Of a DNA stretch of 64,000 nt, positions 1 through 64,000 are shown piece by piece. The DNA is from Candidatus Scalindua japonica (GTDB taxonomy: Bacteria > Planctomycetota > Brocadiia > Brocadiales > Scalinduaceae). The translations under genes and the position numbers were made by a program. Every line of letters begins with the position of its first letter. Position 1 is the first letter of the stretch. Location of the stretch: positions 372,001-436,000 of the forward strand of contig NZ_BAOS01000028.1 in NCBI RefSeq assembly GCF_002443295.1, written 5' to 3'. The notes under the pieces were generated by a model. That model was not told the origin of the DNA. It worked only from the letters and a program-made list of their open reading frames with translations, and ran no database searches.

Positions 1-509
1 CCATCTGCGATATCCACGGTATCCAGCTGATGTTTTTCTCCCAGTTTATTTGGGTTCGCAGCTATAAGATGATATTGTAACGCTATTGAATTGTCATCAA
101 GCTGATTAAGATAGCGGACTACATTTGACTGTTTCCCATTGTTTAGTTGTTTATACTCATTTTCAAAATCGCCGGTATAGTAATTTTTTAAAGCGGATTT
201 ATATTCATCTATTTGAGAATCAGATATATCATTTTCCGTTCGGAATTCTGAAAAAGCGTCTTTAAAGTACTTTGTTGCATCCACAATCATTCTATCTTCA
301 GAAAATGTTTGTACCTGTTTTCTGATAGTAGAGAAATAGTCCTCTATCTGTTTCTTTTTCGTCTCCCTTACTGAAACCAGTTGATTAAATGACTGCTGTT
401 TTAATGCCTTGCTGGATGAATTATTGCTGAGAATTCCCATTATCGCAAGAGGCACTAAACCTGCTATCAAAAACAGGATAATTACCTTTGTTCCCATTCC
501 AATCCTCAT
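1..509 (-). CDS. Chemoreceptor-like sensor protein, N-terminal part (runs off window)
   Basis: Open on the minus strand from an ATG at 509 to the window edge, 169 codons seen. An AGGAG ribosome site lies just upstream (about 520-525). The protein begins MRIGMGTKVIILFLIAGLVP, a signal anchor with one membrane helix (about residues 7-26). A helical sensor region follows, resembling the periplasmic start of methyl-accepting chemotaxis proteins and adenylate-cyclase-type sensors. The HAMP and output domains lie outside the window, so the output is unknown. I infer a membrane sensor; chemotaxis specifically is only likely. Confidence 0.6.
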   Translation of the reverse strand, partial: MRIGMGTKVIILFLIAGLVPLAIMGILSNNSSSKALKQQSFNQLVSVRETKKKQIEDYFSTIRKQVQTFSEDRMIVDATKYFKDAFSEFRTENDISDSQIDEYKSALKNYYTGDFENEYKQLNNGKQSNVVRYLNQLDDNSIALQYHLIAANPNKLGEKHQLDTVDIAD

Positions 510-1005
510 TTTTTTCTTTCTCCTTTCTTAATTTAAGTCTGCTATATTCAAAAACCCTTAAGTTTTTAATTAGCAGATAAGATATTATAGTTTGATAAAT
601 TCTTTAAGATATTTGACATTCCATTGGAAATGGAAGACTTAACTTGTTTTTGTTTACAATTAATATTTTGATTATTCTCTCTAAATTCTTCACCCCAAAA
701 AGCTAATAACATTTTTTTACCATTCTTTACAAAAATGAAAATAACATAGATGTGAGATAAAATACTTTTCGGGATAATATGAAAAATGTTTAGAGAAAAA
801 ATTACAGATGCTGTCTTTATCTGAAATACAGAAAAGGAATTTTTTATTGAATGTATTAATATAACGACAGAAGTGGCGTCTCTTTTGTGTTAGTAGACTG
901 GCAGGTATTTCAATAGGGGCTTCTTATTTGCATTCGGATAAGTGATGAGTTTAATAAGTCAATCCGATATAAATATCTAAAGATTTTGTAATTAAATAAA
1001 GCTGT
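510..1005. other. Non-coding gap
   Basis: AT-rich interval between two minus-strand genes. I see no credible ORF, RNA gene or strong repeat. It presumably carries the promoter of the sensor gene at 1-509 and the 3' end of the cysC transcript. Confidence 0.4.
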
Positions 1006-1626
1006 TTATTGTTTATAGAACGTTACGTATCCTTTTGCTTCAAGATAGTTTAATATCTCCCTTGTTGACTCTTCTATCGACAATATTGATGTATCAATTG
1101 TTATCTCAGGGTTCAGAGGTTCTTCATAAGGAGCTGAGATACCCGTAAAGTCCTTAACTTTGCCTGCACGTGCCTCTTTATATAAGCCTTTTGTGTCACG
1201 TGTTTCACAAACTTCAAGAGAGCACTTAACATAGATCTCTATAAATTCGCCGTGGGCCAGGAGCTTTCTGACATTATCCCTGTCTTCTCTGTATGGAGAT
1301 ACAAAAGCGGCAATTGTTATTATATTTGCTTCTGTAAACAACTTTGTTACTTCACCAATTCGGCGAATATTCTCAGTGCGGTCTTCGGGCGAGAAGCCAA
1401 GGTTTTTGTTCAGGCCATGACGAATATTATCACCATCAAGTATGTATGCCTGGTGTTTGTTCTCAATGAGGGCATGTTCGAGTTCAACAGCTATTGTTGA
1501 TTTTCCTGAACCGGAAAAACCTGTAAGCCATATGGTAACACCTTTCTGATTCAGTAATTTTGCCCTGTCCTCTTTTGTTATCTTTCCATGATGCCATTTG
1601 ATATTTGTTGCTTTTATTTTCGCCAT
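1006..1626 (-). CDS. cysC: Adenylylsulfate (APS) kinase
   Basis: 206 residues, the usual length for CysC. It phosphorylates adenylylsulfate to PAPS with ATP in the cytoplasm, supplying activated sulfate for reduction or sulfation. The Walker A motif GFSGSGKST is near residues 36-44, followed by the family segment LDGDNIRHGLN and the FVSPYREDRD motif. GAGGAG stands just before the ATG at 1626. No sulfate adenylyltransferase gene is next to it, so it acts with genes elsewhere. It is probably transcribed alone. Confidence 0.93.
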   Translation of the reverse strand: MAKIKATNIKWHHGKITKEDRAKLLNQKGVTIWLTGFSGSGKSTIAVELEHALIENKHQAYILDGDNIRHGLNKNLGFSPEDRTENIRRIGEVTKLFTEANIITIAAFVSPYREDRDNVRKLLAHGEFIEIYVKCSLEVCETRDTKGLYKEARAGKVKDFTGISAPYEEPLNPEITIDTSILSIEESTREILNYLEAKGYVTFYKQ

Positions 1627-1668
1627 TTCAGCTCCTCTCTAAAGGCCCGGGAATTAATCAATTTCTGC

Positions 1669-1719
1669 TTTCACCTCTTTTTGGTCCCTTGAACATCAAG
1701 TGTTCAAAGAGAGGTGAAA
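1669..1719. repeat. Long interrupted hairpin between cysC and the next gene
   Basis: Outer arms 1669-1678 (TTTCACCTCT) and 1710-1719 are perfect reverse complements. Inside them TTGAACA (1689-1695) and TGTTCAA (1701-1707) form a second perfect stem with a 5-base loop. It lies in the 336-base gap between divergent genes. It could be an operator or an RNA structure; there is no T-run to make it a classic terminator. Confidence 0.6.
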
Positions 1720-1962
1720 TGCGGAGAAAATATACTATGAATAATCGAAACATTATACCGCCATATATTTGTGTTAAAAAAACGCATGGAAAATGACCAG
1801 TATGTAGAGATTGTCTCCGGCAGTTGAAACAATTGTATTCCTTATGAGGAATCAAGGCAAGTCGATTTTGAAAAAGCACAGAAATCCGAACTGATTTCTG
1901 TTGAAATTTGTTTTATACTGTAGTAGTTTTTAATAATAAATTTTGAATAGGAGAGAAACAAT

Positions 1963-3285
1963 ATGAAAAAAAGAAAAACTCTGATAATGGGTGCTGCGGG
2001 AAGAGATTTCCATAATTTCAATGTCTTCTTTAAAGATAATGAGGACTATGAGGTTGTGGCATTTACGGCAACTCAGATCCCGAACATTGCTGACCGCAGG
2101 TATCCATCTGGACTTGCCGGCAGGTTATACCCTGAAGGGATTCCTGTCTACGACGAAAAAGGGCTGTCCGGGCTTATAAAAAAATACAGGGTTGACGATG
2201 TGATATTTGCGTACAGTGATGTGCCGTACGAATACGTAATGCACAAGGCCAGTGAGGTTCAGGCTGCCGGCGCGAGTTTTATTATTTTAAGTGCTGAACA
2301 AACTATGCTTAATAGCAGGGTCCCTGTCATTGCTGTTTGTGCAGTCAGAACCGGATGCGGAAAGAGTGCGGTGACAAGAAGAGTCTGCCGAATATTAAAA
2401 GATGCTGGGAAAAAAGTTGTGGCTATCCGTCATCCTATGCCTTATGGAGACCTGTTAAAGCAAAAAGTACAGCGTTTTGAAACATATGAAGACCTTGCTA
2501 AGCATGATTGTACAATAGAAGAGATGGAGGAGTATGAACCTCATATTGAAGAGGGAACTACTGTCTATGCGGGTGTTGATTACGATGCAATATTAAAAAA
2601 AGCTGAAGAGGAGGCTGACGTAATAGTGTGGGATGGAGGTAACAATGATTTGCCTTTTTTCAAACCGGACCTCCATATAACACTTGTCGATCCACTTAGG
2701 CCGGGCCATGAACTAACATTTTTTCCGGGTGAAACCAACCTGAAGCTTGCACACATAGTTATCATAAGTAAGGAGGAATTTGCTGACGCTGAAAACATAA
2801 TCAAAGTTAAGGAGAATATCAATATAACAAACCCGGATGCTTCTATTATTGATGCGACGCTGGATATTTCAGTTGAGAATCCTGATAAAATAAAGGGCCT
2901 TAGGGTTCTTGCTGTGGAAGATGGACCTACAGTAACACACGGTGGGATGGCTTATGGTGCTGCTGTTCTTGCGGTCAGGAAATATGGTCCATCCACACTG
3001 GTTGATCCAAAACCATTCGCAACAGGAAGCATAATAGAGACATTCAAAAAATATCCTGATATTGACAGGCTTCTTCCTGCCATGGGTTACGGCCAAGAAC
3101 AAATCCTCGAACTGGAAGAAACTATTAATAAAACAGAGTGTGATACTGTAGTCACAGGTACACCAATCGATTTAGGCAAAATAATCAGTATAAACAAGCC
3201 TGTTGTAAGAGCAAGGTATGAACTCAAGGAAATAAGTAAGCCAGACCTGAATGCCATAATAACAGACTATATTGCATCAGGCTGA
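1963..3285 (+). CDS. Cyclic 2,3-diphosphoglycerate synthetase-like P-loop protein
   Basis: 440 residues with a good ribosome site (AGGAG before ATG 1963). The N-terminal half looks Rossmann-like (LIMGAAGRDFHNFNVFFKDN). A P-loop AVRTGCGKSAVTR lies around residues 127-139, and WDGGNNDLPF further on is typical of the family annotated as cyclic 2,3-diphosphoglycerate synthetase or GTPase. The archaeal enzyme makes the cyclic compatible solute cDPG from 2,3-diphosphoglycerate. Bacterial members are widespread but their substrate is unproven, so I call only the family. No neighbour points to a pathway. Confidence 0.75.
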   Translation: MKKRKTLIMGAAGRDFHNFNVFFKDNEDYEVVAFTATQIPNIADRRYPSGLAGRLYPEGIPVYDEKGLSGLIKKYRVDDVIFAYSDVPYEYVMHKASEVQAAGASFIILSAEQTMLNSRVPVIAVCAVRTGCGKSAVTRRVCRILKDAGKKVVAIRHPMPYGDLLKQKVQRFETYEDLAKHDCTIEEMEEYEPHIEEGTTVYAGVDYDAILKKAEEEADVIVWDGGNNDLPFFKPDLHITLVDPLRPGHELTFFPGETNLKLAHIVIISKEEFADAENIIKVKENINITNPDASIIDATLDISVENPDKIKGLRVLAVEDGPTVTHGGMAYGAAVLAVRKYGPSTLVDPKPFATGSIIETFKKYPDIDRLLPAMGYGQEQILELEETINKTECDTVVTGTPIDLGKIISINKPVVRARYELKEISKPDLNAIITDYIASG

Positions 3286-3316
3286 GCAATTAACTCCTTA
3301 GCCGGTTTTTGCTGCA

Positions 3317-3344
3317 GCAAGGAAATATTAATATCTTGCCTTTT
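3317..3344 (+). terminator. Possible terminator after the cDPGS-like gene
   Basis: GCAAG (3317-3321) pairs with CTTGC (3335-3339) around an AT-rich self-complementary loop (AATATTAATAT) and is followed by TTTT. It lies 30 bases after the stop codon. The stem is short, so this is weak. Confidence 0.35.
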
Positions 3345-3506
3345 AAAATATGGTATTCCATTGTAAATAAGGGCCTGGGAAGAATAATTTTTGTTTCATC
3401 ATTATTATTGTTTTTCTTATCAGCGCCAGAAATCTCCACCTTTTCTAATCCTCTTGACAGAAAAAGATGAAGTCTTGCCTCTGTGCCATTGCGCACTATT
3501 TGTTGT

Positions 3507-3536
3507 CACACTTTTGTGCCATGGCACAAAAGTGTG
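3507..3536. promoter_or_regulatory. Perfect 30-bp palindrome, operator-like (TGTGCCATGGCACA core)
   Basis: Every base from 3507 to 3536 pairs symmetrically about 3521/3522. The core TGTGCCATGGCACA has a relative at 3482-3495 (TGTGCCATTGCGCA) and shares half sites with 3673-3689. A similar set occurs at 52395-52434. The 706-base gap 3286-3991 has no convincing gene, so a regulator site for the downstream UbiA gene is plausible. Confidence 0.55.
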
Positions 3537-3670
3537 TATAAAAACACTCTCCCGTATAAGCCATAAGCACAGTAAAAAAGTTATTTTGAAACAGCTTAAG
3601 TATATATTAATTATAATGTTATCACATCTGTATTTTTTGTTTACAAAATTAATAGAATTTACGCACTAGT

Positions 3671-3689
3671 TTGGCACATGACTTGTGCC
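3671..3689 (+). promoter_or_regulatory. Possible sigma-54 promoter and inverted repeat before the UbiA gene
   Basis: TTGGCACATGACTTGTGCC has GG, ten bases, then GT, close to the -24/-12 pattern TGGCAC-N5-TTGCA but with TTGT in place of TTGC. The same bases form the inverted repeat GGCACA-TGACT-TGTGCC. It could be either a promoter or an operator. The transcript would run about 300 bases before the UbiA start. Confidence 0.35.
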
Positions 3690-3991
3690 TAATATCTAAC
3701 ATTGGCCTATACCAAGTAGGGATACAGGGATAACCGGTTCGGTGACGGTATCACATTATACTATAAATATAAGGAGCTACTGGTGATCAAATAAAGCCAA
3801 CACGGGTGTTATCAAAAAAAACATTTTTTGGCAGTCAAATTCTAGGCTACTGGAACATCCGTCTGTAATTAGTTTTAACACTTTTTCTCATATCGGAAGT
3901 CCATGTCCGTTTATGGTAACATAAATAGCAGAAAAGAGTTGATTCTCTATTTTCATTGTTTAAGTACAGAAACTATTCAAGGAGGAAACAG

Positions 3992-4963
3992 ATGATAAAA
4001 AAATCATTTCTTCACACAAAGGCGATGTACCCAGACATGCAAGTTACCCTGAAAGCAACAGAACAGAAGATTGGCTGGATACGAAAACGCAATATCAACT
4101 TGCTGAAAGGATTGAATCTATACAATATCCTTATACTTGCGCGATTAGAAGCTTATATGCCCGTATGTTTTTTTAGTACAATGGTGGGGTTAGGCATTGC
4201 AGATAACTCACATAGATTAATGTCCCTTTTAATTATTGGGTTGGCCAATACGTTTGCCATGGCAGCAACTTGTGCATTTAATGATGCTGAAGATGCACCC
4301 GAAGACATGCTTGCACGCTCTACAAGAAATATTATTGCGCTAGGCGATGCCTCAAAATCTACCGGGTATGTAATAGCAGCAACTGCTGCAATTATAAGTC
4401 TTTCACTATCAATTATTGCTGGAATTAACGTATTCTTAATTATTCTGACATTTATTGCTATCGCCTTCCTATACTCCTGGAGACCTGTTAGAATGAAGGC
4501 AATGCCTTTTTTGGATTTATCCACCCATGCCATTATGGGTGGCTTAATGTTCCTTTCATCAGCATGGTCATCTGGTATCTTATGGGAAGGTCATGTCTTC
4601 TCAGTTTGTTTGATTTTTTCTTCAGGAATCACCTTAGCACTGTTAGCTCACCAATTGTATGATTATGAGAATGACATAGTGAATAAAATCACAACAACAG
4701 TAGTGGTTTTAGGCAGAAGAAAAACTTATTGGATAAAGGGGCTTATCTATTTCTTAATAGTATGCCTGCTTGCAAAAGAGAATCTGTCAGGATTTTTTTC
4801 GTTTAAGTTAATTTTGTCATTTTGCGTTGTGGCAGGTAGCATGATTTTAATAGCAATAATATTATATCCTAAACAAGCGTTTTATGTATCAAAGCGGATG
4901 ATTCCATGGGCAGTAAACGCAGGTGCAGGAACAGCTATTCTTATGTGGTATATCAGGAATTAG
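3992..4963 (+). CDS. UbiA-family prenyltransferase (integral membrane)
   Basis: 323 residues from ATG 3992, chosen because AAGGAGG stands at 3979-3985; an ATG at 3956 in frame has no ribosome site. UbiA enzymes attach prenyl chains to aromatic or other acceptors in the membrane. Both Asp-rich motifs are visible: NDAEDAPED (first, Mg-prenyl-diphosphate binding) and DYENDIVNKITTTVVVLG (second). About eight hydrophobic helices follow. The nearby geranylgeranyl-reductase-like protein and methyltransferase suggest a prenylated lipid or quinone-like product, but the acceptor cannot be told from sequence. A decayed copy of this gene's 3' end lies at about 6585-6662. Confidence 0.85.
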   Translation: MIKKSFLHTKAMYPDMQVTLKATEQKIGWIRKRNINLLKGLNLYNILILARLEAYMPVCFFSTMVGLGIADNSHRLMSLLIIGLANTFAMAATCAFNDAEDAPEDMLARSTRNIIALGDASKSTGYVIAATAAIISLSLSIIAGINVFLIILTFIAIAFLYSWRPVRMKAMPFLDLSTHAIMGGLMFLSSAWSSGILWEGHVFSVCLIFSSGITLALLAHQLYDYENDIVNKITTTVVVLGRRKTYWIKGLIYFLIVCLLAKENLSGFFSFKLILSFCVVAGSMILIAIILYPKQAFYVSKRMIPWAVNAGAGTAILMWYIRN

Positions 4964-5208
4964 ATATAGATTGCCATATTTGTACATTTGCTACTCAGCA
5001 GAACCTGTGGGTAAACAGGCAAATGTGATGGACATAAGTAATTACATAATAGAAACTTAACAGTTTAAAATGCTATTTCATATTTGATAGTGAATTTTAT
5101 TCTCAAGTATTAAAATAAATATTGTATATTTTTTATTCCCTTTGGCGTGGCCAACATAAAAATACTGTGATAATTTACCAACAAATTCTAATAATAAAGA
5201 GTCGAAAC

Positions 5209-5490
5209 TATTTTGCGGCCAATCATTTTTCCGGATTTATTATAAAAAATCAGGAAAAATCAAAAATGGTTAAAGCAGGTTTACCTATACATACAACGGC
5301 CTCAAAATACCCAACTTCAGTAAATGAACCGTTTACATTTCTTGGTATATATTTTGCGACCAACCATATTTCCGGATTTATTATAAAGAATCAGGAAAAA
5401 TCAAAAATGGTTAAAGCAGATTTACATATACATACAACGGCTTCAAAATACCCAACTTCAGACAAAGACCCGTTTAAATTTCTTGGTATA
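5209..5490 (+). repeat. Tandem 141-bp in-frame duplication
   Basis: Unit 5209-5349 is repeated as 5350-5490, head to tail, with scattered substitutions. Each unit contains the same potential start (ATG 5266 and ATG 5407) and the first residues of the PHP protein. The period, 141 bases, is a multiple of three, so the frame stays open through both units. Confidence 0.9.
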
Positions 5491-6408
5491 CAAGATTGTT
5501 ATGTACATCCTGAAGAGGTATATAAAACAGCCAAGAAAAAGGGTATGGACTTTGTTGGCATAACGGATCATCATTCAATTGAAGCCGCCCTGTATTTAGA
5601 TGCTAAATATCCGGATATTATCATAGGTGAAGAATTAGATGTAAAAGCATCTGATGATGGACACCTCATTCATTTATTGGTATATAATATAAATGAAAAA
5701 CAACACCATGATCTTTCCGATCTTAGAAATATTGGGGTTAAAGAGACATGCGAATATACTAGAAAAAATGACATAATTCACTCCTGGGCCCATCCTAACC
5801 TGAGTCCGGTAAAAGCTGTTCTCTCTAAAAAATTAATTGATGAATTAATGAATTATATTGACAGAGTTGAGATCAAAAATGGATTTGATACCCGTACGGG
5901 AAATAATTTTGCAAAAGACATTGCAAAAAATTATTCTAAAAAAATTTCAGGTGGCAGTGATGCTCATATAAAATCTTTTATAGGAGATGTTTTCACTCAT
6001 AATAATTCTACAAGAAACAAAGCCGATTTTTTAGAAGCTCTCAAAGAAGGGGAGGTTGAGGTATCTGGATTAGATATGAATTCATACAAGCTACAAAAAA
6101 TGATATATCAATTTGCGTATCAATCATTGGTTATGGACATTTTTTTGAATCCGCATAAAAGAGTCAGGGAAAATTATAAAAAATATTTCCTGGATCAATT
6201 CGTAATTCTAACAACTTTCTTTCCATTGTTGGTTACATTATTACCATCTATCTTTATTTCATATATCCACGAAAAAGCTAGTGATAAACGGACTTTAAAA
6301 TTAAGCAGTGAATTGGCTGTGAGATTTCTAAACAATAATTATAAAGAAATTGTACATTCAGCCGGAAAGAGTAAACCAAGAATTGAATTTTCTAAAGGAG
6401 TTGTATAA
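5407..6408 (+). CDS. PHP-domain phosphoesterase
   Basis: 333 residues from ATG 5407. Metal-binding PHP motifs are present: HIHTTASKYP near the start, ITDHHS, GEELD, HSWAHPN and GGSDAH. PHP proteins hydrolyse phosphoesters with di- or trinuclear metal sites; this one resembles the TrpH/YciV-type group and its substrate is unknown. The frame stays open upstream to 5122 because of a 47-residue duplication. The first copy has HIH changed to PIH and looks degenerate, so I prefer the inner start. The C-terminal 110 residues contain a hydrophobic stretch (FFPLLVTLLPSIFISYI), which may touch the membrane. It lies between UbiA and a reductase, possibly the same pathway. Confidence 0.72.
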   Translation: MVKADLHIHTTASKYPTSDKDPFKFLGIQDCYVHPEEVYKTAKKKGMDFVGITDHHSIEAALYLDAKYPDIIIGEELDVKASDDGHLIHLLVYNINEKQHHDLSDLRNIGVKETCEYTRKNDIIHSWAHPNLSPVKAVLSKKLIDELMNYIDRVEIKNGFDTRTGNNFAKDIAKNYSKKISGGSDAHIKSFIGDVFTHNNSTRNKADFLEALKEGEVEVSGLDMNSYKLQKMIYQFAYQSLVMDIFLNPHKRVRENYKKYFLDQFVILTTFFPLLVTLLPSIFISYIHEKASDKRTLKLSSELAVRFLNNNYKEIVHSAGKSKPRIEFSKGVV

Positions 6409-6662
6409 TAAAATATTTCTTAGACCAATTCTTAACGCTAACAACTTCCTTTCCAATATTGGTTGCATTCTTGCCATATGTCTTTATTTCAGATTTGAGC
6501 ACAATAACGAGAGATAAACAAGCTTCAAGGTTACACTACGAATTTAATATGGCAATTTTACGTTAATATTGCCAGTTTTCGTTGTTTCATGTCGCGTATG
6601 TTGCCATGGGAAGTAAATAGAGGCGTAATAGCAGTTATTATTATGTGGTATATTTCATGATA
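6409..6662 (+). pseudogene. Remnants of PHP-gene and UbiA-gene 3' ends
   Basis: Bases 6410-6565 align with the PHP gene's own end (compare 6178-6320: same order of the LDQF, LTTF, VTLLP and FIS coding stretches) but have diverged and lost the frame. Bases about 6585-6660 align with the UbiA gene's end (compare 4877-4960, ending in the shared ATGTGGTATAT). Both fragments are non-coding now. This is the trace of an old duplication of the UbiA-PHP neighbourhood. Confidence 0.65.
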
Positions 6663-6703
6663 GAAGCATAGTCATCCTTTAGGGATAGAAAGAATAATGT
6701 ATC

Positions 6704-7795
6704 ATGTCTCACATCTACGATGTTGTCATTATAGGAGCTGGGCCTGCTGGGTGTGCTGTTGCCCATAATCTTTACAGACAGGGTATTAAGAATTTTCTCC
6801 TGGTCGACAAAAGTAAGTTCCCAAGAGAGAAGATATGTGGAGGTGTTTTATTTTTAGAGACACAAAAGTTTCTTAAGGAGATGGGATTACTGAATGAAGT
6901 TAAAGCTCGTTCATATGAAGTAAAGAGAAATTACAACATTACACCGTATGGAACAATTCTCAAAGTACGAAATGGAAATAGCCAGGATCCTGAATTTCTC
7001 GTCTTGAGGAGAAAAATTTTTGATCAAATTCTATTGAATTACATTAAGAGATTGAAAATTCCTGTAAAAGAAAACATGCATATAAGAGGATTATGGGAAA
7101 ATAATAGCACAATACGTGGCGTAATCTCCAGGGAAGGTGAATACATCGGGGCAAAAATTATAGTGGTCGCTACCGGAGTGAATTCTTCCAGATTTTATTT
7201 GAAGAGACGGCATTACTTTCAGGCAATTGGCTATACGGGACAGTTTGAAAATACAAAATTTATGAAAAACACCTGTTATACAATTTACGATAAGGATTTC
7301 CTTCCACTATACGGATGGATGGTTCCTGAAGCAGATGATCTGGTTAATATTGGAGTAGGTTTGGAGCAGCCTATGTTCAGTCAGGATAAAATAAAAAAAT
7401 ACTTTGAGAGATTGTGCTCTGTGCATTTCAAGCCCTATCTGCATGAGGCAAGGCTTGTCGGTATTGCAAGAGGATTCCCATTAAGATATACATATCGTAT
7501 AAAAGATATTGTTGACAGGAATATTTTATATGTGGGAGAGGCTGGAGGGATAGTAAACCCTGTTACCGGAGAGGGAATTTCTCAAGCTTTGATCAGTGGT
7601 AAATTAGCCGCACATGCAATCTCAAGCTTTTTGAGTAATAACGAGCAAGCAGAGCTTACAAACTATGAGAAGATGGTGAGAAGAAGATATCATACTTTCC
7701 CCTGGATGCGATTAGTAAAGTCATTTATGAATCATAAACTAAATTGGCGTATCATTGAAACATTTCAAGGAAAAGAAGGAAAACTGCCTCTTTAA
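6704..7795 (+). CDS. Geranylgeranyl-reductase-family FAD-dependent oxidoreductase
   Basis: 363 residues. The N-terminal FAD-binding motif VVIIGAGPAGCAVA is followed by the family signature FPREKICGG near residues 40-50. A second flavin motif, YVGEAGGIVNPVTGEGI, lies near residues 275-291. The family reduces isoprenoid double bonds (geranylgeranyl chains of chlorophyll, tocopherol or archaeal lipids) or acts as a related monooxygenase or halogenase. With a UbiA prenyltransferase upstream and a methyltransferase downstream, reduction of a prenyl chain is a fair inference. The ribosome site is weak. Confidence 0.82.
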   Translation: MSHIYDVVIIGAGPAGCAVAHNLYRQGIKNFLLVDKSKFPREKICGGVLFLETQKFLKEMGLLNEVKARSYEVKRNYNITPYGTILKVRNGNSQDPEFLVLRRKIFDQILLNYIKRLKIPVKENMHIRGLWENNSTIRGVISREGEYIGAKIIVVATGVNSSRFYLKRRHYFQAIGYTGQFENTKFMKNTCYTIYDKDFLPLYGWMVPEADDLVNIGVGLEQPMFSQDKIKKYFERLCSVHFKPYLHEARLVGIARGFPLRYTYRIKDIVDRNILYVGEAGGIVNPVTGEGISQALISGKLAAHAISSFLSNNEQAELTNYEKMVRRRYHTFPWMRLVKSFMNHKLNWRIIETFQGKEGKLPL

Positions 7796-7833
7796 GAATT
7801 TTAGAATCTATTGTTCCCGCTCCAGTTAAAAAG

Positions 7834-8058
7834 TTGACTTTTATATATAACGTTGAAATTATCGGTGTTTGGGAAAGTCAATATGAGGGATTGAAAAAGA
7901 ATAATTTCTTTTTACCTCTTTCATCACCTCATCTTGAAGCTCTTTTTCCTTCTGATTTTAACGTTATAATACGTAATGAGCAAGTACAACCAGTAGAAGA
8001 TTATTTACAATGGAATTTGCTTATCTCAAAATCTGATGGGCATATACACTCTTGTTGA
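7834..8058 (+). pseudogene. Possible remnant of a B12-binding radical-SAM protein N-terminus
   Basis: 74-codon open frame starting with TTG, with no clear ribosome site. The segment PLSSPHLEALFPSDFNVIIR then NEQVQPVEDY resembles the N-terminal cobalamin-binding domain of B12-dependent radical SAM enzymes (PPLGL..LAAL.P.D.EV...DE.V.PID). The catalytic CxxxCxxC domain is missing. I read it as a truncated leftover; it could also be a random open frame. Confidence 0.35.
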
Positions 8059-8140
8059 AGTAAATGGTAAAGGTTCATTCGACAAAAGTCTACAGCAAAG
8101 CCCACTTAACAATAGGCAATTTAAAGGAGTTGATTTTTAC

Positions 8141-8995
8141 ATGCAGATTAAAAACAATGACATTGTCGAATACTATAGGAAAAATGAACTGTCATATCAC
8201 CTTTGGGGACGAAACTATCACTACGGCTACTGGGATGGAACGACAAATCATTTATTCAAGGCAACCCAGAAATTAAATGAAGTTATGGCTCAAATTGCGT
8301 GCATCAGAAAAGGCGATCGCGTTCTGGATGCAGGGTGTGGTGCTGGTGGGAGTAGTACATATTTAGCAAAAAATTTCGGATGTCATGTCACGGGCATCAC
8401 CATATGTCCAAGACAAGTTGATTTTGCAAATAGAAATGCAAAAAAAGATGGTATCGATCAACTAACAGAGTTTCTCGAAATGGATTATATAAAGACAGAG
8501 TTTGCAGAAAATCAATTTGATGTTGTCTGGGGAGTGGAAAGTGTCTGTCACGCTGATGGTAAAGATAGATTCATCAGGGAAGCCTATCGTGTTTTAAAGG
8601 ATGGAGGCAGGCTCATAGTAGCAGACGGGTTTGCCAGTAAAAAGGATTACAATCATGCAGAACAAAGATCCATGGACAAATGGGTTAAAGGATGGGCAGT
8701 CAACTATCTAGAAACACCGGAGAATTTCATAAAATTTTCCAGTGAAACAGGTTTTCAAAATAGCAATTATCGAGATATAACTAAAAATGTATTTCCTACA
8801 GCAAAGTTGATGTACTATTTAGCTTTACCCTTTATCCCATTTCATCTGTTTGATAAAATTTTTCCATTGAAGTCATATCCTCTGGAAATGTGGTTTCATC
8901 AATATGAGGCCTTAAAAAATGGTTTATGGGAATATGGCATTTTTAATGCAAAAAAGTGCATAGCAGAATCACAACTGAAATCAAACAGTTTATAG
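8141..8995 (+). CDS. SAM-dependent methyltransferase (tocopherol/small-molecule type)
   Basis: 284 residues from ATG 8141, chosen because AAAGGAG stands at 8123-8129; the frame is open further up to 8036 but without a ribosome site. The class I motif VLDAGCGAGGSSTYLA is near residues 62-77, followed by GCHVTGITICPRQVDFA, typical of gamma-tocopherol and cyclopropane-type methyltransferases. GRLIVADGF is the post-IV motif. It probably methylates the product of the preceding prenyltransferase/reductase genes, which is inference. No membrane segment is obvious, though the C-terminal part is hydrophobic (YLALPFIPFHLF). Confidence 0.78.
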   Translation: MQIKNNDIVEYYRKNELSYHLWGRNYHYGYWDGTTNHLFKATQKLNEVMAQIACIRKGDRVLDAGCGAGGSSTYLAKNFGCHVTGITICPRQVDFANRNAKKDGIDQLTEFLEMDYIKTEFAENQFDVVWGVESVCHADGKDRFIREAYRVLKDGGRLIVADGFASKKDYNHAEQRSMDKWVKGWAVNYLETPENFIKFSSETGFQNSNYRDITKNVFPTAKLMYYLALPFIPFHLFDKIFPLKSYPLEMWFHQYEALKNGLWEYGIFNAKKCIAESQLKSNSL

Positions 8996-9112
8996 CTGGC
9001 AAGCAGTGGAAAGAAATTGAGTTTATTAATACCTCAATATTATAACTCCGACTTATTCTGGTTAGGTATTATAGCTATCAGAAAAAATATCTTTTTTTAA
9101 CAAAAATATACT

Positions 9113-11236
9113 ATGAACGATAAATTTAGAAAAATACTTCTCAGAAAAATAAACTTAGATTCAAGAGTTATAAGGGTTTTCATATCTCTCACCTTTATTC
9201 TTTTCCTTTTACTGAATCTATCTTTTTTTCCTACTGAAAGTGTTCATGCTCAGAACGAAGAGATGGAGCTTGAAGAGATATTTGCTATCTTTTCAGAGGA
9301 GGAGATAGTTGTCAGTGCATTAAAAAAACCCAGAAAGGTTTCTAAATCTCCAGCCATAATGAGTGTGATTACGGCCAGACAGATAAAACAAATGGGCTTC
9401 AGGACATTATCGGATGTTTTAGAAACAGTACCTGGCTTTGATGTCTCCATGAACAAAAATGGTACCAGGGAAATTGGTGTGAGGGGCATACTTCTTCTGG
9501 ACTCATCAAAAATAAAGGTACTGATAGACGGACATTCCATTAATGAACCGGCGACAGGCGGTGCTACCTGGCTTTTTGACAGTCTTGTTGTTGAGAATGC
9601 AAAAAGGATAGAGATTATCAGGGGCCCCGGTTCGGCACTTTACGGTCAAAATGCTTTTCTTGCTGTCATCAACGTTATAACAAAGGATACAGATGATATC
9701 GATGGTTTACAAGTGACTGCAAGTGGTGGTTCCTTTGATACCCAGAATTATAATGTGTTATTTGGAAAGGAATTTGGTGCTCTGAAAGCTTCCGGATTCT
9801 TTGACTTTTTCGATACGGAAGGATTCAGTAAAAAGATTGAAGAGGATTTTGTTTTTGCCACGGATCCGGCCTCACTTACTCCTGGAAGATCTCAGAACCA
9901 AAAGGAAAGAATAGACCTGAATCTAAAGCTGTCGTATAAAAACCTGGAGCTCAATTCAAAATATATGAATAGAAAGAAGGAAGGTTACGTAGGTATTGAT
10001 AACACCCTTAGCGATGATACAACCTGGAGAGATACCTATGCATTTACAGAATTAATTTATAATATTAAATATAGTGAAAAGTTTAATATTAAAACAAGAG
10101 CATATTATGATTATTACTATAGTAGTGCTGAGATTGAGACGCGTCCTGAAGGGTTTGTTGATCAATTTACACGTCTTTTCCCTGATGGTATAAAATCAGT
10201 TACACGGTTTAAGGAACACACTTTAGGGATTGAAACCCAATTTAATTATAAAGTGTTTGAACGAAACGAATTGACGTTTGGATTCCAATATGAGTGGATA
10301 CACCAGAATAGCGTAAATCTTGATGCAAATATATTTCCTCCTACCATTGGTCCCCTTTCATCATTGACTGATTTCAGTCACGACTTTCCATTTACCAGAA
10401 GAAGTGCGACAAGACAGATATGGTCGCTTTACCTGCAGGATGAGTGGAACATTACGAAGGATGTTGATTTCACATTTGGTGTGAGATATGACCACTTTAC
10501 ACGGTTTGATAGTACAACCAATCCAAGGGCCGGGTTGATATGGCGGTTTATAGAGGACGCACACTTGAAGCTACTCTTTGCAACCGCCTTCAGGGCACCT
10601 AATTTTAACGAACTGTTCTTTGCAAATAATCCCATTGAGATAGGCAACTCTAACCTGGATCCTGAAAAGATAAATACATTTGAAGTTGGTCTGGGTTACA
10701 ATTTTACCGAGCATGTAAGAGGTAATGTTAATTATTTCTTTAATAGAATAAGGGACAGGATACAAAAAGATTCACAAACTCCCTCACAGGACCAAAACCT
10801 GGGAGGGGCGAGGATAAAAGGTATCGAAGCAGAATTGAAGGCAGATTGGGGAAATGATAATTATGTCTATGCCAATTACACATTTCAAGATGCTGAAGAG
10901 ACAAGGGACAGGAACCGTTTAGCTTTCGTCCCGATACATAAAGCAAATCTAGGATTTAATATAGGGTTCTGGAAATATGCCAATGCCAACGTTAACACAT
11001 TTATCAGTGGGCCAAGGCCGAGGGAAGATGGTGATACAAGAAGAGACCTGCCTTCTTACACACTTTCAAATCTCACGCTTATTGGAAAGAACTTCATTGA
11101 CAATTTTGAGATAAGAGGATCAGTGTTTAATCTTTTTGATAAAAGCTATGATGATCCTGCACAAAAAAATACAGTCCCTACAGATTATCCTCAACAAGGC
11201 AGGTCATTTATAATTGAATTACGTTACCGGTTTTGA
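9113..11236 (+). CDS. TonB-dependent outer-membrane receptor
   Basis: 707 residues with a signal peptide (hydrophobic stretch about residues 23-42, cleavage likely after SVHAQ). The plug domain starts near residue 60: EEIVVSALKKPRKVSKSPA, then LSDVLETVPGFDV and IEIIRGPGSALYGQNA, standard plug motifs. The rest is a beta-barrel ending in ELRYRF with the C-terminal Phe typical of outer-membrane proteins. It imports a metal chelate or other bulky ligand using TonB energy. The genes behind it (binding protein, kinase, receivers) start within a few bases, suggesting one transcription unit. Confidence 0.93.
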   Translation: MNDKFRKILLRKINLDSRVIRVFISLTFILFLLLNLSFFPTESVHAQNEEMELEEIFAIFSEEEIVVSALKKPRKVSKSPAIMSVITARQIKQMGFRTLSDVLETVPGFDVSMNKNGTREIGVRGILLLDSSKIKVLIDGHSINEPATGGATWLFDSLVVENAKRIEIIRGPGSALYGQNAFLAVINVITKDTDDIDGLQVTASGGSFDTQNYNVLFGKEFGALKASGFFDFFDTEGFSKKIEEDFVFATDPASLTPGRSQNQKERIDLNLKLSYKNLELNSKYMNRKKEGYVGIDNTLSDDTTWRDTYAFTELIYNIKYSEKFNIKTRAYYDYYYSSAEIETRPEGFVDQFTRLFPDGIKSVTRFKEHTLGIETQFNYKVFERNELTFGFQYEWIHQNSVNLDANIFPPTIGPLSSLTDFSHDFPFTRRSATRQIWSLYLQDEWNITKDVDFTFGVRYDHFTRFDSTTNPRAGLIWRFIEDAHLKLLFATAFRAPNFNELFFANNPIEIGNSNLDPEKINTFEVGLGYNFTEHVRGNVNYFFNRIRDRIQKDSQTPSQDQNLGGARIKGIEAELKADWGNDNYVYANYTFQDAEETRDRNRLAFVPIHKANLGFNIGFWKYANANVNTFISGPRPREDGDTRRDLPSYTLSNLTLIGKNFIDNFEIRGSVFNLFDKSYDDPAQKNTVPTDYPQQGRSFIIELRYRF

Positions 11237-11239
11237 TTA

Positions 11240-12178
11240 ATGATAAATACAATCCGCATATTTTTGGTACTTATTATAACTCTTTGTTCACTCATTAGCA
11301 GTACTTACTGTGCTCATGCAGAAAAGACAGCAGTTGTGATCAAGAGTCAGAGCCTCTCCGCATATAACGAAGTTGTTAATGGCTTCCAGGATGAATGTAT
11401 TGAAAATAATATTAAGATAAAATCAATTTACGATCTGAATGGCAAGATGAAAGTCGGGCAGAAGATAGTACGCAAGGTCAGGATGGAAAAGCCGGATATT
11501 GTTCTGGCAATAGGAGTTCTGGCGGCGACTGTAGTAAAAGAGAAAATCGATGATATACCTATTGTGTTTTGTATGGTAATTAATCATGAACGATTTTATC
11601 TTTCTGCGCCAAACATAACAGGCATTTCAACTGAAATTGCCATAAAAGACCAATTGAAAGGTTTTCAGGCTGTTTTAAGCCCGTTTAAGCGTATGGGTGT
11701 AATTTATGACCCTTCTAAGACTGGAAACATTGTTGAAAACGCAGAGAAAGAAGTAGAGAATAGTGGTATGAGTCTGGTTAAATATGAAATTGATTCACCA
11801 AAAGAGGTATCCGATGCGATGGAAAAGCTGATAGGCAAGATTGATGTCCTGTGGTTGTTGCCTGATAGTTCAGTAGTAACGAAAAAGTCATTTGGATTAA
11901 TTAAATCCACTACACTCAAAAACAGGATTCCTTTGCTATGTACATCAGATGCTTTCGTGAAGGCAGGAGCCCTGGCAGCCGTGTTTCCGGATTATAATTT
12001 TGTCGGAAGACAGGCAGCAGGATTAGCCAGAAAAATATTAGTACAATCCGTCGCAGGTTCGCTTGGTATCGTAAATCCGGACCACTTTAGATTAGCAATA
12101 AACACCGATACAGCAGAAAAACTTGGTTTAGAAGTTAAAGTGGGCCAGGAAGATCTGAAGATAAAAATTTATCCATAA
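11240..12178 (+). CDS. ABC-type substrate-binding protein (ABC_sub_bind/DUF534 family)
   Basis: 312 residues starting 4 bases after the TonB receptor stop. A signal peptide ends near THE motif STYCAHAEKT. The body matches the periplasmic binding family PF04392: KPDIVLAIGVLAATVVKEK, IPIVFCMVINHE, GISTEIAIKDQLKGFQAVL, and SDAFVKAGALAAVFPDY. Members bind small ligands such as tryptophan or serve kinases as sensors. No permease or ATPase gene follows. Because a histidine kinase follows directly, I infer that it may present ligand to that sensor rather than to a transporter. Confidence 0.82.
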   Translation: MINTIRIFLVLIITLCSLISSTYCAHAEKTAVVIKSQSLSAYNEVVNGFQDECIENNIKIKSIYDLNGKMKVGQKIVRKVRMEKPDIVLAIGVLAATVVKEKIDDIPIVFCMVINHERFYLSAPNITGISTEIAIKDQLKGFQAVLSPFKRMGVIYDPSKTGNIVENAEKEVENSGMSLVKYEIDSPKEVSDAMEKLIGKIDVLWLLPDSSVVTKKSFGLIKSTTLKNRIPLLCTSDAFVKAGALAAVFPDYNFVGRQAAGLARKILVQSVAGSLGIVNPDHFRLAINTDTAEKLGLEVKVGQEDLKIKIYP

Positions 12179-12201
12179 AACTTTTGATATTAGAAAATTA
12201 A

Positions 12202-13812
12202 ATGAAAATTGGAATAAGATTCAAATTCATATTTTTCACAAGTTTACTAATTTCCATTATAGGAGTATCCAGTAGTTGGTTCTTCTCAACTCAAGCGAGG
12301 AGACAGCTTGAAGAAGAGTTAAAGAAAAGAGGTTATTCTTTAATATCTCAACTTGCACAGGATGGTGAGGTTAAAGATTCCATGAGTGTCGCGCAAAAAG
12401 CTTTCTTTTTTGAACCGATCAGAAGGTTACGCAATTTAGATATAGAGAAGGAGCTGGCATATTGGCGTGTGTTGCTTGCTCAGGATAATATTCTGCTTGA
12501 AGAAAAAGAAGAATGGATTAAGACGGAAATTGATAAAATACCTGTACACAACAACATTAAGAGCATTACAGGCCCTGTTTTTAATGTTTACATTACAGAT
12601 ACCGGTGAACAATTTTATAATTTTGTTATACCTATTTATGAAAAGCATTCAATTGCTGATGAAGAATTTGCCGCCCAATTTTTTGGTTCAGGTGAAGATT
12701 ATGATCAGAAAGAGGAAAAACTCCTGGGGATTATTCAGATCGGTCTGACCCCTGAACGGATTAATAATAAGATGCAGACTGTCCTGTGGACAAGCAGTTT
12801 ACCATTGGGATTTATTATTGTATTAGTCGGCGTAGGTGTTTCGTATTTTATAGCAAGTGGAGTAGTAAAACCCGTTAAACATCTTGTAACAATAACGGAA
12901 AAGGTCGCGGCTGGTGACTTGGGACAGAAAGTTGAAATTAGTTCGGGAGATGAAATAGGACTGTTGGCATCTCAATTTAATCAGATGACAAGAAGCCTGA
13001 AACAGCTTATTGATGAAAAAGAAGGTGTTATGGATGAACTGAAAAGAGTAAATACGGAACTCTCATCAATAAATATTGAGCTGGTCCAGAAGAATGAGCA
13101 ATTGAATGATGCGCAGGAACAACTGGTAAGAACTGAGAAATTAGCCGCTGTTGGAACATTAGCTTCCGGAGTAAGCCATGAATTAAGAAATCCACTTAGT
13201 GCCATAAAAAATGCTGTTTTTCTTTTGAAAAGAAAATTGTCCAGGAAACCATTGCCGGATATTGACGAAAAGTCAATGCAATTTCTTGATATTATGGACA
13301 AGGAGATTGATAGAAGTTCCAGAATAATAAATGACCTTTTAGGATTCACACGTGTTACCAAACCCACCAGGTTTAGCTCAGATATCAATGAAGTTGTGAA
13401 TGAAGCGATATCTAGAGTAGAGATTGCTGAAAATATACAACTGTCTGACAACCTGCAATCCAATCTGCCTCTGGTAATGATAGATCCAAACCAGATAGGC
13501 CAGGTACTTATAAACGTGATTGAAAATGCCTGTCAGGCAATGGTGGATAGTGGAGAACTGACAATCAGCACAAAAGTGTCAGGTCGTTTTATCGAAATTG
13601 AAATTGGTGATTCGGGATGTGGAATTCCTGAAAAAGAGATAAAAAAAATATTCGACCCACTGTTTACAACTAAATCCAGTGGAACGGGGATTGGCCTGGC
13701 ATTATGCCATGGAATTATGCAAAAACATAATGGGGTTATCAATGTGAAAAGCCAGGAAGGTGTTGGGACGAAAATGTTTATTAAACTACCATTAGTAGAT
13801 GTAGATGAGTGA
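12202..13812 (+). CDS. Membrane sensor histidine kinase with HAMP domain
   Basis: 536 residues. The first membrane helix is at about 8-28 and the second at about 198-220, with a periplasmic sensor domain of roughly 170 residues between. HAMP follows (VKPVKHLVTITEKVAAGDLG), then a coiled coil, then HisKA with the phospho-acceptor His in ASGVSHELRNPLSAIKN (near residue 326), and an ATPase domain with N (ENACQAM), G1 (DSGCGIPE) and G2 (GTGIGLALC) boxes. The stop overlaps the next gene's start by 8 bases, so kinase and receivers are made together. Ligand unknown. Confidence 0.92.
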   Translation: MKIGIRFKFIFFTSLLISIIGVSSSWFFSTQARRQLEEELKKRGYSLISQLAQDGEVKDSMSVAQKAFFFEPIRRLRNLDIEKELAYWRVLLAQDNILLEEKEEWIKTEIDKIPVHNNIKSITGPVFNVYITDTGEQFYNFVIPIYEKHSIADEEFAAQFFGSGEDYDQKEEKLLGIIQIGLTPERINNKMQTVLWTSSLPLGFIIVLVGVGVSYFIASGVVKPVKHLVTITEKVAAGDLGQKVEISSGDEIGLLASQFNQMTRSLKQLIDEKEGVMDELKRVNTELSSINIELVQKNEQLNDAQEQLVRTEKLAAVGTLASGVSHELRNPLSAIKNAVFLLKRKLSRKPLPDIDEKSMQFLDIMDKEIDRSSRIINDLLGFTRVTKPTRFSSDINEVVNEAISRVEIAENIQLSDNLQSNLPLVMIDPNQIGQVLINVIENACQAMVDSGELTISTKVSGRFIEIEIGDSGCGIPEKEIKKIFDPLFTTKSSGTGIGLALCHGIMQKHNGVINVKSQEGVGTKMFIKLPLVDVDE

Positions 13813-14530
13813 ACAGCTTAACATATTAGTAGTAGACGATGAACCAGGTATAAGAATTACCCTGACAGAAATCCTGGAAGATGAGGGATACAACGTTATA
13901 GCGGCTGCAGATGGTTATAAGGGGATCGCCGCTGCTCAAAAGAAAAATTTTGAAATTGCTTTCATAGATATGAGAATGCCGGGAATTAATGGCATTGAGA
14001 CATTTAAAGAAATCAAGAGAATTAGTCCCGGTACAACTGTTTTTTTGATGACTGCTTTTCTTGCTGAAGAAACTTTGAATGAAATGGTCGGGCTGGAAAT
14101 ACAGGCAATCCTGGACAAACCATTGGACCTGGATGTAATTTTGAAAACTTTAAAGGAAGATTTAACAAAGACTACTATACTGGTAGTTGATGACGAATGT
14201 TCTTTTCGCGAAACATTAAAAGAGGTGTTGGGGAAAAATGGGTACAGTGCATATGTAGCAGAAGACGGGCTCACTGCAATAAAAATGGCAAAAGAAACTC
14301 ATTTTGATATTGTTTTTATTGATGTCATGTTACCTGGAATAAACGGGTTTCAAACACTTGAAAAGATCAAGGAAATTGATCCGGCAACAAACGTAATAAT
14401 GATGACAGACCAGAATATTGATGATTTTATAGAGCCGGCGGTATCACGAGGGGCCTTTGCACATTTAACCAAACCTGTTGACTTGGTAAAGTTATTGCAA
14501 TTAACAATTAATGCCATAGAAAACAGATAG
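13805..14530 (+). CDS. Response regulator with two receiver domains, no output domain
   Basis: 241 residues. Receiver 1 is about residues 5-118: acidic pocket VDDE, phospho-Asp in FIDMRMPG, Lys in LDKPLD. Receiver 2 is about 122-240: VDDE, FIDVMLPG, LTKPVD. Both keep the acidic pocket and phospho-Asp. In both, the usual Thr/Ser before the conserved Lys step is present (MTA in the first, MTD in the second). With no DNA-binding or enzymatic part it probably relays phosphate. It is translationally coupled to the kinase before it. An HD-GYP fragment right after it suggests the original protein or operon had an HD-GYP output. Confidence 0.9.
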   Translation: MSEQLNILVVDDEPGIRITLTEILEDEGYNVIAAADGYKGIAAAQKKNFEIAFIDMRMPGINGIETFKEIKRISPGTTVFLMTAFLAEETLNEMVGLEIQAILDKPLDLDVILKTLKEDLTKTTILVVDDECSFRETLKEVLGKNGYSAYVAEDGLTAIKMAKETHFDIVFIDVMLPGINGFQTLEKIKEIDPATNVIMMTDQNIDDFIEPAVSRGAFAHLTKPVDLVKLLQLTINAIENR

Positions 14531-14673
14531 AAGATTATTTAAAAGAGCATGGCAATGACAGTAGAAATGAGGGGAGTCCTTACACGGCAGGTCACCAAAG
14601 ACAGGTTGCTGAACTTGCCAGTGCCACCGCAGAAAATATGGAAATTCCCAGGGAGCAAATTGATAGTATATGA
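14521..14673 (+). pseudogene. HD-GYP domain fragment
   Basis: In the frame one base off the receiver gene, 14521-14673 reads KQIEDYLKEHGNDSR... then SPYTAGHQRQVAELASATAE and ends at a TGA. YTAGHQxxVAxLA is the start of the HD-GYP cyclic-di-GMP phosphodiesterase domain in response regulators. The HD and GYP motifs are absent. The remainder of the gap to 14864 shows nothing else. Confidence 0.65.
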
Positions 14674-14864
14674 TAAATATTAGCCTCTTTTTTTTCTAGA
14701 ATTATATCAAAACGAGTATAAATTGTCCGTTTCCCACTGACACTCCATCAATAGTCCTGAAACGATATTTGCATTCATCCTGAGTGTGTGTTAACATCAT
14801 TGTATTCCAATTCTTTCTTAACTTGTTACCTGACTAAAGTTGAAACAAAGTAATTAAATCTCTA

Positions 14865-15617
14865 ATGAATACTGATAAGGAAATATCACAAGAGGAACTC
14901 CTCAAAAAGAGGGCCGAAAGCATAAAAAGCATGTTTGGTTCTATAGTAGGCGTATATGACCTTCTGAATGCGTTATTAAGTCTTAATTTTGATAAGTCGT
15001 GGCGAAAGTTTGCTACAAAAGTAAGCGGCATAAAGCCGGATACAAAAGTGCTGGATGTTTGTACGGGTACGGGAGACCTTGCGATCTCATATTCAAAATT
15101 ATTAAATGGAAACGGGATGGTAGTCGGAAGTGACTATTGCCATGATATGCTGAAATATGGGCTTCCGAAGATTAAAAAAAGAGATTTGGAAGACAAGATC
15201 AAACTTGTAGAAGCGGACACACTGCAACTTCCTTTTCGTGATAACGCATTTGATATATCTACCGTTTCTTTTGGTATAAGAAATGTCGCGAACCTTGAAG
15301 ATGGAATAAAAGAGATGAGAAGAGTAGTCGGGCCGAACGGCAAGGTTGTGATATTGGAGTTCTCACAACCGACAAACTTTCTTTTTAAGAGAATATACTT
15401 CTTCTATTTTACCAGGATATTGCCAATGATTGGGAAGTTAATATCCAGAAGCAAGGTTGATGCATACTCATATTTGCCTCAATCAGTATTGGCTTTTCCG
15501 GATAGAGTCAGTTTAAAGAAAAAAATGGAGCAGTGCGGCCTGGAAGATGTAATGTTTTTTACCAGGACGTTGGGTATAGTGACAATCCATATAGGAAAAA
15601 AAACCGCAAATTCTTGA
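14865..15617 (+). CDS. ubiE: Demethylmenaquinone methyltransferase (UbiE/MenG)
   Basis: 250 residues, usual family length. The family markers are all there: SMFGSIVGVYDLLNALLSL near the start, SAM motif VLDVCTGTGDLAI, NAFDISTVSFGIRNVANLEDGI and GKVVILEFSQPTN. It methylates demethylmenaquinone (last step of menaquinone synthesis) on the cytoplasmic membrane face. It stands alone, with no men genes beside it, just upstream of a tRNA gene. Confidence 0.93.
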   Translation: MNTDKEISQEELLKKRAESIKSMFGSIVGVYDLLNALLSLNFDKSWRKFATKVSGIKPDTKVLDVCTGTGDLAISYSKLLNGNGMVVGSDYCHDMLKYGLPKIKKRDLEDKIKLVEADTLQLPFRDNAFDISTVSFGIRNVANLEDGIKEMRRVVGPNGKVVILEFSQPTNFLFKRIYFFYFTRILPMIGKLISRSKVDAYSYLPQSVLAFPDRVSLKKKMEQCGLEDVMFFTRTLGIVTIHIGKKTANS

Positions 15618-15683
15618 AAAAATAACAAAAGTACAAATTTTTATATTGATATTAAAGAGATATAAAATAAAATAAGAACTAAG

Positions 15684-15754
15684 TGGGGTATAGTGTAATG
15701 GTAGCACAATTGATTCTGGTTCAATTTGTCCGGGTTCAAATCCTGGTACCCCAG
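15684..15754 (+). tRNA. tRNA-Gln (anticodon CUG)
   Basis: 71-base cloverleaf: acceptor arms TGGGGTA (15684-15690) and TACCCCA (15747-15753), D-arm with AATGGTAGC, anticodon stem ATTGA/TCAAT around loop TTCTGGT (anticodon CTG), T-arm CCGGGTTCAAATCCTGG. The CCA end is not encoded. A region of broken genes begins directly after it, consistent with use as an integration site. Confidence 0.93.
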
Positions 15755-15827
15755 CTCTTTCTTTCTCAATGACTTACGACAATTTTGAAGCACCCAAAAA
15801 ACCCTCTTTTTCACTGATTGTAGTCAA

Positions 15828-15927
15828 ATTGTAGTCAGATTCTAAAATATCAACTCCAATTCTCAGACTTTCAGTACAGTGATGGGCATATCTCTTTTGA
15901 GTTGATATTTTAGAATCTGACTACAAT
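15828..15927. repeat. Perfect 29-bp inverted repeat next to tRNA-Gln
   Basis: Arm 15828-15856 is the exact reverse complement of 15899-15927, with 42 bases between. The left arm is preceded by a partial copy of its own start (TTGTAGTCA at about 15818-15826). It sits between the tRNA and the broken NTPase gene, so it may be the end of an integrated element. Confidence 0.8.
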
Positions 15928-16508
15928 CGGTGTACTTGACGGCCCAAGACTGGCCAGCATATCTGAAATTGTATTACTTTTACTCATTGCATTAGCTTGT
16001 ACTCGCGAGTTGCCACCGGTCGATCTCCAGAACTCCGTTCCATCTTCTATGGTCGCATCTGCAAAAAACTCCTGAAGATGAACAAGTGTTTCTGCCTCGC
16101 TGAATGGTAGCAGTTCAAGCTGTCGAACTTTACTTGAAGGCATGAGAAGTTCGATACGCTCAGTTCTACATAGAGTAACAATCCGACATCCTTCTGGAAC
16201 ATTTTCACGCAATAGCTGATGAGCAAAACAGGAGTCACTACGCTCACTTGCCGCCATCTCTGCATTGTCCTCGGCATCAACAAAAACAACAAGAACCGCA
16301 TCAGGATTTGCTTTCCAACAGTAACAACCTTCCCAATCTCAAGAATACCATTTTTAAATCGGTCGCTAATTGGTCGGCTAGTGACAATCGAGAACTTTAC
16401 AGATCTAGAACGGCCATTTTGGCTTTCTTCACAGGAAATCCCACGAAATCTTTTTGCAAAACCCTCGATGGTGTCCCTCAAATCACTTAGGTTAAAATGC
16501 TCGGACAC
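15910..16508 (-). pseudogene. Broken NTPase-like gene (central part only)
   Basis: Two overlapping minus-strand frames make one protein when joined near 16305-16316. The upstream frame reads DLRDTIEGFAKRFRGIS ... LEIGKVVTVGK and the downstream one NPDAVLVVFVDAEDNAEMAA ... CRIVTLCRTERIELL ... FSEAETLVHL. VVFVDAEDNAE looks like a Walker B strand of a STAND-type or AAA ATPase and CRTER like a sensor region. The P-loop end and C-terminal part are missing. I do not recognise the exact family. Defence-type ATPases of this sort are common on islands, which is only suggestive. Confidence 0.5.
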
Positions 16509-16673
16509 TCTCTATAGTAAATCGTGAAGTGCCTAGCGTTATAATACTTGTACTAGTTTGTTAAATCAAGATTAAAAATAAGGACTTACGACAAATTTTC
16601 TTGATTTTTAAATATCATATAAATATTGACTTACAAAAGAGGGTGTCAGTTGTTTTTTAGTATCAAGATATCA

Positions 16674-16707
16674 AATAAATATGATTAGTAAATAAATATG
16701 ATTAGTA
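16674..16707. repeat. 17-bp tandem duplication
   Basis: AATAAATATGATTAGTA occurs twice head to tail (16674-16690, 16691-16707) in an AT-rich non-coding stretch upstream of the toxin-antitoxin remnant. Confidence 0.8.
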
Positions 16708-16800
16708 AATGGCTATCATATTTGTTACTTTTTACGTTTGAAGATTGATAAAAACAATAGTTGGAAGGATAAGATAGACCCTGTATGAAGAGATTTTTAG

Positions 16801-16828
16801 TTGACAAAGTTAACCTGTTTGTTAACAT
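16801..16828 (+). promoter_or_regulatory. Promoter with GTTAAC operator-like pair, toxin-antitoxin module
   Basis: TTGACA (16801-16806), 16 bases, TAACAT (16823-16828). Two GTTAAC hexamers at 16809-16814 and 16821-16826 are spaced by 6 bases inside the promoter, a likely binding site for the HigA-type antitoxin. The toxin start follows at 16838. Confidence 0.55.
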
Positions 16829-16837
16829 GTGTCCTTA

Positions 16838-17192
16838 ATGAATGAAGTCATATTTTACGAGACTACATCAGGTCAGAAGCCAATTGAGGGCTTTCTTGAA
16901 ACATTGTCAGCTAAAGAGGCACAGAAAGTGGCCTGGGTTGAATCTGGTTGAGGAGTTAGACCGTGTTCCTTCTCAGTATTTAAAAAAACTTACAAAAACG
17001 GATGAACTTTGGGAAGTTCGGGTCACAGTGGGTTCAAATATCTACAGGCTTCTTGGCTTTTTCTATGGAACGAATTTATTAGTTTTGGCTCATGCATTCC
17101 AAAAGAAAACTCAAAAAACACCGAGACAAGCCATCAAGCTTGCTGAAAAACGTAAACACGAATATTTTGAAAGGAAGGGGAGAAAAAGATGA
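16838..17192 (+). pseudogene. HigB/Gp49-like (RelE superfamily) toxin, frameshifted
   Basis: The true start is ATG 16838: MNEVIFYETTSGQKPIEGFL ... EAQKVAWV then a TGA. The rest of the family sequence continues in another frame: LVEELDRVPSQYLKKLTKT, WEVRVTVGSNIYRLLGFF, HAFQKKTQKTP. The break is at about 16925-16945. The family cleaves mRNA on the ribosome. As written the toxin is dead, while the antitoxin overlapping it by 4 bases is intact. A sequencing error is possible. Typical intact length is about 115-120 residues. Confidence 0.75.
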
Positions 17193-17464
17193 GTGACCTT
17201 CAAAAGTACATAAAAAAACGTAAGGCACGAGACACTGAATTCGCAAAGGGTTTTGACACCGGATATGAGCAATTCAAAATTGGTGTTTTGCTGAAACAGG
17301 CCAGAGAAGAGGCAGGTTTGACTCAGGAGGAGCTTGCGGTAAAATTAGATACAAAAAAATCTGCTATCTCAAGAATTGAAAATCACGCAGAAGATATCAA
17401 ACTCTCTACTCTCGAAAAGTTTGCACACGCGCTTGGAAAGCATCTTCGGTTGGAAGTGGCCTGA
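17189..17464 (+). CDS. HigA-type antitoxin with XRE helix-turn-helix
   Basis: 91 residues; overlaps the toxin by 4 bases. The helix-turn-helix is visible at about residues 34-85: [20 protein letters not shown], then [23 protein letters not shown]. It should neutralise the HigB-like toxin and repress the shared promoter, probably through the GTTAAC pair at 16809-16826. The antitoxin survives though the toxin frame is broken, a common state in decaying modules. Confidence 0.85.
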
Positions 17465-17722
17465 AACGGCTCACCAAGATGTGGCTTTGATTCGCAGCCA
17501 CTTATTCCCATCGTTACACATGCGAGTTGATAACGACAATAGTTGGAAAGAGAAGATCGCCCCGTCCTATTTCTAAATGCATACTTAGAAATAGGAGAGA
17601 TACATCACCTCCCCGCAAGTAATGTTTAATAGACCACGCCCTAATTAATTTTAACGGTAAATGTTGCGTTTAAAGAGTTTTTACCTATGCGATTCTACGA
17701 CAAAAATAGTTGGAGGAAAATA

Positions 17723-17902
17723 ATGAAAGTTAAATATTTTTCAGATACAGATACTGCCCTGGTTGAATTTGCCGACAATGAAATTGTTGAAACTAAAGAA
17801 ATAAGTGAAAACGTTTATGTTGATCTTGATAGTGAAGGTAACTTAATAAACACCGATTTTCTCAGACCGAACTGTAGTCACAATAACAACCTAATTATGT
17901 AG
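17723..17902 (+). CDS. Small DUF2283-like protein
   Basis: 59 residues from ATG 17723 with GGAGG at 17711-17715; the in-frame ATG at 17687 lacks a site. MKVKYFSDTDTALVEFADNE then VETKEISENVYVDLDSEGNL matches the DUF2283 pattern (K.Y...D.L.......ET.E....V.VD.D..GN). Function unknown. The family is often beside toxin-antitoxin or mobile genes. The C-terminal end (RPNCSHNNNLIM) looks unrelated to the family and may be a readthrough tail. Confidence 0.7.
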   Translation: MKVKYFSDTDTALVEFADNEIVETKEISENVYVDLDSEGNLINTDFLRPNCSHNNNLIM

Positions 17903-18252
17903 CCAGAGAATTTGTTGAGGTACTAATATAATGACGGTTGGGCAAATTTATATATTAGTTTTTAGGGTACAAATTTGCTGATTAAACATTTTTAATAGTT
18001 TTAGTGTATATTCAAATCGTGTGGTTTTTACCTCGCAAACAGGTATGAAACTATCTATTTTAGCCTAAACTTGGATAGAGCCAGCATGATGATAATCGCT
18101 ATTTAGCTGTCTTAATCGCCAAAACAACCACCTAACTATCTTACAAAGCAACCTGTACTAACGGCAAAAACAATCAAATTTCGGGTTTATTAGTGACGAG
18201 TATAATACTTGAGAAAATCGGTGTTAAATGACCCATACCGCATTATTTCTTC
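17903..18252. other. Non-coding gap
   Basis: 350 bases between convergent units; no ORF, RNA gene or strong hairpin seen. It marks the end of the decayed island and the 3' side of the mannoside cluster. Confidence 0.4.
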
Positions 18253-19203
18253 CTACTTAATAAGGGAATTGTGGTTGCGTAACCAGGCAAGGAGAGATGT
18301 CTTACTTGCTGATGCCGTGGCGATACATGAATCGGCGCTTCCGTAGTATATCCTTATATTGTTGTCTTGCTCCATCCAACCGCACGGAAAAACAACGTTA
18401 TCAACATCTCCGGTCCTTTCGTATTCCTCTTCCGGAGAAAATACCCATTCATCAGATCTTGCAATCAATTTGGTAGGTTTTTCAAGATCCAGGAGAGCTA
18501 AACCGTTTCTGTAAATACTTCCCGCGGCTGTAGTCTTTACACCATGGTAAAGAATCAGCCAACCTTCGTCGGTTCTTATTGGTTGTGGTGAGAGACCTAC
18601 TTTAGCAGAATCCCACCAGGGACGACTGCGTGCCTCAACCAGAACATGATGTTCTCCCCAGTGTATCAGATCTGGTGAAAAGGAGATCCAGATGTGAGCA
18701 CCGTCATATGGAGAAACAGGCCGGTGAATCATTGCCCATCTTCCGTTGAACCGGACTGGGAAAAGAGCCGCATCCTTGTTGACCGGTGGCATTACTGCGC
18801 CTAATCTTTCAAATGATACGAAATCTTCGGTAAGAGCAAGGGCGACCATAGGGCCAAATTTTGAATAAGCAGTATATGCGATAATCCATTTCTTCGTTTC
18901 AGGAAGATAAGTAATCCTCGGATCTTCAATTCCCCACTGTTCTTCTTCGTGTGCCTGAAGACAAGGTTTCATCACAGGTGTTTCGCCTATTGTCCAGTCT
19001 GTGACACCATTCCTGCTTGTTGCCGTTGTAAAATGTGAAATCCCCCGCCTGTCTTCTACACGCATGAGAAGCAGAATTTCATTTTTAAACTCTGTAGCTG
19101 CGGCGTTAAATACAGAATTTGCGGGGTAAGGAATGTCACTTACCCTGATAATTGGGTTCTCTTTAGAACGTTCGAAAACCTGCATTGCATCATTTACCAT
19201 CAT
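18253..19203 (-). CDS. GH130 family mannoside phosphorylase/hydrolase
   Basis: 316 residues, usual for the short GH130 group. Five-bladed propeller markers are visible: FNAAATEFKNEILLLMRVED, GIEDPRIT (catalytic Asp), then HRP, WWDSAKVG and LILYHGV. GH130 enzymes phosphorolyse or hydrolyse beta-mannosides (beta-1,4 or beta-1,2), releasing mannose 1-phosphate. It is the last gene of a minus-strand cluster, 39 bases after a glycosyltransferase, with a second and longer GH130 gene at the front. Confidence 0.85.
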   Translation of the reverse strand: MMVNDAMQVFERSKENPIIRVSDIPYPANSVFNAAATEFKNEILLLMRVEDRRGISHFTTATSRNGVTDWTIGETPVMKPCLQAHEEEQWGIEDPRITYLPETKKWIIAYTAYSKFGPMVALALTEDFVSFERLGAVMPPVNKDAALFPVRFNGRWAMIHRPVSPYDGAHIWISFSPDLIHWGEHHVLVEARSRPWWDSAKVGLSPQPIRTDEGWLILYHGVKTTAAGSIYRNGLALLDLEKPTKLIARSDEWVFSPEEEYERTGDVDNVVFPCGWMEQDNNIRIYYGSADSCIATASASKTSLLAWLRNHNSLIK

Positions 19204-19242
19204 AAGAATACTCTCTCAATCGCGCAATTTAACCGAATAATA

Positions 19243-21504
19243 TCATGCCTCTTTCTCTGGATTCTCCTGAACTACAGATATCTCTTTCATACTTAACAAG
19301 GAAAGAAGGAAACATATCGTGCTTTCTGCTCCCTGATTCAGATTTACGCCTGTCCTGGTTAACCCATCATAACAGCCCCCTGTAACAAAATCGTACAGAT
19401 TCCGGTTGTTATCATTGCCCCCCAGGAACCACTCGAATGATATTTTCATGGGTTTAAGATATTCTTCATCTTTGGTGACCAAATAGGCTGCCTTACAAAC
19501 TTTGATCATCCAGAATGCGTCAATGGGTTGTTGATCGAAGAGCGATCTTACTTTATTCTTTTTATACCATCGGTGGCTTCCGATGAGAGACATGGTGTCA
19601 TTTCTTATACAGTTATCCAGCAGAAAATTCATCGTTGCCATGGCCGTGTTAAAATATTTTATGTTTTTTTCTATAGTATAACCTTTGAATAAAGCGGTAG
19701 GTAATAACCCATTTGCATATGCCAGGATATTCTCAAACCATTGCCATTTACTATCCTGGTGTCGCTCATATTCAGTAACAATCATGTCGCAATATGAGAT
19801 GAGAATTGATCTCACATCCCGGGCCCCGCCGTATCTCCGCAGGTAATTAAATATGCCCAGTATCGCAAACGCGGCCCCCCTCAGGCTCTCTACTCTATGC
19901 GTGACAGCCTTGTCAAAACACTCTTTTGCAATTACCGAATAATGATCAGGAGCGAATGCAATAAGATAACCCAACGCCCATAAAGAGCGTCCGTGCCAGT
20001 CATCTCCAAGATTAATGGCGGGGTCGTTTTCTTCGGTTGGGCTTAGCCCCATATCAAAAAAGTTAGTGAAACGTCCCGACTCATCCTGTGCATTGATGAG
20101 AAATGCCAGGTATTTATCAAGGAGAAACAGTATTTCCCGATTCTGATAGAGCTTAAAGTATTGAGCAGAGAGGATCAATGCCCTGGCGTTGTCGTCAAGT
20201 GCATATCCGTGTTTATAATTGGGTACTGTGTACTTCGCATGTTGTACTATCCCATAATGACTGGTCAGATTTCTCAAATGGTTTAAATTCACTTCAGGAA
20301 GACTGGTCAAGCGAATTGGGCGTTCAACCCTTCCATACACAACCTTGCCTTCCTCTATAGAACTAATGGTATCATTGAAAGCGTCAACATAATTAATAGC
20401 AACATTCTTCCATGTCATGTCCCTCCCGTATTGGTAGGCCTTTATTCTGGTTGTATGAAGCACTGTTGGATCATCCAGTAACTTGTTGATAGCTTGTGCC
20501 AGTGAAGAAGGGTTCTTGAATTTAGCGAGCATCCCGCGGTTATCGGCCAATAGTTCTTGTGCATACCAATACGGAGTTGATACCACGGCCTTACCTGTGC
20601 CAACAGCATAAGCCAGAGTTCCGGAAACAATTTGTTCTTTTTTAATATAGGGCGTGACATAAATATCGGCTGCTGAAAGATATTCACACAGCTCTTCCAG
20701 CTCGACAAACTTCTTGTGAAAAAAAACGTGTTTGTTTAGTTCAAGTTTGTCAACAAGCCGTTGTAGAAATAAGTAATACTCTTCACCCTTGCTTTTAACG
20801 ATTTCAGGATGAGTACTACCAAGAATAATATATATAACGTCATTATGCTTTTTGATGATCTTAGGCATGGCCTCCAACATATATTCAAGGCCTTTGTCAG
20901 GCCCGATAAGGCCGAAGGAAAAAATGACCTTCTTGCCCATGGCCTTAAATTTGTCTTTGTAGAAATTAGGATCAACAAATGGCAGATCTGGCACGCCGTG
21001 ATGGATAAAAATCTTCTTCTCATCAGGTATTTTATATTTATCCAGTATTTTCATTGCCATGTTGCTCATTACGACAACCCTGTCGCTAAGATCACATATC
21101 TCTCTGAAGACTTCTTCCTGCCCTATGTCCTTTTCAAGGACGGTATGAAATGTTGTTACTATCGGCACATTGATTGATTTCATAAATGTGAGCAAATAGT
21201 TCCCCCAGGCGCCTCCAAATATCCCGAACTCATGCTGTAAACACAATATGTCAACATTGCTTGAGTTTATATAATCTGCCGCTCTTTTATAATCATCAAT
21301 ATTATGTTGCCGAATTTCGAAACTTACCCGTTTGGGATAATTGTATGTTTCCGGCGTATTTGTCATTGCGATAACAGAAACGCCCAACTGAGGTGATACA
21401 CTGGAGACGGCCTCACTCAGATCTGTTGTAAATGTTGCGATACCGCACTTTCTTGGCAAATAGTTACCCAGGAATGCCACATTACTGATGCTGTCTATAC
21501 GCAT
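19243..21504 (-). CDS. GT4-type glycosyltransferase fused to an alpha-helical toroid domain
   Basis: 753 residues. The N-terminal ~380 form a GT-B glycosyltransferase: FLGNYLPRKCGIATFTTDL, LQHEFGIFGG, FHTVLEK, FSFGLIGPDKGLEYMLEAMP, and the donor-site segment AYAVGTGKAVVSTPYWYAQE (GT4 E-x7-E-like region). Residues ~400-740 resemble an (alpha/alpha)6 barrel: YALDDNARALILSAQY, FTNFFDMG, GRSLWALGYLIA, and a final GGCYDGLTRTGVNLNQGAES. Such fusions between GH130 genes are found in mannoside clusters. Probable role: transfer of mannosyl residues with trimming by the neighbours. The exact product is unknown. Confidence 0.8.
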   Translation of the reverse strand: MRIDSISNVAFLGNYLPRKCGIATFTTDLSEAVSSVSPQLGVSVIAMTNTPETYNYPKRVSFEIRQHNIDDYKRAADYINSSNVDILCLQHEFGIFGGAWGNYLLTFMKSINVPIVTTFHTVLEKDIGQEEVFREICDLSDRVVVMSNMAMKILDKYKIPDEKKIFIHHGVPDLPFVDPNFYKDKFKAMGKKVIFSFGLIGPDKGLEYMLEAMPKIIKKHNDVIYIILGSTHPEIVKSKGEEYYLFLQRLVDKLELNKHVFFHKKFVELEELCEYLSAADIYVTPYIKKEQIVSGTLAYAVGTGKAVVSTPYWYAQELLADNRGMLAKFKNPSSLAQAINKLLDDPTVLHTTRIKAYQYGRDMTWKNVAINYVDAFNDTISSIEEGKVVYGRVERPIRLTSLPEVNLNHLRNLTSHYGIVQHAKYTVPNYKHGYALDDNARALILSAQYFKLYQNREILFLLDKYLAFLINAQDESGRFTNFFDMGLSPTEENDPAINLGDDWHGRSLWALGYLIAFAPDHYSVIAKECFDKAVTHRVESLRGAAFAILGIFNYLRRYGGARDVRSILISYCDMIVTEYERHQDSKWQWFENILAYANGLLPTALFKGYTIEKNIKYFNTAMATMNFLLDNCIRNDTMSLIGSHRWYKKNKVRSLFDQQPIDAFWMIKVCKAAYLVTKDEEYLKPMKISFEWFLGGNDNNRNLYDFVTGGCYDGLTRTGVNLNQGAESTICFLLSLLSMKEISVVQENPEKEA

Positions 21505-21605
21505 ACATTACTACTCCTTTCATGTGTAATGAGTCCCAGGACAATTGTTTTTATACACGACCACTCTATATAATAAGCACTTCTTCATTCAGGCACAGGT
21601 AAGAA

Positions 21606-23063
21606 CTACTTTTTAGAAGAGAGTAGACATTCAAACAGTGGCGCAAGCTCTACCGTTGCAACCCTGGATGATGTATCGGATACACCATACGGAATAACTA
21701 ATGTTTCACCGTGTAACATGCCTCCACACGAATATACAACATTAGGAACGTATCCTTGACGTTCAGATTTCTGTGAGAAGATCAAGGGTTCTTCCAACTT
21801 TGCGATAACCTTTGAAGGATCATTTATATCCAACAATTCTATACCAATACAATATGTTCTCATTGGGCCCACACCATGTGTCAAGAGTAGCCAGCCTTTT
21901 TCGGTCTCAATTGGAGAACCACAATTTCCTATCTGAAAAAACTCCCAACTATGTTGAGGGGAATCGAGTTGTTTTGCTTCATCCCAGAAACGGACATTGT
22001 CAGATTGCATGGTATACATACTTTCTCCATCCTGTCTGGAAACCATCATGTAACGGCCATTTACCTTTCTTGGAAATAAGGCCATACCCTTGTTAAGAGC
22101 GGCTCTGCCGTTCAATGCGCACATTTTGAATTTCAGAAAATCCTTCGTTTCCAGCATCATTGGTAAAATGCTATGGCCGCAATAAGCCGTATAAGTAGCA
22201 AAATATCTGACATCTCCTTTATCATCGATGAAACGCACAAATCTGGCATCTTCGATACCGTTCTTTTCGTGATTGACAACCGGAAAAATCACACGTTCGG
22301 AGATTGCGGTACTATCATCAAATGTTATTTCATAATCTGACTTTGCCAACCATTTCATCATATCCCGCGTTTCGCGTCCGAGATTATCCACGATAAACTG
22401 AGCTTTATCAATTTTTTCCGCAATATTTTCTGATTTTTCCGGAAACGCAATTTGATTAATATCTCCCAGATCTTCTTCAATTCTTTCAACAATTTTTTTT
22501 ATTTGTGTTACAACCGTACTCCGGTCGTATTCAGGATATAATTCAAAAGCAGGTCTCACTGCATAAGGGCTTACTGAATCCATTATCAAATTATTTTTTG
22601 CATCTATGACACCGCTACGGAATACGATAGAAGAAATGTGCCCTTCCCCGGTGGCCCGAAAGCTTAAAATGAATCTTTGTGATCCGGGAGAAAGATTGCT
22701 TTGGTCAGGGTGAGGCACCATCGAAGGATTAAACAATGCGGCAGATTCAATGGAATATTCATTTGTGAAATATGCCCCTAATAACAACATTTGTTCTTTC
22801 GATAGTTGATCATACCCCGGAGGCCTCACCTTTATTCTTTCATAACTTTCAAGGAATATCCTTTTGATATCATAATGACGATTTGCAAAATCTGTCAGCA
22901 CGTCGGTCAGGATAGTTTTACATTCTTCTTTTGAAAGCCCCAAAACTCTTTTAAAGATATTTCTGATACGCTCTTCACTTCCAGGCTTGTAAAATCTTGC
23001 GATAACTCGCGTAGGGTCACACTTAAAAGTTTCGCGCTTTTTAGTAACCATCAACTTCATCAA
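21606..23063 (-). CDS. GH130 family beta-mannoside phosphorylase, long form
   Basis: 485 residues. An N-terminal helical extension (DPTRVIARFYKPGSEERIRN, about residues 17-130) precedes the propeller with GIEDARFVRF (catalytic Asp), ATYTAYCG, LFPRKVNGRYMMVSRQDGES, GSPIETEKGWLLLTHGVG and VVYSCGGM. The long form is typical of beta-1,2-mannoside-active GH130 enzymes, which often occur in pairs. It leads the cluster; the GT4 gene follows after about 100 bases. A 28-base piece of this gene (22862-22889) recurs at 23220-23247, and a diverged copy of its N-terminus lies at 24307-24390. Confidence 0.85.
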   Translation of the reverse strand: MMKLMVTKKRETFKCDPTRVIARFYKPGSEERIRNIFKRVLGLSKEECKTILTDVLTDFANRHYDIKRIFLESYERIKVRPPGYDQLSKEQMLLLGAYFTNEYSIESAALFNPSMVPHPDQSNLSPGSQRFILSFRATGEGHISSIVFRSGVIDAKNNLIMDSVSPYAVRPAFELYPEYDRSTVVTQIKKIVERIEEDLGDINQIAFPEKSENIAEKIDKAQFIVDNLGRETRDMMKWLAKSDYEITFDDSTAISERVIFPVVNHEKNGIEDARFVRFIDDKGDVRYFATYTAYCGHSILPMMLETKDFLKFKMCALNGRAALNKGMALFPRKVNGRYMMVSRQDGESMYTMQSDNVRFWDEAKQLDSPQHSWEFFQIGNCGSPIETEKGWLLLTHGVGPMRTYCIGIELLDINDPSKVIAKLEEPLIFSQKSERQGYVPNVVYSCGGMLHGETLVIPYGVSDTSSRVATVELAPLFECLLSSKK

Positions 23064-23247
23064 TTAAAGAGACCTCCTTTATTCGGCAATGCTGTCTGTT
23101 TTGAGAATAATTATCGACTGTTTTACCTCATATGGTAAATACAAATACACTTCTGTAAACTTATTCCACCATGTCTTTAATAAGTAAATAATCTTTCATA
23201 ATAATAAGCAGTAATGTCTTTTTGATATCATAATGACGATTTGCAAA
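22862..23247. repeat. 28-bp exact repeat, gene-internal and intergenic copies
   Basis: 22862-22889 (inside the long GH130 gene) and 23220-23247 (just before the 3' end of the ParB-like gene) are identical. The second copy is non-coding. It fits past duplication of GH130 sequence in this area. Confidence 0.8.
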
Positions 23248-23254
23248 TATCAGG

Positions 23255-23875
23255 TTATTTATGTGATATCTGTCCGAAGATAATATTATAAAGTTCTCCC
23301 ATATTATTTTGAATTCTTAAGCATAGCTGATAAGCCGGGACAGCCTGCCAGTTAACAACATATTTTTTCCATTTATCAGGCCTGATTTTATACGAGTGGT
23401 TTCCAAAAAAGGCCAATATCTCTTCATTACTGATGGCGCCTTCTGTTCTTGACACAAAAAGATATGGTATTTCATCCAGATACGTTTTTCCGCTTGACAT
23501 ATAAGCAAGCATACTGTGGTGTCCGTCGAATATTATAATTTCTCCAGTCTTCGCTCTAACCAGCTTTATATTTGGAATCTCATCTTTCTGCAGAATATGT
23601 CTCCCTGAATCTATCTTTTTCTTCATCTGTTTTACCCGGGAAATATCTTTGATGCCATCGCAATTATGAAGGTTAACAATATCCCTCAAATTTATTCTAA
23701 CATTTACTTCTCTTGTAACAAAGGCATCTTTAATGGCAGCACGATTAAATTTCTCAACTGCCATATATGCATTGGTGTCTCCATGTGAGAAAGTAACGCT
23801 ACTTGTAAATATCTTTTCCTTTCCATTCTCAGATGTTCCCACTGGCAAGCAAAGTATAATCTGCCAATCATACAT
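23255..23875 (-). CDS. ParB/sulfiredoxin-fold domain protein
   Basis: 206 residues. The central region has the ParB-like nucleotide-binding pattern: IPNIKLVRAKTGEIIIFDGH followed by HSMLAYMSSGK, i.e. the GHH(R)xxA type loop (about residues 110-135). There is no DNA-binding helix-turn-helix as in true ParB, so this is a stand-alone ParB-fold protein of unknown substrate. It is not obviously linked to the mannoside cluster except by strand. Confidence 0.55.
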   Translation of the reverse strand: MYDWQIILCLPVGTSENGKEKIFTSSVTFSHGDTNAYMAVEKFNRAAIKDAFVTREVNVRINLRDIVNLHNCDGIKDISRVKQMKKKIDSGRHILQKDEIPNIKLVRAKTGEIIIFDGHHSMLAYMSSGKTYLDEIPYLFVSRTEGAISNEEILAFFGNHSYKIRPDKWKKYVVNWQAVPAYQLCLRIQNNMGELYNIIFGQISHK

Positions 23876-24246
23876 TCAAAACCCCTTTCATTGTCCACCC
23901 GAATTAATTGTCGTCTCAACCGCAGAAAACAACTGCCGCAGATAATAGCCATGGCCAATTGCGGAAGAGGATATCATACTATCTCACAGTCTCTCTCTGG
24001 ATTGTTTCTGTTGCCCCTCGGGAACTGAATAGCCTTACTAATTGATTGAGAATACATTATAAGCAAGGCATTCTGGAATTCTTGATCAATATTTTCTGAA
24101 TCTAATGTGGATCTTTCGAGCATACTTTTTTTGAAGCAATCCACGCAACATATTATAATATCCACTGTTATAATGACCACACAATTTTACTGTGTTTTGA
24201 ATTGTGTAAAAGACTCATGCTAAAAGAAAAAAGTTGATTTTAAAGA
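23876..24246. other. Non-coding gap between divergent regions
   Basis: 371 bases. A 68-codon minus-strand frame (23974-24180) is present but resembles nothing and has no ribosome site. I see no other feature. Confidence 0.35.
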
Positions 24247-24306
24247 ATGAATTTATATGATTGCTTACTTTTCCAGTATCTACACCTAAATATTAAAGGA
24301 AATCAC

Positions 24307-24390
24307 ATGTCTATTACAGTTAAAAGAACAAAGATCAGTATAGGGCCTGATCCCACCCGGGTGATTCTCAAAAGCTTTATTCCGGGAGAT
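24307..24390 (+). pseudogene. Fragment of a long-form GH130 N-terminus
   Basis: MSITVKRTKIS then PDPTRVILKSFIPGD matches the first 28 residues of long GH130 enzymes (compare the gene at 21606-23063: CDPTRVIARFYKPGS). The frame then runs into unrelated sequence. It is on the opposite strand from the intact gene. Confidence 0.6.
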
Positions 24391-24499
24391 GTTGGTATTT
24401 GCCACCCAAAGCCTGATAAAAGATCCTCCCTTTTCGAAGCTGGATCTGGTACCATGCAGGAACGTTTCGATCTATATGGACACGGTGATGCAGAAAAAG

Positions 24500-24849
24500 A
24501 TACTGCCGATATTTCACTATACACTGAATAAGGGTGCTGAGGTGATGTACGGTTACTGTAAAAGCGAGGCGTTGAAAAGGAACATATCAAAATAGTACCT
24601 GAAAACAAGCGTGAAGATAACCTGAGATTGATGAAAGCAATTATGTCAGGTAAAGAAATCAAATCTTTCTCTACACAAAGGAAAACAAAGGATAAGAAAA
24701 TTTTAGATATATGGCTGACGATTACTAGATTGGTGAATGAAACAGGTGAAATAGATGATGTGGTAACAACCGGGCATGATATGTCTGAACTGAAGAGTTT
24801 AAAGAAGTGTGACAAATACGATACGTTTCGCCGGGAAGACTGTTCTTGA
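24500..24849 (+). pseudogene. PAS-domain fragment with frameshift
   Basis: From 24500: LNKGAEVMYGYCKSEALKRN then IS, stop after an A-run near 24592; the following frame resumes as IVPENKREDNLRLMKAIMSG, then KSFSTQRKTKDKKILDIWLT and GHDMSELKSL. Joined, this is one PAS sensor domain of the kind with MYGYSEAEAL...IVPE. One missing A explains the break. It lies just upstream of an intact PAS kinase and probably belonged to a related gene. Confidence 0.7.
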
Positions 24850-24947
24850 CAGGATTTGGAATCTATGTAATGTGCTGCTACACTGAATTTATTTTTGAAT
24901 CTTATTGTTTCCACACCTGACATAAACAAATAGACAGGGGAATTATT

Positions 24948-27089
24948 ATGCAGGGAAAACCATATACTGATCTTCGCAAAGAGGCGGAGTTTAGACTCAA
25001 ATCTGATACGATAGATATAAAGAAACTTTCAGATGAGGATGTGCGCAGTCTTGCTCACGAACTACAGATACACCAGATTGAGCTGGAGATGCAGAATGAA
25101 GAACTCCATAAGGCTCAGTTACAGGTTGAAGGGTTGCTCCGAAAATACTCAGACCTCTATAACTTTGCACCTGTTGGATATTTTACCACCAATGAAAAAG
25201 GCTTGATCCTGGAGACTAATCTGAGAGGTGCTTCAATGCTGGGTATTGAACGAAGCCTATTGATAAAGAAATACCTGACCGTTGTTAAAGAAGATCAAGA
25301 TATTTACTACCTGTACCGCAAGAAGTGCCTGGAGACAGGAAACAGGGAGTGGTGTGAGTTAAGGATAGATATACATGGTGGCGGTCAGTTCTACGCGCTG
25401 CTTGAGAGTATTGCCGTTCAAGATGCAGACGGTAACTTCGGCCGGATCAGGACAATAGTAACTGATATCACTGAACGTAAGCTTGCGGAGGAAGAGCTAG
25501 CCCGATCGGAAACGAAATACAGCAATCTGATAGAAACCGCACAAGATGCAATTGTTTGCGATCTTGATCAGGTAATAACTGTCTGGAATAAATCAGCAGA
25601 GCGGCTTTTCGGATATTCAAAAGAGGAGATCATTGGGCGGCCTGTATCAATCCTCATTCCTGAAAAATATAAAAAAGAGCATCGGGAAGGAATCGAAAGG
25701 TTTCTGAAGACAGGTGAATCCAGAATTATGGGTAAAACAGTGGAGCTCACAGGGATGACGAAAGAAGGGATTGAAGTACCATTAGAATTATCTTTAACAC
25801 ATCAGAAGATTGACAACAGACAATACTTCTTCACCGCAATCGTTCGAGACATCACTGGGCGCAAGGAGGTGATGAGCGCATTGAAGCAAAGTGAGGAGCA
25901 ATATAGAACCCTTGTGCAGGCCATGCCTGATATAATTTACAAAGTAGACGAGAATGGTTTTTTTGTTTTTCTCAATGATTCTGTACGAACTCTGGGTTAT
26001 GAACCGGGAGATCTTATAGGCAAACACTTTAGTACGATAGTACACCCGGATAATGTTAAATCCTTCAGCAGGATTATGCTCTTGAACGAGCGTTCAGACA
26101 AAAAGAGCGGAGATGAAGATGTGCCGAAACTCTTTGATGAAAGAAGGACCAGGGAAAGGATGACTCACAGCCTTAAGTTGCGGTTAGTTGCAAAGAGTAA
26201 CGATTTATTAAAAACCCATGTGCCAGGGAAAAGCAGTTCAACAACCTTATTTTGCGAAATAACCGCAACCGGAATTTATTTCGATGTCGATAAAAACCGT
26301 GAATTTCACGGAACGGTAGGAATTATTTCAGACATTACCGATAAGATAGAATTGCAACAGGAAGTTGTACGGGCTGGCCAATTGGCGCTGATAGGAGAGA
26401 TGGCGGCAGGATTAGCTCACGAGATAAACAATCCCGTATATGGTATAATAAATTACGCTCAACTTATTGTGGATGAAAGTGACAAGGATAACAGAATACA
26501 TGAGTTCGGCAAATTAATCATGGAAGAGGGTAGCCGTATAGCAGATATGACAAGAAACCTCCTCACCCTTTCAAGGGACAAAACGAATGAAAAGGGGACT
26601 ATTCAAATAGATGAACTGATTACCAGCTCATTAAAACTGTCTGAAACACAGTTGAAAAAGGACGAAATCATTATTAAGGTTAATATCCCTGAAGATATAC
26701 CTGCTGTTTTCGCTGATCCTCGAGAGATGAAACAGGTCTTTCTGAACCTTATACATAACGCGCGATACGCCTTAAATGAAAAGTATTCCGGCAAAGACAA
26801 AGAAAAGATACTCGAAATTTCATGTAAAAAAGCGTCAATTGACGGTTGTCGATATATCCAGATAATATTTCGTGACAGGGGAGTCGGAATTCCAGAAAGC
26901 ATAATAAACAACATAACAAGTCCATTCTTTACTACTAAACCACCTTCCAAAGGAACCGGTATTGGTCTGAGTATATGTAACAGCATTATTAACAATAATA
27001 ATGGCAAAATGGTAATAGAAAGCGATTCGGGAATATTCACAAAGGTTATCATTAGTCTGCCGGCAAAGAAAGTAGAGATGAAAGAATGA
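24948..27089 (+). CDS. PAS-domain histidine kinase (soluble)
   Basis: 713 residues, no membrane helix. An N-terminal coiled helix (ELQIHQIELEMQNEELHKAQ) leads to PAS1 (YNFAPVGYFTTNEKG, residues ~65-180), PAS2 (~190-305, FGYSKEEIIG) and PAS3 (~315-470, interrupted by an insert). HisKA has its His in AAGLAHEINNPVYGIINY (near residue 487) and the ATPase domain carries N, G1 (DRGVGIPE) and G2 (GTGIGLSIC) boxes. The stop overlaps the start of the sigma-54 activator by 4 bases, so the two form a cognate pair. The stimulus is cytoplasmic and unknown. Confidence 0.92.
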   Translation: MQGKPYTDLRKEAEFRLKSDTIDIKKLSDEDVRSLAHELQIHQIELEMQNEELHKAQLQVEGLLRKYSDLYNFAPVGYFTTNEKGLILETNLRGASMLGIERSLLIKKYLTVVKEDQDIYYLYRKKCLETGNREWCELRIDIHGGGQFYALLESIAVQDADGNFGRIRTIVTDITERKLAEEELARSETKYSNLIETAQDAIVCDLDQVITVWNKSAERLFGYSKEEIIGRPVSILIPEKYKKEHREGIERFLKTGESRIMGKTVELTGMTKEGIEVPLELSLTHQKIDNRQYFFTAIVRDITGRKEVMSALKQSEEQYRTLVQAMPDIIYKVDENGFFVFLNDSVRTLGYEPGDLIGKHFSTIVHPDNVKSFSRIMLLNERSDKKSGDEDVPKLFDERRTRERMTHSLKLRLVAKSNDLLKTHVPGKSSSTTLFCEITATGIYFDVDKNREFHGTVGIISDITDKIELQQEVVRAGQLALIGEMAAGLAHEINNPVYGIINYAQLIVDESDKDNRIHEFGKLIMEEGSRIADMTRNLLTLSRDKTNEKGTIQIDELITSSLKLSETQLKKDEIIIKVNIPEDIPAVFADPREMKQVFLNLIHNARYALNEKYSGKDKEKILEISCKKASIDGCRYIQIIFRDRGVGIPESIINNITSPFFTTKPPSKGTGIGLSICNSIINNNNGKMVIESDSGIFTKVIISLPAKKVEMKE

Positions 27090-28780
27090 AAGCAAGAATC
27101 CTGATAATTGATGATGAGAAACACATCAGGTTTACCGTAAAGGAATTTCTTTTAAAAGACGGTTATGATGTGTCTGCAGTTGAGAATTTTGACGAGGCAT
27201 TGAAAATACTTAATACGGAATGTATAGACGTTGTACTGACGGATATCGTTTTAGAAGGCAAGACCGGCATTGATCTCTTAAGAGTGGTTAATGAAAAACA
27301 CTTAAACTGTCCAGTGATCGTGTTTACAGGATACCCGAATTTAGAGAGTGCTTCTGAGTCGGTTCGTCTTGGAGCCTATGACTATATGGCAAAGCCGGTA
27401 AAAAAAGAGGCACTGTTGCGTGTTATCGGCATGGCTTTAAGGCATAAGACTCTGGTTGAAGAAAAAAACAGTAGCCATGCTAATCTAAAAGCTATTTTTC
27501 AGAGCGTTACAGACGCCATAATAACTGTGGATAAGGATTTGAAGGTTATTGAGCTTAATGATGCGGCAAAAACCATATGTGGTTTTTCACGCGAAGAAGT
27601 TATGGGAAAATCAATCGATTCTATTCCAAAGACGTGCTGCGGGCATTGTGTTGATGCCATTAAAAAAACTATTCTGGAGAAACGGCCTTTAGAAATTTAT
27701 CGAACAGAATGTATGCATCAAACTCGTAAAGGACAGTTGGTCACTCTGAAAACATTTCCTTTAACAGATGGTATAGATGGTTGTGTTATTGTGGTCAAAG
27801 ATGAAACTCATATATTTAATCTGGAAAAAGAGTTAGAAGGGCGACAACGTTTTTACAATAGTATAGGCAAAGACAAAGAAATGCAGGCCATCTACTCATT
27901 GATAGAGAACTTACAGAATATAGATACCACTGTTCTCCTTACGGGAGAAAGTGGCACCGGGAAAGGGCTTATAGCTGAAGCGATACATAACGGCGGCGTA
28001 CGTCGTCAAGGACCATTAATAAAGGTGGATTGTTCCGCGCTGACAGAAACCCTCCTTGAAAGTGAACTTTTCGGACACGTCAAAGGCTCTTTTACGAGTG
28101 CTATCTCGGACAAAGAAGGCAGGTTCCAAAAAGCTGATGGCGGAACGATATTTCTGGATGAGATTGGTGACGCATCTTTGAGTGTGCAGCAGAGACTACT
28201 TAAGGTGATCCAGGAAAAAGAGTTTGAGCGGGTAGGTGATGCTACTCCAATCAAGGTAGATGTGCGTGTAGTTGCAGCAACCAATCAAAACCTGCAAGAA
28301 GAAGTCAGGCTCAAAAGATTCCGCAAAGATCTCTATTATAGATTAAATATAGTAGAGATATCCATACCTCCGCTCCGGGATAGAAAAGCTGACATACCAC
28401 TTCTGGTAGAACATTTTATAAAAATGTTTAGAAAAAAGATAAATAAGGATATCAATGAATTATCGAGTGACGTCTACAACCTTTTTATGAATTACGAGTG
28501 GCCGGGAAATATCAGAGAGCTTCAGAATGCGATAGAGCACTCCTTTATTGTCTGCAATAAGACGGTAATTACCGTTGAAGACCTTCCAAAAGAGTTTAGA
28601 GAGATAAAGACTACTCGTTCGATGGGAGAAAAGAGTTGCGGGCATGACAGAATATTACAGGCGCTGGAAAAAACTCATTGGAATAAGGCGAGTGCTGCCA
28701 AATTGCTTGGTATATCCCGGAGATCCGTCTATAACAAAATTAAAGAGTATAATATACGTCCTGAAAAATCCTCCATGTAA
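27086..28780 (+). CDS. Sigma-54-dependent response regulator (REC-PAS-AAA+-Fis)
   Basis: 564 residues. Receiver at 1-120 (IDDEKHIRF, phospho-Asp in VLTDIVLEG, MAKPVKK), PAS at ~130-250, AAA+ at ~265-500 with Walker A GESGTGKG (near 288) and Walker B GGTIFLDEIGD, and a Fis-type helix-turn-helix at the end (NKASAAKLLGISRRSVYNKI). The loop that contacts sigma-54, normally GAFTGA, reads GSFTSA here (near 334), an unusual version. It should activate sigma-54 promoters; a good candidate is at 29057-29072 just downstream, with an inverted repeat at 28814-28828. Confidence 0.93.
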   Translation: MKARILIIDDEKHIRFTVKEFLLKDGYDVSAVENFDEALKILNTECIDVVLTDIVLEGKTGIDLLRVVNEKHLNCPVIVFTGYPNLESASESVRLGAYDYMAKPVKKEALLRVIGMALRHKTLVEEKNSSHANLKAIFQSVTDAIITVDKDLKVIELNDAAKTICGFSREEVMGKSIDSIPKTCCGHCVDAIKKTILEKRPLEIYRTECMHQTRKGQLVTLKTFPLTDGIDGCVIVVKDETHIFNLEKELEGRQRFYNSIGKDKEMQAIYSLIENLQNIDTTVLLTGESGTGKGLIAEAIHNGGVRRQGPLIKVDCSALTETLLESELFGHVKGSFTSAISDKEGRFQKADGGTIFLDEIGDASLSVQQRLLKVIQEKEFERVGDATPIKVDVRVVAATNQNLQEEVRLKRFRKDLYYRLNIVEISIPPLRDRKADIPLLVEHFIKMFRKKINKDINELSSDVYNLFMNYEWPGNIRELQNAIEHSFIVCNKTVITVEDLPKEFREIKTTRSMGEKSCGHDRILQALEKTHWNKASAAKLLGISRRSVYNKIKEYNIRPEKSSM

Positions 28781-28813
28781 CTGTGCATTTCACACTCCGT
28801 GCATTTAATACTA

Positions 28814-28828
28814 TGTGCAAACTGCACA
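28814..28828. promoter_or_regulatory. Candidate upstream activator site TGTGCA-N3-TGCACA
   Basis: Perfect inverted repeat TGTGCAAACTGCACA, preceded by related half sites (TGTGCA near 28782, CGTGCAT near 28799). It lies about 240 bases upstream of the sigma-54 promoter and directly after the activator gene, the usual distance and arrangement for an enhancer-type site. Confidence 0.5.
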
Positions 28829-29056
28829 CTTTCGTAAACTTCATACTATTCATAGCCATCCTAAACATTATCAATACCCTTAATTCTTCTGCCTCCAGAG
28901 CCTGTTGCGTAAGCCAAAAACCGGACATTCTGCATACTATATTCTGTAGGTAGTATCGTCTTGATACACAATATATTGATTGTGCTCTGGGTTGTGCAAC
29001 TGTCCCCATAACACCATTTAAATGTGGGAGAGTATTCTCATTAAATTACGTCCTTA

Positions 29057-29072
29057 TGGCAACTCTTTTGCG
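29057..29072 (+). promoter_or_regulatory. Sigma-54 promoter (-24/-12)
   Basis: TGGCAACTCTTTTGCG: GG at 29058-29059, exactly ten bases, GC at 29070-29071, matching the TGGCAC-N5-TTGCA pattern. The next gene starts at 29288. The remaining bases of the 28781-29287 gap show no gene. Confidence 0.6.
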
Positions 29073-29287
29073 CTCATATGAAGTGCAGGATACGAATTAT
29101 TTGTATAGTTTGCAGATCTCATTAATATTAAAAAGTAAGGTTAAAGAACTGCTTACAAGAGACTAAACAGAAAGATAGATGGAAACGAGACAAAATACGG
29201 ATATGAGAAGAGACGAACCTGTTTGAGGCGCCGTCGGAAGTTTCCCCGCAAAGGCCCCTATAACCGCATATGCGCGAGGTGCAGAAT

Positions 29288-30097
29288 ATGAATAATATTA
29301 GAATCGCTATCATTGGAGTAAGTACCCGCTCCAGTTCCTTGATTCATGGTATACACTACTATCGAAATAAGAAACCAGTGGATGCTATTGGGCTTCTGCA
29401 TTGGGACATAGGAGGATATAAGCCTGGAGAGATAGAGGTCGTTGCCGCCTTTGACATTGACGAGCGAAAGGTTGGCAAGGATGTGAACAAAGCGGTCTTT
29501 GCCAGTCCCAATAGCACCACGGTTTTTAAAACATATATACCTGATATAGGGATCTCAGTACAAATGGGTAAAGTCCTAGGCAAAGATTCAGATGTTATGA
29601 AACGTGATGCAGGCAGAGAGACATCTCTTTTAGATAATCATAAGGGCTCTACTCGAAAGGAGATTGTCCGTATACTGAAAGAATCCGGGGCAGAAATAAT
29701 GGTGAATTATCTACCGGTTGGTGCTGAAGATGCATCCAGGTTCTATGCTTATTGCGCGTTAGATGCAGGGGTTGCTTTTGTAAATAATACATCTGTACTT
29801 ATAGCGAGCAATCCCTTGTGGTCGCTAAAATTTGAATATAAGAATATTCCCATAATCGGAGATGCGTTCAATATTAAAATCCCCATTATGGCCTCCCTTA
29901 ATTCAGCAGGTATTGCTATTGATGCCATACGTTGTGCGAAATTAGCGCTTATTCGCGGCATGGGAGGAGTTCTTTTAGCCGCATCAGAATATTTCTGCAG
30001 ACAAACGATAGGCAGGCTTACTGAGGAGGAACCACGTAATATGATTGAGCAATTTATCAATGATGAGGAATACTCCTGTGTACATAAAAAAGCCTGA
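29288..30097 (+). CDS. Inositol-1-phosphate synthase family protein, internally deleted
   Basis: 269 residues from ATG 29288 (GAGGTG upstream). The N-terminal Rossmann half matches bacterial Ino1: IRIAIIGVSTRSSSLIHGI, EVVAAFDIDERKVGKDV, ESGAEIMVNYLPVGAEDASR, NTSVLIASNP. The C-terminal end also matches (PIMASLNSAGIAIDAIRCAK, RGMGGVLLAASEY). Between them, right after PIIGD, roughly 90 residues are missing, including the region that in the family holds THR and the catalytic lysine segments. The frame is intact. Normal members have about 360 residues, so it may be inactive or altered. A sigma-54 promoter precedes it. Confidence 0.7.
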   Translation: MNNIRIAIIGVSTRSSSLIHGIHYYRNKKPVDAIGLLHWDIGGYKPGEIEVVAAFDIDERKVGKDVNKAVFASPNSTTVFKTYIPDIGISVQMGKVLGKDSDVMKRDAGRETSLLDNHKGSTRKEIVRILKESGAEIMVNYLPVGAEDASRFYAYCALDAGVAFVNNTSVLIASNPLWSLKFEYKNIPIIGDAFNIKIPIMASLNSAGIAIDAIRCAKLALIRGMGGVLLAASEYFCRQTIGRLTEEEPRNMIEQFINDEEYSCVHKKA

Positions 30098-30210
30098 TAT
30101 GGTAGCAATGACAACGCAGTAGTTGTAACTTGACAGTATAGGAATTAGCATTTTTATTACAGAGAAATGTATGGGTTGGGATTCTATCAATTAAGGAGAA
30201 TAATGTCAAA

Positions 30211-30675
30211 ATGAAAGAAAAAATACTTGTAGTTGATGACATGAAAAGCTTAGCACTTATGCTTGAGATTTATCTTTCGAACGCGGGATATGATGTTTCT
30301 ACATCTTATAGTTTTACTGAGGCGAGGCAGGAATTAAGTAAAACTGATTTTAATCTAGTTCTCACGGACGTAGATCTGGGAGAAGGCAAGACAGGTATCG
30401 ATATCTTAAAAGAAGTAAAAAAAACAAATCCAACATGCCATGTGATAATAATTACTGCGAATAGAGACTATATGGTAGCATCTGATGCCAGACTATTTGG
30501 AGCCTATGATTATTTGTTGAAACCTGTGGAATTTGAAGGTCTGCTGTACACAGTCAGTATGGCGTTGCGATATAAAAAAAATTCTAACGGCAATGCCAAT
30601 AGCGGTGAACAGTATTTGGGAAACCCGTGTCCTAATATTGACGAACTGAAAAATAATTATAAGAAAATTTATTGA
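30211..30675 (+). CDS. Single-domain response regulator (receiver only)
   Basis: 154 residues: LVVDDMKSLALMLEIYL, phospho-Asp in LVLTDVDLGEGKTGIDIL, TAN at the switch position and LLKPVE. About 30 polar residues follow the domain with no recognisable output. It resembles the receiver of the sigma-54 activator at 27086-28780. It overlaps the Hsp20 frame upstream region and is followed closely by the Hsp20 genes, suggesting one transcript with them. A weak TTGACA lies at 30130-30135. Confidence 0.88.
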   Translation: MKEKILVVDDMKSLALMLEIYLSNAGYDVSTSYSFTEARQELSKTDFNLVLTDVDLGEGKTGIDILKEVKKTNPTCHVIIITANRDYMVASDARLFGAYDYLLKPVEFEGLLYTVSMALRYKKNSNGNANSGEQYLGNPCPNIDELKNNYKKIY

Positions 30676-30695
30676 ATTTTAAAAGGAGGCCTGAA

Positions 30696-31115
30696 ATGTT
30701 ATTACCAGGAGCACTGGAAGCTTTATTAGATCTGCAGGAAACGATCGACCGTACGTTTGATACCGGTTTTTTTGATGGAGCAATTAGCAGCCGAGGAGTG
30801 TATCCGCCAGTTAACATCTTTAAAAAGAATGGGGATATGGTTCTCGTTGCTGAATTGCCTGGGGTAAAAAAGAAGGACCTGAACATAGAAGCAAAAGGGA
30901 ATACAATACGACTCGCGGGGGAGCGTACAATAGAGTACGATAAGAATGTGAGTTATCACCGTGTCGAACGGAAATCTTCGAAATTTGACAGGACATTGAA
31001 ACTGCAAGCTAACCTGGAACCGAATAAGGTTAAAGCTGAGTATAAAGACGGCTTATTAGTGATCTGGATGCCGTGTGCAGAGTCAGATAAACCAAAACAA
31101 ATTACAATCCAATAA
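30696..31115 (+). CDS. Small heat-shock protein (Hsp20/alpha-crystallin)
   Basis: 139 residues from ATG 30696, with AAAAGGAGG directly upstream; a longer frame to 30672 exists without a site. The alpha-crystallin domain spans about 35-139: VNIFKKNGDMVLVAELPGVK, RLAGER, and the A-x-x-x-G-L signature as AEYKDGLLVIWMP. It holds unfolding proteins in the cytoplasm without ATP. A second Hsp20 gene follows after 20 bases. Confidence 0.92.
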   Translation: MLLPGALEALLDLQETIDRTFDTGFFDGAISSRGVYPPVNIFKKNGDMVLVAELPGVKKKDLNIEAKGNTIRLAGERTIEYDKNVSYHRVERKSSKFDRTLKLQANLEPNKVKAEYKDGLLVIWMPCAESDKPKQITIQ

Positions 31116-31135
31116 TTATGAGATAGGAGGCTATC

Positions 31136-31546
31136 ATGAGTAAGGGAACGAAAGAAATCACGAAAACTGAAAATAGGAAACAGGAGAAAACCGAATATGC
31201 GGGAGAGAGAACAGTATCGGGGAGATACTACATCCCTAAAACCGATATTGCTGAAACGGAAACAAGCCTTATGGTAACTATGGATGTTCCTGGAGTGAGA
31301 AAGAAAAACGTAAATATCACCCTGGAAGATAATCAACTGGAAGTTGACGCTAAAATAGACTATTCACCTTATGAAAACCTCGATCCGGTATATACCGAGT
31401 ACAATGTAGGTCACTATACCCGAAGATTCACTGTATCAAATATTATCGATACAGCAAAAATAGATGCGAATCTCACTGATGGGGTCTTGACATTGACATT
31501 ACCAAAGGCCCCGGAAGCACTACCAAAAAAGATTGAGATTAACTAA
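31136..31546 (+). CDS. Small heat-shock protein (Hsp20), second copy
   Basis: 136 residues, start preceded by AGGAGG. The charged N-terminus leads to the alpha-crystallin domain: YYIPKTDIAETETSLMVTMD, VPGVRKKNVNITLEDNQLEV, and signature NLTDGVLTLTLPKAPEA. Together with the preceding gene it makes the common paired arrangement in which two Hsp20s co-assemble. Confidence 0.92.
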   Translation: MSKGTKEITKTENRKQEKTEYAGERTVSGRYYIPKTDIAETETSLMVTMDVPGVRKKNVNITLEDNQLEVDAKIDYSPYENLDPVYTEYNVGHYTRRFTVSNIIDTAKIDANLTDGVLTLTLPKAPEALPKKIEIN

Positions 31547-31627
31547 TTAGGCGTTGTTATAAAATCAATTTTATTTAGTATTATCTAAGTGTATTAGATT
31601 AAGCGCACATTGAATAGGAGAAAGATA

Positions 31628-32493
31628 ATGATGAGATATGTAATAAGCTTAATAATAACGGTATGTGTTTCGAGTTCCTTTTTTTTGGTGATTCTTATGC
31701 ACAAAGAGGAATAGGGCGAAGAGGTGGATGGGGTTGGGGGGCTGGTTTTCCGTGTTGCCCTTTGTATAATACAGAGAAACTCGAAACAATAAAAGGAGCG
31801 GTTGTTAGCGTTGACGAGATTATTCGAGGGAATGAAGGGTTTTACGGCATCCATCTGACGGTGCAAACCGACGAGGAAACCGTGACTGTTCACTTAGGAC
31901 CGGGTTGGTACATTGAAAACCAGGACATGAAGATTGAGGCGAAGGAAAAGGTTGAAATTACCGGTTCAAAGATTTTTTACAAGGGCAAGGCAGCTATCAT
32001 TGCTTATGAAGTAAGAAAGGGAGACGATATATTAGTACTAAGGGACGCAAACGGGTTTCCCGCTTGGCGTGGTTGGAGACGACTCTCCGATAATCAACCT
32101 CCCAGGAAACAGGGAATGCAATGGAAAGGGGGCGGTGGATGGGGGCCTAAGACTAATTATGGAAGGATGTATAACCCTGAAACAGTGGAAACCATTAGTG
32201 GAGAAATAACTAATGTAGACAAGATTACACCTGGCAAGGGTATGTCTTATGGTATTCATGTGGTATTAAAGACTGACGGAATTAGCTTGCCTCTTCATTT
32301 AGGACCGGGATGGTATATTGAAAATCAGGATATGATAATTGAGCAGAATGACAAAGTTGAAGTTACAGGCTCAAGAATCACTTTCGATGGGAAACCGGCC
32401 ATGATTGCTGCTAAGATAAAAAAAGGAGATGAAGTGTTAATGCTCAGAGATGAGAACGGTATTCCTGCCTGGAGTGGTTGGAGACGACGCTAG
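31628..32493 (+). CDS. Secreted protein with two OB-like repeats; frame broken in the signal peptide
   Basis: A good start (ATG 31628, AGGAG before it) begins MMRYVISLIITVCVSSSFF, a clear signal peptide, but the frame stops soon. The mature part lies in the frame from 31663: GDSYAQRGIGRRGGWGWGAG and onward. The switch is at a run of eight T (31679-31686); one more T joins the two. The mature protein holds two ~100-residue repeats (about 31765-32085 and 32170-32490), each with HLGPGWYIENQDM, VEITGS/VEVTGS and LRD.NG.PAW.GWRR. Periplasmic location follows from the signal peptide. The repeat family is common but functionally unknown to me. Confidence 0.6.
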
Positions 32494-32571
32494 TTTAACA
32501 ATAGCCTATTCAATCTTTGTTGTGACGTAACTCAAAAGAGTTTTTTTAAATCCGTATAGCTTTAAATTTTA

Positions 32572-32763
32572 ACAGAAAAGGATAAAAAGTATTACCATGT
32601 AGAACGGAGTTATGGATCTTTTTATCGTTCCCTGCAGATACCCTGTGAGGTCGAACAGGACGCGGTGAAGGCGTCATTTAAGAAGGGAGTTCTCAAGATA
32701 ACTCTACCTAAGAGCGCAAAAGCTCAGGAAAATGTGCGTAAGATTGAAGTAAAAGGTGAATGA
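32572..32763 (+). pseudogene. 3' half of an Hsp20 gene
   Basis: The frame reads KYYHVERSYGSFYRSLQIPC, EQDAVKASFKKGVLKITLPK, ending VRKIEVKGE and TGA at 32761. This is the C-terminal half of an alpha-crystallin domain with its A-x-F-x-x-G-V-L signature. No start or first half lies upstream. The rest of 32494-33092 has a C-run (32798-32806) and nothing else I recognise. Confidence 0.75.
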
Positions 32764-33092
32764 CCGTGAAGAGATTTTGTGTAGGAGCATGTTTGCTCCC
32801 CCCCCAGCGTATTTCTAAAGAAGTTTTCTTGCCATATTCAACTATGGTAGGGGGAGAGTGTGTGTTCTCACTGATTACCGCAGATTGACAGCGCATTGAC
32901 TATCAACTCGAATATGTATCAAAGTAATATTTTTAATTGTATAGCAAAATACAAAAAAATAGTATGTAAAGTGACCTTATTCCTATTAATTATTTAGGAC
33001 AGTAGTATTGAATAAATTTCTGCATGGGTTAGGAAGTAAAACTGAAAACATCGTGGGAACAAATTTAAAACTGTTGGTGTATGAGAATTTGG

Positions 33093-33979
33093 CTAATTTT
33101 TATTTCCGATAATGCCTATCTTTGGCCTCTTATTTAAGGTATTCAAAGCCCTGATTACATCATATCCAAATATTTCCGGCATAGCCATGTCACACAAAAC
33201 GAGGTCAAATCCTTCTTTCTCTGTCTGTTTTATTGCATTTGCGCCATTGTTGACAGTCAGAACTTTGTAACCGGCTTTTGAAAGAAAATTGTCCAGAATA
33301 CTGCATATGTCCTCATCATCATCTACAACAAGAACACTCAAATCATTCCCTTTTACTTTTTGTTCTGAGATAGGCGGTTTTGTGGGATTGACGGTTTTCT
33401 CTGCTATCGGAAGTTCCAAAGTAAATGTACAACCCTTCCCCAATTCACTTTCGACATCAATTATCCCTCCATGTCTGGCCATTATTCCATAAGCAGTGCT
33501 CATGCCCAAACCGGTCCCTGCTGCAGACTTTGTAGTAAAAAATGGCTCGAAAACCCTCTTCTTCACCTCTTCAGGCATTCCTGTACCCGTGTCGGAAATA
33601 GTAATAAATACCGTTTCCGGTTCACACCACGTACTAAATGAAAGTTGGCCACCATCAGGCATGGCATCCATGGCATTATTGATTTTGTTTATAAATACTT
33701 CTCTTAATTCTGTAGGATTACACAATATGGAAGGTGTCTTCAGCATTCCGTTTCTATCCATGGAGTAGTCAATGCCTCTGGACTGTGCCATATTTTTCCA
33801 CCGGGGCATTGTAAAATCGATTGATTGTTCTATCAGCTCACCTATATCATAAGATATAAACTCTGTGTCACCTTGAAATTTTCCAGTAAATTTAAGCATC
33901 TTGCCGGAAATCTCAGACCCATCATCAGTTGCCTTTTTAATAGTATGGAGCCTGTCTGTTAATTCACCATTCTCTTTAT
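33093..33979 (-). pseudogene. Truncated copy of the hybrid histidine kinase gene
   Basis: Matches 49749-50620 of the intact kinase gene with only about four differences over 872 bases and no gap. It encodes from the HisKA region through the ATPase domain (DTGTGMPEE, GLGMSTAYG) into the last receiver, then ends in a foreign tail (GIIGNKN). The N-terminal REC, GAF, PAS and the phospho-acceptor His are missing, so it is not a working kinase. It abuts CRISPR array 1 (17 bases). Confidence 0.88.
33108..33979. repeat. 872-bp direct repeat, left copy
   Basis: Pairs with 49749-50620, same orientation, constant offset of 16641 bases. Outside these limits the sequences differ completely. The two copies bracket the whole CRISPR-Cas island. 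Confidence 0.92.
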
Positions 33980-33996
33980 CTACTGGTAGATAGTTA

Positions 33997-34184
33997 GTCT
34001 CAATCCCTTATTCATCAGGTCAAGTATTCCTACGGCTAACCTTAAGAACGCTAACCTTGAGAACGCTAACCTTAGTCTCAATCCCTTATTCATCAGGTCA
34101 AGTATTCCTACGTCTTAAGCCAACTAGAATATGTCGAACGTGTTTTGGTCTCAATCCCTTATTCATCAGGTCAAGTATTCCTAC
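33997..34184 (-). CRISPR. CRISPR array 1: three 37-bp repeats, two spacers
   Basis: Repeats at 33997-34033, 34075-34111 and 34148-34184 are identical, beginning GTCTCAATCCC and ending TATTCCTAC on the plus strand. Spacers are 34034-34074 (41) and 34112-34147 (36). The leader-like sequence lies on the right (34185 onward), so it is transcribed leftwards with the cas genes. Spacer 1 encodes a pentapeptide-repeat pattern on the plus strand. Confidence 0.96.
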
Positions 34185-34400
34185 TGTACCCCTTCTAACA
34201 CCTGTTCCAGCATATACTTACAATGCCATTTCCTGTAACCTGTCCAATCTGTAATCATTTCACCTCCAAATTTTCTGTAAAAATTTAATAAAATGCTCAT
34301 AAATACCTATCAGTTATCATGTTAAGATTTTCCTGTAACCTACCCCCTTTTTACCTGTTTTCAAAAGCTTCGTTAAGTTATCAATAAAAAAAGGCTTATA
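34185..34400 (-). promoter_or_regulatory. Leader of CRISPR array 1
   Basis: Closely matches 39145-39340, the sequence beside array 2, over about 190 bases, including CCATTTCCTGTAACCT and ATCAGTTATCATGTTA. Conservation next to two arrays on the same side marks the leader and promoter. It lies between cas2 and array 1. Confidence 0.8.
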
Positions 34401-34465
34401 TCGTTTTTTTTTGTTGATTTCGTGTTTAATAATTACAGATACATTAAACGGACATATTCCATAAC

Positions 34466-34741
34466 TTACACAATATAAACTTCTTCATCTTTGGACACCT
34501 TTCCCTGTCCGATCACTTTGATTATCTTTTCACAATTTGCACAGATAGAGTAGATCCTGATACTATCTGCCTCTTCTTTAGCTATTTTATGAATTCTTTT
34601 CACCATTTTGTCAAGGAGTTTGTTATCCAGTATACACTCAAAGACACTGTATTGCACCCGGTCACCATAATCTTTCAGTATCTTGGCAAGCTTTGTACGC
34701 CTTTTCGTGTCAGGTATATCGTAAGATACAAGGTAAAACAT
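34466..34741 (-). CDS. cas2: Cas2, CRISPR adaptation protein
   Basis: 91 residues, normal length. It begins MFYLVSYDIPDTKRRTKLAK with the conserved Asp after the first strand, then VQYSVFECIL and IRIYSICANC. Cas2 dimers hold two Cas1 dimers in the spacer integrase. The gene starts 3 bases after cas1 ends, so they are co-translated. Array 1 lies immediately downstream. Confidence 0.96.
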   Translation of the reverse strand: MFYLVSYDIPDTKRRTKLAKILKDYGDRVQYSVFECILDNKLLDKMVKRIHKIAKEEADSIRIYSICANCEKIIKVIGQGKVSKDEEVYIV

Positions 34742-34744
34742 GAA

Positions 34745-35746
34745 TTATGCTTTCAATTCAAAGGGGACATAAGGCCTTTCATTTTGAATGTGCGCGGCAA
34801 GTGTTTCTGCCTGTATGCGAAAACACTTTCTCCAGGTACTGTTTTCTCCAGTATTTGGATGGACAAATTCACGATTTATCATTTTTTCATACTCTCTAAA
34901 ATATCGCTTTAACGGTTCGCGTTTGAGATAAACACCGCCACCTTTAGGGTTGGCGTAGAAATCTGCCTCTCCTATAATTCGGTTGTTTACGAGATAGAGA
35001 GTAAACCGGTCGGCAATCGGAGCACGAAACTCCTCCATAAGGTCAGATGCCAGGGAAGCCCTGCCGTAATCTATACTATGGAAATACGCAAGATACGGAT
35101 CAAATCCAATCCCATCAAGAAGAGAAGATATTTCGTTAAAGATGATTGTGTAGCCGAAAGAGAGAAGAGCGTTCACGGGATCAGTAGAAGGGTGCTTCCT
35201 TCTTCCGGTAAATTCTAAAGTTTCAAGAAACATTTTGCCATATGCATCAAAATACGACTTAGCCGCGCTTCCCTCAATACCAAAGAGTTGTTCTATTTGT
35301 GTTATATTTTCCACTTCTCTAAGCCTGGCGGAGATGGCGCTGTTTTCTGATTTAAAATCTCTGTCAGGATGATTGTAAGAGAACCATCTCATTACCTGTA
35401 GAGAATTCTTAATCTTTCCAGCAACAATCTTTTTTGCAAACGCCAGCCGAAATCCATAATCCCCATATTTATTAAACTGCGATATCCGAAGGTCTATATT
35501 TTTTGTTGCCGGAGATGTTATCTGACCGATCAGTTTTCCAGTTCGCGTAAGAATAGCCATCTCAATTCCGTGCTCAAAAAGCTCATGCACAGATTGAGTG
35601 GTAAACTGTACGTTTCCAAAGATCAGCACCGCATCGATTTTATGACACTGTACATCGAGTAATATCTCATCATCCTTTTCTACTATAAGCCTGTCGCCTG
35701 TTTTCCGAAGGATTGAACCCTGTTCCGTAAGATACAAATTAGCCAT
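34745..35746 (-). CDS. cas1: Cas1, spacer integrase
   Basis: 333 residues. The N-terminal beta domain (LYLTEQGSILRKTGDRLIVE) is followed by the helical catalytic domain: LLSFGYTIIFNEISSLLDGI with the catalytic Glu, YLAYFHSIDYGRASLASDLM with the catalytic His, and ADFYANPKGGGVYLKRE. It integrates prespacers at the leader-repeat junction. It is not fused to the reverse transcriptase, which is a separate gene just upstream. A REP hairpin (35754-35783) separates the two. Confidence 0.96.
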   Translation of the reverse strand: MANLYLTEQGSILRKTGDRLIVEKDDEILLDVQCHKIDAVLIFGNVQFTTQSVHELFEHGIEMAILTRTGKLIGQITSPATKNIDLRISQFNKYGDYGFRLAFAKKIVAGKIKNSLQVMRWFSYNHPDRDFKSENSAISARLREVENITQIEQLFGIEGSAAKSYFDAYGKMFLETLEFTGRRKHPSTDPVNALLSFGYTIIFNEISSLLDGIGFDPYLAYFHSIDYGRASLASDLMEEFRAPIADRFTLYLVNNRIIGEADFYANPKGGGVYLKREPLKRYFREYEKMINREFVHPNTGENSTWRKCFRIQAETLAAHIQNERPYVPFELKA

Positions 35747-35753
35747 AGTTTCT

Positions 35754-35783
35754 GTAGGGGCAGACCAATGTGTCTGCCCCTAC
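35754..35783. repeat. REP-type hairpin (REP-1)
   Basis: GTAGGGGCAGAC-CAATGT-GTCTGCCCCTAC: a perfect 12-bp stem with a 6-base loop. It supplies the TAG stop codon of the reverse transcriptase gene. It is the best-preserved of six copies in 35.7-38.7 kb. Confidence 0.93.
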
Positions 35784-36706
35784 CATCCTTTATTTTTTTT
35801 TAAAAAATAGATCGGCAGATTCAAAGGCCGTGGATAATGAAGGATTTTTTTCTCCCTTTTGGGCTTATCAAAGGGGACCATCGTCATGCTCTTTATAAAC
35901 GTAACACCCAGGAATGTAAAACCATCATCAAAGTTTACAATCTCCGCTTCGTCAAGCTCAAGCGAGAGCCGGTCCAGAATCCTGTCAGTAAGTTTCAGCG
36001 CGTTTACCGCCTCCTCTCTATTGCGGGAAAGTATAACAAAATCATCTGAAAACCTTACCAGCTTGTGTCCGTTCCTTAATAACTCTTCATCAAATTTATC
36101 CAGAAAGAGGTTTGCCAGGATAGGCGAAATAGCGGACCCTTGAGGGATCCCTATCTTCAGTGTTTCCACAGATTTTCCATCCCACACTTCTGCCTTAACC
36201 CACATAGTAATTAAACGACGGATATCCTTGTCTTTAATAATCCGTTTGACTTTTTTAATAAGAACATCATGATCGACGTTATCAAAAAACGCGTCAATAT
36301 CCGCGTCAACCGCCCATGTATATCCATCCGCGTAATATTCGCTGATTTTATAGACGGCCTGTTTTACGGACCTTCCCTTTCTATAGGCATAACTGCACTG
36401 TTCAAATTCCGCTTCAAAAAACGGTCTGGTGATCTCAAGTACCGCCGTTTGCACAACTCTATCCTTTACCGTGGGAACAGACAGCGCCCTGGCTTCACCG
36501 TTACCTTTATCTACCAGTATCCTGAGCAGAGGTAAGGGCTGGTACGACGCCATTAAGAGTTCACTCCTCAGCGTGTCAATATTCCGTTTAATTCTCTCAT
36601 CAAATTTTTCTACCGTGACACCGTCCACCCCAGCGCAACCGCGGTTTCCCCTGACCCGTTCAAAGGCGGATTGTAATGTAGTTTGTCTGGTGATTTCTTT
36701 AAACAT
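35780..36706 (-). CDS. CRISPR-associated reverse transcriptase
   Basis: About 308 residues from MFKEITRQTT (36706); the 11 residues before it are translated from REP sequence. RT motifs: GVDGVTVEKF, RALSVPTVKDRVVQTAV, AVDADIDAFFDNVDHDVL (catalytic Asp), GIPQGSAISPILANLFLD and RFSDDFVILS (catalytic DD, with Ser where Ala is usual). No maturase or Cas1 fusion. Sitting directly before cas1-cas2, it probably copies RNA for spacer acquisition, as shown for other RT-Cas1 type III systems; that role here is inference. A retron or group II origin is less likely since there is no maturase domain. Confidence 0.88.
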   Translation of the reverse strand: MFKEITRQTTLQSAFERVRGNRGCAGVDGVTVEKFDERIKRNIDTLRSELLMASYQPLPLLRILVDKGNGEARALSVPTVKDRVVQTAVLEITRPFFEAEFEQCSYAYRKGRSVKQAVYKISEYYADGYTWAVDADIDAFFDNVDHDVLIKKVKRIIKDKDIRRLITMWVKAEVWDGKSVETLKIGIPQGSAISPILANLFLDKFDEELLRNGHKLVRFSDDFVILSRNREEAVNALKLTDRILDRLSLELDEAEIVNFDDGFTFLGVTFIKSMTMVPFDKPKREKKILHYPRPLNLPIYFLKKNKGW

Positions 36707-36727
36707 ATTTCCTGTACGGTTAAACCT

Positions 36728-36755
36728 GTGGGCAGACACATGGGTCTGCCCCTAC
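36728..36755. repeat. REP-type hairpin (REP-2)
   Basis: GTGGGCAGAC-ACATGG-GTCTGCCCCTAC, one mismatch from REP-1's stem. It covers the end of the RAYT gene, including its stop, and the start of the RT transcript. Confidence 0.88.
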
Positions 36756-37435
36756 GGGTTCACATTATTATATATCACGTTTTCAATGTAGTCCCATTTC
36801 TTGTCATAATCTTTATCCTTAATATGTTCCGGGTTTTCCCTGTCATATTGCCATTTCATTGGATTGTTTATTATGTATTCCCGGATACGGTCCAGACTAT
36901 CTTCATTTCGAACAATATGCTCATAATAATTGCGTTGCCAGAACCTTTTGTTAAATGGTTTCCAATTAACATTTTTTACATTTCTGATATATTCATTTGT
37001 TGTCATGGTTTTAAACCATTGCATATGTTGCGGTAAGCCCCGTAGGGGCAAACCAATGTGTTTGCTCTTAATCATCTCCCTGTTTTTACGCGTAGGGTAG
37101 TCTGTGGGGCAGACACACTGGTCTGCCCCTACGGACACGGATGGTCCATTTATTATGATTATTCCGTGCATATGGTTGGGCATGATAATATATTCGTCTA
37201 ATGAAATTGTAGAATATTTTTCAGGTAATACGGACCACCATTTTTCAACCATCTCACCGGCATCATTCAAAACAGTTTTACTCTCTATTGCTTCGCCCAG
37301 CAAACACTCTTTGTCCTGAAGGCATATGGTAACAAAGTACGCACCTTCCCGTGAATAATCATATTCTTTGAGGCGGATAGAACGCCGGCCATGTTTTGTT
37401 TTCACGTTTTCCGTATGGTTCACTATTTCCATCAC
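36752..37435 (-). CDS. REP-associated tyrosine transposase (RAYT, Y1/HUH family)
   Basis: 227 residues. HUH motif in IIMPNHMHGIIII and a Tyr in NYYEHIVRNEDSLDRIREYI followed by NNPMKW, the classic RAYT C-terminus. RAYTs are single-strand nucleases that move REP hairpins. The segment between them (GADQCVCPT..., KHIGLPLRGLP) is translated from two REP copies lying inside the gene (37042-37070, 37104-37132) that keep the frame open. The start overlaps csx3's stop by 4 bases. Whether the enzyme still works with REP inserts is unclear. Confidence 0.85.
   Translation of the reverse strand: MMEIVNHTENVKTKHGRRSIRLKEYDYSREGAYFVTICLQDKECLLGEAIESKTVLNDAGEMVEKWWSVLPEKYSTISLDEYIIMPNHMHGIIIINGPSVSVGADQCVCPTDYPTRKNREMIKSKHIGLPLRGLPQHMQWFKTMTTNEYIRNVKNVNWKPFNKRFWQRNYYEHIVRNEDSLDRIREYIINNPMKWQYDRENPEHIKDKDYDKKWDYIENVIYNNVNP
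37042..37070. repeat. REP-type hairpin (REP-3), inside the RAYT gene
   Basis: Degenerate copy GTAGGGGCAAACCAATGTGT then TTGCTCTTA. The left arm is intact and the right arm decayed. Confidence 0.7.
37104..37132. repeat. REP-type hairpin (REP-4), inside the RAYT gene
   Basis: GTGGGGCAGAC-ACACTG-GTCTGCCCCTAC-like copy with near-perfect arms, in frame within the transposase coding sequence. Confidence 0.85.
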
Positions 37436-37683
37436 ATGGGATTATGGTTAAAAATCACTACGTCGCCGGTAACTGGAGACCGATAAATGAGTTTTCTTGC
37501 TTTGCCATGTAACGCGTGAGCAATTTTCAGGTAGAGCCAGACCGGGGCCTTGCCTGTCAGAATTATGTCATTCCCCTCACCCGCCTGTTCTAACGCGCGG
37601 TTGATATAATCAGGTAAATCAGACAGTTTGGCGGTGTTGTTGTAAAAAGTTTCAAGATTAATAGCTGTTTTTTTAAATTTCAC
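37432..37683 (-). CDS. csx3: Csx3-like protein (possible cyclic-oligoadenylate ring nuclease)
   Basis: 83 residues. IILTGKAPVWLYLKIAHALH then KARKLIYRSPVTGDVVIFNH fits the Csx3 core (VV.SG..P.WL...AH..H......Y.P...G.VV...H). Csx3 (Crn3) degrades cA4, the type III second messenger. Compared with the archaeal enzyme as I recall it, this one is shorter at the C-terminus and the YDPR position reads YRSP, so catalysis is uncertain. Its start overlaps the stop of the membrane CARF gene by 4 bases, pairing effector with possible off-switch. Confidence 0.72.
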   Translation of the reverse strand: MKFKKTAINLETFYNNTAKLSDLPDYINRALEQAGEGNDIILTGKAPVWLYLKIAHALHGKARKLIYRSPVTGDVVIFNHNPM

Positions 37684-38567
37684 AAGCCAAATTCCCTTGG
37701 TTCTGAAGAAGTAAGCAGGACATCATAACTGAGCACATCCCATGGTTGGTTCGTTGAGACATATTGCGCTTTTATTACACGGTTAAATGTCATCGATGCT
37801 CCTACAATACTGGTAGGCTTCTGTCCGCTTGTAATGTCAATCATAATCTGACTTTCAGAATATTTATATTTTCTGAACTTACGCATCAAAAACCACATAG
37901 CTTGTGATAATTCATCAAAACTTTGAAAATTAAAACCATTCAAGTCGGCAATATCCTTTTCTGAAAACATATCAACAAGGAGAGGTTTACCTTGCTTTTG
38001 TGCAAGCAGGTAAATTTTATCTAAATTATTAAACCTGTATCTTTCAAAGATTTTTGCAAACAAATTAACCTGTGATATTGATTCTTTAGAACATACCAGA
38101 GTGAGTGTTTTTAATTTTTTTTGATGATGCTGTATTGCCCTTAAAGGCATCTCCCATGCCCAGCGCAGAGGAAGAGCGCCTTTCTTCAGTTTTTCAATCT
38201 TTTCTAAATCTTTGTCAATATTCTGCGAAAGCTGGAGATTGTCAGGGACACCATCTGATTCTTCAAGGTCCTTCGGTAGATTTGAAAGGAATAATACAAG
38301 ATGTTCTCTCTCCTCGGCCTCTTCGTTTGAAATATATCTTGTACGGGGATGAAATATATTGTCCTTTTGTCGGATCAATAAATATACCATTCCTATGAAA
38401 AATACAAGATAACAGATCTTTGTAATAAAAACGGCGGTTTCACTCCCATGAGACCATTCTGCGACAGTTTCCATTACGGCATCGGCGGCAAAATGTGAGC
38501 CAAGTACCGTTAAAGCCATGGTAGCCCAAGGTACCAATTCCAGACATTTCATTTGAAACGGTTTCAT
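37680..38567 (-). CDS. Membrane-anchored CARF-domain protein (putative cOA-gated effector)
   Basis: About 295 residues from MKPFQMKCLELV (38567); the open frame to 38681 above it is REP-derived (RHMGLPLQGG). Two hydrophobic helices at the N-terminus (WATMALTVLGSHFAADAVM and FITKICYLVFFIGMVYLLI), then a cytosolic part from EHLVLFLSNLPKDLEE. The CARF signature is MIDITSGQKPTSIVGASMTF near the end. No nuclease domain is seen. By position and CARF motif it should sense cyclic oligoadenylate made by Cas10; the membrane helices suggest it acts on the membrane, in the manner of Cam1-type effectors. It is coupled to csx3. Confidence 0.75.
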   Translation of the reverse strand: MKPFQMKCLELVPWATMALTVLGSHFAADAVMETVAEWSHGSETAVFITKICYLVFFIGMVYLLIRQKDNIFHPRTRYISNEEAEEREHLVLFLSNLPKDLEESDGVPDNLQLSQNIDKDLEKIEKLKKGALPLRWAWEMPLRAIQHHQKKLKTLTLVCSKESISQVNLFAKIFERYRFNNLDKIYLLAQKQGKPLLVDMFSEKDIADLNGFNFQSFDELSQAMWFLMRKFRKYKYSESQIMIDITSGQKPTSIVGASMTFNRVIKAQYVSTNQPWDVLSYDVLLTSSEPREFGL

Positions 38568-38593
38568 TTGTTTTTCAAAATAATTTCCCCCTT

Positions 38594-38622
38594 GTAAGGG
38601 CAGACCCATGTGTCTGTCCTTT
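38594..38622. repeat. REP-type hairpin (REP-5)
   Basis: GTAAGGGCAGACCCATGTGT then CTGTCCTTT: REP copy with decayed right arm, upstream of the CARF gene. Confidence 0.75.
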
Positions 38623-38667
38623 TTTGTCACCCATATGTCTCCCCTTTTCGTGGCCCATGTGTTTATC

Positions 38668-38697
38668 CATGGGGCAGACACACGGGTCTGCCCCTAC
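38668..38697. repeat. REP-type hairpin (REP-6)
   Basis: ATGGGGCAGAC-ACACGG-GTCTGCCCCTAC. Between REP-5 and REP-6 (38625-38665) are further worn REP-like pieces. Confidence 0.85.
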
Positions 38698-38804
38698 AGA
38701 TACGGTATCACATTTCTTTTTGATGTTTTAATTACACATACAGACCATTCTCAGATACCAGTTTTCAGATATCGGTAACGTTTTAATTCTTTTTCTGACC
38801 ACTG

Positions 38805-39144
38805 TTTTCAATCCCTTCTACATCAGGTCAAGTATTCCTACTCAAAGAGTCGGATCGAATGAACGAAAGAAGTTTTGTTTCGTCGCAATCCCTTATTCAT
38901 CAGGTCAAGTATTCCTACAAGACGAGAACTGGTATTTCTTTTGATGATTTATTTGTCGCAATCCCTTATTCATCAGGTCAAGTATTCCTACGAAATGGCT
39001 AAGTGTATCAAACAGTTACCAGATCGACTGGTCGCAATCCCTTATTCATCAGGTCAAGTATTCCTACGGTAGTACAGGGAATTAATAAGGTCAGTAGTGT
39101 ATTTATCGTCGCAATCCCTTATTCATCAGGTCAAGTATTCCTAC
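38805..39144 (-). CRISPR. CRISPR array 2: five 37-bp repeats, four spacers
   Basis: Repeats at 38805-38841 (degenerate), 38882-38918, 38955-38991, 39031-39067 and 39108-39144. They begin GTCGCAATCCC, one base different from array 1 (GTCTC). Spacers: 38842-38881, 38919-38954, 38992-39030, 39068-39107 (36-40 bases). The worn repeat is on the left and the leader on the right (39145 on), so transcription is leftward and new spacers enter at 39144. Confidence 0.97.
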
Positions 39145-39340
39145 GTACCCCTTCTAACACCTCTTCCAACATGCACTTACAAGGCCATTTCCTGTAACCT
39201 ATCCAATCTGTAATCATTTCACCTCAAAATTGTCTGTAAATATTTAATAAAATGCTCATAAACACCTATCAGTTATCATGTTACGATTTTCCTGTAACCT
39301 ACCCCCTTTTTACCAGTTTTTAAAAGTTCCGTTAACATAT
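39145..39340 (-). promoter_or_regulatory. Leader of CRISPR array 2
   Basis: Parallel to the array 1 leader with few differences (for example GTTACGATTTTCCTGTAACC versus GTTAAG...). It carries two CCTGTAACCT copies, about 115 bases apart. No gene lies in 39145-39444. Confidence 0.8.
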
Positions 39341-39444
39341 TGTGGATATAAGAGTTATCCCTGGTTTCCGTTTTTTTTCGTTAGAATGACGTTTTTTTAA
39401 TTATTAGCAATGAAAAGTGTAAAGATTCAATCTGTTTAATTTAG

Positions 39445-40260
39445 TTATAGTGGCTGTGTAATTGATTTGTCTTCCCATATGATCTGGACAAAAATACCTA
39501 TGAGTAGTGCAAGTGGGAAGAAAACCAGGAGGACTTTAGGATTAATTACACCAATTACACCCATATAGATATTGTTGCAGTCCTGATTAATGCCATGTAA
39601 ACTTCTATAAAATGTACCGTAAACCAGATCAAGTATAATAGTCCCTGTAATTATCGCATAAATGATTCCGCGTAAATATATTTTGCATACACGTTTAAAC
39701 GCGACATTACTGTTTTCAATCTTATTATTGACTTCATGCCACAAATATATAAATGAAAAGCCTAAACATGCTGGTACAAGGACTAAAATGACAGAAGGCT
39801 GACAATACATTCCAAATCTCCACACATCCTCAGCTACAATAAGCGGGAGGTAGCCGATGATTATGGCACCAAAGAGCCGTGGTATATAAAGCTTTATCTT
39901 TAAACGGTTCAGAATGATTTTTATAATATAAACTATAATAATACAATATGCCGCCACAACACAGGTCATGGAAAAAATGTTTTTCCAATCATATTCTCCG
40001 TTTCCTGATGTTAAGCTTTTATTTGTCAGGGGAGGTATTTTGATACATTGGAATATGTATGATAACGGATTATTGTCAATGGCGAGAATGAACAAAACAA
40101 AGATTGTAGGAAAAATGAATAGAAGCTGCTTCCAATTGCTTATAAAAGCTTTAAAAAAATGAGACTTTTTTGTTTTATCCAGTTCCAATTCATTGATTAT
40201 TAATCCGGTAGTTTCCAGATCGTAACGGGGAAGGAACCAATGGTCGATTAAGAACAACAA
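39445..40260 (-). CDS. Six-helix membrane protein, CARF-linked (C-terminal part of a split gene)
   Basis: 271 residues from a TTG at 40260. Six membrane helices: LLFIFPTIFVLFILAI, FSMTCVVAAYCIIIVYII, LFGAIIIGYLPLIV, VILVLVPACLGFSFIYLW, IIYAIITGTIILDLVYG and VLLVFFPLALLIGIFVQII. I recognise no family; it is not CorA (no GMN). The frame continues open upstream into the 3' end of the previous gene (FLKTPRGRNYLLFLIDHW), which reads like one protein interrupted at a T7 run. Alternatively GAGGAAG at 40266-40273 could start it separately. Predicted effector of the CARF sensor two genes up. Confidence 0.65.
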   Translation of the reverse strand: MLFLIDHWFLPRYDLETTGLIINELELDKTKKSHFFKAFISNWKQLLFIFPTIFVLFILAIDNNPLSYIFQCIKIPPLTNKSLTSGNGEYDWKNIFSMTCVVAAYCIIIVYIIKIILNRLKIKLYIPRLFGAIIIGYLPLIVAEDVWRFGMYCQPSVILVLVPACLGFSFIYLWHEVNNKIENSNVAFKRVCKIYLRGIIYAIITGTIILDLVYGTFYRSLHGINQDCNNIYMGVIGVINPKVLLVFFPLALLIGIFVQIIWEDKSITQPL

Positions 40261-40280
40261 ATAATTTCTTCCTCTAGGAG

Positions 40281-40292
40281 TTTTTAAAAAAA
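40281..40292 (-). other. Candidate slippery site, minus strand T7A5
   Basis: On the coding strand the sequence reads AAG TTT TTT TAA AAA. A -1 slip in the T run gives TTT TTA AAA ACT CCT and fuses the 127-residue and 271-residue frames. It fits the X-XXY-YYZ type (T-TTT-TTA), but a homopolymer error or an inactivating deletion would look the same. Confidence 0.5.
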
Positions 40293-40667
40293 CTTAGAAA
40301 AAACTTTTAGTTTTTTAAAATTACTACCCGGCTCTTCAATAATTTTTCTAATCTCATCTTCCCTGTCAGTTTCCGTACCTGTAAAAAATGTATAATTTTT
40401 TGGGTCAATTGTAAAGTTCATCCATTCATATAAGTTTTCATTAAATTCATTAACATCGTTTTGCACCACGGAAACAGAATAAAACTTTTTCCATGAATGG
40501 TATTCTAAATGTCGAAGTTTATCTAATAATATCGTATGCAACCCTTCTTCTTGAATTTTATTTTTAGCACGTTTAATCTCATCGACAAACGAATTGTCAC
40601 TCACGTTATTAACGAAATCATCAAACTTTTGTTGAGAATCTAATGCTTCCATAATTTTGTTACTCAT
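40284..40667 (-). CDS. Unrecognised helical protein, CARF-coupled (N-terminal part of a split gene)
   Basis: 127 residues, soluble, charged and helical: MSNKIMEALDSQQKFDDFVN at the start, LRHLEYHSWKKFYSVSV midway. It ends at TAA 40284-40286 directly after a run of seven T (minus strand). Re-reading one T there (a -1 shift) continues straight into the six-helix membrane protein, giving about 400 residues in total. The start overlaps the CARF gene's stop (ATGA). No known family. Probably the cytosolic neck linking the CARF protein to the membrane part. Confidence 0.6.
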   Translation of the reverse strand: MSNKIMEALDSQQKFDDFVNNVSDNSFVDEIKRAKNKIQEEGLHTILLDKLRHLEYHSWKKFYSVSVVQNDVNEFNENLYEWMNFTIDPKNYTFFTGTETDREDEIRKIIEEPGSNFKKLKVFSKFF

Positions 40668-41428
40668 CTGCTTTCCCGGAGGTCCATAGGAATGTATCTT
40701 TTGAAATTTTCTGGAATTTCATCCTTGGTTATCTCATTTTTTTTTAATTGTTCAATGATTTTATTAATTTCAGTCGGATTAACTAATTTTTTTATAAATT
40801 CAGTACCTGGCACAGGTTTATCATTTACATATGTTTCACAGTCAATATAAAATGAATCCAGGTTTTTAATCCCGCAAGCAATATATGCTCCACTCACCAT
40901 TGGTTTTTTGCCGCCGGTAATATCAACGGCTATTTCTGTGGTTTGTATCCCACGTTGATTTTCACTAGCAATAATTGAATATATTTTTTTACAAGTATCG
41001 GAAGGTTCTGAACTATCTACCTTCAGCTTATAATTGTCATCATGCCAATTATCTTCATCAAAAAATTCAATATCATTGCTGCAATCTGAAAGATCACTGC
41101 TTATCTTTTTGCACCAGTATGTAATTTCATAACATTTGTCCTTACTGTCTTTTGAAAAGAGCAGAATAACTCTTTGAGCTTTAAGTGCGAATATAGATAA
41201 AATAATTGGTTGAATAGAGAAACCTACTAACAAAATATGTGTTTTGTATTTTTTCTGAATGTTGCCAAGCAGTTTTTCCGTTAATTTATTATAAGTCTTC
41301 TTGAAAATACTATCAGCAGTGACCTTGTTTTCTTCGTTATTATTAGTGAAATAGAAGTTTAATTTGTCTTTTGGTGAGACAATTCTCTCCAGTTTCAACC
41401 GCTGTTCTTCTGTTACTAAATTATTCAT
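40664..41428 (-). CDS. CARF-domain protein without attached effector domain
   Basis: 254 residues. The Rossmann-like CARF core has HILLVGFSIQPIILSIFALK, VILLFSKDS, and the signature EIAVDITGGKKPMVSGAYIA. About 60 residues follow with no nuclease, HEPN or protease signature. It lies 88 bases after csm5 and overlaps the next gene by 4, so it is expressed with the Csm genes. I infer that it senses cyclic oligoadenylate and passes the signal to the two downstream products. Ring-nuclease activity is an alternative. Confidence 0.78.
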   Translation of the reverse strand: MNNLVTEEQRLKLERIVSPKDKLNFYFTNNNEENKVTADSIFKKTYNKLTEKLLGNIQKKYKTHILLVGFSIQPIILSIFALKAQRVILLFSKDSKDKCYEITYWCKKISSDLSDCSNDIEFFDEDNWHDDNYKLKVDSSEPSDTCKKIYSIIASENQRGIQTTEIAVDITGGKKPMVSGAYIACGIKNLDSFYIDCETYVNDKPVPGTEFIKKLVNPTEINKIIEQLKKNEITKDEIPENFKRYIPMDLRESR

Positions 41429-41516
41429 TTTTCACCTATTGTTGGTTTTTGTTTATACAGATTTCAAATTTCAACTATTTGATACCAGTCATGTTCAGTA
41501 AAGACATGCTATCAAC

Positions 41517-42785
41517 CTAACTGAATTTCATCCAGCCCAATGGCTTTGTAACTTGATTGTTTTTGTATATTAATCGTCTTGATTTTGGAGCGGGACAATC
41601 TTTTTTATCGACAAACATATGGTTTCTCAGTTTTTTTTGTGAGATATCATCTAAAAGCATGTCGATTGTCATACCCATTAGCCCGGTACCCCAGCCAATC
41701 CTGAATTTATGTTCGTAGTTATTATTTCTATAGAAATCTTGAACATCAGAAATATTCAATTGATCATTTAAGCAATTATCAAAAAAATTTTTTTCAAACA
41801 TCCAGAGATCTTGACTAAATTGTCTTACTAAATTAAAGATACCCTTAATATCCGAAAAGGGAATATTGTATTTTTTTCGTTTAAATTCTTTAAGTAGTAC
41901 GCGATCAATTGTAATGAGAAAATTAGTTTCACCTGTAAAAGTTTCTATCTCAAAGTCGATGGGCTGCTCTTTTTTGTCCAATTTCATTTTTATTGTAAAT
42001 TTATCTGCTAATTGTAACTTGTCGTGCGTGGGCTTTTTGTTTGTAATATTATTAAGTCCCTTTAATGAAACAAGTACAACCTTGTGCATATTCATATTTG
42101 CCAACCTTTTTGTATCTTTAACTTTGACACATCTAAGAAAGTCTGATTTAGTATCCATTCTTGTTTTACCGTTTTGAAAGATGAATAGAGATAATTGCTG
42201 AGAAAATCTGCTTTTTTCAATATCTTTTTGCCTCGGTGACATATTTTTTGTTTTTTGTATAAAATCCGATATTTTGCTGCTAATATTATCTAAAAACGAT
42301 TTAACAATATTTGATTCCTTGTGCTTCAGAAATTCTTTTGCCATATGATACATTACTGCAGTGCGAATAACCCCTTTAATGGAACTCCCAGGTATTATAG
42401 GTTGACCAGGTCCATTTTTTATAAACATGTTTCCTCTTGTTGCATTTACTAATGATTTAAAAACACCAAACTCAATTAGTTCTTTCTCATTTTCTTTCTT
42501 GTTCTTAGTATGGTAAATCCCCGTATCAAAAAGGAATTTTTCGTTATCAAATTTGTTAAGTTTTCCTTTGTTAGTATATTCTTCAATCTGATTTACATAT
42601 TTTGTTACTAATGAGAGATCGTTAGTCTTTTGAAAAAGGTATTCTACCAGTCTGTTTGAGTCTATGGCAAAAGCAGTCTCATTGTTGCGCCTGACAAATC
42701 CTTGTCCATAATCTATATCTTTTCCTTTGATATGAATGGGAGTAATTGTTTTTATGTTTACTACTTTGTTTTCTAAAAAGTTCAT
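41517..42785 (-). CDS. csm5: Csm5, type III-A effector subunit
   Basis: 422 residues. RAMP-fold markers: TITPIHIKGKDIDYGQGFVR, glycine-rich PGQPIIPGSSIKGVIRTAVM, and the family's C-terminal CPAPKSRRL...PLGWMKF. Csm5 caps the complex at the crRNA 3' end and recruits nucleases for crRNA trimming. Its start overlaps csm4's stop by 4 bases. Confidence 0.93.
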   Translation of the reverse strand: MNFLENKVVNIKTITPIHIKGKDIDYGQGFVRRNNETAFAIDSNRLVEYLFQKTNDLSLVTKYVNQIEEYTNKGKLNKFDNEKFLFDTGIYHTKNKKENEKELIEFGVFKSLVNATRGNMFIKNGPGQPIIPGSSIKGVIRTAVMYHMAKEFLKHKESNIVKSFLDNISSKISDFIQKTKNMSPRQKDIEKSRFSQQLSLFIFQNGKTRMDTKSDFLRCVKVKDTKRLANMNMHKVVLVSLKGLNNITNKKPTHDKLQLADKFTIKMKLDKKEQPIDFEIETFTGETNFLITIDRVLLKEFKRKKYNIPFSDIKGIFNLVRQFSQDLWMFEKNFFDNCLNDQLNISDVQDFYRNNNYEHKFRIGWGTGLMGMTIDMLLDDISQKKLRNHMFVDKKDCPAPKSRRLIYKNNQVTKPLGWMKFS

Positions 42786-43855
42786 TTTATTTTCTCACAA
42801 AATGGAATAGCGAATGGTAATCCGTTTCTAAAAATTCTATGCTTGTTAAACTCTTGAGGAGTAACGTTGACTAAGTTTCCTCGCAATTCAGAGGCGAATA
42901 TAGAGCCTTCGGAGAACATGTAACAAGTCTTACGTTTTAATTGTTCATAAGAAGAGGAAGAAAAAGACCATCCTTTTCTTTGCGTAAGATCATAAGCTAT
43001 GCTTTTTAATTTACGAACATCATCCGGAAAGAACAGTGAAAATATATAATAAAACTCTGATTTAATTTTGAACATTTCACAAAACCTTGCTCTACCAGGT
43101 ATTTTCTGGTCAGAAAAAGAAGGGTTTAGTCTCCTCTGTTCTTTCGCAGTTTCAATGTCAATACAAAACCAATCATTATCTGAAAAATCAAACAAACCGC
43201 ATCCAGATGTCCTCCTGCCTCCTAATCCATTATATTTTAGTACATCCATCAATTTTTTGAAATCGTCAAATGAGAATTCTTCCTCATCAAGATCAAGTAA
43301 GAAAAAAGGTTTGATATCTTTCAGGTAAAATACAATACCTGTATGATATATCTGTGCTGCATGGGAAACGCTTTGTGTTACATTCTGAGTTCTGCTCTCT
43401 TCTACCCAGAATAAAGATTTGTCTTCATCAAGTATAGCTTTTAGATCAAGAGGTTCATTGCGTTGCCATTTTTGGAATGTTTCAATAGAAATAAATTTTC
43501 GATTTTTAAATTCCTTTCCAAATTCATATTTTTGTTTATCATCGATTAAGTTTTCCGGCAAGATAAGTGGTTTTGGTATAAAATATCTGTGGCTGGATTG
43601 GCTAGTATCTACAAATCCAAAAGAAGAGACCCTGAAGGGGACATAAATATTATCTTCATTAATAGTTTTGTTTAAAAGGTTTTTGATCCATTGTTTTTGG
43701 TTAAATATGTGACTAATAGACGCCAGCGTATTAATCAAGCCGCTAAATATTGTATCTGAGTGGGCAATACCCTGGACATCTTCAACCCCATATCCGGCAA
43801 CGTCTGACCCGAAATGTACACCATTTCGAAAATTCAACTCAATAACATATTTCAT
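42782..43855 (-). CDS. csm4: Csm4, type III-A effector subunit
   Basis: 357 residues. N-terminal LNFRNGVHFGSDVAGYGVED and AHSDTIFSGLINTLASI, then GLGGRRTSGCGLFDF (glycine-rich loop of RAMPs). Csm4 binds the crRNA 5' handle and holds Cas10. It is followed by csm5 (4-base overlap) and preceded by csm3 after a 59-base gap. Confidence 0.92.
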   Translation of the reverse strand: MKYVIELNFRNGVHFGSDVAGYGVEDVQGIAHSDTIFSGLINTLASISHIFNQKQWIKNLLNKTINEDNIYVPFRVSSFGFVDTSQSSHRYFIPKPLILPENLIDDKQKYEFGKEFKNRKFISIETFQKWQRNEPLDLKAILDEDKSLFWVEESRTQNVTQSVSHAAQIYHTGIVFYLKDIKPFFLLDLDEEEFSFDDFKKLMDVLKYNGLGGRRTSGCGLFDFSDNDWFCIDIETAKEQRRLNPSFSDQKIPGRARFCEMFKIKSEFYYIFSLFFPDDVRKLKSIAYDLTQRKGWSFSSSSYEQLKRKTCYMFSEGSIFASELRGNLVNVTPQEFNKHRIFRNGLPFAIPFCEKIK

Positions 43856-43914
43856 TTTGAATAGTTTCTTTTCTTAGAATTATAGAGATAAAGGAAGTTG
43901 AAATTATTCTTGAT

Positions 43915-44802
43915 TTAACTCTTGACTAATGATTTAAGATTATCGAAATTGTTTACCCTCAGTTCTTCCAAGTCAGAGATAATATTCCCTTCCTTTTCAG
44001 GCAAAAATAATTCTGAACCTCCTCCTATTTTATAATATTTACATTCCTCTATAGTTAATGAGAATTCCACTTGGCCATAACCCCTGGAAACAGAGCCACC
44101 AAGACCGTCTTTTTCTATAAGACTTAATGCTTCAAAGATATTTTGAATATCTTTGGATAAGTGTTCTAAGTCGTTTTCCAAAAACTTTTGATTTTCATTA
44201 TTATACTCAGTAATTACTTGCACTTTGTAAACAATTTCAAACTCAAAGTTTGCACCAGCAGGAACACGTTCAATTGTCCTTGGGTTTGCAGAAGCAGTGA
44301 TACGATCAATTGCATTTTCCATTTTTGCTTCAAATATATACAATGCATCTTGTTTGATTTTCTCCTCATTCATTAATTTGCAATCACGAACTATTATACG
44401 TGCGGGGTGATTACGGCCTCCATTGTCTCCGGTCGCCCCATAGATTCTACATACACAACAGTTTTTGGAACCTTTATTGTCATCTTCTTTATATGAATAG
44501 TCAATATCATCACACACATGCTGTTTTACTTGATTCTGTCTGGTTCCTGAAGATCGATTAAATTTGAAGCTTCTGTCAGTTACAGCAATTTGTTTTTCAG
44601 TAAAACTTCTCATTTTTCCTTTTAAGGAACTTCCAGGAATGTAAGGGGCGCCTGTAACAGGATGTTTGATTACCGGTGAATCGATTCCTCCTATCTCAAC
44701 AGTATCTGACGATGCTCCTATATGGAGTCCTGTAATTACATCAATAGTCCCTTTAATAATTATATTACCTAATAACCCAATGTTATATTCCTTCTTGCCC
44801 AT
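43915..44802 (-). CDS. csm3: Csm3, backbone RNase subunit
   Basis: 295 residues, a little longer than common Csm3. GLHIGASSDTVEIGGIDSPV contains the Asp (about residue 41) that aligns with the catalytic D33 of the Streptococcus protein, so target-RNA cutting every 6 bases is expected. PYIPGSSLKGKMRSF, NAIDRITASANPRTIERVPA and GGSVSRGYGQVEF are family motifs. An insert with NCCVCRIYGATGDNG (about 110-130) may bind metal. Confidence 0.95.
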   Translation of the reverse strand: MGKKEYNIGLLGNIIIKGTIDVITGLHIGASSDTVEIGGIDSPVIKHPVTGAPYIPGSSLKGKMRSFTEKQIAVTDRSFKFNRSSGTRQNQVKQHVCDDIDYSYKEDDNKGSKNCCVCRIYGATGDNGGRNHPARIIVRDCKLMNEEKIKQDALYIFEAKMENAIDRITASANPRTIERVPAGANFEFEIVYKVQVITEYNNENQKFLENDLEHLSKDIQNIFEALSLIEKDGLGGSVSRGYGQVEFSLTIEECKYYKIGGGSELFLPEKEGNIISDLEELRVNNFDNLKSLVKS

Positions 44803-44821
44803 TTTAGTAATCTCCTTATTG

Positions 44822-45271
44822 TTATGTTGAAGCTTTATGAAATGCTACCACTGATTCAAAGAACATGGCAAATTGGTAAAAATCATCTTTATCAGTAACC
44901 TTTTTTATCATGCTTGTGCAAATACTTGAAAATTCCCTTAAATCTCTTTTCTTGGCACTCGCATTTGCCAGTTGAGGTCTAAGCATCAATAATTTTGCCT
45001 TTTCTACATCAGTGAATTCATTTTGCTTATCAACACATAATTTAATATTTTTTACGGCATTAAAAAATCGTCTAATTTGATGGGTTTCAATTCTTCTTAA
45101 ATGATCCTGAGCACAACATTCCGCAAAATCTATTAATGATTCCAGTTCGAATTCCGAAAGTTTTTTTATTTTGTTTAATTTTTCCTCTATACCACCTGAT
45201 GCCGTTGGTTTCCTTTTTTCTCCTTTATACTGTATTTCCCCCCACTTCTGTGCTTTATTTTGATTTTTCAT
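44822..45271 (-). CDS. csm2: Csm2, small subunit
   Basis: 149 residues, all-helical. LRRIETHQIRRFFNAVKNIK and LLMLRPQLANASAKKRDLRE are the Csm2 hallmarks. Copies line the filament opposite Csm3 and contact the target RNA. It starts 3 bases after cas10 ends. Confidence 0.93.
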   Translation of the reverse strand: MKNQNKAQKWGEIQYKGEKRKPTASGGIEEKLNKIKKLSEFELESLIDFAECCAQDHLRRIETHQIRRFFNAVKNIKLCVDKQNEFTDVEKAKLLMLRPQLANASAKKRDLREFSSICTSMIKKVTDKDDFYQFAMFFESVVAFHKAST

Positions 45272-45273
45272 TA

Positions 45274-47481
45274 TTACTCTCCTTTGCCTCGTTGTAAAAG
45301 CTCAATCCATGTTAATGGAATTTTAATGGATCTGATTGTTTTGTGTTTATTGTTTTTTGCCGGTAATGTAATAAGCATATTCTGAAGTTCGGTTACTTGT
45401 ACATTAAAATCGGGATTTCCATTATGGAGAATTCTTGAAAATAAATAGATTACATTTGGTACATATAGCGTGTTTTCCCCCCACCATATATCAGCAATTT
45501 TAAATAGTTTGTACACAAAACCGCTGGAAATCCCCTGGAGTTCCAATCTATTATCTTCTTTTTTACACAGAGGTACAAATTTTTCTACTATTTCAATAGT
45601 AGTTGTATCATGCCAGGGTATGGCATGAACTATTTTATCCTGAAAATTTTGTATACCATTTCTCAGATCATTTGTCGCCTGAATATTTAATTGTTGGCCC
45701 ATATGCCTATAATATTGAGAGAAAAAAATTGCAACTTTGTTTTTTGAAGGTACTATCTCATTTGAAAGTAGAAATGATTTGGATTCATTCTCTGCCTCCC
45801 CGCTCAATTTTGCCATCTGGTAAAGAGGATATTTGGCTTTGTGGATTGTTAGACCAGCAGAAATGCCGAGCCCTGAAAACCGCACAAAACAGCGCTGAAT
45901 ATCATAACTGAGCTCTGCTACTTCATCCCATGCACCAATAATAAACAGATCGTCACCTCCCGCATAGACTATTGAAACATTTCTGCCACCGCTTTGTTTA
46001 TAATTTTTGTTTGTCAAGTCAGTAGGTTCAATCTCTTCTCCATTTTCATCTATTCCTAAATCACCTTTACAAATTTTGGTAAGATACACTTTGAAGAAGA
46101 TATTCAACATCTTTGATATATTGGCGAGATGTGGTAGTGTAAATGGTTCCAGGTTATGGATGACTTTACCCATATTATCAACATCCATCCGCAAACAGGC
46201 AATGAAATCTGCACCACATGAGGCATTGGCAAGGCCCATAAATGATGCCGTCATTCTTGCTTCGTTTTTATGATCAAGTTCTTTATTGTGTTCTTTTTGA
46301 AATTCATCCCTCTCTTTTTCTTTTGCCGTTAAAGGCAGATCCGCTACATTTCTGACATAATTCGCATAAAAGAACGGTATGCAACCCTCCTTGTTATCTT
46401 CAGGCGCATTGATTTTCCATTTGCAATCAATGTCAATATTTTTTTTACTGTTGTCATTGTAGAAATTTTTATCCACTGTGTAATAAGCAAAACCCCCGTT
46501 TATATCAGGAAATTTGATATAAGGGTTTTCTTTACTCTCAAACCCTGCTTCATGTTTTTTAGATGTACGGTAGATATAATTAAAATCCGTTAGTTCGTCT
46601 CCTAATTTGTACAAATGGAAGCAGAGTGAATGGGCAACATTAATGCCATTCACCTCTTCTTTAAACTGTTGTGGTTCGATCCGTTCGAAGGTGTTTAAGT
46701 TATAGAAAGGTTCTTTTAAAAGATCTATATCATCTCGGTGGCAAATCTGACACTCTTCTCTATTGGTTTTTTGTTCCGGCTCCCTGTTAAATGCTCCACT
46801 GAATAGAGTATTCAAATTCCATTTGAACTTCTGATTCTTGTCTCTATCTAATTCTTTCTGGATGACATTGCTCCACATATGCCTAAAATTATCCTGATGT
46901 AAATTATTATCATTTAATTCCGTAGAAACCATAGAAATGTAGAGCTTTCCAGAAAATTCTTCAAAAGCCCAGTTATTGATTTTTTTCTTTAATTCTTCTA
47001 CCTTCTTCTCTGTCCCGTTATTGGGAAGTAAAAGGCAAAATGAACCACCACCGGAGAAGACAATATTCTCCAGATTATCATTATATTTTCCGAAATATTC
47101 TGTAATTAGTTCATAGCATAAGTGTTCGCAAAGTAGCTCCAACATAAACGATCTTGCCCTCAACGATTTCAGGGCACCTTTTGAAGATATGGTGTAAACC
47201 GTATTCTGGATTCCCGAGAGTTCTCCGTAAACTAATACGTACGGAGAAATGACCGCCTTTGATTTTTCTTTACAACGTTCTAATGCTGTTTTTATACTTT
47301 CAGCTTCGGGCAAATTTGTGGTGTCAGCGATGTTTACATCTTGCCGTTCCGGGTAAGAGATAGAATCAATTGTGAAGTTTTTGAAAACAGCATTTTCCGG
47401 GTAACTGCTTTCCACCGGTTGGTATTTGCTGTCAATCAATGCAAAGATTGACTTAGTATATCTGTTGTTTTCTGTTTCCAT
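45274..47481 (-). CDS. cas10: Cas10 (Csm1) lacking the HD nuclease domain
   Basis: 735 residues. The first palm domain includes VLVYGELSGIQNTVYTISSK and LEN.VFSGGGSFCLLLPN; a partial zinc motif is at ECQICH; the second palm has the cyclase motif VYAGGDDLFIIGAWDE (near residue 520). There is no HD-type nuclease domain before the first palm: the protein starts directly with ~70 linker residues, and the 5' flank (47482-47640) encodes none. Prediction: no DNase, but active synthesis of cyclic oligoadenylates on target binding. This fits the CARF genes downstream. Confidence 0.95.
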   Translation of the reverse strand: METENNRYTKSIFALIDSKYQPVESSYPENAVFKNFTIDSISYPERQDVNIADTTNLPEAESIKTALERCKEKSKAVISPYVLVYGELSGIQNTVYTISSKGALKSLRARSFMLELLCEHLCYELITEYFGKYNDNLENIVFSGGGSFCLLLPNNGTEKKVEELKKKINNWAFEEFSGKLYISMVSTELNDNNLHQDNFRHMWSNVIQKELDRDKNQKFKWNLNTLFSGAFNREPEQKTNREECQICHRDDIDLLKEPFYNLNTFERIEPQQFKEEVNGINVAHSLCFHLYKLGDELTDFNYIYRTSKKHEAGFESKENPYIKFPDINGGFAYYTVDKNFYNDNSKKNIDIDCKWKINAPEDNKEGCIPFFYANYVRNVADLPLTAKEKERDEFQKEHNKELDHKNEARMTASFMGLANASCGADFIACLRMDVDNMGKVIHNLEPFTLPHLANISKMLNIFFKVYLTKICKGDLGIDENGEEIEPTDLTNKNYKQSGGRNVSIVYAGGDDLFIIGAWDEVAELSYDIQRCFVRFSGLGISAGLTIHKAKYPLYQMAKLSGEAENESKSFLLSNEIVPSKNKVAIFFSQYYRHMGQQLNIQATNDLRNGIQNFQDKIVHAIPWHDTTTIEIVEKFVPLCKKEDNRLELQGISSGFVYKLFKIADIWWGENTLYVPNVIYLFSRILHNGNPDFNVQVTELQNMLITLPAKNNKHKTIRSIKIPLTWIELLQRGKGE

Positions 47482-48010
47482 AGTATTATGATTATGTTTG
47501 AATGTTAAACAAAGTATTTGTTTTTTTATCCATTTTAAAATATTTTCTGCAATAAATATCTTGATAGATTTTTTTTGATAAGTTTTTCAATTTGTATATA
47601 AGTCAATTAATGAATTGCCCCTACGAATTGTGTATCGACATCTATCCTTTTACAAATAAGGACTCATAGAAATCTCTATTTGGTAAGAAAGTTCATCTTA
47701 ATTTACGTTCTTGTAATAAAGCAAACCTTATTTTTTGTGTATTTTTGTGGCAACATAATTGAGGCACAACAGGCGCAAAAAAATTAATGAAAATACTATT
47801 GGTGAGCTGAGTAGACCGCCCTTTTCTACATCAGAAGATTTCCGTTTCCCATCTCCGGCTTCCATAATACGTAAAAAACTCTTCCGTTACGGGCACGCTC
47901 AACAGACACTGATCACGGTCCTTATTATCCCTCCTGCCATACAATCAATTCCCTGAAAGCCTTTATTGATTAGACCTAAAAGGTAATGTCCAATTAACAA
48001 TAAGTAATGA
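47482..48010. other. Non-coding gap between cas6 and cas10
   Basis: 529 bases, AT-rich. GCCCCTACGAATT near 47617 is a worn end of a REP copy. I looked for an HD-domain fragment that could have belonged to Cas10 and found none. The promoter of the cas10 operon should be here. Confidence 0.45.
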
Positions 48011-49066
48011 TCAATTAAAAGACACAACTGCTTTCAATGCATCATCGTTATTTATAACCTTATATTTCCCAAGCCCATAAACCGTACCCTTTCCAACATG
48101 GATATACTCACCAAGAGCTACCAATGGCATAACCTCTTCGATATCCCCTTCAAAAACGGTTTTGCCAATGAACCCACCCATCTTCATCCTTGTCTCCTGC
48201 CTTGCCGAATAGCGTTGCCAATCGTACCATCTTGTTTTTCGTTCTGTACACGTTATGCTCTCTGCCTTTTCTATGAGTGCTTTGAAGTCCAGATCAAGCA
48301 ACTCGTCACAATGGAAATAGGAGAGGGATGATACTCGTCTCAGGAGCGTCCTTATCATGTGATGGAATTCCAACTCTTTAACCAATCTTTCTTTAAATAC
48401 CATTCTGGTGGGGGTAAGAAATTCAATTGTTATTTTAGAGAGTGAATTGTTCAGGGGTGAAATGTCCTTTGCCGTCATAACCCGGAAATGATTATGCAGA
48501 ATTTTCTCCTCACCGGAATAGATTATACTATTCTTAATCGCAGCTTCACTTCTCTCTTCTTGATCTGATCCTTCAACCTCTGACGTTACTGATTTGAGAT
48601 GAAATTTACCTTTTCCTTTCCCGATACCTATTCTGCCGAGTTCATCAAAGGTGTAGATAAAGTAAGGAAGGTATTGGATCGCTTTACCGATAAGGACAAG
48701 ATCAAACGTTATCTCTTCACCTTTTTTGAATAAACGTTGTAAGGTAAGCGCAGGTTCTATCACAAATGGGTGTGGAACGTTTTTATACAGTCTGAGGATC
48801 TCTGTCTCTTCAGGTGGAGAGGTTTCAAAGATGTAAGAGTAGACGCACGTGGCCTTTACCATGCAGTCATTACACTCCTTTCCCTTTTGGATACAAACCA
48901 CTCTCTTAAAGGCGTGGCCAAAGCCGCCGCGAAGTGTAGAGCCTTTGTATAACGGCAAATGTATCTCTTCAAGTGTTAAGAGGTTAAATTGAAACCTTGA
49001 GATTGTAAGGTTTTGCGGGACACATTTTATGTTCTTTGTCTTCAACATGAAATCCTGATTTAACAT
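48011..49066 (-). CDS. cas6: Cas6, pre-crRNA processing endoribonuclease
   Basis: 351 residues. It begins with the RAMP-like part LPLYKGSTLRGGFGHAFKRV and a CxxC-rich stretch (CNDCMVKATCVYSYIF), and ends with the glycine-rich loop GEYIHVGKGTVYGLGKYKV of the PF10040 Cas6 group. It cuts array transcripts within the repeat. It is the first gene of the island and is set apart from cas10 by 529 bases. Confidence 0.9.
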   Translation of the reverse strand: MLNQDFMLKTKNIKCVPQNLTISRFQFNLLTLEEIHLPLYKGSTLRGGFGHAFKRVVCIQKGKECNDCMVKATCVYSYIFETSPPEETEILRLYKNVPHPFVIEPALTLQRLFKKGEEITFDLVLIGKAIQYLPYFIYTFDELGRIGIGKGKGKFHLKSVTSEVEGSDQEERSEAAIKNSIIYSGEEKILHNHFRVMTAKDISPLNNSLSKITIEFLTPTRMVFKERLVKELEFHHMIRTLLRRVSSLSYFHCDELLDLDFKALIEKAESITCTERKTRWYDWQRYSARQETRMKMGGFIGKTVFEGDIEEVMPLVALGEYIHVGKGTVYGLGKYKVINNDDALKAVVSFN

Positions 49067-49604
49067 CAGAGTTTATTGTGGAAACTGTTAATTTAAACTT
49101 AAATTAAACAAGGGCGTCATAATTCGTGCTTAGCTATGTGTGGTAAGAAAGTTCATATATTTATCTTTTGTAAGAACAACTTTATTCAAGACAATTTATA
49201 CACCTCATCCTATGTGATATAGCTTTATGTTTTAAGAATTGAATAAGTTGTGATGATAAAACTATGTATTATTGAAGTCAAGGAAAAAGAAGTTGCAGTA
49301 TCTCTGATTAACCACCTGACTACGCTTAGCATAAGGTAGAAAGCATACCTGTTTTCTTATTGGCTTGATGAGCATAATTTGCCGAGAGTTACAAAGATGT
49401 ATTCTCCTGACATATCAAAGCTGTGTGATATCCTGGGAAGATCGCAATCACAAATGGAAGAGTTTATTCAAAAATGGATACGGTAATCTGTTCACCATAC
49501 CCCTCATTACGAATGAATGTTGAAATCTTTGTGAGGTACTTGCTAAAGAGGTCCGGCGCCAGGTTGTAAACGCCTAATACATGTAGCGAATCGACTTGAA
49601 AACT
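49067..49604 (+). other. Gap with a short unrecognised gene remnant
   Basis: Bases about 49339-49486 (plus strand) stay open: FSYWLDEHNLPRVTKMYSPD, then CDILGRSQSQMEEFIQKWIR and TAA. It has no start and no ribosome site; it looks like the end of a lost gene. Nothing else is seen in the gap. Confidence 0.35.
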
Positions 49605-52082
49605 TTAAACTCTGCATATAGATTGTTCGGCGTTAATTACATCGTTGATTTGCCTGGTTAAATCTGAAAAATTAAAAGGTTTTCTGAGAATAAAGTCTAC
49701 TCTACAGATCTTATCAAGTTTAGGTTTGAGTTTTTCTCCACATCCTGTGATAATGCCTATCTTTGGCCTCTTATTTAAGGTATTCAAAGCCCTGATTACA
49801 TCATATCCAAATATTTCCGGCATAGCCATGTCACACAAAACGAGGTCAAATCCTTCTTTCTCTGTCTGTTTTATTGCATTTGCGCCATTGTTGACAGTCA
49901 GAACTTTGTAACCGGCTTTTGAAAGAAAATTGTCCAGAATACTGCATATGTCCTCATCATCATCTACAACAAGAACACTCAAATCATTCCCTTTTACTTT
50001 TTGTTCTGAGATAGGCGGTTTTGTGGGATTGACGGTTTTCTCTGCTATCGGAAGTTCCAAAGTAAATGTACAACCCTTCCCCAATTCACTTTCGACATCA
50101 ATTATCCCTCCATGTCTGGCCATTATTCCATAAGCAGTGCTCATGCCCAAACCGGTCCCTGCTGCAGACTTTGTAGTAAAAAATGGCTCGAAAACCCTCT
50201 TCTTCACCTCTTCAGGCATTCCTGTACCCGTGTCGGAAATAGTAATAAATACCGTTTCCGGTTCACACCACGTACTAAATGAAAGTTGGCCACCATCAGG
50301 CATGGCATCCATGGCATTATTGATTATGTTTATAAATACTTCTCTTAATTCTGTAGGATTACACAATATGGAAGGTGTCTTCAGCATTCCGTTTCTATCC
50401 ATGGAGTAGTCAATGCCTCTGGACTGTGCCATATTTTTCCACCGGGGCATTGTAAAATCGATTGATTGTTCTATCAGCTCACCTATATCATAAGATATAA
50501 ACTCTGTGTCACCTTGAAATTTTCCAGTAAATTTAAGCATCTTACCGGAAATCTCAGACCCATCATCAGTTGCCTTCTTAATAGTATGGAGCCTGTCTGT
50601 TAATTCACCATCCTCTTTATAGCTGTCCTCCAACAACTGTGCATTGCCCGAGATGATTGTAAGAACATTATTAAATTCATGCACAATCCCCGCGGTTATT
50701 GCTCCAATGGATTTCAGTTTTTCTGATTTCAAGAGCGCTTCCTTCATTTTTATTTGCTCAGAGATGTCTTGACCAACTGCTTGAAACTCGTCTAATCGAC
50801 CGTTATTATCAAAGATTGCCCGGCATACCCATTGTTGCCAGGAAATTGTACCGTCAAAAAGAACGATACGCTGCTCGTAGGTTACAATAGGATCATCGAA
50901 AGTAAGCGAATTAATCTTGTCCCAGACCAGCTTACAGTCCTCCTGCATTACTGAAATAAAAAAATTACTCCCCATGAGTTTTTCGCGAGATTGTTCAAGA
51001 GAACGGCAATACGCGTCGTTAGCGAAGGTAAGCTTACCGTCCGGTAAAAACCTGACAATGTACTCAGTCTGATCTTCGGCAATAGCCTTGAAACGTTTTT
51101 CATTTTTCTGTAGCTCTTCTGTTGCGTGGAGTGTAAGTAGAGCCCCTGTACATATGGAGGTAAAGATCAGGCCGATTTCCAGATCCTGCTTTGTAAAAGG
51201 CAGGCATCTTTTGTTGTGAAACGTAAATATGCCTATCAATTTCTGCTTTTCACTTATAAGGGGAAATACCATAAGTGAATCGTCATTATATCCTCCCCAT
51301 CCACTTCTTTTAAACCTGCTTTCTTCTTTTATATTCATTATATGAACAGGTTTGTGCTCTTTTATAACATAACCCAGAATGCTGTCATCAGAGAGTGGCA
51401 ATAGTATGGATGAGGGTGCGTGGCCCGGATCAAGTGAGTGGGCAAGTTCTAGTCTGTTTTCCTTATGAAGGAAGAGGCTTCCTCCGTCCGCAGTTATGTT
51501 TCTGGCAAATTTTTCAAGAAGGAGTTTGCTGAGTTTATCCTGATGGTTATAAGAAGTAACTGCCTTTGCAGACTCAGCCATCAAGTCCAGCCTCGTGCTC
51601 ATTTCCATTAATTTACCGGTTTGTTCTTTAAGGGACTTTTGTGCCAGAGATTTTTCGTTTTCCAAATTAATCTTATCAAAGCACCTGTTTATAGTTAACA
51701 AAAGATCCGGTGCTTCAACAGGCTTTAGCAGATAGTCATAAGCACCCTCCTTAAGCACCTGAAAAGCCTTGTTCAGGTCTGCATAAGATGACATCAATAT
51801 GCAGAGAATCTCAGGTTTTGTTGTTTTAAGTTCAGAAATCAAATTAATACTGGCAGGCATTCCTAAACGGAAATCTATAAGGACCAGATGCGCGTTAAAG
51901 ACCTGGAGCCTATTGCTGATATCTTTTGCATTATACGAAGTTTCAACCACATAACCATGCGAACTCAGGATATCAAGCAGTATATTAAGCAGGCTATCTC
52001 CTGATTTGCTATTGTCATGCACTACTAAGATACGTCTTTCAATAGTTTCGTGTTGTGAATATGGGTTATTCTTTTTTCTCAT
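49605..52082 (-). CDS. Hybrid histidine kinase (REC-GAF-PAS-HisKA-HATPase-REC)
   Basis: 825 residues, soluble. First receiver ~15-135 (LVLIDFRLGMPAS, LLKPVEA), GAF ~175-335 (GGSLFLHKENRLELAHSLDP), PAS ~345-460, HisKA with the His in AGIVHEFNNVLTIISGNAQL (near 480), ATPase domain (DTGTGMPEE, GTGLGMSTAYG), final receiver ~695-815 (VVDDDEDIC, LVLCDMAMPE, RKPFNF). An internal 872-base piece is duplicated at 33108-33979. It borders the CRISPR-Cas island and shows no sign of belonging to it. Confidence 0.93.
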   Translation of the reverse strand: MRKKNNPYSQHETIERRILVVHDNSKSGDSLLNILLDILSSHGYVVETSYNAKDISNRLQVFNAHLVLIDFRLGMPASINLISELKTTKPEILCILMSSYADLNKAFQVLKEGAYDYLLKPVEAPDLLLTINRCFDKINLENEKSLAQKSLKEQTGKLMEMSTRLDLMAESAKAVTSYNHQDKLSKLLLEKFARNITADGGSLFLHKENRLELAHSLDPGHAPSSILLPLSDDSILGYVIKEHKPVHIMNIKEESRFKRSGWGGYNDDSLMVFPLISEKQKLIGIFTFHNKRCLPFTKQDLEIGLIFTSICTGALLTLHATEELQKNEKRFKAIAEDQTEYIVRFLPDGKLTFANDAYCRSLEQSREKLMGSNFFISVMQEDCKLVWDKINSLTFDDPIVTYEQRIVLFDGTISWQQWVCRAIFDNNGRLDEFQAVGQDISEQIKMKEALLKSEKLKSIGAITAGIVHEFNNVLTIISGNAQLLEDSYKEDGELTDRLHTIKKATDDGSEISGKMLKFTGKFQGDTEFISYDIGELIEQSIDFTMPRWKNMAQSRGIDYSMDRNGMLKTPSILCNPTELREVFINIINNAMDAMPDGGQLSFSTWCEPETVFITISDTGTGMPEEVKKRVFEPFFTTKSAAGTGLGMSTAYGIMARHGGIIDVESELGKGCTFTLELPIAEKTVNPTKPPISEQKVKGNDLSVLVVDDDEDICSILDNFLSKAGYKVLTVNNGANAIKQTEKEGFDLVLCDMAMPEIFGYDVIRALNTLNKRPKIGIITGCGEKLKPKLDKICRVDFILRKPFNFSDLTRQINDVINAEQSICRV
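49749..50620. repeat. 872-bp direct repeat, right copy (inside the kinase gene)
   Basis: The parent copy of the 33108-33979 repeat. The differences noted include T/A at 33683 versus 50324, G/A at 33903 versus 50544 and T/C near 33937 versus 50578. Confidence 0.92.
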
Positions 52083-52394
52083 GCATTATATATTTTGCGG
52101 GTCAGTTATACTCTTTCACAGGTTGTTCAATAATTTTCAAAACTGAAGCCCCTGCTTGTTTTTTGAGTACAATGTAAAATTCTTATATAATCAGTTTTCA
52201 ATATTCCATATGAATGAAGTTCTATATATTCACAAAATATGTGCCAAAGAAGACATCGCAGATTATGCTCTTCAAAGAAATTATTATATTTTTTTTAAGT
52301 CATTATCAAATTGGTGTTTACACAATTATCATGAAATATTTTTTTTATAAAAGTGTGGTTGGTGGTTGAGGAGCTATTAGAGAAAGTACGCCAT

Positions 52395-52434
52395 GGCACA
52401 GTAGTGTGCCACCGCAAAGGTGTGCCATGGCGCA
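52395..52434. promoter_or_regulatory. Operator-like sites GGCACA-N4-TGTGCC and TGTGCCATGGCGCA
   Basis: GGCACA (52395-52400) and TGTGCC (52405-52410) face each other; TGTGCCATGGCGCA follows at 52421-52434. The same two elements occur at 3482-3689. It lies just after the agmatine deiminase stop. The rest of the 52083-52463 gap has no gene. Confidence 0.45.
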
Positions 52435-52463
52435 CTGAGGAGGATCGTTTATCGGGTTATACA

Positions 52464-53525
52464 CTAAGCCGGCTCCTGGAGCGTTATGCAGTGAAACCCT
52501 CCCAATCCGATAAGAAGATCAAGTGCGTGAATTCCGATCACATTACGAGTCTGGAAGAGGTCCGAAAGTATTCCAAGCGCTTTGTGATCTGCGGGACCAT
52601 CAAATGTGGGGACGAGAACTGTTTCGTTCGCAATATAAAAATTTGCGTAACTTGCCGGTAGCCTGAACTTTTTGTAATAGATCGGTTTTGGCATGGGAAG
52701 TGTTACTACTGAAGGCTTTGAACCATTTTCCAATCGGACTTGTTTCAACCGTTCCAGATTTTCAGAAAGAATTGGGGTGTTGGGATCAGATGAGCTGGTC
52801 TCCATTGCCAGCACCATCGTTTGTTTGTCAACAAATCGGCAGATATCATCCACGTGCCCATGTGTGTCATCACCTTCAATTCCCCGGTTTAACCAGACAA
52901 CATTGGTGATACCGAGGTGCCTCCTGAACACCTTTTCCAGCTCACTTTTGGTAATGCCTGGATTACGTGATTGTATCTTCCGGTCCAGTAGACACTCTTC
53001 CGTTGTAATTAATGTGCCGGATCCGTTTACATCTATACTTCCTCCTTCCAGAACCAGTGGTTTTTTTTTCCACTTTACTGGGATAGTTTTCAGGTTTAAC
53101 CGTTGGGCAAGTTCTAAGGGTACACTATTGTCCTTTTCATGAGCAGGGTATCGGGCCCAGCCGTTAAATCTAAAGCGAATAATCCTCTTTCGTTCTCTTT
53201 TAGTTCGGTTGTCCATCACAAACGTTGGACCATAATCACGAATCCAACTCCTATTTGTTAATATGTGATGAAAATGTATATTTGCGAGATTTGCCTTGGC
53301 CTGTTTCAGGAATCTCCTTGCCCTCATTTCATGTTTTTCAGAATTTACCAGGATGGAAACTTCTTCAAATACGGCAAGTTTTTGAGTCAGTATTGCATAA
53401 ATCTTCTGTACGGCTGACATTTTACCAGGCCAGTCCGTATAGTTGTGAGGCCAGGTCAGCCATGTTGCTTTATGTGGCTCCCATTCAGCAGGCATGCGGT
53501 AACAAATAGAGTCTCTATTGTACAT
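52464..53525 (-). CDS. aguA: Agmatine deiminase / peptidyl-arginine-deiminase-fold enzyme
   Basis: 353 residues. PAEWEPHKATWLTWPHNYTD, RSWIRDYGPTFV, LVLEGGSIDVNGSGTLITTE, EGDDTHGHVDDICRF and the catalytic Cys in GLGGFHCITLQEP are all AguA motifs. It converts agmatine to N-carbamoylputrescine and ammonia. No N-carbamoylputrescine amidase gene lies beside it. It is followed downstream by an operator-like repeat. Confidence 0.92.
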   Translation of the reverse strand: MYNRDSICYRMPAEWEPHKATWLTWPHNYTDWPGKMSAVQKIYAILTQKLAVFEEVSILVNSEKHEMRARRFLKQAKANLANIHFHHILTNRSWIRDYGPTFVMDNRTKRERKRIIRFRFNGWARYPAHEKDNSVPLELAQRLNLKTIPVKWKKKPLVLEGGSIDVNGSGTLITTEECLLDRKIQSRNPGITKSELEKVFRRHLGITNVVWLNRGIEGDDTHGHVDDICRFVDKQTMVLAMETSSSDPNTPILSENLERLKQVRLENGSKPSVVTLPMPKPIYYKKFRLPASYANFYIANETVLVPTFDGPADHKALGILSDLFQTRNVIGIHALDLLIGLGGFHCITLQEPA

Positions 53526-53690
53526 GATTCAGAAACATTTTTTTCAAAACAAGCAGGTGATAACTGTACCGGAATAGTTTTAGCTTTCTCTATCCATTGT
53601 CTGCCGTTAAAGATGGTTAAATGTAACTCTATCAATGTAAAAAAGCAAATAAAATAGTATGGTAAATTCAGGTATGAATACTCATTTCCC

Positions 53691-54677
53691 TTAATGCACC
53701 TTGTTATTTTTTCGTTGCTTTGCGCGCTGATCGTAAGGTCCTGAAAAGCGTATAAATTCGACAAAGAGCTCTTTGTCGAAACAGTTAATCATCTTTTCTT
53801 TCATCTCTACAAGTGCGGCAAACGGTCTTTTTGCCTGAGCATATGATCTGGTTGTTGTCAATGCGTCGTATACATCTATAATACGGGCAATTTTACCGGT
53901 ATGATGGATTTCATCTTTGCCAAGCCCATGTGGGTAACCTGTTCCATCATAGTTCTCATGGTGTTGTAACGTTATTAAATATTCATCGGTAAATCCATTT
54001 CCTGTTTCCTTTAAAATTTCTACACCCGTTTCCGGATGCTTTTTAATCTTTTCATATTCTTCTTTTGTCAATTTACCTTTTTTATTAAGGATATCAGTGC
54101 TGATCCTGGTCTTGCCGATATCATGCAGGAGAATACCTGAACAGAAGTGCTTTAAGTCTTCGTTTTTAAAACCAAGTTCCTTGGCAAATAGAGTCCCTAC
54201 GGCGGCGACATTAACTGAATGTGTATAGGTGTAATATTCATGAATTGCAATGTTAAGCAGGCTGCGTGCGGCTCTGCCTTCCTGAAGAATATAGTCAACC
54301 ATGTTGTAAGCAAATGTCTTTGTCCTTTCGATATTTCCGGCTCTTGGATCATTGAAGAGATCTTTGACCAGATTTGTGGCAGCGCTATGTACAATTTTTG
54401 TTCGTTGACTGGGAGGGATCCTTACATCAGTTATGATTTCCTGGAAATTATTTTCCAGATATTCATAATATTTCTGCTGGTCGTCCTTCTTAATAAATAG
54501 TCTACTGATATTTTTCTCGCACAGCATTCCTTTTTTGTTGTCCCCAAATACGATATCATCTTTACAATACAAAACATATCGATTTTCAAACTTTGTTTTT
54601 ATCCGTAGATAAAGGTCACACCCAATGGTTGTATCGGATCTTAAACTGTTTGAATTAACGGGTAGATAATCAGCCAT
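53691..54677 (-). CDS. HD-GYP domain protein (cyclic-di-GMP phosphodiesterase type)
   Basis: 328 residues. The N-terminal ~125 are a DUF3391-like region (YLPVNSNSLRSDTTIGCDLY). The HD-GYP domain is at ~145-310: HSVNVAAVGTLFAKELG, ILLHDIGKTRI (HD), QHHENYDGTGYPHGL (HHExxDGxGYP) and DVYDALTTTRSYAQAKRPF. It should hydrolyse cyclic-di-GMP in the cytoplasm. A close paralogue precedes it after a 43-base gap. Confidence 0.92.
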   Translation of the reverse strand: MADYLPVNSNSLRSDTTIGCDLYLRIKTKFENRYVLYCKDDIVFGDNKKGMLCEKNISRLFIKKDDQQKYYEYLENNFQEIITDVRIPPSQRTKIVHSAATNLVKDLFNDPRAGNIERTKTFAYNMVDYILQEGRAARSLLNIAIHEYYTYTHSVNVAAVGTLFAKELGFKNEDLKHFCSGILLHDIGKTRISTDILNKKGKLTKEEYEKIKKHPETGVEILKETGNGFTDEYLITLQHHENYDGTGYPHGLGKDEIHHTGKIARIIDVYDALTTTRSYAQAKRPFAALVEMKEKMINCFDKELFVEFIRFSGPYDQRAKQRKNNKVH

Positions 54678-54720
54678 TTGTTATATTTTAAACATTAAAT
54701 TATTCGCTATGCCTATGTTT

Positions 54721-55710
54721 TTACATACCTGATTTGTCGTTTACTCTTGGGTTCTTGCGTGGATCGTACGGTCCTAAAAATCGTATAAACTCTTTCAGTA
54801 GCTCCTTGTCAAAGCAATAAAACATGTTTTCTTTCATCTCCACAAGGGCGGCAAACGGTCTGATTGCATCCGCGTATGATCTTTTCGTTGTTAAAGCGTC
54901 GTATACATCTATTATGCGTGCAATTTTACCGAAAAGGCTAATCTCGTCTTTTTTTAGTCCATATGGATATCCGGACCCATCATCATTTTCATGATGTTGT
55001 ATGGTTATTATGCGTTCTTCTTTGATCTCCGTACCTGTTTCATCTAAGATTGCTACTCCTAATTCGGGGTGCCTCTTTATCTCCTTAAATTCTTCTGCTG
55101 TTAATTTCCCCTTTTTATTAAGAATATCAGTACTGATCTTTGTCTTGCCAACATCATGCAAAAGTACACCTGAGCAGAGGCCCTTCATATCGTTATCTTT
55201 CATGCCTATGTCTTTCGCAAACAAAATCCCTACGGCTGCTACGTTTACGGAATGAGTGTAGGTGTAATATTCATGTACTGCTATCCTGAGTAGTTTCTGC
55301 GCAGCATAACTGTCTTTCAAAACATAATCAACCATGTTATAAGCAAACGTTTTAGTTCTTTCTACATTTCCGCTTCTTGGGTCCTCAAAGAGATCTTTTA
55401 CAAGGTTGGTTGCAGCACTGTGCACAATCCTTGTTTTTTCATCAGCAGAAATTTTTGTATCAGACATGATATTCTGAAAATTAGATTCCAGGTATTTGTA
55501 ATATTTCTGCTGGTCATCTTTTGCAATGAAAAGCCTGTTGATATTCTTTTCCACCAGCAATTCTCTTTTAGTATTCTCAAAGACAGTGTCCCCTTTGCAA
55601 TACAGGATGTATCGACTATCTGCACCTGTATTTACAAGCAAGTGTAGATTGCAGCCAATTTTTGTATTAGCCTTTAAACTACTTGAATCAATGGGTATAT
55701 AATTGGACAT
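54721..55710 (-). CDS. HD-GYP domain protein, paralogue
   Basis: 329 residues, collinear with its neighbour throughout (for example DQQKYYKYLESNFQ, HEYYTYTHSVNVAAVG, VLLHDVGKTKIS, HHENDDGSGYPYGL, DVYDALTTKRSYADAIRPFA). The GYP motif reads DDGSGYP and keeps the metal ligands. A tandem duplication produced the pair. Probable operon, this gene first. Confidence 0.92.
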   Translation of the reverse strand: MSNYIPIDSSSLKANTKIGCNLHLLVNTGADSRYILYCKGDTVFENTKRELLVEKNINRLFIAKDDQQKYYKYLESNFQNIMSDTKISADEKTRIVHSAATNLVKDLFEDPRSGNVERTKTFAYNMVDYVLKDSYAAQKLLRIAVHEYYTYTHSVNVAAVGILFAKDIGMKDNDMKGLCSGVLLHDVGKTKISTDILNKKGKLTAEEFKEIKRHPELGVAILDETGTEIKEERIITIQHHENDDGSGYPYGLKKDEISLFGKIARIIDVYDALTTKRSYADAIRPFAALVEMKENMFYCFDKELLKEFIRFLGPYDPRKNPRVNDKSGM

Positions 55711-56264
55711 TTTTCTTTATGCGTAACATCTGGTAAAATTTACTACGAGCTAATTTCTGGTCTAAAATCGCATCACAATTGCCTATACAATAAAGAGGTA
55801 TTTGATAATAGGTACACAAATTGTAGATATTTAACGCAATATGAGTGCCAAAAACAGACTTAATCTATTTGCCAATTATCGGTAATAAATGTATGTTTTT
55901 TAGCAAAGACTCATGTTCTTGGCCCTACTTAATTATCTGATTTTGGCGTAAATGTTTATATAAATTACTTCTAGAAATTTACAACTAACGGATTCCTGTT
56001 ACAAATTCAACTTACTGTTCAAGTTAAAGATTCCAGTTTTTTAAATAAACATTGCCAGAATAATCAAATTTTTTGTAAGAAGTGATAATCATTGGAATTA
56101 CCTTGACATTATATATTTCCTAAAATACACTACAAACTGTATAAATCTTCATAGTTGCGTGTCAATGCAAGTTAGTTTTCAACAATTATTTACCACTACA
56201 AACAACACAGAGTTTTTGGTAATTTTTATAACATGATTTCTTAAACCCTCCATAACCAGAAAAA
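55711..56264. other. Divergent intergenic region
   Basis: 554 bases between the HD-GYP pair and the AsmA gene. Apart from the promoter at 56103-56131 I see no ORF, RNA or repeat. Confidence 0.45.
56103..56131 (+). promoter_or_regulatory. Sigma-70-type promoter for the AsmA-cvpA-recA run
   Basis: TTGACA (56103-56108), 17 bases, TACACT (56126-56131). It is 134 bases before the AsmA start. Confidence 0.55.
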
Positions 56265-59222
56265 ATGCAGAAAATAAATAACAAAAGATGGCCAATGATA
56301 GTTGGTGTATCTATTGGCGGTATAATTGGCGTGCTAATCATCCTGGTATCACTAATCCCTGCCATTGTCTCCTCGGGCTTGGTGAAAAATAAAATTATTA
56401 ATAGCCTGGAAACAGGCTTGGATCGTAAAGTACAGATTGATGATATCAGTATGAGTTGGTCAAACGGCCTGGATATAAAAAATATTCATATCAGAGAGAG
56501 AGAAGATCTGCAGGGAGATGAGTTTGTGAGGGTAAAAAGGATAATCTGTAATATTGACTTTATTCCGCTTATTAGTAAGCAAATCAGAATAAATAATTTG
56601 ATAATTGACAGCCCGGAAATTGTCATACAGAAAGACAAGGATGGTGTGTTTAATTTCGAAGACAAAATTACACCTGTAGCGCCTGATGCCACACCCGCAA
56701 TAGTTGAAAAAACTGTCCCTGATGTAGTCAGTACACCAGGTAGAAAGCAGGAGCTTTCACCATTGGTTATTCCGGCTTTTTTGTCTGATCTTAAAATTAA
56801 AGCGGAGATCAGTAATGGCAGATTTACCTTCATTGATCACCAGTTACAGGAAGAAACACTCATAAAGAATTTTAGTACTACTGTTAATGTTGATTCTCTG
56901 AGAAAGCCGATTGCGTTGAAGAGTGCTTTCGATATTGAAGCAAAGGGTGGGGTAGAACACGCAGATATTATATTTGATGTTTCCATGGCAAAAGACGGAA
57001 AAATTGATCCTGGAAACTCAAAAGGAGCATTTAACATGAAAACCGGTTTTGCCCTTATAACGACCGACTTTGATATGTCAAAGTTTCAGGGTGAAGGTGG
57101 TTCAGGTCTTGATTTTTCAATGAACGTAGACCTGGAAAAGCTTACAGAAAATCTTGCAGGAATGCTGGGGCTGCCTAAGGGCATGCAGGTGAAAGGGTCG
57201 ATCAACTCAAAGTTAGTGGCCGAAGGGCAGCTGGAAAAGGTGATAGATGTAAATGGGAGTACCGAAATTACAAACCTCAGTGTTTCAGGCGGGCCATTTG
57301 AAAAGAACCCTATTCAGCAACAAAGTATCAAACTGACACAGAAGGCAGACATAGACATACAAGGCGAGAAAATTAACATATACAAAATCGGTATTGAATC
57401 ACCTTTTCTGGAGATGTTTCTGGCCGGTTTTGTAACAGAACTAAAGAGTACAAGAAATATGAATTTTAAGATATCCCTGGGTCTTGACCTTGCAAAACTA
57501 ATGGAACAGGTTGGTGGGTTGCTGCCTGATGAAACGGAGATGGCAGGAAGGCTGCAGTCAGACATAAACCTTAAAGGGGATCAAAATATTGTGAAAGTGA
57601 ACGGCAAAACAGATCTGAATAATCTTTCTGTAAAGATGGTGGAAATTGGTTCGGTTAAAGAGCCGCAAATAACTATTAACCATGATATGGTTTACGATCT
57701 ACAAAATAGTTACCTTGAATTAAAGGACCTCAATATAAAAACTGGTTTTGCTGAAATACAGACTTCCGGTACGGTAACCAATAACGAAGAGATAAATTTA
57801 AACATGCTTCTGTCGAGTAATATTGAACGACTCACGCAGAGTTTCCCTGGCATTATATCACTGCCTGAAGGGTTGAGTCTTGATGGACGGATTGATGCAG
57901 AAATCAGAGCAAACGGTTACATCGAAGAGGGGATAAAACTGGATGGAACAACTACATTGGACAGTGTAAATGCGACCGGGGGGCCTCTTAAGGATAGGGC
58001 AATATCCGGTCTCAGCCTTAAACTTTTACACACACTGGACTATAAGATTAAAGACGACTCAGTGAATATTGAGAAAATGAATATTGAGTCTGAGTTTCTC
58101 AAAATGGAATCAAAAGGAGGGATCGCAGGTTTAAGTAAGGAGATGAATATTGATTACAGGCTTTCCATGAAAATGGATTTAGACAAAATAACCGAAAAGT
58201 TTGCCGGGATGTTTCCTGTGGATATGAATATGGCAGGCAAAGGTGTTGTTGATTTAGATATGAATGGGAAACTATTACCACAGGTAAATGAGAATATATA
58301 TGAACAGATGGACTTCGATAGCAATATGTCTATGGATAAAATTATATACGGGGCGTATGAAATAGTAGACTTTAAGGTAGGGCTTTCCATGGATGATGGG
58401 TTTTTTACAACAAAGGATTTCACGTTTAAGCTGAACGATGGCCTGTGTGCGGTATTGGCAAGGGCAAACCTTAAGGAGGAGAAGCCGCCCTTAAATTTCG
58501 AAATGAAGTTGTCTGATGCAAATATTAATCAAAATATGGACTTATTGGCATACATAGTTCCCATCCTTTCTGCACCGGAAGGCAAGTTGTCGGGAAAACT
58601 GAATATGCAGTTCAGCGCAACCGGGACTGGATTGGACTGGCAGGATGATTTGAGTAAGAGTCTTGATGGCGATGGAGAGATTGAGATTAAAGATGGTTAC
58701 GTAAGGGGTGGCAAGGTGACATCCAAAATCCTTAAGGCATTAGGCAAGGGCAGTGAATATGAATTTGATAAGATCACTACCAGGTTTGTTATTAGTGACA
58801 GTAAGATATCAAACGATGATATCAGCGTCAACGGCAAGGAATTTAACATCGGTTTGTCAGGGTGGACTTCATTTGACGGTCGAATAGAATATTCCGCGGA
58901 TGCCAAGGTGCTGAGCAAGCATGCTGGTCGCGATGGCAAAAAAATAATAGGGGTTTTAAGCCAGGGTTCAAAGTTGCCAATAGTAGTCACAGGGACAATA
59001 GACAAACCGAAACTTTCTTTTAAATGGCCAAAGCCACAAGAAATTGGTAATATTCTGCAGGGAATATTAGGAAGTTCCGGAGACTCAAAACCTCAAACCA
59101 AAAGTTCAGGTTCGCTGGAAAAAACAGACACTGCAGAGGAAGAGTCACAACCGGTAAAGAAAAAAGAGGAGAATGTCTTAGAGGAGGCAGTAGATAAGCT
59201 CTTTAAAGGTATTTTTAAATAA
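56265..59222 (+). CDS. AsmA-family protein
   Basis: 985 residues. One N-terminal membrane helix (VGVSIGGIIGVLIILVSLIP, about 12-33), then a long periplasmic beta-rich part made of repeated AsmA-like segments (SGLVKNKIINSLETGLDRKV near the start; similar blocks at FPGIISLPEGLSLDGRIDAE and FAGMFPVDMNMAGKGVVDLD). It ends in a charged Lys/Glu tail. AsmA-like proteins bridge inner and outer membranes in lipid transport. It starts with little visible ribosome site. CvpA follows after 36 bases. Confidence 0.82.
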   Translation: MQKINNKRWPMIVGVSIGGIIGVLIILVSLIPAIVSSGLVKNKIINSLETGLDRKVQIDDISMSWSNGLDIKNIHIREREDLQGDEFVRVKRIICNIDFIPLISKQIRINNLIIDSPEIVIQKDKDGVFNFEDKITPVAPDATPAIVEKTVPDVVSTPGRKQELSPLVIPAFLSDLKIKAEISNGRFTFIDHQLQEETLIKNFSTTVNVDSLRKPIALKSAFDIEAKGGVEHADIIFDVSMAKDGKIDPGNSKGAFNMKTGFALITTDFDMSKFQGEGGSGLDFSMNVDLEKLTENLAGMLGLPKGMQVKGSINSKLVAEGQLEKVIDVNGSTEITNLSVSGGPFEKNPIQQQSIKLTQKADIDIQGEKINIYKIGIESPFLEMFLAGFVTELKSTRNMNFKISLGLDLAKLMEQVGGLLPDETEMAGRLQSDINLKGDQNIVKVNGKTDLNNLSVKMVEIGSVKEPQITINHDMVYDLQNSYLELKDLNIKTGFAEIQTSGTVTNNEEINLNMLLSSNIERLTQSFPGIISLPEGLSLDGRIDAEIRANGYIEEGIKLDGTTTLDSVNATGGPLKDRAISGLSLKLLHTLDYKIKDDSVNIEKMNIESEFLKMESKGGIAGLSKEMNIDYRLSMKMDLDKITEKFAGMFPVDMNMAGKGVVDLDMNGKLLPQVNENIYEQMDFDSNMSMDKIIYGAYEIVDFKVGLSMDDGFFTTKDFTFKLNDGLCAVLARANLKEEKPPLNFEMKLSDANINQNMDLLAYIVPILSAPEGKLSGKLNMQFSATGTGLDWQDDLSKSLDGDGEIEIKDGYVRGGKVTSKILKALGKGSEYEFDKITTRFVISDSKISNDDISVNGKEFNIGLSGWTSFDGRIEYSADAKVLSKHAGRDGKKIIGVLSQGSKLPIVVTGTIDKPKLSFKWPKPQEIGNILQGILGSSGDSKPQTKSSGSLEKTDTAEEESQPVKKKEENVLEEAVDKLFKGIFK

Positions 59223-59258
59223 AACTTTCATTAAGCATATTATTACTATTTCAAAATT

Positions 59259-59792
59259 ATGAACTGGCTGGATTTCACATTGATCGGAGTTCTGGCAATG
59301 GGGACTCTGTTTGGTATAATTACAGGTCCTCTCTGGCAGATTTATCGAATCACTTCTGTTGTCCTTTCTATCACCGTAGCCCTTTTTCTCCATAAACTAC
59401 TCAGCGGTATCATAAAAGAAATATTCAGTCCGAAGGTTTCCGGTATATTAGGATATGCGGTTATCTTTGGTATTACTCTGGTCGTAACATATGCAGTCGG
59501 GAACCTGTTCCGTAAATTTCTTACAAAAAGAAAATTTGGAATGAGCGGAAGGCTTATTGGAGGAGGAATTTCGTTTACAAAGACAGTAATTACATGCTGT
59601 GTGATTATTGCAGGGGTCTCATTTTGGGGGAACGACCAGACGAGGAAAACAATTGATAATTCACTGGTTGCGAAAAATCTCGATAAAGGTACAAAAAACG
59701 TAATCCCTCTATTTCCACAAGAAATTAAAGATATGGCAATAGATGGGAAAGAGGTTAGCGAAGAGAAAGAAACCAGTGAAGAAAAACAATAA
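59259..59792 (+). CDS. CvpA family membrane protein
   Basis: 177 residues, four membrane helices: LDFTLIGVLAMGTLFGIITG, ITSVVLSITVALFLHKLLSG, ILGYAVIFGITLVVTYAVG, and FTKTVITCCVIIAGVSFW. FRKFLTKRKFGMSGRLIGG between helices matches the CvpA pattern. The family is linked to colicin V production and envelope stress. The charged tail is short. It is 16 bases before recA. Confidence 0.82.
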   Translation: MNWLDFTLIGVLAMGTLFGIITGPLWQIYRITSVVLSITVALFLHKLLSGIIKEIFSPKVSGILGYAVIFGITLVVTYAVGNLFRKFLTKRKFGMSGRLIGGGISFTKTVITCCVIIAGVSFWGNDQTRKTIDNSLVAKNLDKGTKNVIPLFPQEIKDMAIDGKEVSEEKETSEEKQ

Positions 59793-59811
59793 TTACTAAG
59801 GGGAATAATTG

Positions 59812-60849
59812 ATGGTAAAGTCACAAAAACCGGAAAGTGCTGAAAAAGGTAAACCAGAGGCAAGTAAAAAAGATCAAGCTCTGGAAAGAGCAGTGTCACA
59901 GATTGAAAGACAGTTTGGTAAAGGATCAATAATGCGTCTGGGAGAAGACCAGAAGCTAGATGTGCCTGTAATATCAACCGGTTCGCTCTCTCTGGATATG
60001 GCCCTCGGCGTAGGTGGAATGCCGCGTGGAAGGGTAGTGGAAGTTTTTGGGCCTGAATCCTCAGGGAAAACCACTCTGACCCTTCACATCGTTGCCAATG
60101 CGCAAAAACAAGGAGGTACCGCTGCTTTTATCGATGTTGAACACGCCCTTGATCCCGACTACGCAAAAAGACTCGGTGTAAACCTGGATACTCTGTTGGT
60201 TAATCAGCCGGATACCGGAGAGCAGGCGTTGGAAATAGCAGAGCTTTTAACAAGAAGTAACGCAATTGATGTAATTGTTGTCGACTCTGTAGCCGCCCTC
60301 GTTCCAAAGGCTGAACTTGAGGGGCAGATGGGCGACTCACATGTTGCGTTACAGGCCAGATTAATGTCACAAGCGCTCAGAAAACTTACATCTGTGATCT
60401 CTAAATCAAAGACATGTCTTATATTTATCAACCAGATCCGTGAAAAGATTGGTGTGATGTTCGGTAACCCGGAGACAACTCCCGGTGGAAGAGCGCTGAA
60501 ATTCTACTCCTCCGTCAGGGTTGATATTAGAAGGATTGGCAGCATTAAAGATGGCGAGAAGGTTATTGGAAACAGAGTGAGGGCTAAAATAGCAAAAAAC
60601 AAAGTGGCTGCGCCATTTAAGAAGGCAGAATTTGACATAATGTTCAACCAGGGTATTTCCAGGTCTGGTGATATTGTTGATCTTGGTGTAGAAGCGCAGG
60701 TTGTGGAAAAAAGTGGTACATGGTTCTCATATGGAGAGATACGACTGGGACAGGGAAGAGAGAATACCAAGAAATTTATTGAAAGCAAGCCGGAATTACT
60801 GGAAGAGATTGAGCAGGCGATAGCCAGGAAGACAGCAGACGAAAAATGA
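59812..60849 (+). CDS. recA: RecA recombinase
   Basis: 345 residues from ATG 59812 with AAGGGGA upstream. Walker [39 protein letters not shown], loop L1 and L2 ([20 protein letters not shown]), and [19 protein letters not shown] are canonical. It pairs homologous DNA and triggers SOS. The N-terminal extension (about 20 charged residues) is a bit longer than in E. coli, and the C-terminal acidic tail is short. No LexA box is obvious upstream; it probably shares transcription with the AsmA and CvpA genes. Confidence 0.98.
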
Positions 60850-60938
60850 AACAGATTGACTCAAAGTATAAAACAATGTAAGATAATGGACTAGAAAAAG
60901 ATTTAGTAGTTTAAATATATTAGTTATGAGGTGACAAA

Positions 60939-62147
60939 ATGATTGGTATTTCAAAGTTGTATTGTGGCACGGTCGAGCCTTCCGACGCAATTAGATATGG
61001 AAGGGATTCAGGTAAATTGCCTTCGCATCTTTTACAATTTTCCAAAGATAAAAAACCTGTAGTAGTATGGAATGTGGGGCAGAGATGTAATCTTAAATGC
61101 GTACATTGCTACTCTCAATCTAAAGATATTGAATATTCAGGTGAACTGACAACAAAAGAAGCAAAGGATATGATTGACGGCCTTGCGGAATATGGCGCTC
61201 CAGTAATTCTCTTTTCAGGCGGTGAACCATTGATGAGAGATGATTTGATGGAGTTGATTGCGTATGCCAAAGAAAAAGGGTTAAGGGCAGTTATAAGTAC
61301 AAACGGGACGATGATTACTGAAGAGAAGGGGGAAGAATTAAAAAAGTTCGGACTTTCTTATGTTGGTATCAGTCTTGACGGCTTAAAGGAAACCAATGAC
61401 AAATTCCGTGGTATTGAAGGTGCATTTGATGATGCTTTGATGGGAATTAGAAACTGCCTGAAGTTAGGTATTAAAGTGGGGCTTCGTTTCACTATTAATA
61501 AGAGAAATGCGCAGGACATCCCGGGAATATTTGAACTGATTGAAAGAGAGAAAATCCCAAGGGTTTGTTTTTACCATTTAGTTTATTCCGGAAGAGGATC
61601 CAGGTTGATGGAAGAGGATCTTACACATGAGGAAACCCGTAAAGTTGTTGACCTCATTATTGACAAAACAAAGGCCGCTCACGATCGTGGAAATCCATTG
61701 GAAGTTTTAACTGTGGATAATCATGCTGATGGCCCATATATATATCAGAGATTACTTAAAGAAGACCCAAAACGAGCGGCAGAGGTACTTGAACTGTTAA
61801 AGTGGAACGAGGGGAACAGTTCCGGACACGGTCTTGCCTGTGTAAGCTGGGATGGTGCCGTACATGCTGACCAATTCTGGAGAGAGCATACTTTCGGCAA
61901 TGTGCGTGAACGAAAATTCGGCGAAATCTGGGAAGATAAATCAAATGAACTTCTAATGAAACTGAAAGAGAAAAAGAACTATGTTACCGGCAGATGTTCC
62001 AAGTGTAAGTGGCTTGATATCTGTGGTGGTAATTTCAGGGCACGTGCAGAGTCAGTCCATGGTGATATATGGGAGCCTGATCCTGCATGTTATTTAACCG
62101 ATGAAGAAATTGGTTTAGTTGCGGATGTGCCTTTAGCTGTCCGATAA
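60939..62147 (+). CDS. ahbC: Radical SAM enzyme of siroheme-dependent heme synthesis (AhbC type)
   Basis: 402 residues. MIGISKLYCGTVEPSDAIRY is the AhbC start, then the 4Fe-4S cluster motif CNLKCVHCYSQ, SAM-binding FSGGEPLMRDDL, and a C-terminal SPASM-like Cys set (GRCSKCKWLDICGGNFR...DPACYL). AhbC removes acetate groups from 12,18-didecarboxysiroheme to make Fe-coproporphyrin. No other ahb gene is in the window. The related AhbD and other SPASM enzymes are alternatives, but the start is characteristic. Confidence 0.88.
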   Translation: MIGISKLYCGTVEPSDAIRYGRDSGKLPSHLLQFSKDKKPVVVWNVGQRCNLKCVHCYSQSKDIEYSGELTTKEAKDMIDGLAEYGAPVILFSGGEPLMRDDLMELIAYAKEKGLRAVISTNGTMITEEKGEELKKFGLSYVGISLDGLKETNDKFRGIEGAFDDALMGIRNCLKLGIKVGLRFTINKRNAQDIPGIFELIEREKIPRVCFYHLVYSGRGSRLMEEDLTHEETRKVVDLIIDKTKAAHDRGNPLEVLTVDNHADGPYIYQRLLKEDPKRAAEVLELLKWNEGNSSGHGLACVSWDGAVHADQFWREHTFGNVRERKFGEIWEDKSNELLMKLKEKKNYVTGRCSKCKWLDICGGNFRARAESVHGDIWEPDPACYLTDEEIGLVADVPLAVR

Positions 62148-62154
62148 AATTATT

Positions 62155-62202
62155 AAAGCCCATGTTTCCTTTTTGCAAATAAGAAAACATGGGCTTTTTC
62201 TA
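62155..62202 (+). terminator. Rho-independent terminator after ahbC
   Basis: AAAGCCCATGTTT pairs with AAACATGGGCTTT around a loop of about 15 bases and is followed by TTT. It stands 8 bases after the stop and may serve the converging aminotransferase gene too. Confidence 0.85.
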
Positions 62203-62221
62203 TTAAAGTGGAGTTTTTAAC

Positions 62222-63361
62222 TCAACCCACCAGAATTTCCTGAACCCTGGAAACTCCCTTACCTAATTCTACTTTATAACCACCTTCGTGCAGAATTTTT
62301 TCAACAGCAGAGATTGCCAGCACAATGTCAAATTCATTGACATAACCCATATGGCCAACTCTGAATATTTTGCCTTTCAGTTCATCCTGGCCACCAGCTA
62401 TTGTTACCCCTGTCTCATCTCTCAGCTTTTTTATTCCGGCGTCAAAGTTTACTCCTTTCGGAATTTTGACAGATGTTAACACATTGCCCGCAGCATCGTT
62501 CGCAAACAGCTCAAGTCCCAGCGCCTTAATACCCTCTCTTGTCGCATGGGCCAGTTTGGCATGTCGCGCCCAGACCTTCTCAATCCCCTCACTCCTGATA
62601 ATTTCGATAGATTTTCCTGCTGCCATTATAAGAGAAATTGCGGGAGTATAAGCCGTAGTTTTACTGCTCAGCGCCTTCCTCATTTTCTTAAGATTCCAGT
62701 AGTACTTTGGTAGATCAGACTTCTCAATGGAATCCCATGCACTCTGTGCGACACACACAAAGGCCAGGCCAGGAGGCAGCATAAAGCCTTTTTGAGAACC
62801 TGTAACAGCAATGTCAATACCCCAGTCATCCATCTTAAACGGTTGAACACCGATTCCAGATATTCCGTCAACTGCCAATAATAAGTTGCGGCCTTTAACA
62901 ACTTTTGCTATTGCCTCAATATTATGGATAACACCGGTTGAAGTTTCACTTAATGTCGTGAATACCACCTTTGCATCCTGTTCCTTTTCGATTGTGTCAT
63001 TCACTACGGCAGGGTCTACTGCCTTTCCGTTTTCTACTTCGATCTTTACCGTGTTTACACCATATGTGCCGCAAATTTGTGCCCACCTCTCTCCAAATTT
63101 ACCACCACTTACCACAATGGCTTTATCCCCCCTGGACAAAGTGTTAGCGACACATGCCTCCATTCCGCCTGTTCCGGAAGAGGCGAACGTAAATACTTCA
63201 CCATCCTTAGTCTGAAAAACATATTTTAAATTTTCAGACACATTCGCGAATATATCAGAAAATTCAGAAGTTCTGTGATGAATCATTGGGCTTGCTTCTG
63301 CCAGAACAACTTCCGGCGGTATTTGAGTTGGGCCCGGTGTAAACAAATAAGTCTTCTTCAT
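62222..63361 (-). CDS. Class V aminotransferase, alanine-glyoxylate/serine-pyruvate type
   Basis: 379 residues. TPGPTQIPPEVVLAEASPMI, FASSGTGGMEACVANTLSRG, AVDGISGIGVQPFKMDDWGI and the PLP lysine in GSQKGFMLPPGLAFV are typical of the AGAT/SPT family. It transfers amino groups between glyoxylate or pyruvate and alanine or serine. It is monocistronic by spacing and converges with ahbC. Confidence 0.9.
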   Translation of the reverse strand: MKKTYLFTPGPTQIPPEVVLAEASPMIHHRTSEFSDIFANVSENLKYVFQTKDGEVFTFASSGTGGMEACVANTLSRGDKAIVVSGGKFGERWAQICGTYGVNTVKIEVENGKAVDPAVVNDTIEKEQDAKVVFTTLSETSTGVIHNIEAIAKVVKGRNLLLAVDGISGIGVQPFKMDDWGIDIAVTGSQKGFMLPPGLAFVCVAQSAWDSIEKSDLPKYYWNLKKMRKALSSKTTAYTPAISLIMAAGKSIEIIRSEGIEKVWARHAKLAHATREGIKALGLELFANDAAGNVLTSVKIPKGVNFDAGIKKLRDETGVTIAGGQDELKGKIFRVGHMGYVNEFDIVLAISAVEKILHEGGYKVELGKGVSRVQEILVG

Positions 63362-63481
63362 TTTTTACCCTTACTATTTATAAAAATTAAAGTTTTAGCC
63401 AATTAAAAATAAATCAGGTTTCGGAAAAAAATAACTTTCAATTATAATCGTACTCAGGCTCAGGTTAGACTTGGCCGATCT

Positions 63482-63534
63482 AATTCAACCGAACCGCAAG
63501 CACAGCCTCTTCTGCGTTGACGGTTCGCCGAATT
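63482..63534. repeat. Interrupted hairpin in an intergenic stretch
   Basis: AATTC...CGAACCG (63482-63496) pairs with CGGTTCG..GAATT (63521-63534). It is more GC-rich than its surroundings and may be an unclassified repeat. The rest of 63362-63867 shows nothing. Confidence 0.45.
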
Positions 63535-63867
63535 AAGGCTGGACAAGGATGGCCTGAAAATGAGATGCCCTCCCGGCAAATATCATTTGGACGGGCCAGA
63601 ATGTAAAGCTCTTTTTCTCCGAAACCGAAAATGTCGATTTTAATACAAAAGGATTATATAATCAACTATTTTAAATACTTGACTGAAAATGGAAAAACAT
63701 TTAATCTTACAGTTCGCTTGTATGTAAATTTCAATATTTGAGTGTAAATATGCACTATAAGTTCTTTGGAACATGATGTTTAGTATATAACAAGACATTA
63801 CTTTAGAAACCATTTTACGTACTGAATAGAGACGGAAAGAGGTTTTGCTTTTCTATCACAAATAATC

Positions 63868-64000
63868 ATGATATTAGATAAGATACGTGCATATAAACTG
63901 ACAGAGGTTGCTGAGAGCAAAAAGCTTGTCTCTATAGACTCTTTGAAAGAGAGATGTATAAACGTTCCGGAAGCAGTCAAGTCCGGTACGGCATTGAAAA
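63868..64000 (+). CDS. trpC: Indole-3-glycerol-phosphate synthase, N-terminal part (runs off window)
   Basis: Open from ATG 63868 to the edge, 44 codons. MILDKIRAYKLTEVAESKKL is the typical TrpC beginning (ILDKI...K..EV...K). It closes the indole ring in tryptophan synthesis. The ribosome site is weak. Only the start is visible, so the call rests on this N-terminus. Confidence 0.72.
   Translation, partial: MILDKIRAYKLTEVAESKKLVSIDSLKERCINVPEAVKSGTALK

Follow-up and report, generated by a model that had tools for sequence, protein, structure and literature searches.

A CRISPR spacer that reads as pentapeptide-repeat code in a type III-A locus of Candidatus Scalindua japonica with a separate reverse transcriptase

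Organization of the locus

The window is the whole stretch of DNA analyzed, 64,000 nucleotides of contig NZ_BAOS01000028.1 (positions 372,001 to 436,000), and all coordinates are counted from its first letter. The genome encodes hydrazine synthase alpha, which marks its owner as an anammox planctomycete. The features of the locus are listed below.

33997–34033, minus strand: CRISPR repeat, 37 nt, crRNA sense GTAGGAATACTTGACCTGATGAATAAGGGATTGAGAC
34034–34074, crRNA sense minus strand: leader-distal spacer of array 1, pentapeptide code ANLKNANLENANL on the plus strand
34075–34111, minus strand: CRISPR repeat, array 1
34112–34147, minus strand: second spacer of array 1, 36 nt
34148–34184, minus strand: leader-proximal CRISPR repeat of array 1
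34186–34381, minus strand: leader of array 1, 91% identical to 39145–39340, conserved in anammox relatives
34478–34744, minus strand: cas2 (PF09827)
34745–35746, minus strand: cas1 (PF01867)
35780–36739, minus strand: separate, CRISPR-associated reverse transcriptase (RT) of group II intron type with the catalytic motif FSDD
36752–37435, minus strand: IS200-type (Y1) transposase
37680–38681, minus strand: CARF protein with TM segments (Csx1/CARF_TM models)
38805–39144, minus strand: CRISPR array 2, same repeat family, 4 spacers
40664–41428, minus strand: CARF protein, matching the CARF part only of CARF-HEPN models
41517–42785, minus strand: csm5
42782–43855, minus strand: csm4
43915–44802, minus strand: RAMP protein, csm3 by position
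44822–45271, minus strand: csm2 (PF03750)
45274–47481, minus strand: cas10/csm1, GGDD present, N-terminal HD domain absent
48011–49066, minus strand: cas6 (PF10040)

The listed cas, RT, CARF and transposase genes are all on the minus strand, in the order cas2, cas1, RT, IS200-type transposase, CARF-TM protein, array 2, a possible membrane protein, CARF protein, csm5, csm4, RAMP, csm2, cas10 and cas6. Genes for Cas10/Csm1 and csm2 to csm5 lie in one operon, as expected of type III-A. TIGR02578 was matched at 365 bits (cut-off 170), and matches to Csm2, Csm4, Csm5 and RAMP models were also obtained. The GGDD cyclase motif of Cas10 is present (YAGGDDLFII in the translation). The protein appears to be without the HD nuclease, given that no HD frame was found upstream and that the match to the Csm1 model starts at position 219 of 753. 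Note that the HD domain of Cas10 is common in type III-A systems but not universal, and hence not decisive for membership. With a GGDD-bearing, HD-less Cas10/Csm1 encoded beside two CARF proteins, this is probably a signalling-only type III-A system.

The RT (315 bits against the PADLOC CRISPR-context RT model) is of the CRISPR clade, and its gene is adjacent to cas1. Its closest relatives, at 54–86% identity, come from 11 further genomes within the order, and all 11 of these also carry the same repeat or the repeat plus leader. RT and array are on one contig, within a few kilobases of each other, in ten of the 11; in the remaining genome, G014, the RT is split between two contigs, and the array is on one of these.

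The entire type III CRISPR module is bracketed by the two copies of an 872-bp direct duplicate (33108–33979 and 49749–50620, 99.5% identity), which corresponds to the 3′ portion of a gene for a hybrid histidine kinase, intact at 49605–52082. These copies suggest that the region was rearranged recently or that the duplication arose in assembly. Six copies of a short repeat of the form GGGGCAGACxxxxxxGTCTGCCCC are scattered between the cas genes (35754–38696); they adjoin the IS200-like (Y1) transposase at 36752–37435 and look like REP-type elements.

Direction of array transcription

Array 1 consists of three repeats and two spacers. The 196-bp stretch immediately to its right (34186–34381) recurs to the right of array 2 (39145–39340) with 91% identity, and in about ten relatives repeat plus leader align over about 195–234 bases at 68–83% identity. 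The leftmost repeat is degenerate in array 2 and in many of the relatives' arrays, and leader-distal repeats are usually the degenerate ones. Read on the minus strand (crRNA sense), the repeat ends in ATTGAGAC, and this sequence at the end of a repeat is the usual 8-nt crRNA tag. Taken together, the conserved right-hand leader, the degenerate leftmost repeats and the minus-strand tag indicate leftward transcription, and crRNAs from such a transcript would carry the tag AUUGAGAC. A leftward array 1 makes the crRNA antisense to the pentapeptide reading described below, and the first-pass annotation, which had proposed both the direction and the antisense relation to a pentapeptide-repeat mRNA, is borne out by leader, degenerate repeats and tag. 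What was there called “spacer 1” is the leader-distal spacer and so presumably the older of the two.

The pentapeptide reading of the spacer

The sequence at 34034–34074 is a true 41-nt spacer, GGCTAACCTTAAGAACGCTAACCTTGAGAACGCTAACCTTA, flanked by identical 37-nt repeats at 33997–34033 and 34075–34111. Frame 2 of its plus strand gives ANLKNANLENANL: from base 2 the codons are GCT AAC CTT AAG AAC GCT AAC CTT GAG AAC GCT AAC CTT, which translate to the 13 residues ANLKN ANLEN ANL, that is, tandem A-(N/D)-L-x-x units as in pentapeptide-repeat proteins (PF00805). Frame 1 contains stops, frame 3 gives LTLRT, and the reverse strand gives KVSVL and RLAFS. Adjacent 15-nt units within the spacer are identical at 14 of 15 positions, and self-identity at an offset of 15 nt is 23/26, where the maximum in 200,000 shuffles was 17.

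For comparison, 220 unique spacers were collected from the arrays of the window and from relatives' arrays of the same repeat family (30 related loci), calling repeats at a threshold of 25/37 matches, so that a few degenerate ends may be included. The spacer at 34034–34074 is the sole strongly periodic one in this set (0.88, against 0.67 for the next best at any period), and even a loose pentapeptide pattern was found in no other of the 220. The reading as pentapeptide-repeat code is therefore right, as first proposed, and unusually clear: reading frame, 15-nt period and the best motif matches, given below, all agree. The crRNA shows no unusual folding (z −1.5).

Searches for a protospacer

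Exact 40-mer, 27-mer and 21-mer cores of the spacer gave no match in IMG/VR, and a wobble-tolerant 39-mer gave none in genome contigs. Allowing up to 3 mismatches, the array itself was the only match to the 40-mer in 98 genomes and to a 30-nt core in 294 genomes including its own, which leaves none in the 293 relatives. No protospacer was found in phage and plasmid records. Phage BLAST matches (the phi29 connector and others) covered only 54–76% of the query, with E values between 0.6 and 8, and were discounted as chance matches. One plasmid match, at 81.6% identity and E 0.5, extended over most of the spacer; it lies in a Nostoc pentapeptide gene and was rejected as motif similarity only. Searches of viruses, plasmids and the host genome, by which the first-pass annotation had proposed to check its reading, yielded motif matches to pentapeptide genes but no perfect protospacer. 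Two other spacers, from array 2, had no exact match in IMG/VR, and the arrays of two relatives had no phage match.

Pentapeptide genes sharing the motif

IMG/VR and the GTDB genomes each yielded 75 stretches with the pattern GCTAACCTT-N6-GCTAACCTT-N6-GCTAACCTT. The best matches, on viral and genome contigs, all translate to ANLxx-type units on the same strand as predicted, and the ANLxx frame is the longest of the six in 121 of the 150 stretches. A complete want of matches to pentapeptide-repeat genes, which would have spoken against the reading, was thus not encountered: the best DNA matches are such genes. The highest identity to the spacer reached anywhere was 36/41. Viral matches at this level were considered as protospacers and rejected, since in a leave-one-out test 99.3% of 446 real motif units matched another contig at 36/41 or better (values raised by the inclusion of related contigs in this null). 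A score of 36/41 is therefore no evidence of source and reflects motif similarity only.

One example is the IMG/VR phage contig L037. Its 192-residue ANLKN/ANLEY repeat protein is encoded next to a gene for single-strand binding protein, and genes for terminase, portal and helicase lie close by. Against the repeat-protein gene the spacer has six registers that match at 35/41 and 21 that reach at least 30/41; on a model target of 16 units it finds 13 registers at 36/41 or better. The suggestion that a repetitive spacer may match many sites holds to this extent within a single phage gene.

Source of the spacer

We consider it likely, with a probability of about 0.7, that this III-A system with a separate RT retains in the spacer an old record of a pentapeptide-repeat gene, one that belonged to a phage or other mobile element not yet sequenced. 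A phage or other mobile element is the most likely source that we infer. Because genes of the same kind are also common in cellular genomes (Methanosarcina, Moorena and Nostoc), phage origin can be put no higher than this, and it is accordingly weighed here against a cellular pentapeptide gene, whether the organism's own, a lost paralogue or DNA of another bacterium, sampled by accident as self or bystander. The genome has about seven pentapeptide-repeat genes of its own, and genes of the GCTAACCTT type are frequent in Methanosarcina and cyanobacteria. Against this, the organism's own genes match the spacer at 29/41 at most, only one in 62 of their units is GCTAACCTT, and their neighbouring units share a mean of 8.2 of 15 bases (maximum 11), much less than the units of the spacer. 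A 24-mer core with up to 3 mismatches was found in the own genome within the array only, no near-perfect match lies elsewhere in that genome, and the relatives also have none. The idea that the spacer could target a self gene family is therefore not supported, given these values and the 30-nt core found, with up to 3 mismatches, in the array only. Neighbouring units of the phage examples, which were pre-selected by motif, share a mean of 12.2/15 bases. At the level of DNA, the near-identical units of the spacer (14/15) resemble these pre-selected phage examples and not the host genes, and with unit identities of 14 against 12.2 for phage and 8.2 for host, a recently amplified, phage-like repeat gene is the more likely source. 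We accordingly regard a cellular origin as unlikely. It is highly improbable that the pentapeptide reading is coincidental and that the spacer derives from a non-coding 15-nt minisatellite or is read in another frame or strand; the LTLRT, KVSVL and RLAFS frames are open too, but each of the top motif matches lies in a pentapeptide gene and on the strand that was predicted.

A different account concerns the route of acquisition rather than the donor: the neighbouring RT may have copied the spacer from a highly transcribed pentapeptide mRNA, its orientation being a record of that event. We hold this to be improbable, more so than a cellular source. The CRISPR-clade RT does lie beside Cas1 and Cas2, the same RT clade and repeat occur together in 11 other genomes, and RT-Cas1 fusions do take spacers from RNA (PMC5576922; PMC11014452). 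The Marinomonas RT-Cas1, however, acquires spacers in both orientations, with an antisense preference that is only marginal once interference is removed (PMC5576922). Nor is coding-strand bias any stronger in RT-linked arrays (50/87, against 92/133 for the others, in a split that rests on possibly fragmented contigs), and from one spacer acquisition and selection are indistinguishable. The first-pass annotation had taken the orientation as what RNA-derived acquisition would give; the 50/87 versus 92/133 comparison and the two orientations seen in Marinomonas leave that part of it unsupported.

Strand bias in the repeat family

Interference by type III systems selects for antisense orientation. 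The orientation of this spacer fits type III targeting but is no guide to whether it was acquired from RNA. In the set of 220 spacers, the strand paired by the crRNA has a purine fraction of 0.540 (array-level bootstrap 95% interval 0.524–0.558), measured in this repeat family alone. By a codon measure that strand is coding-like in 140 of the 220 (p 6e-5); strand calls were 83% correct on coding 38-mers, which belong to the training set. A cruder test of spacer strand by stop codons gave no signal (p 0.41). Note that several strand measures were tried, and that the two with a signal, codon and purine, are those given as support. In the relative L221, the spacer at 1625 of the reverse complement, AAAAAATATAATGAATATAAGGAGAATATAGAGAATGAC, resembles a ribosome-binding site plus start codon in sense orientation.

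Proposed mode of action and comparison with known systems

If the memory is of a mobile pentapeptide-repeat gene, as we prefer, the established type III sequence of Cas6 processing, Csm recognition and Cas10 signalling can be read onto the genes of this locus. Cas6 would cut the leftward array transcript, and the Csm complex with its crRNA would pair with the sense mRNA of the pentapeptide-repeat target gene. With the target made up of 15-nt units in tandem, a single mRNA could offer the same crRNA many registers for pairing. Cas10 would answer mainly by making cyclic oligoadenylate, activating the CARF proteins encoded beside it; such a response is probable, rather than DNA cutting, because Cas10 keeps GGDD and is without the HD domain. 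It is a long shot that RT-linked type III arrays take up tandem-repeat mRNAs and that the resulting multivalent crRNAs, binding one transcript in many registers, enhance the cyclic oligoadenylate signal of an HD-less Cas10.

The locus was compared with type III systems whose CRISPR-associated RT is fused with Cas1 or lies next to it (Marinomonas RT-Cas1; the clades of Toro et al. 2018, PMC6013744; Silas et al. 2017, PMC5513706). It shares with them Cas1, Cas2, a group II intron-type RT, a type III effector with its own arrays, and spacers without identifiable protospacers. Unlike Marinomonas RT-Cas1, it has a separate RT gene, a III-A effector with an HD-less Cas10, and an anammox planctomycete as host. 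Csm2 to Csm5, Cas10/Csm1, Cas6 and CARF effectors are as in a type III-A Csm system, from which it differs in the missing N-terminal HD domain of Cas10. The plus strand of the spacer encodes A-N-L-x-x units like phage and cellular pentapeptide-repeat genes (PF00805), here limited to 13 residues that lie within a spacer and not a gene. This is a new spacer in a system of a known kind.

The sources of RT-linked type III spacers were called enigmatic by Silas et al. 2017 (PMC5513706). Here the repeat code of the target allows a spacer to be assigned to a gene family even though its protospacer is missing, and that assignment narrows the search for such sources. The 220 spacers provide a test at the level of the family, in which the crRNAs tend to be antisense to the coding strand. 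Elsewhere in the window, at 5209–5490, a 141-bp unit is duplicated in tandem with 91% identity.
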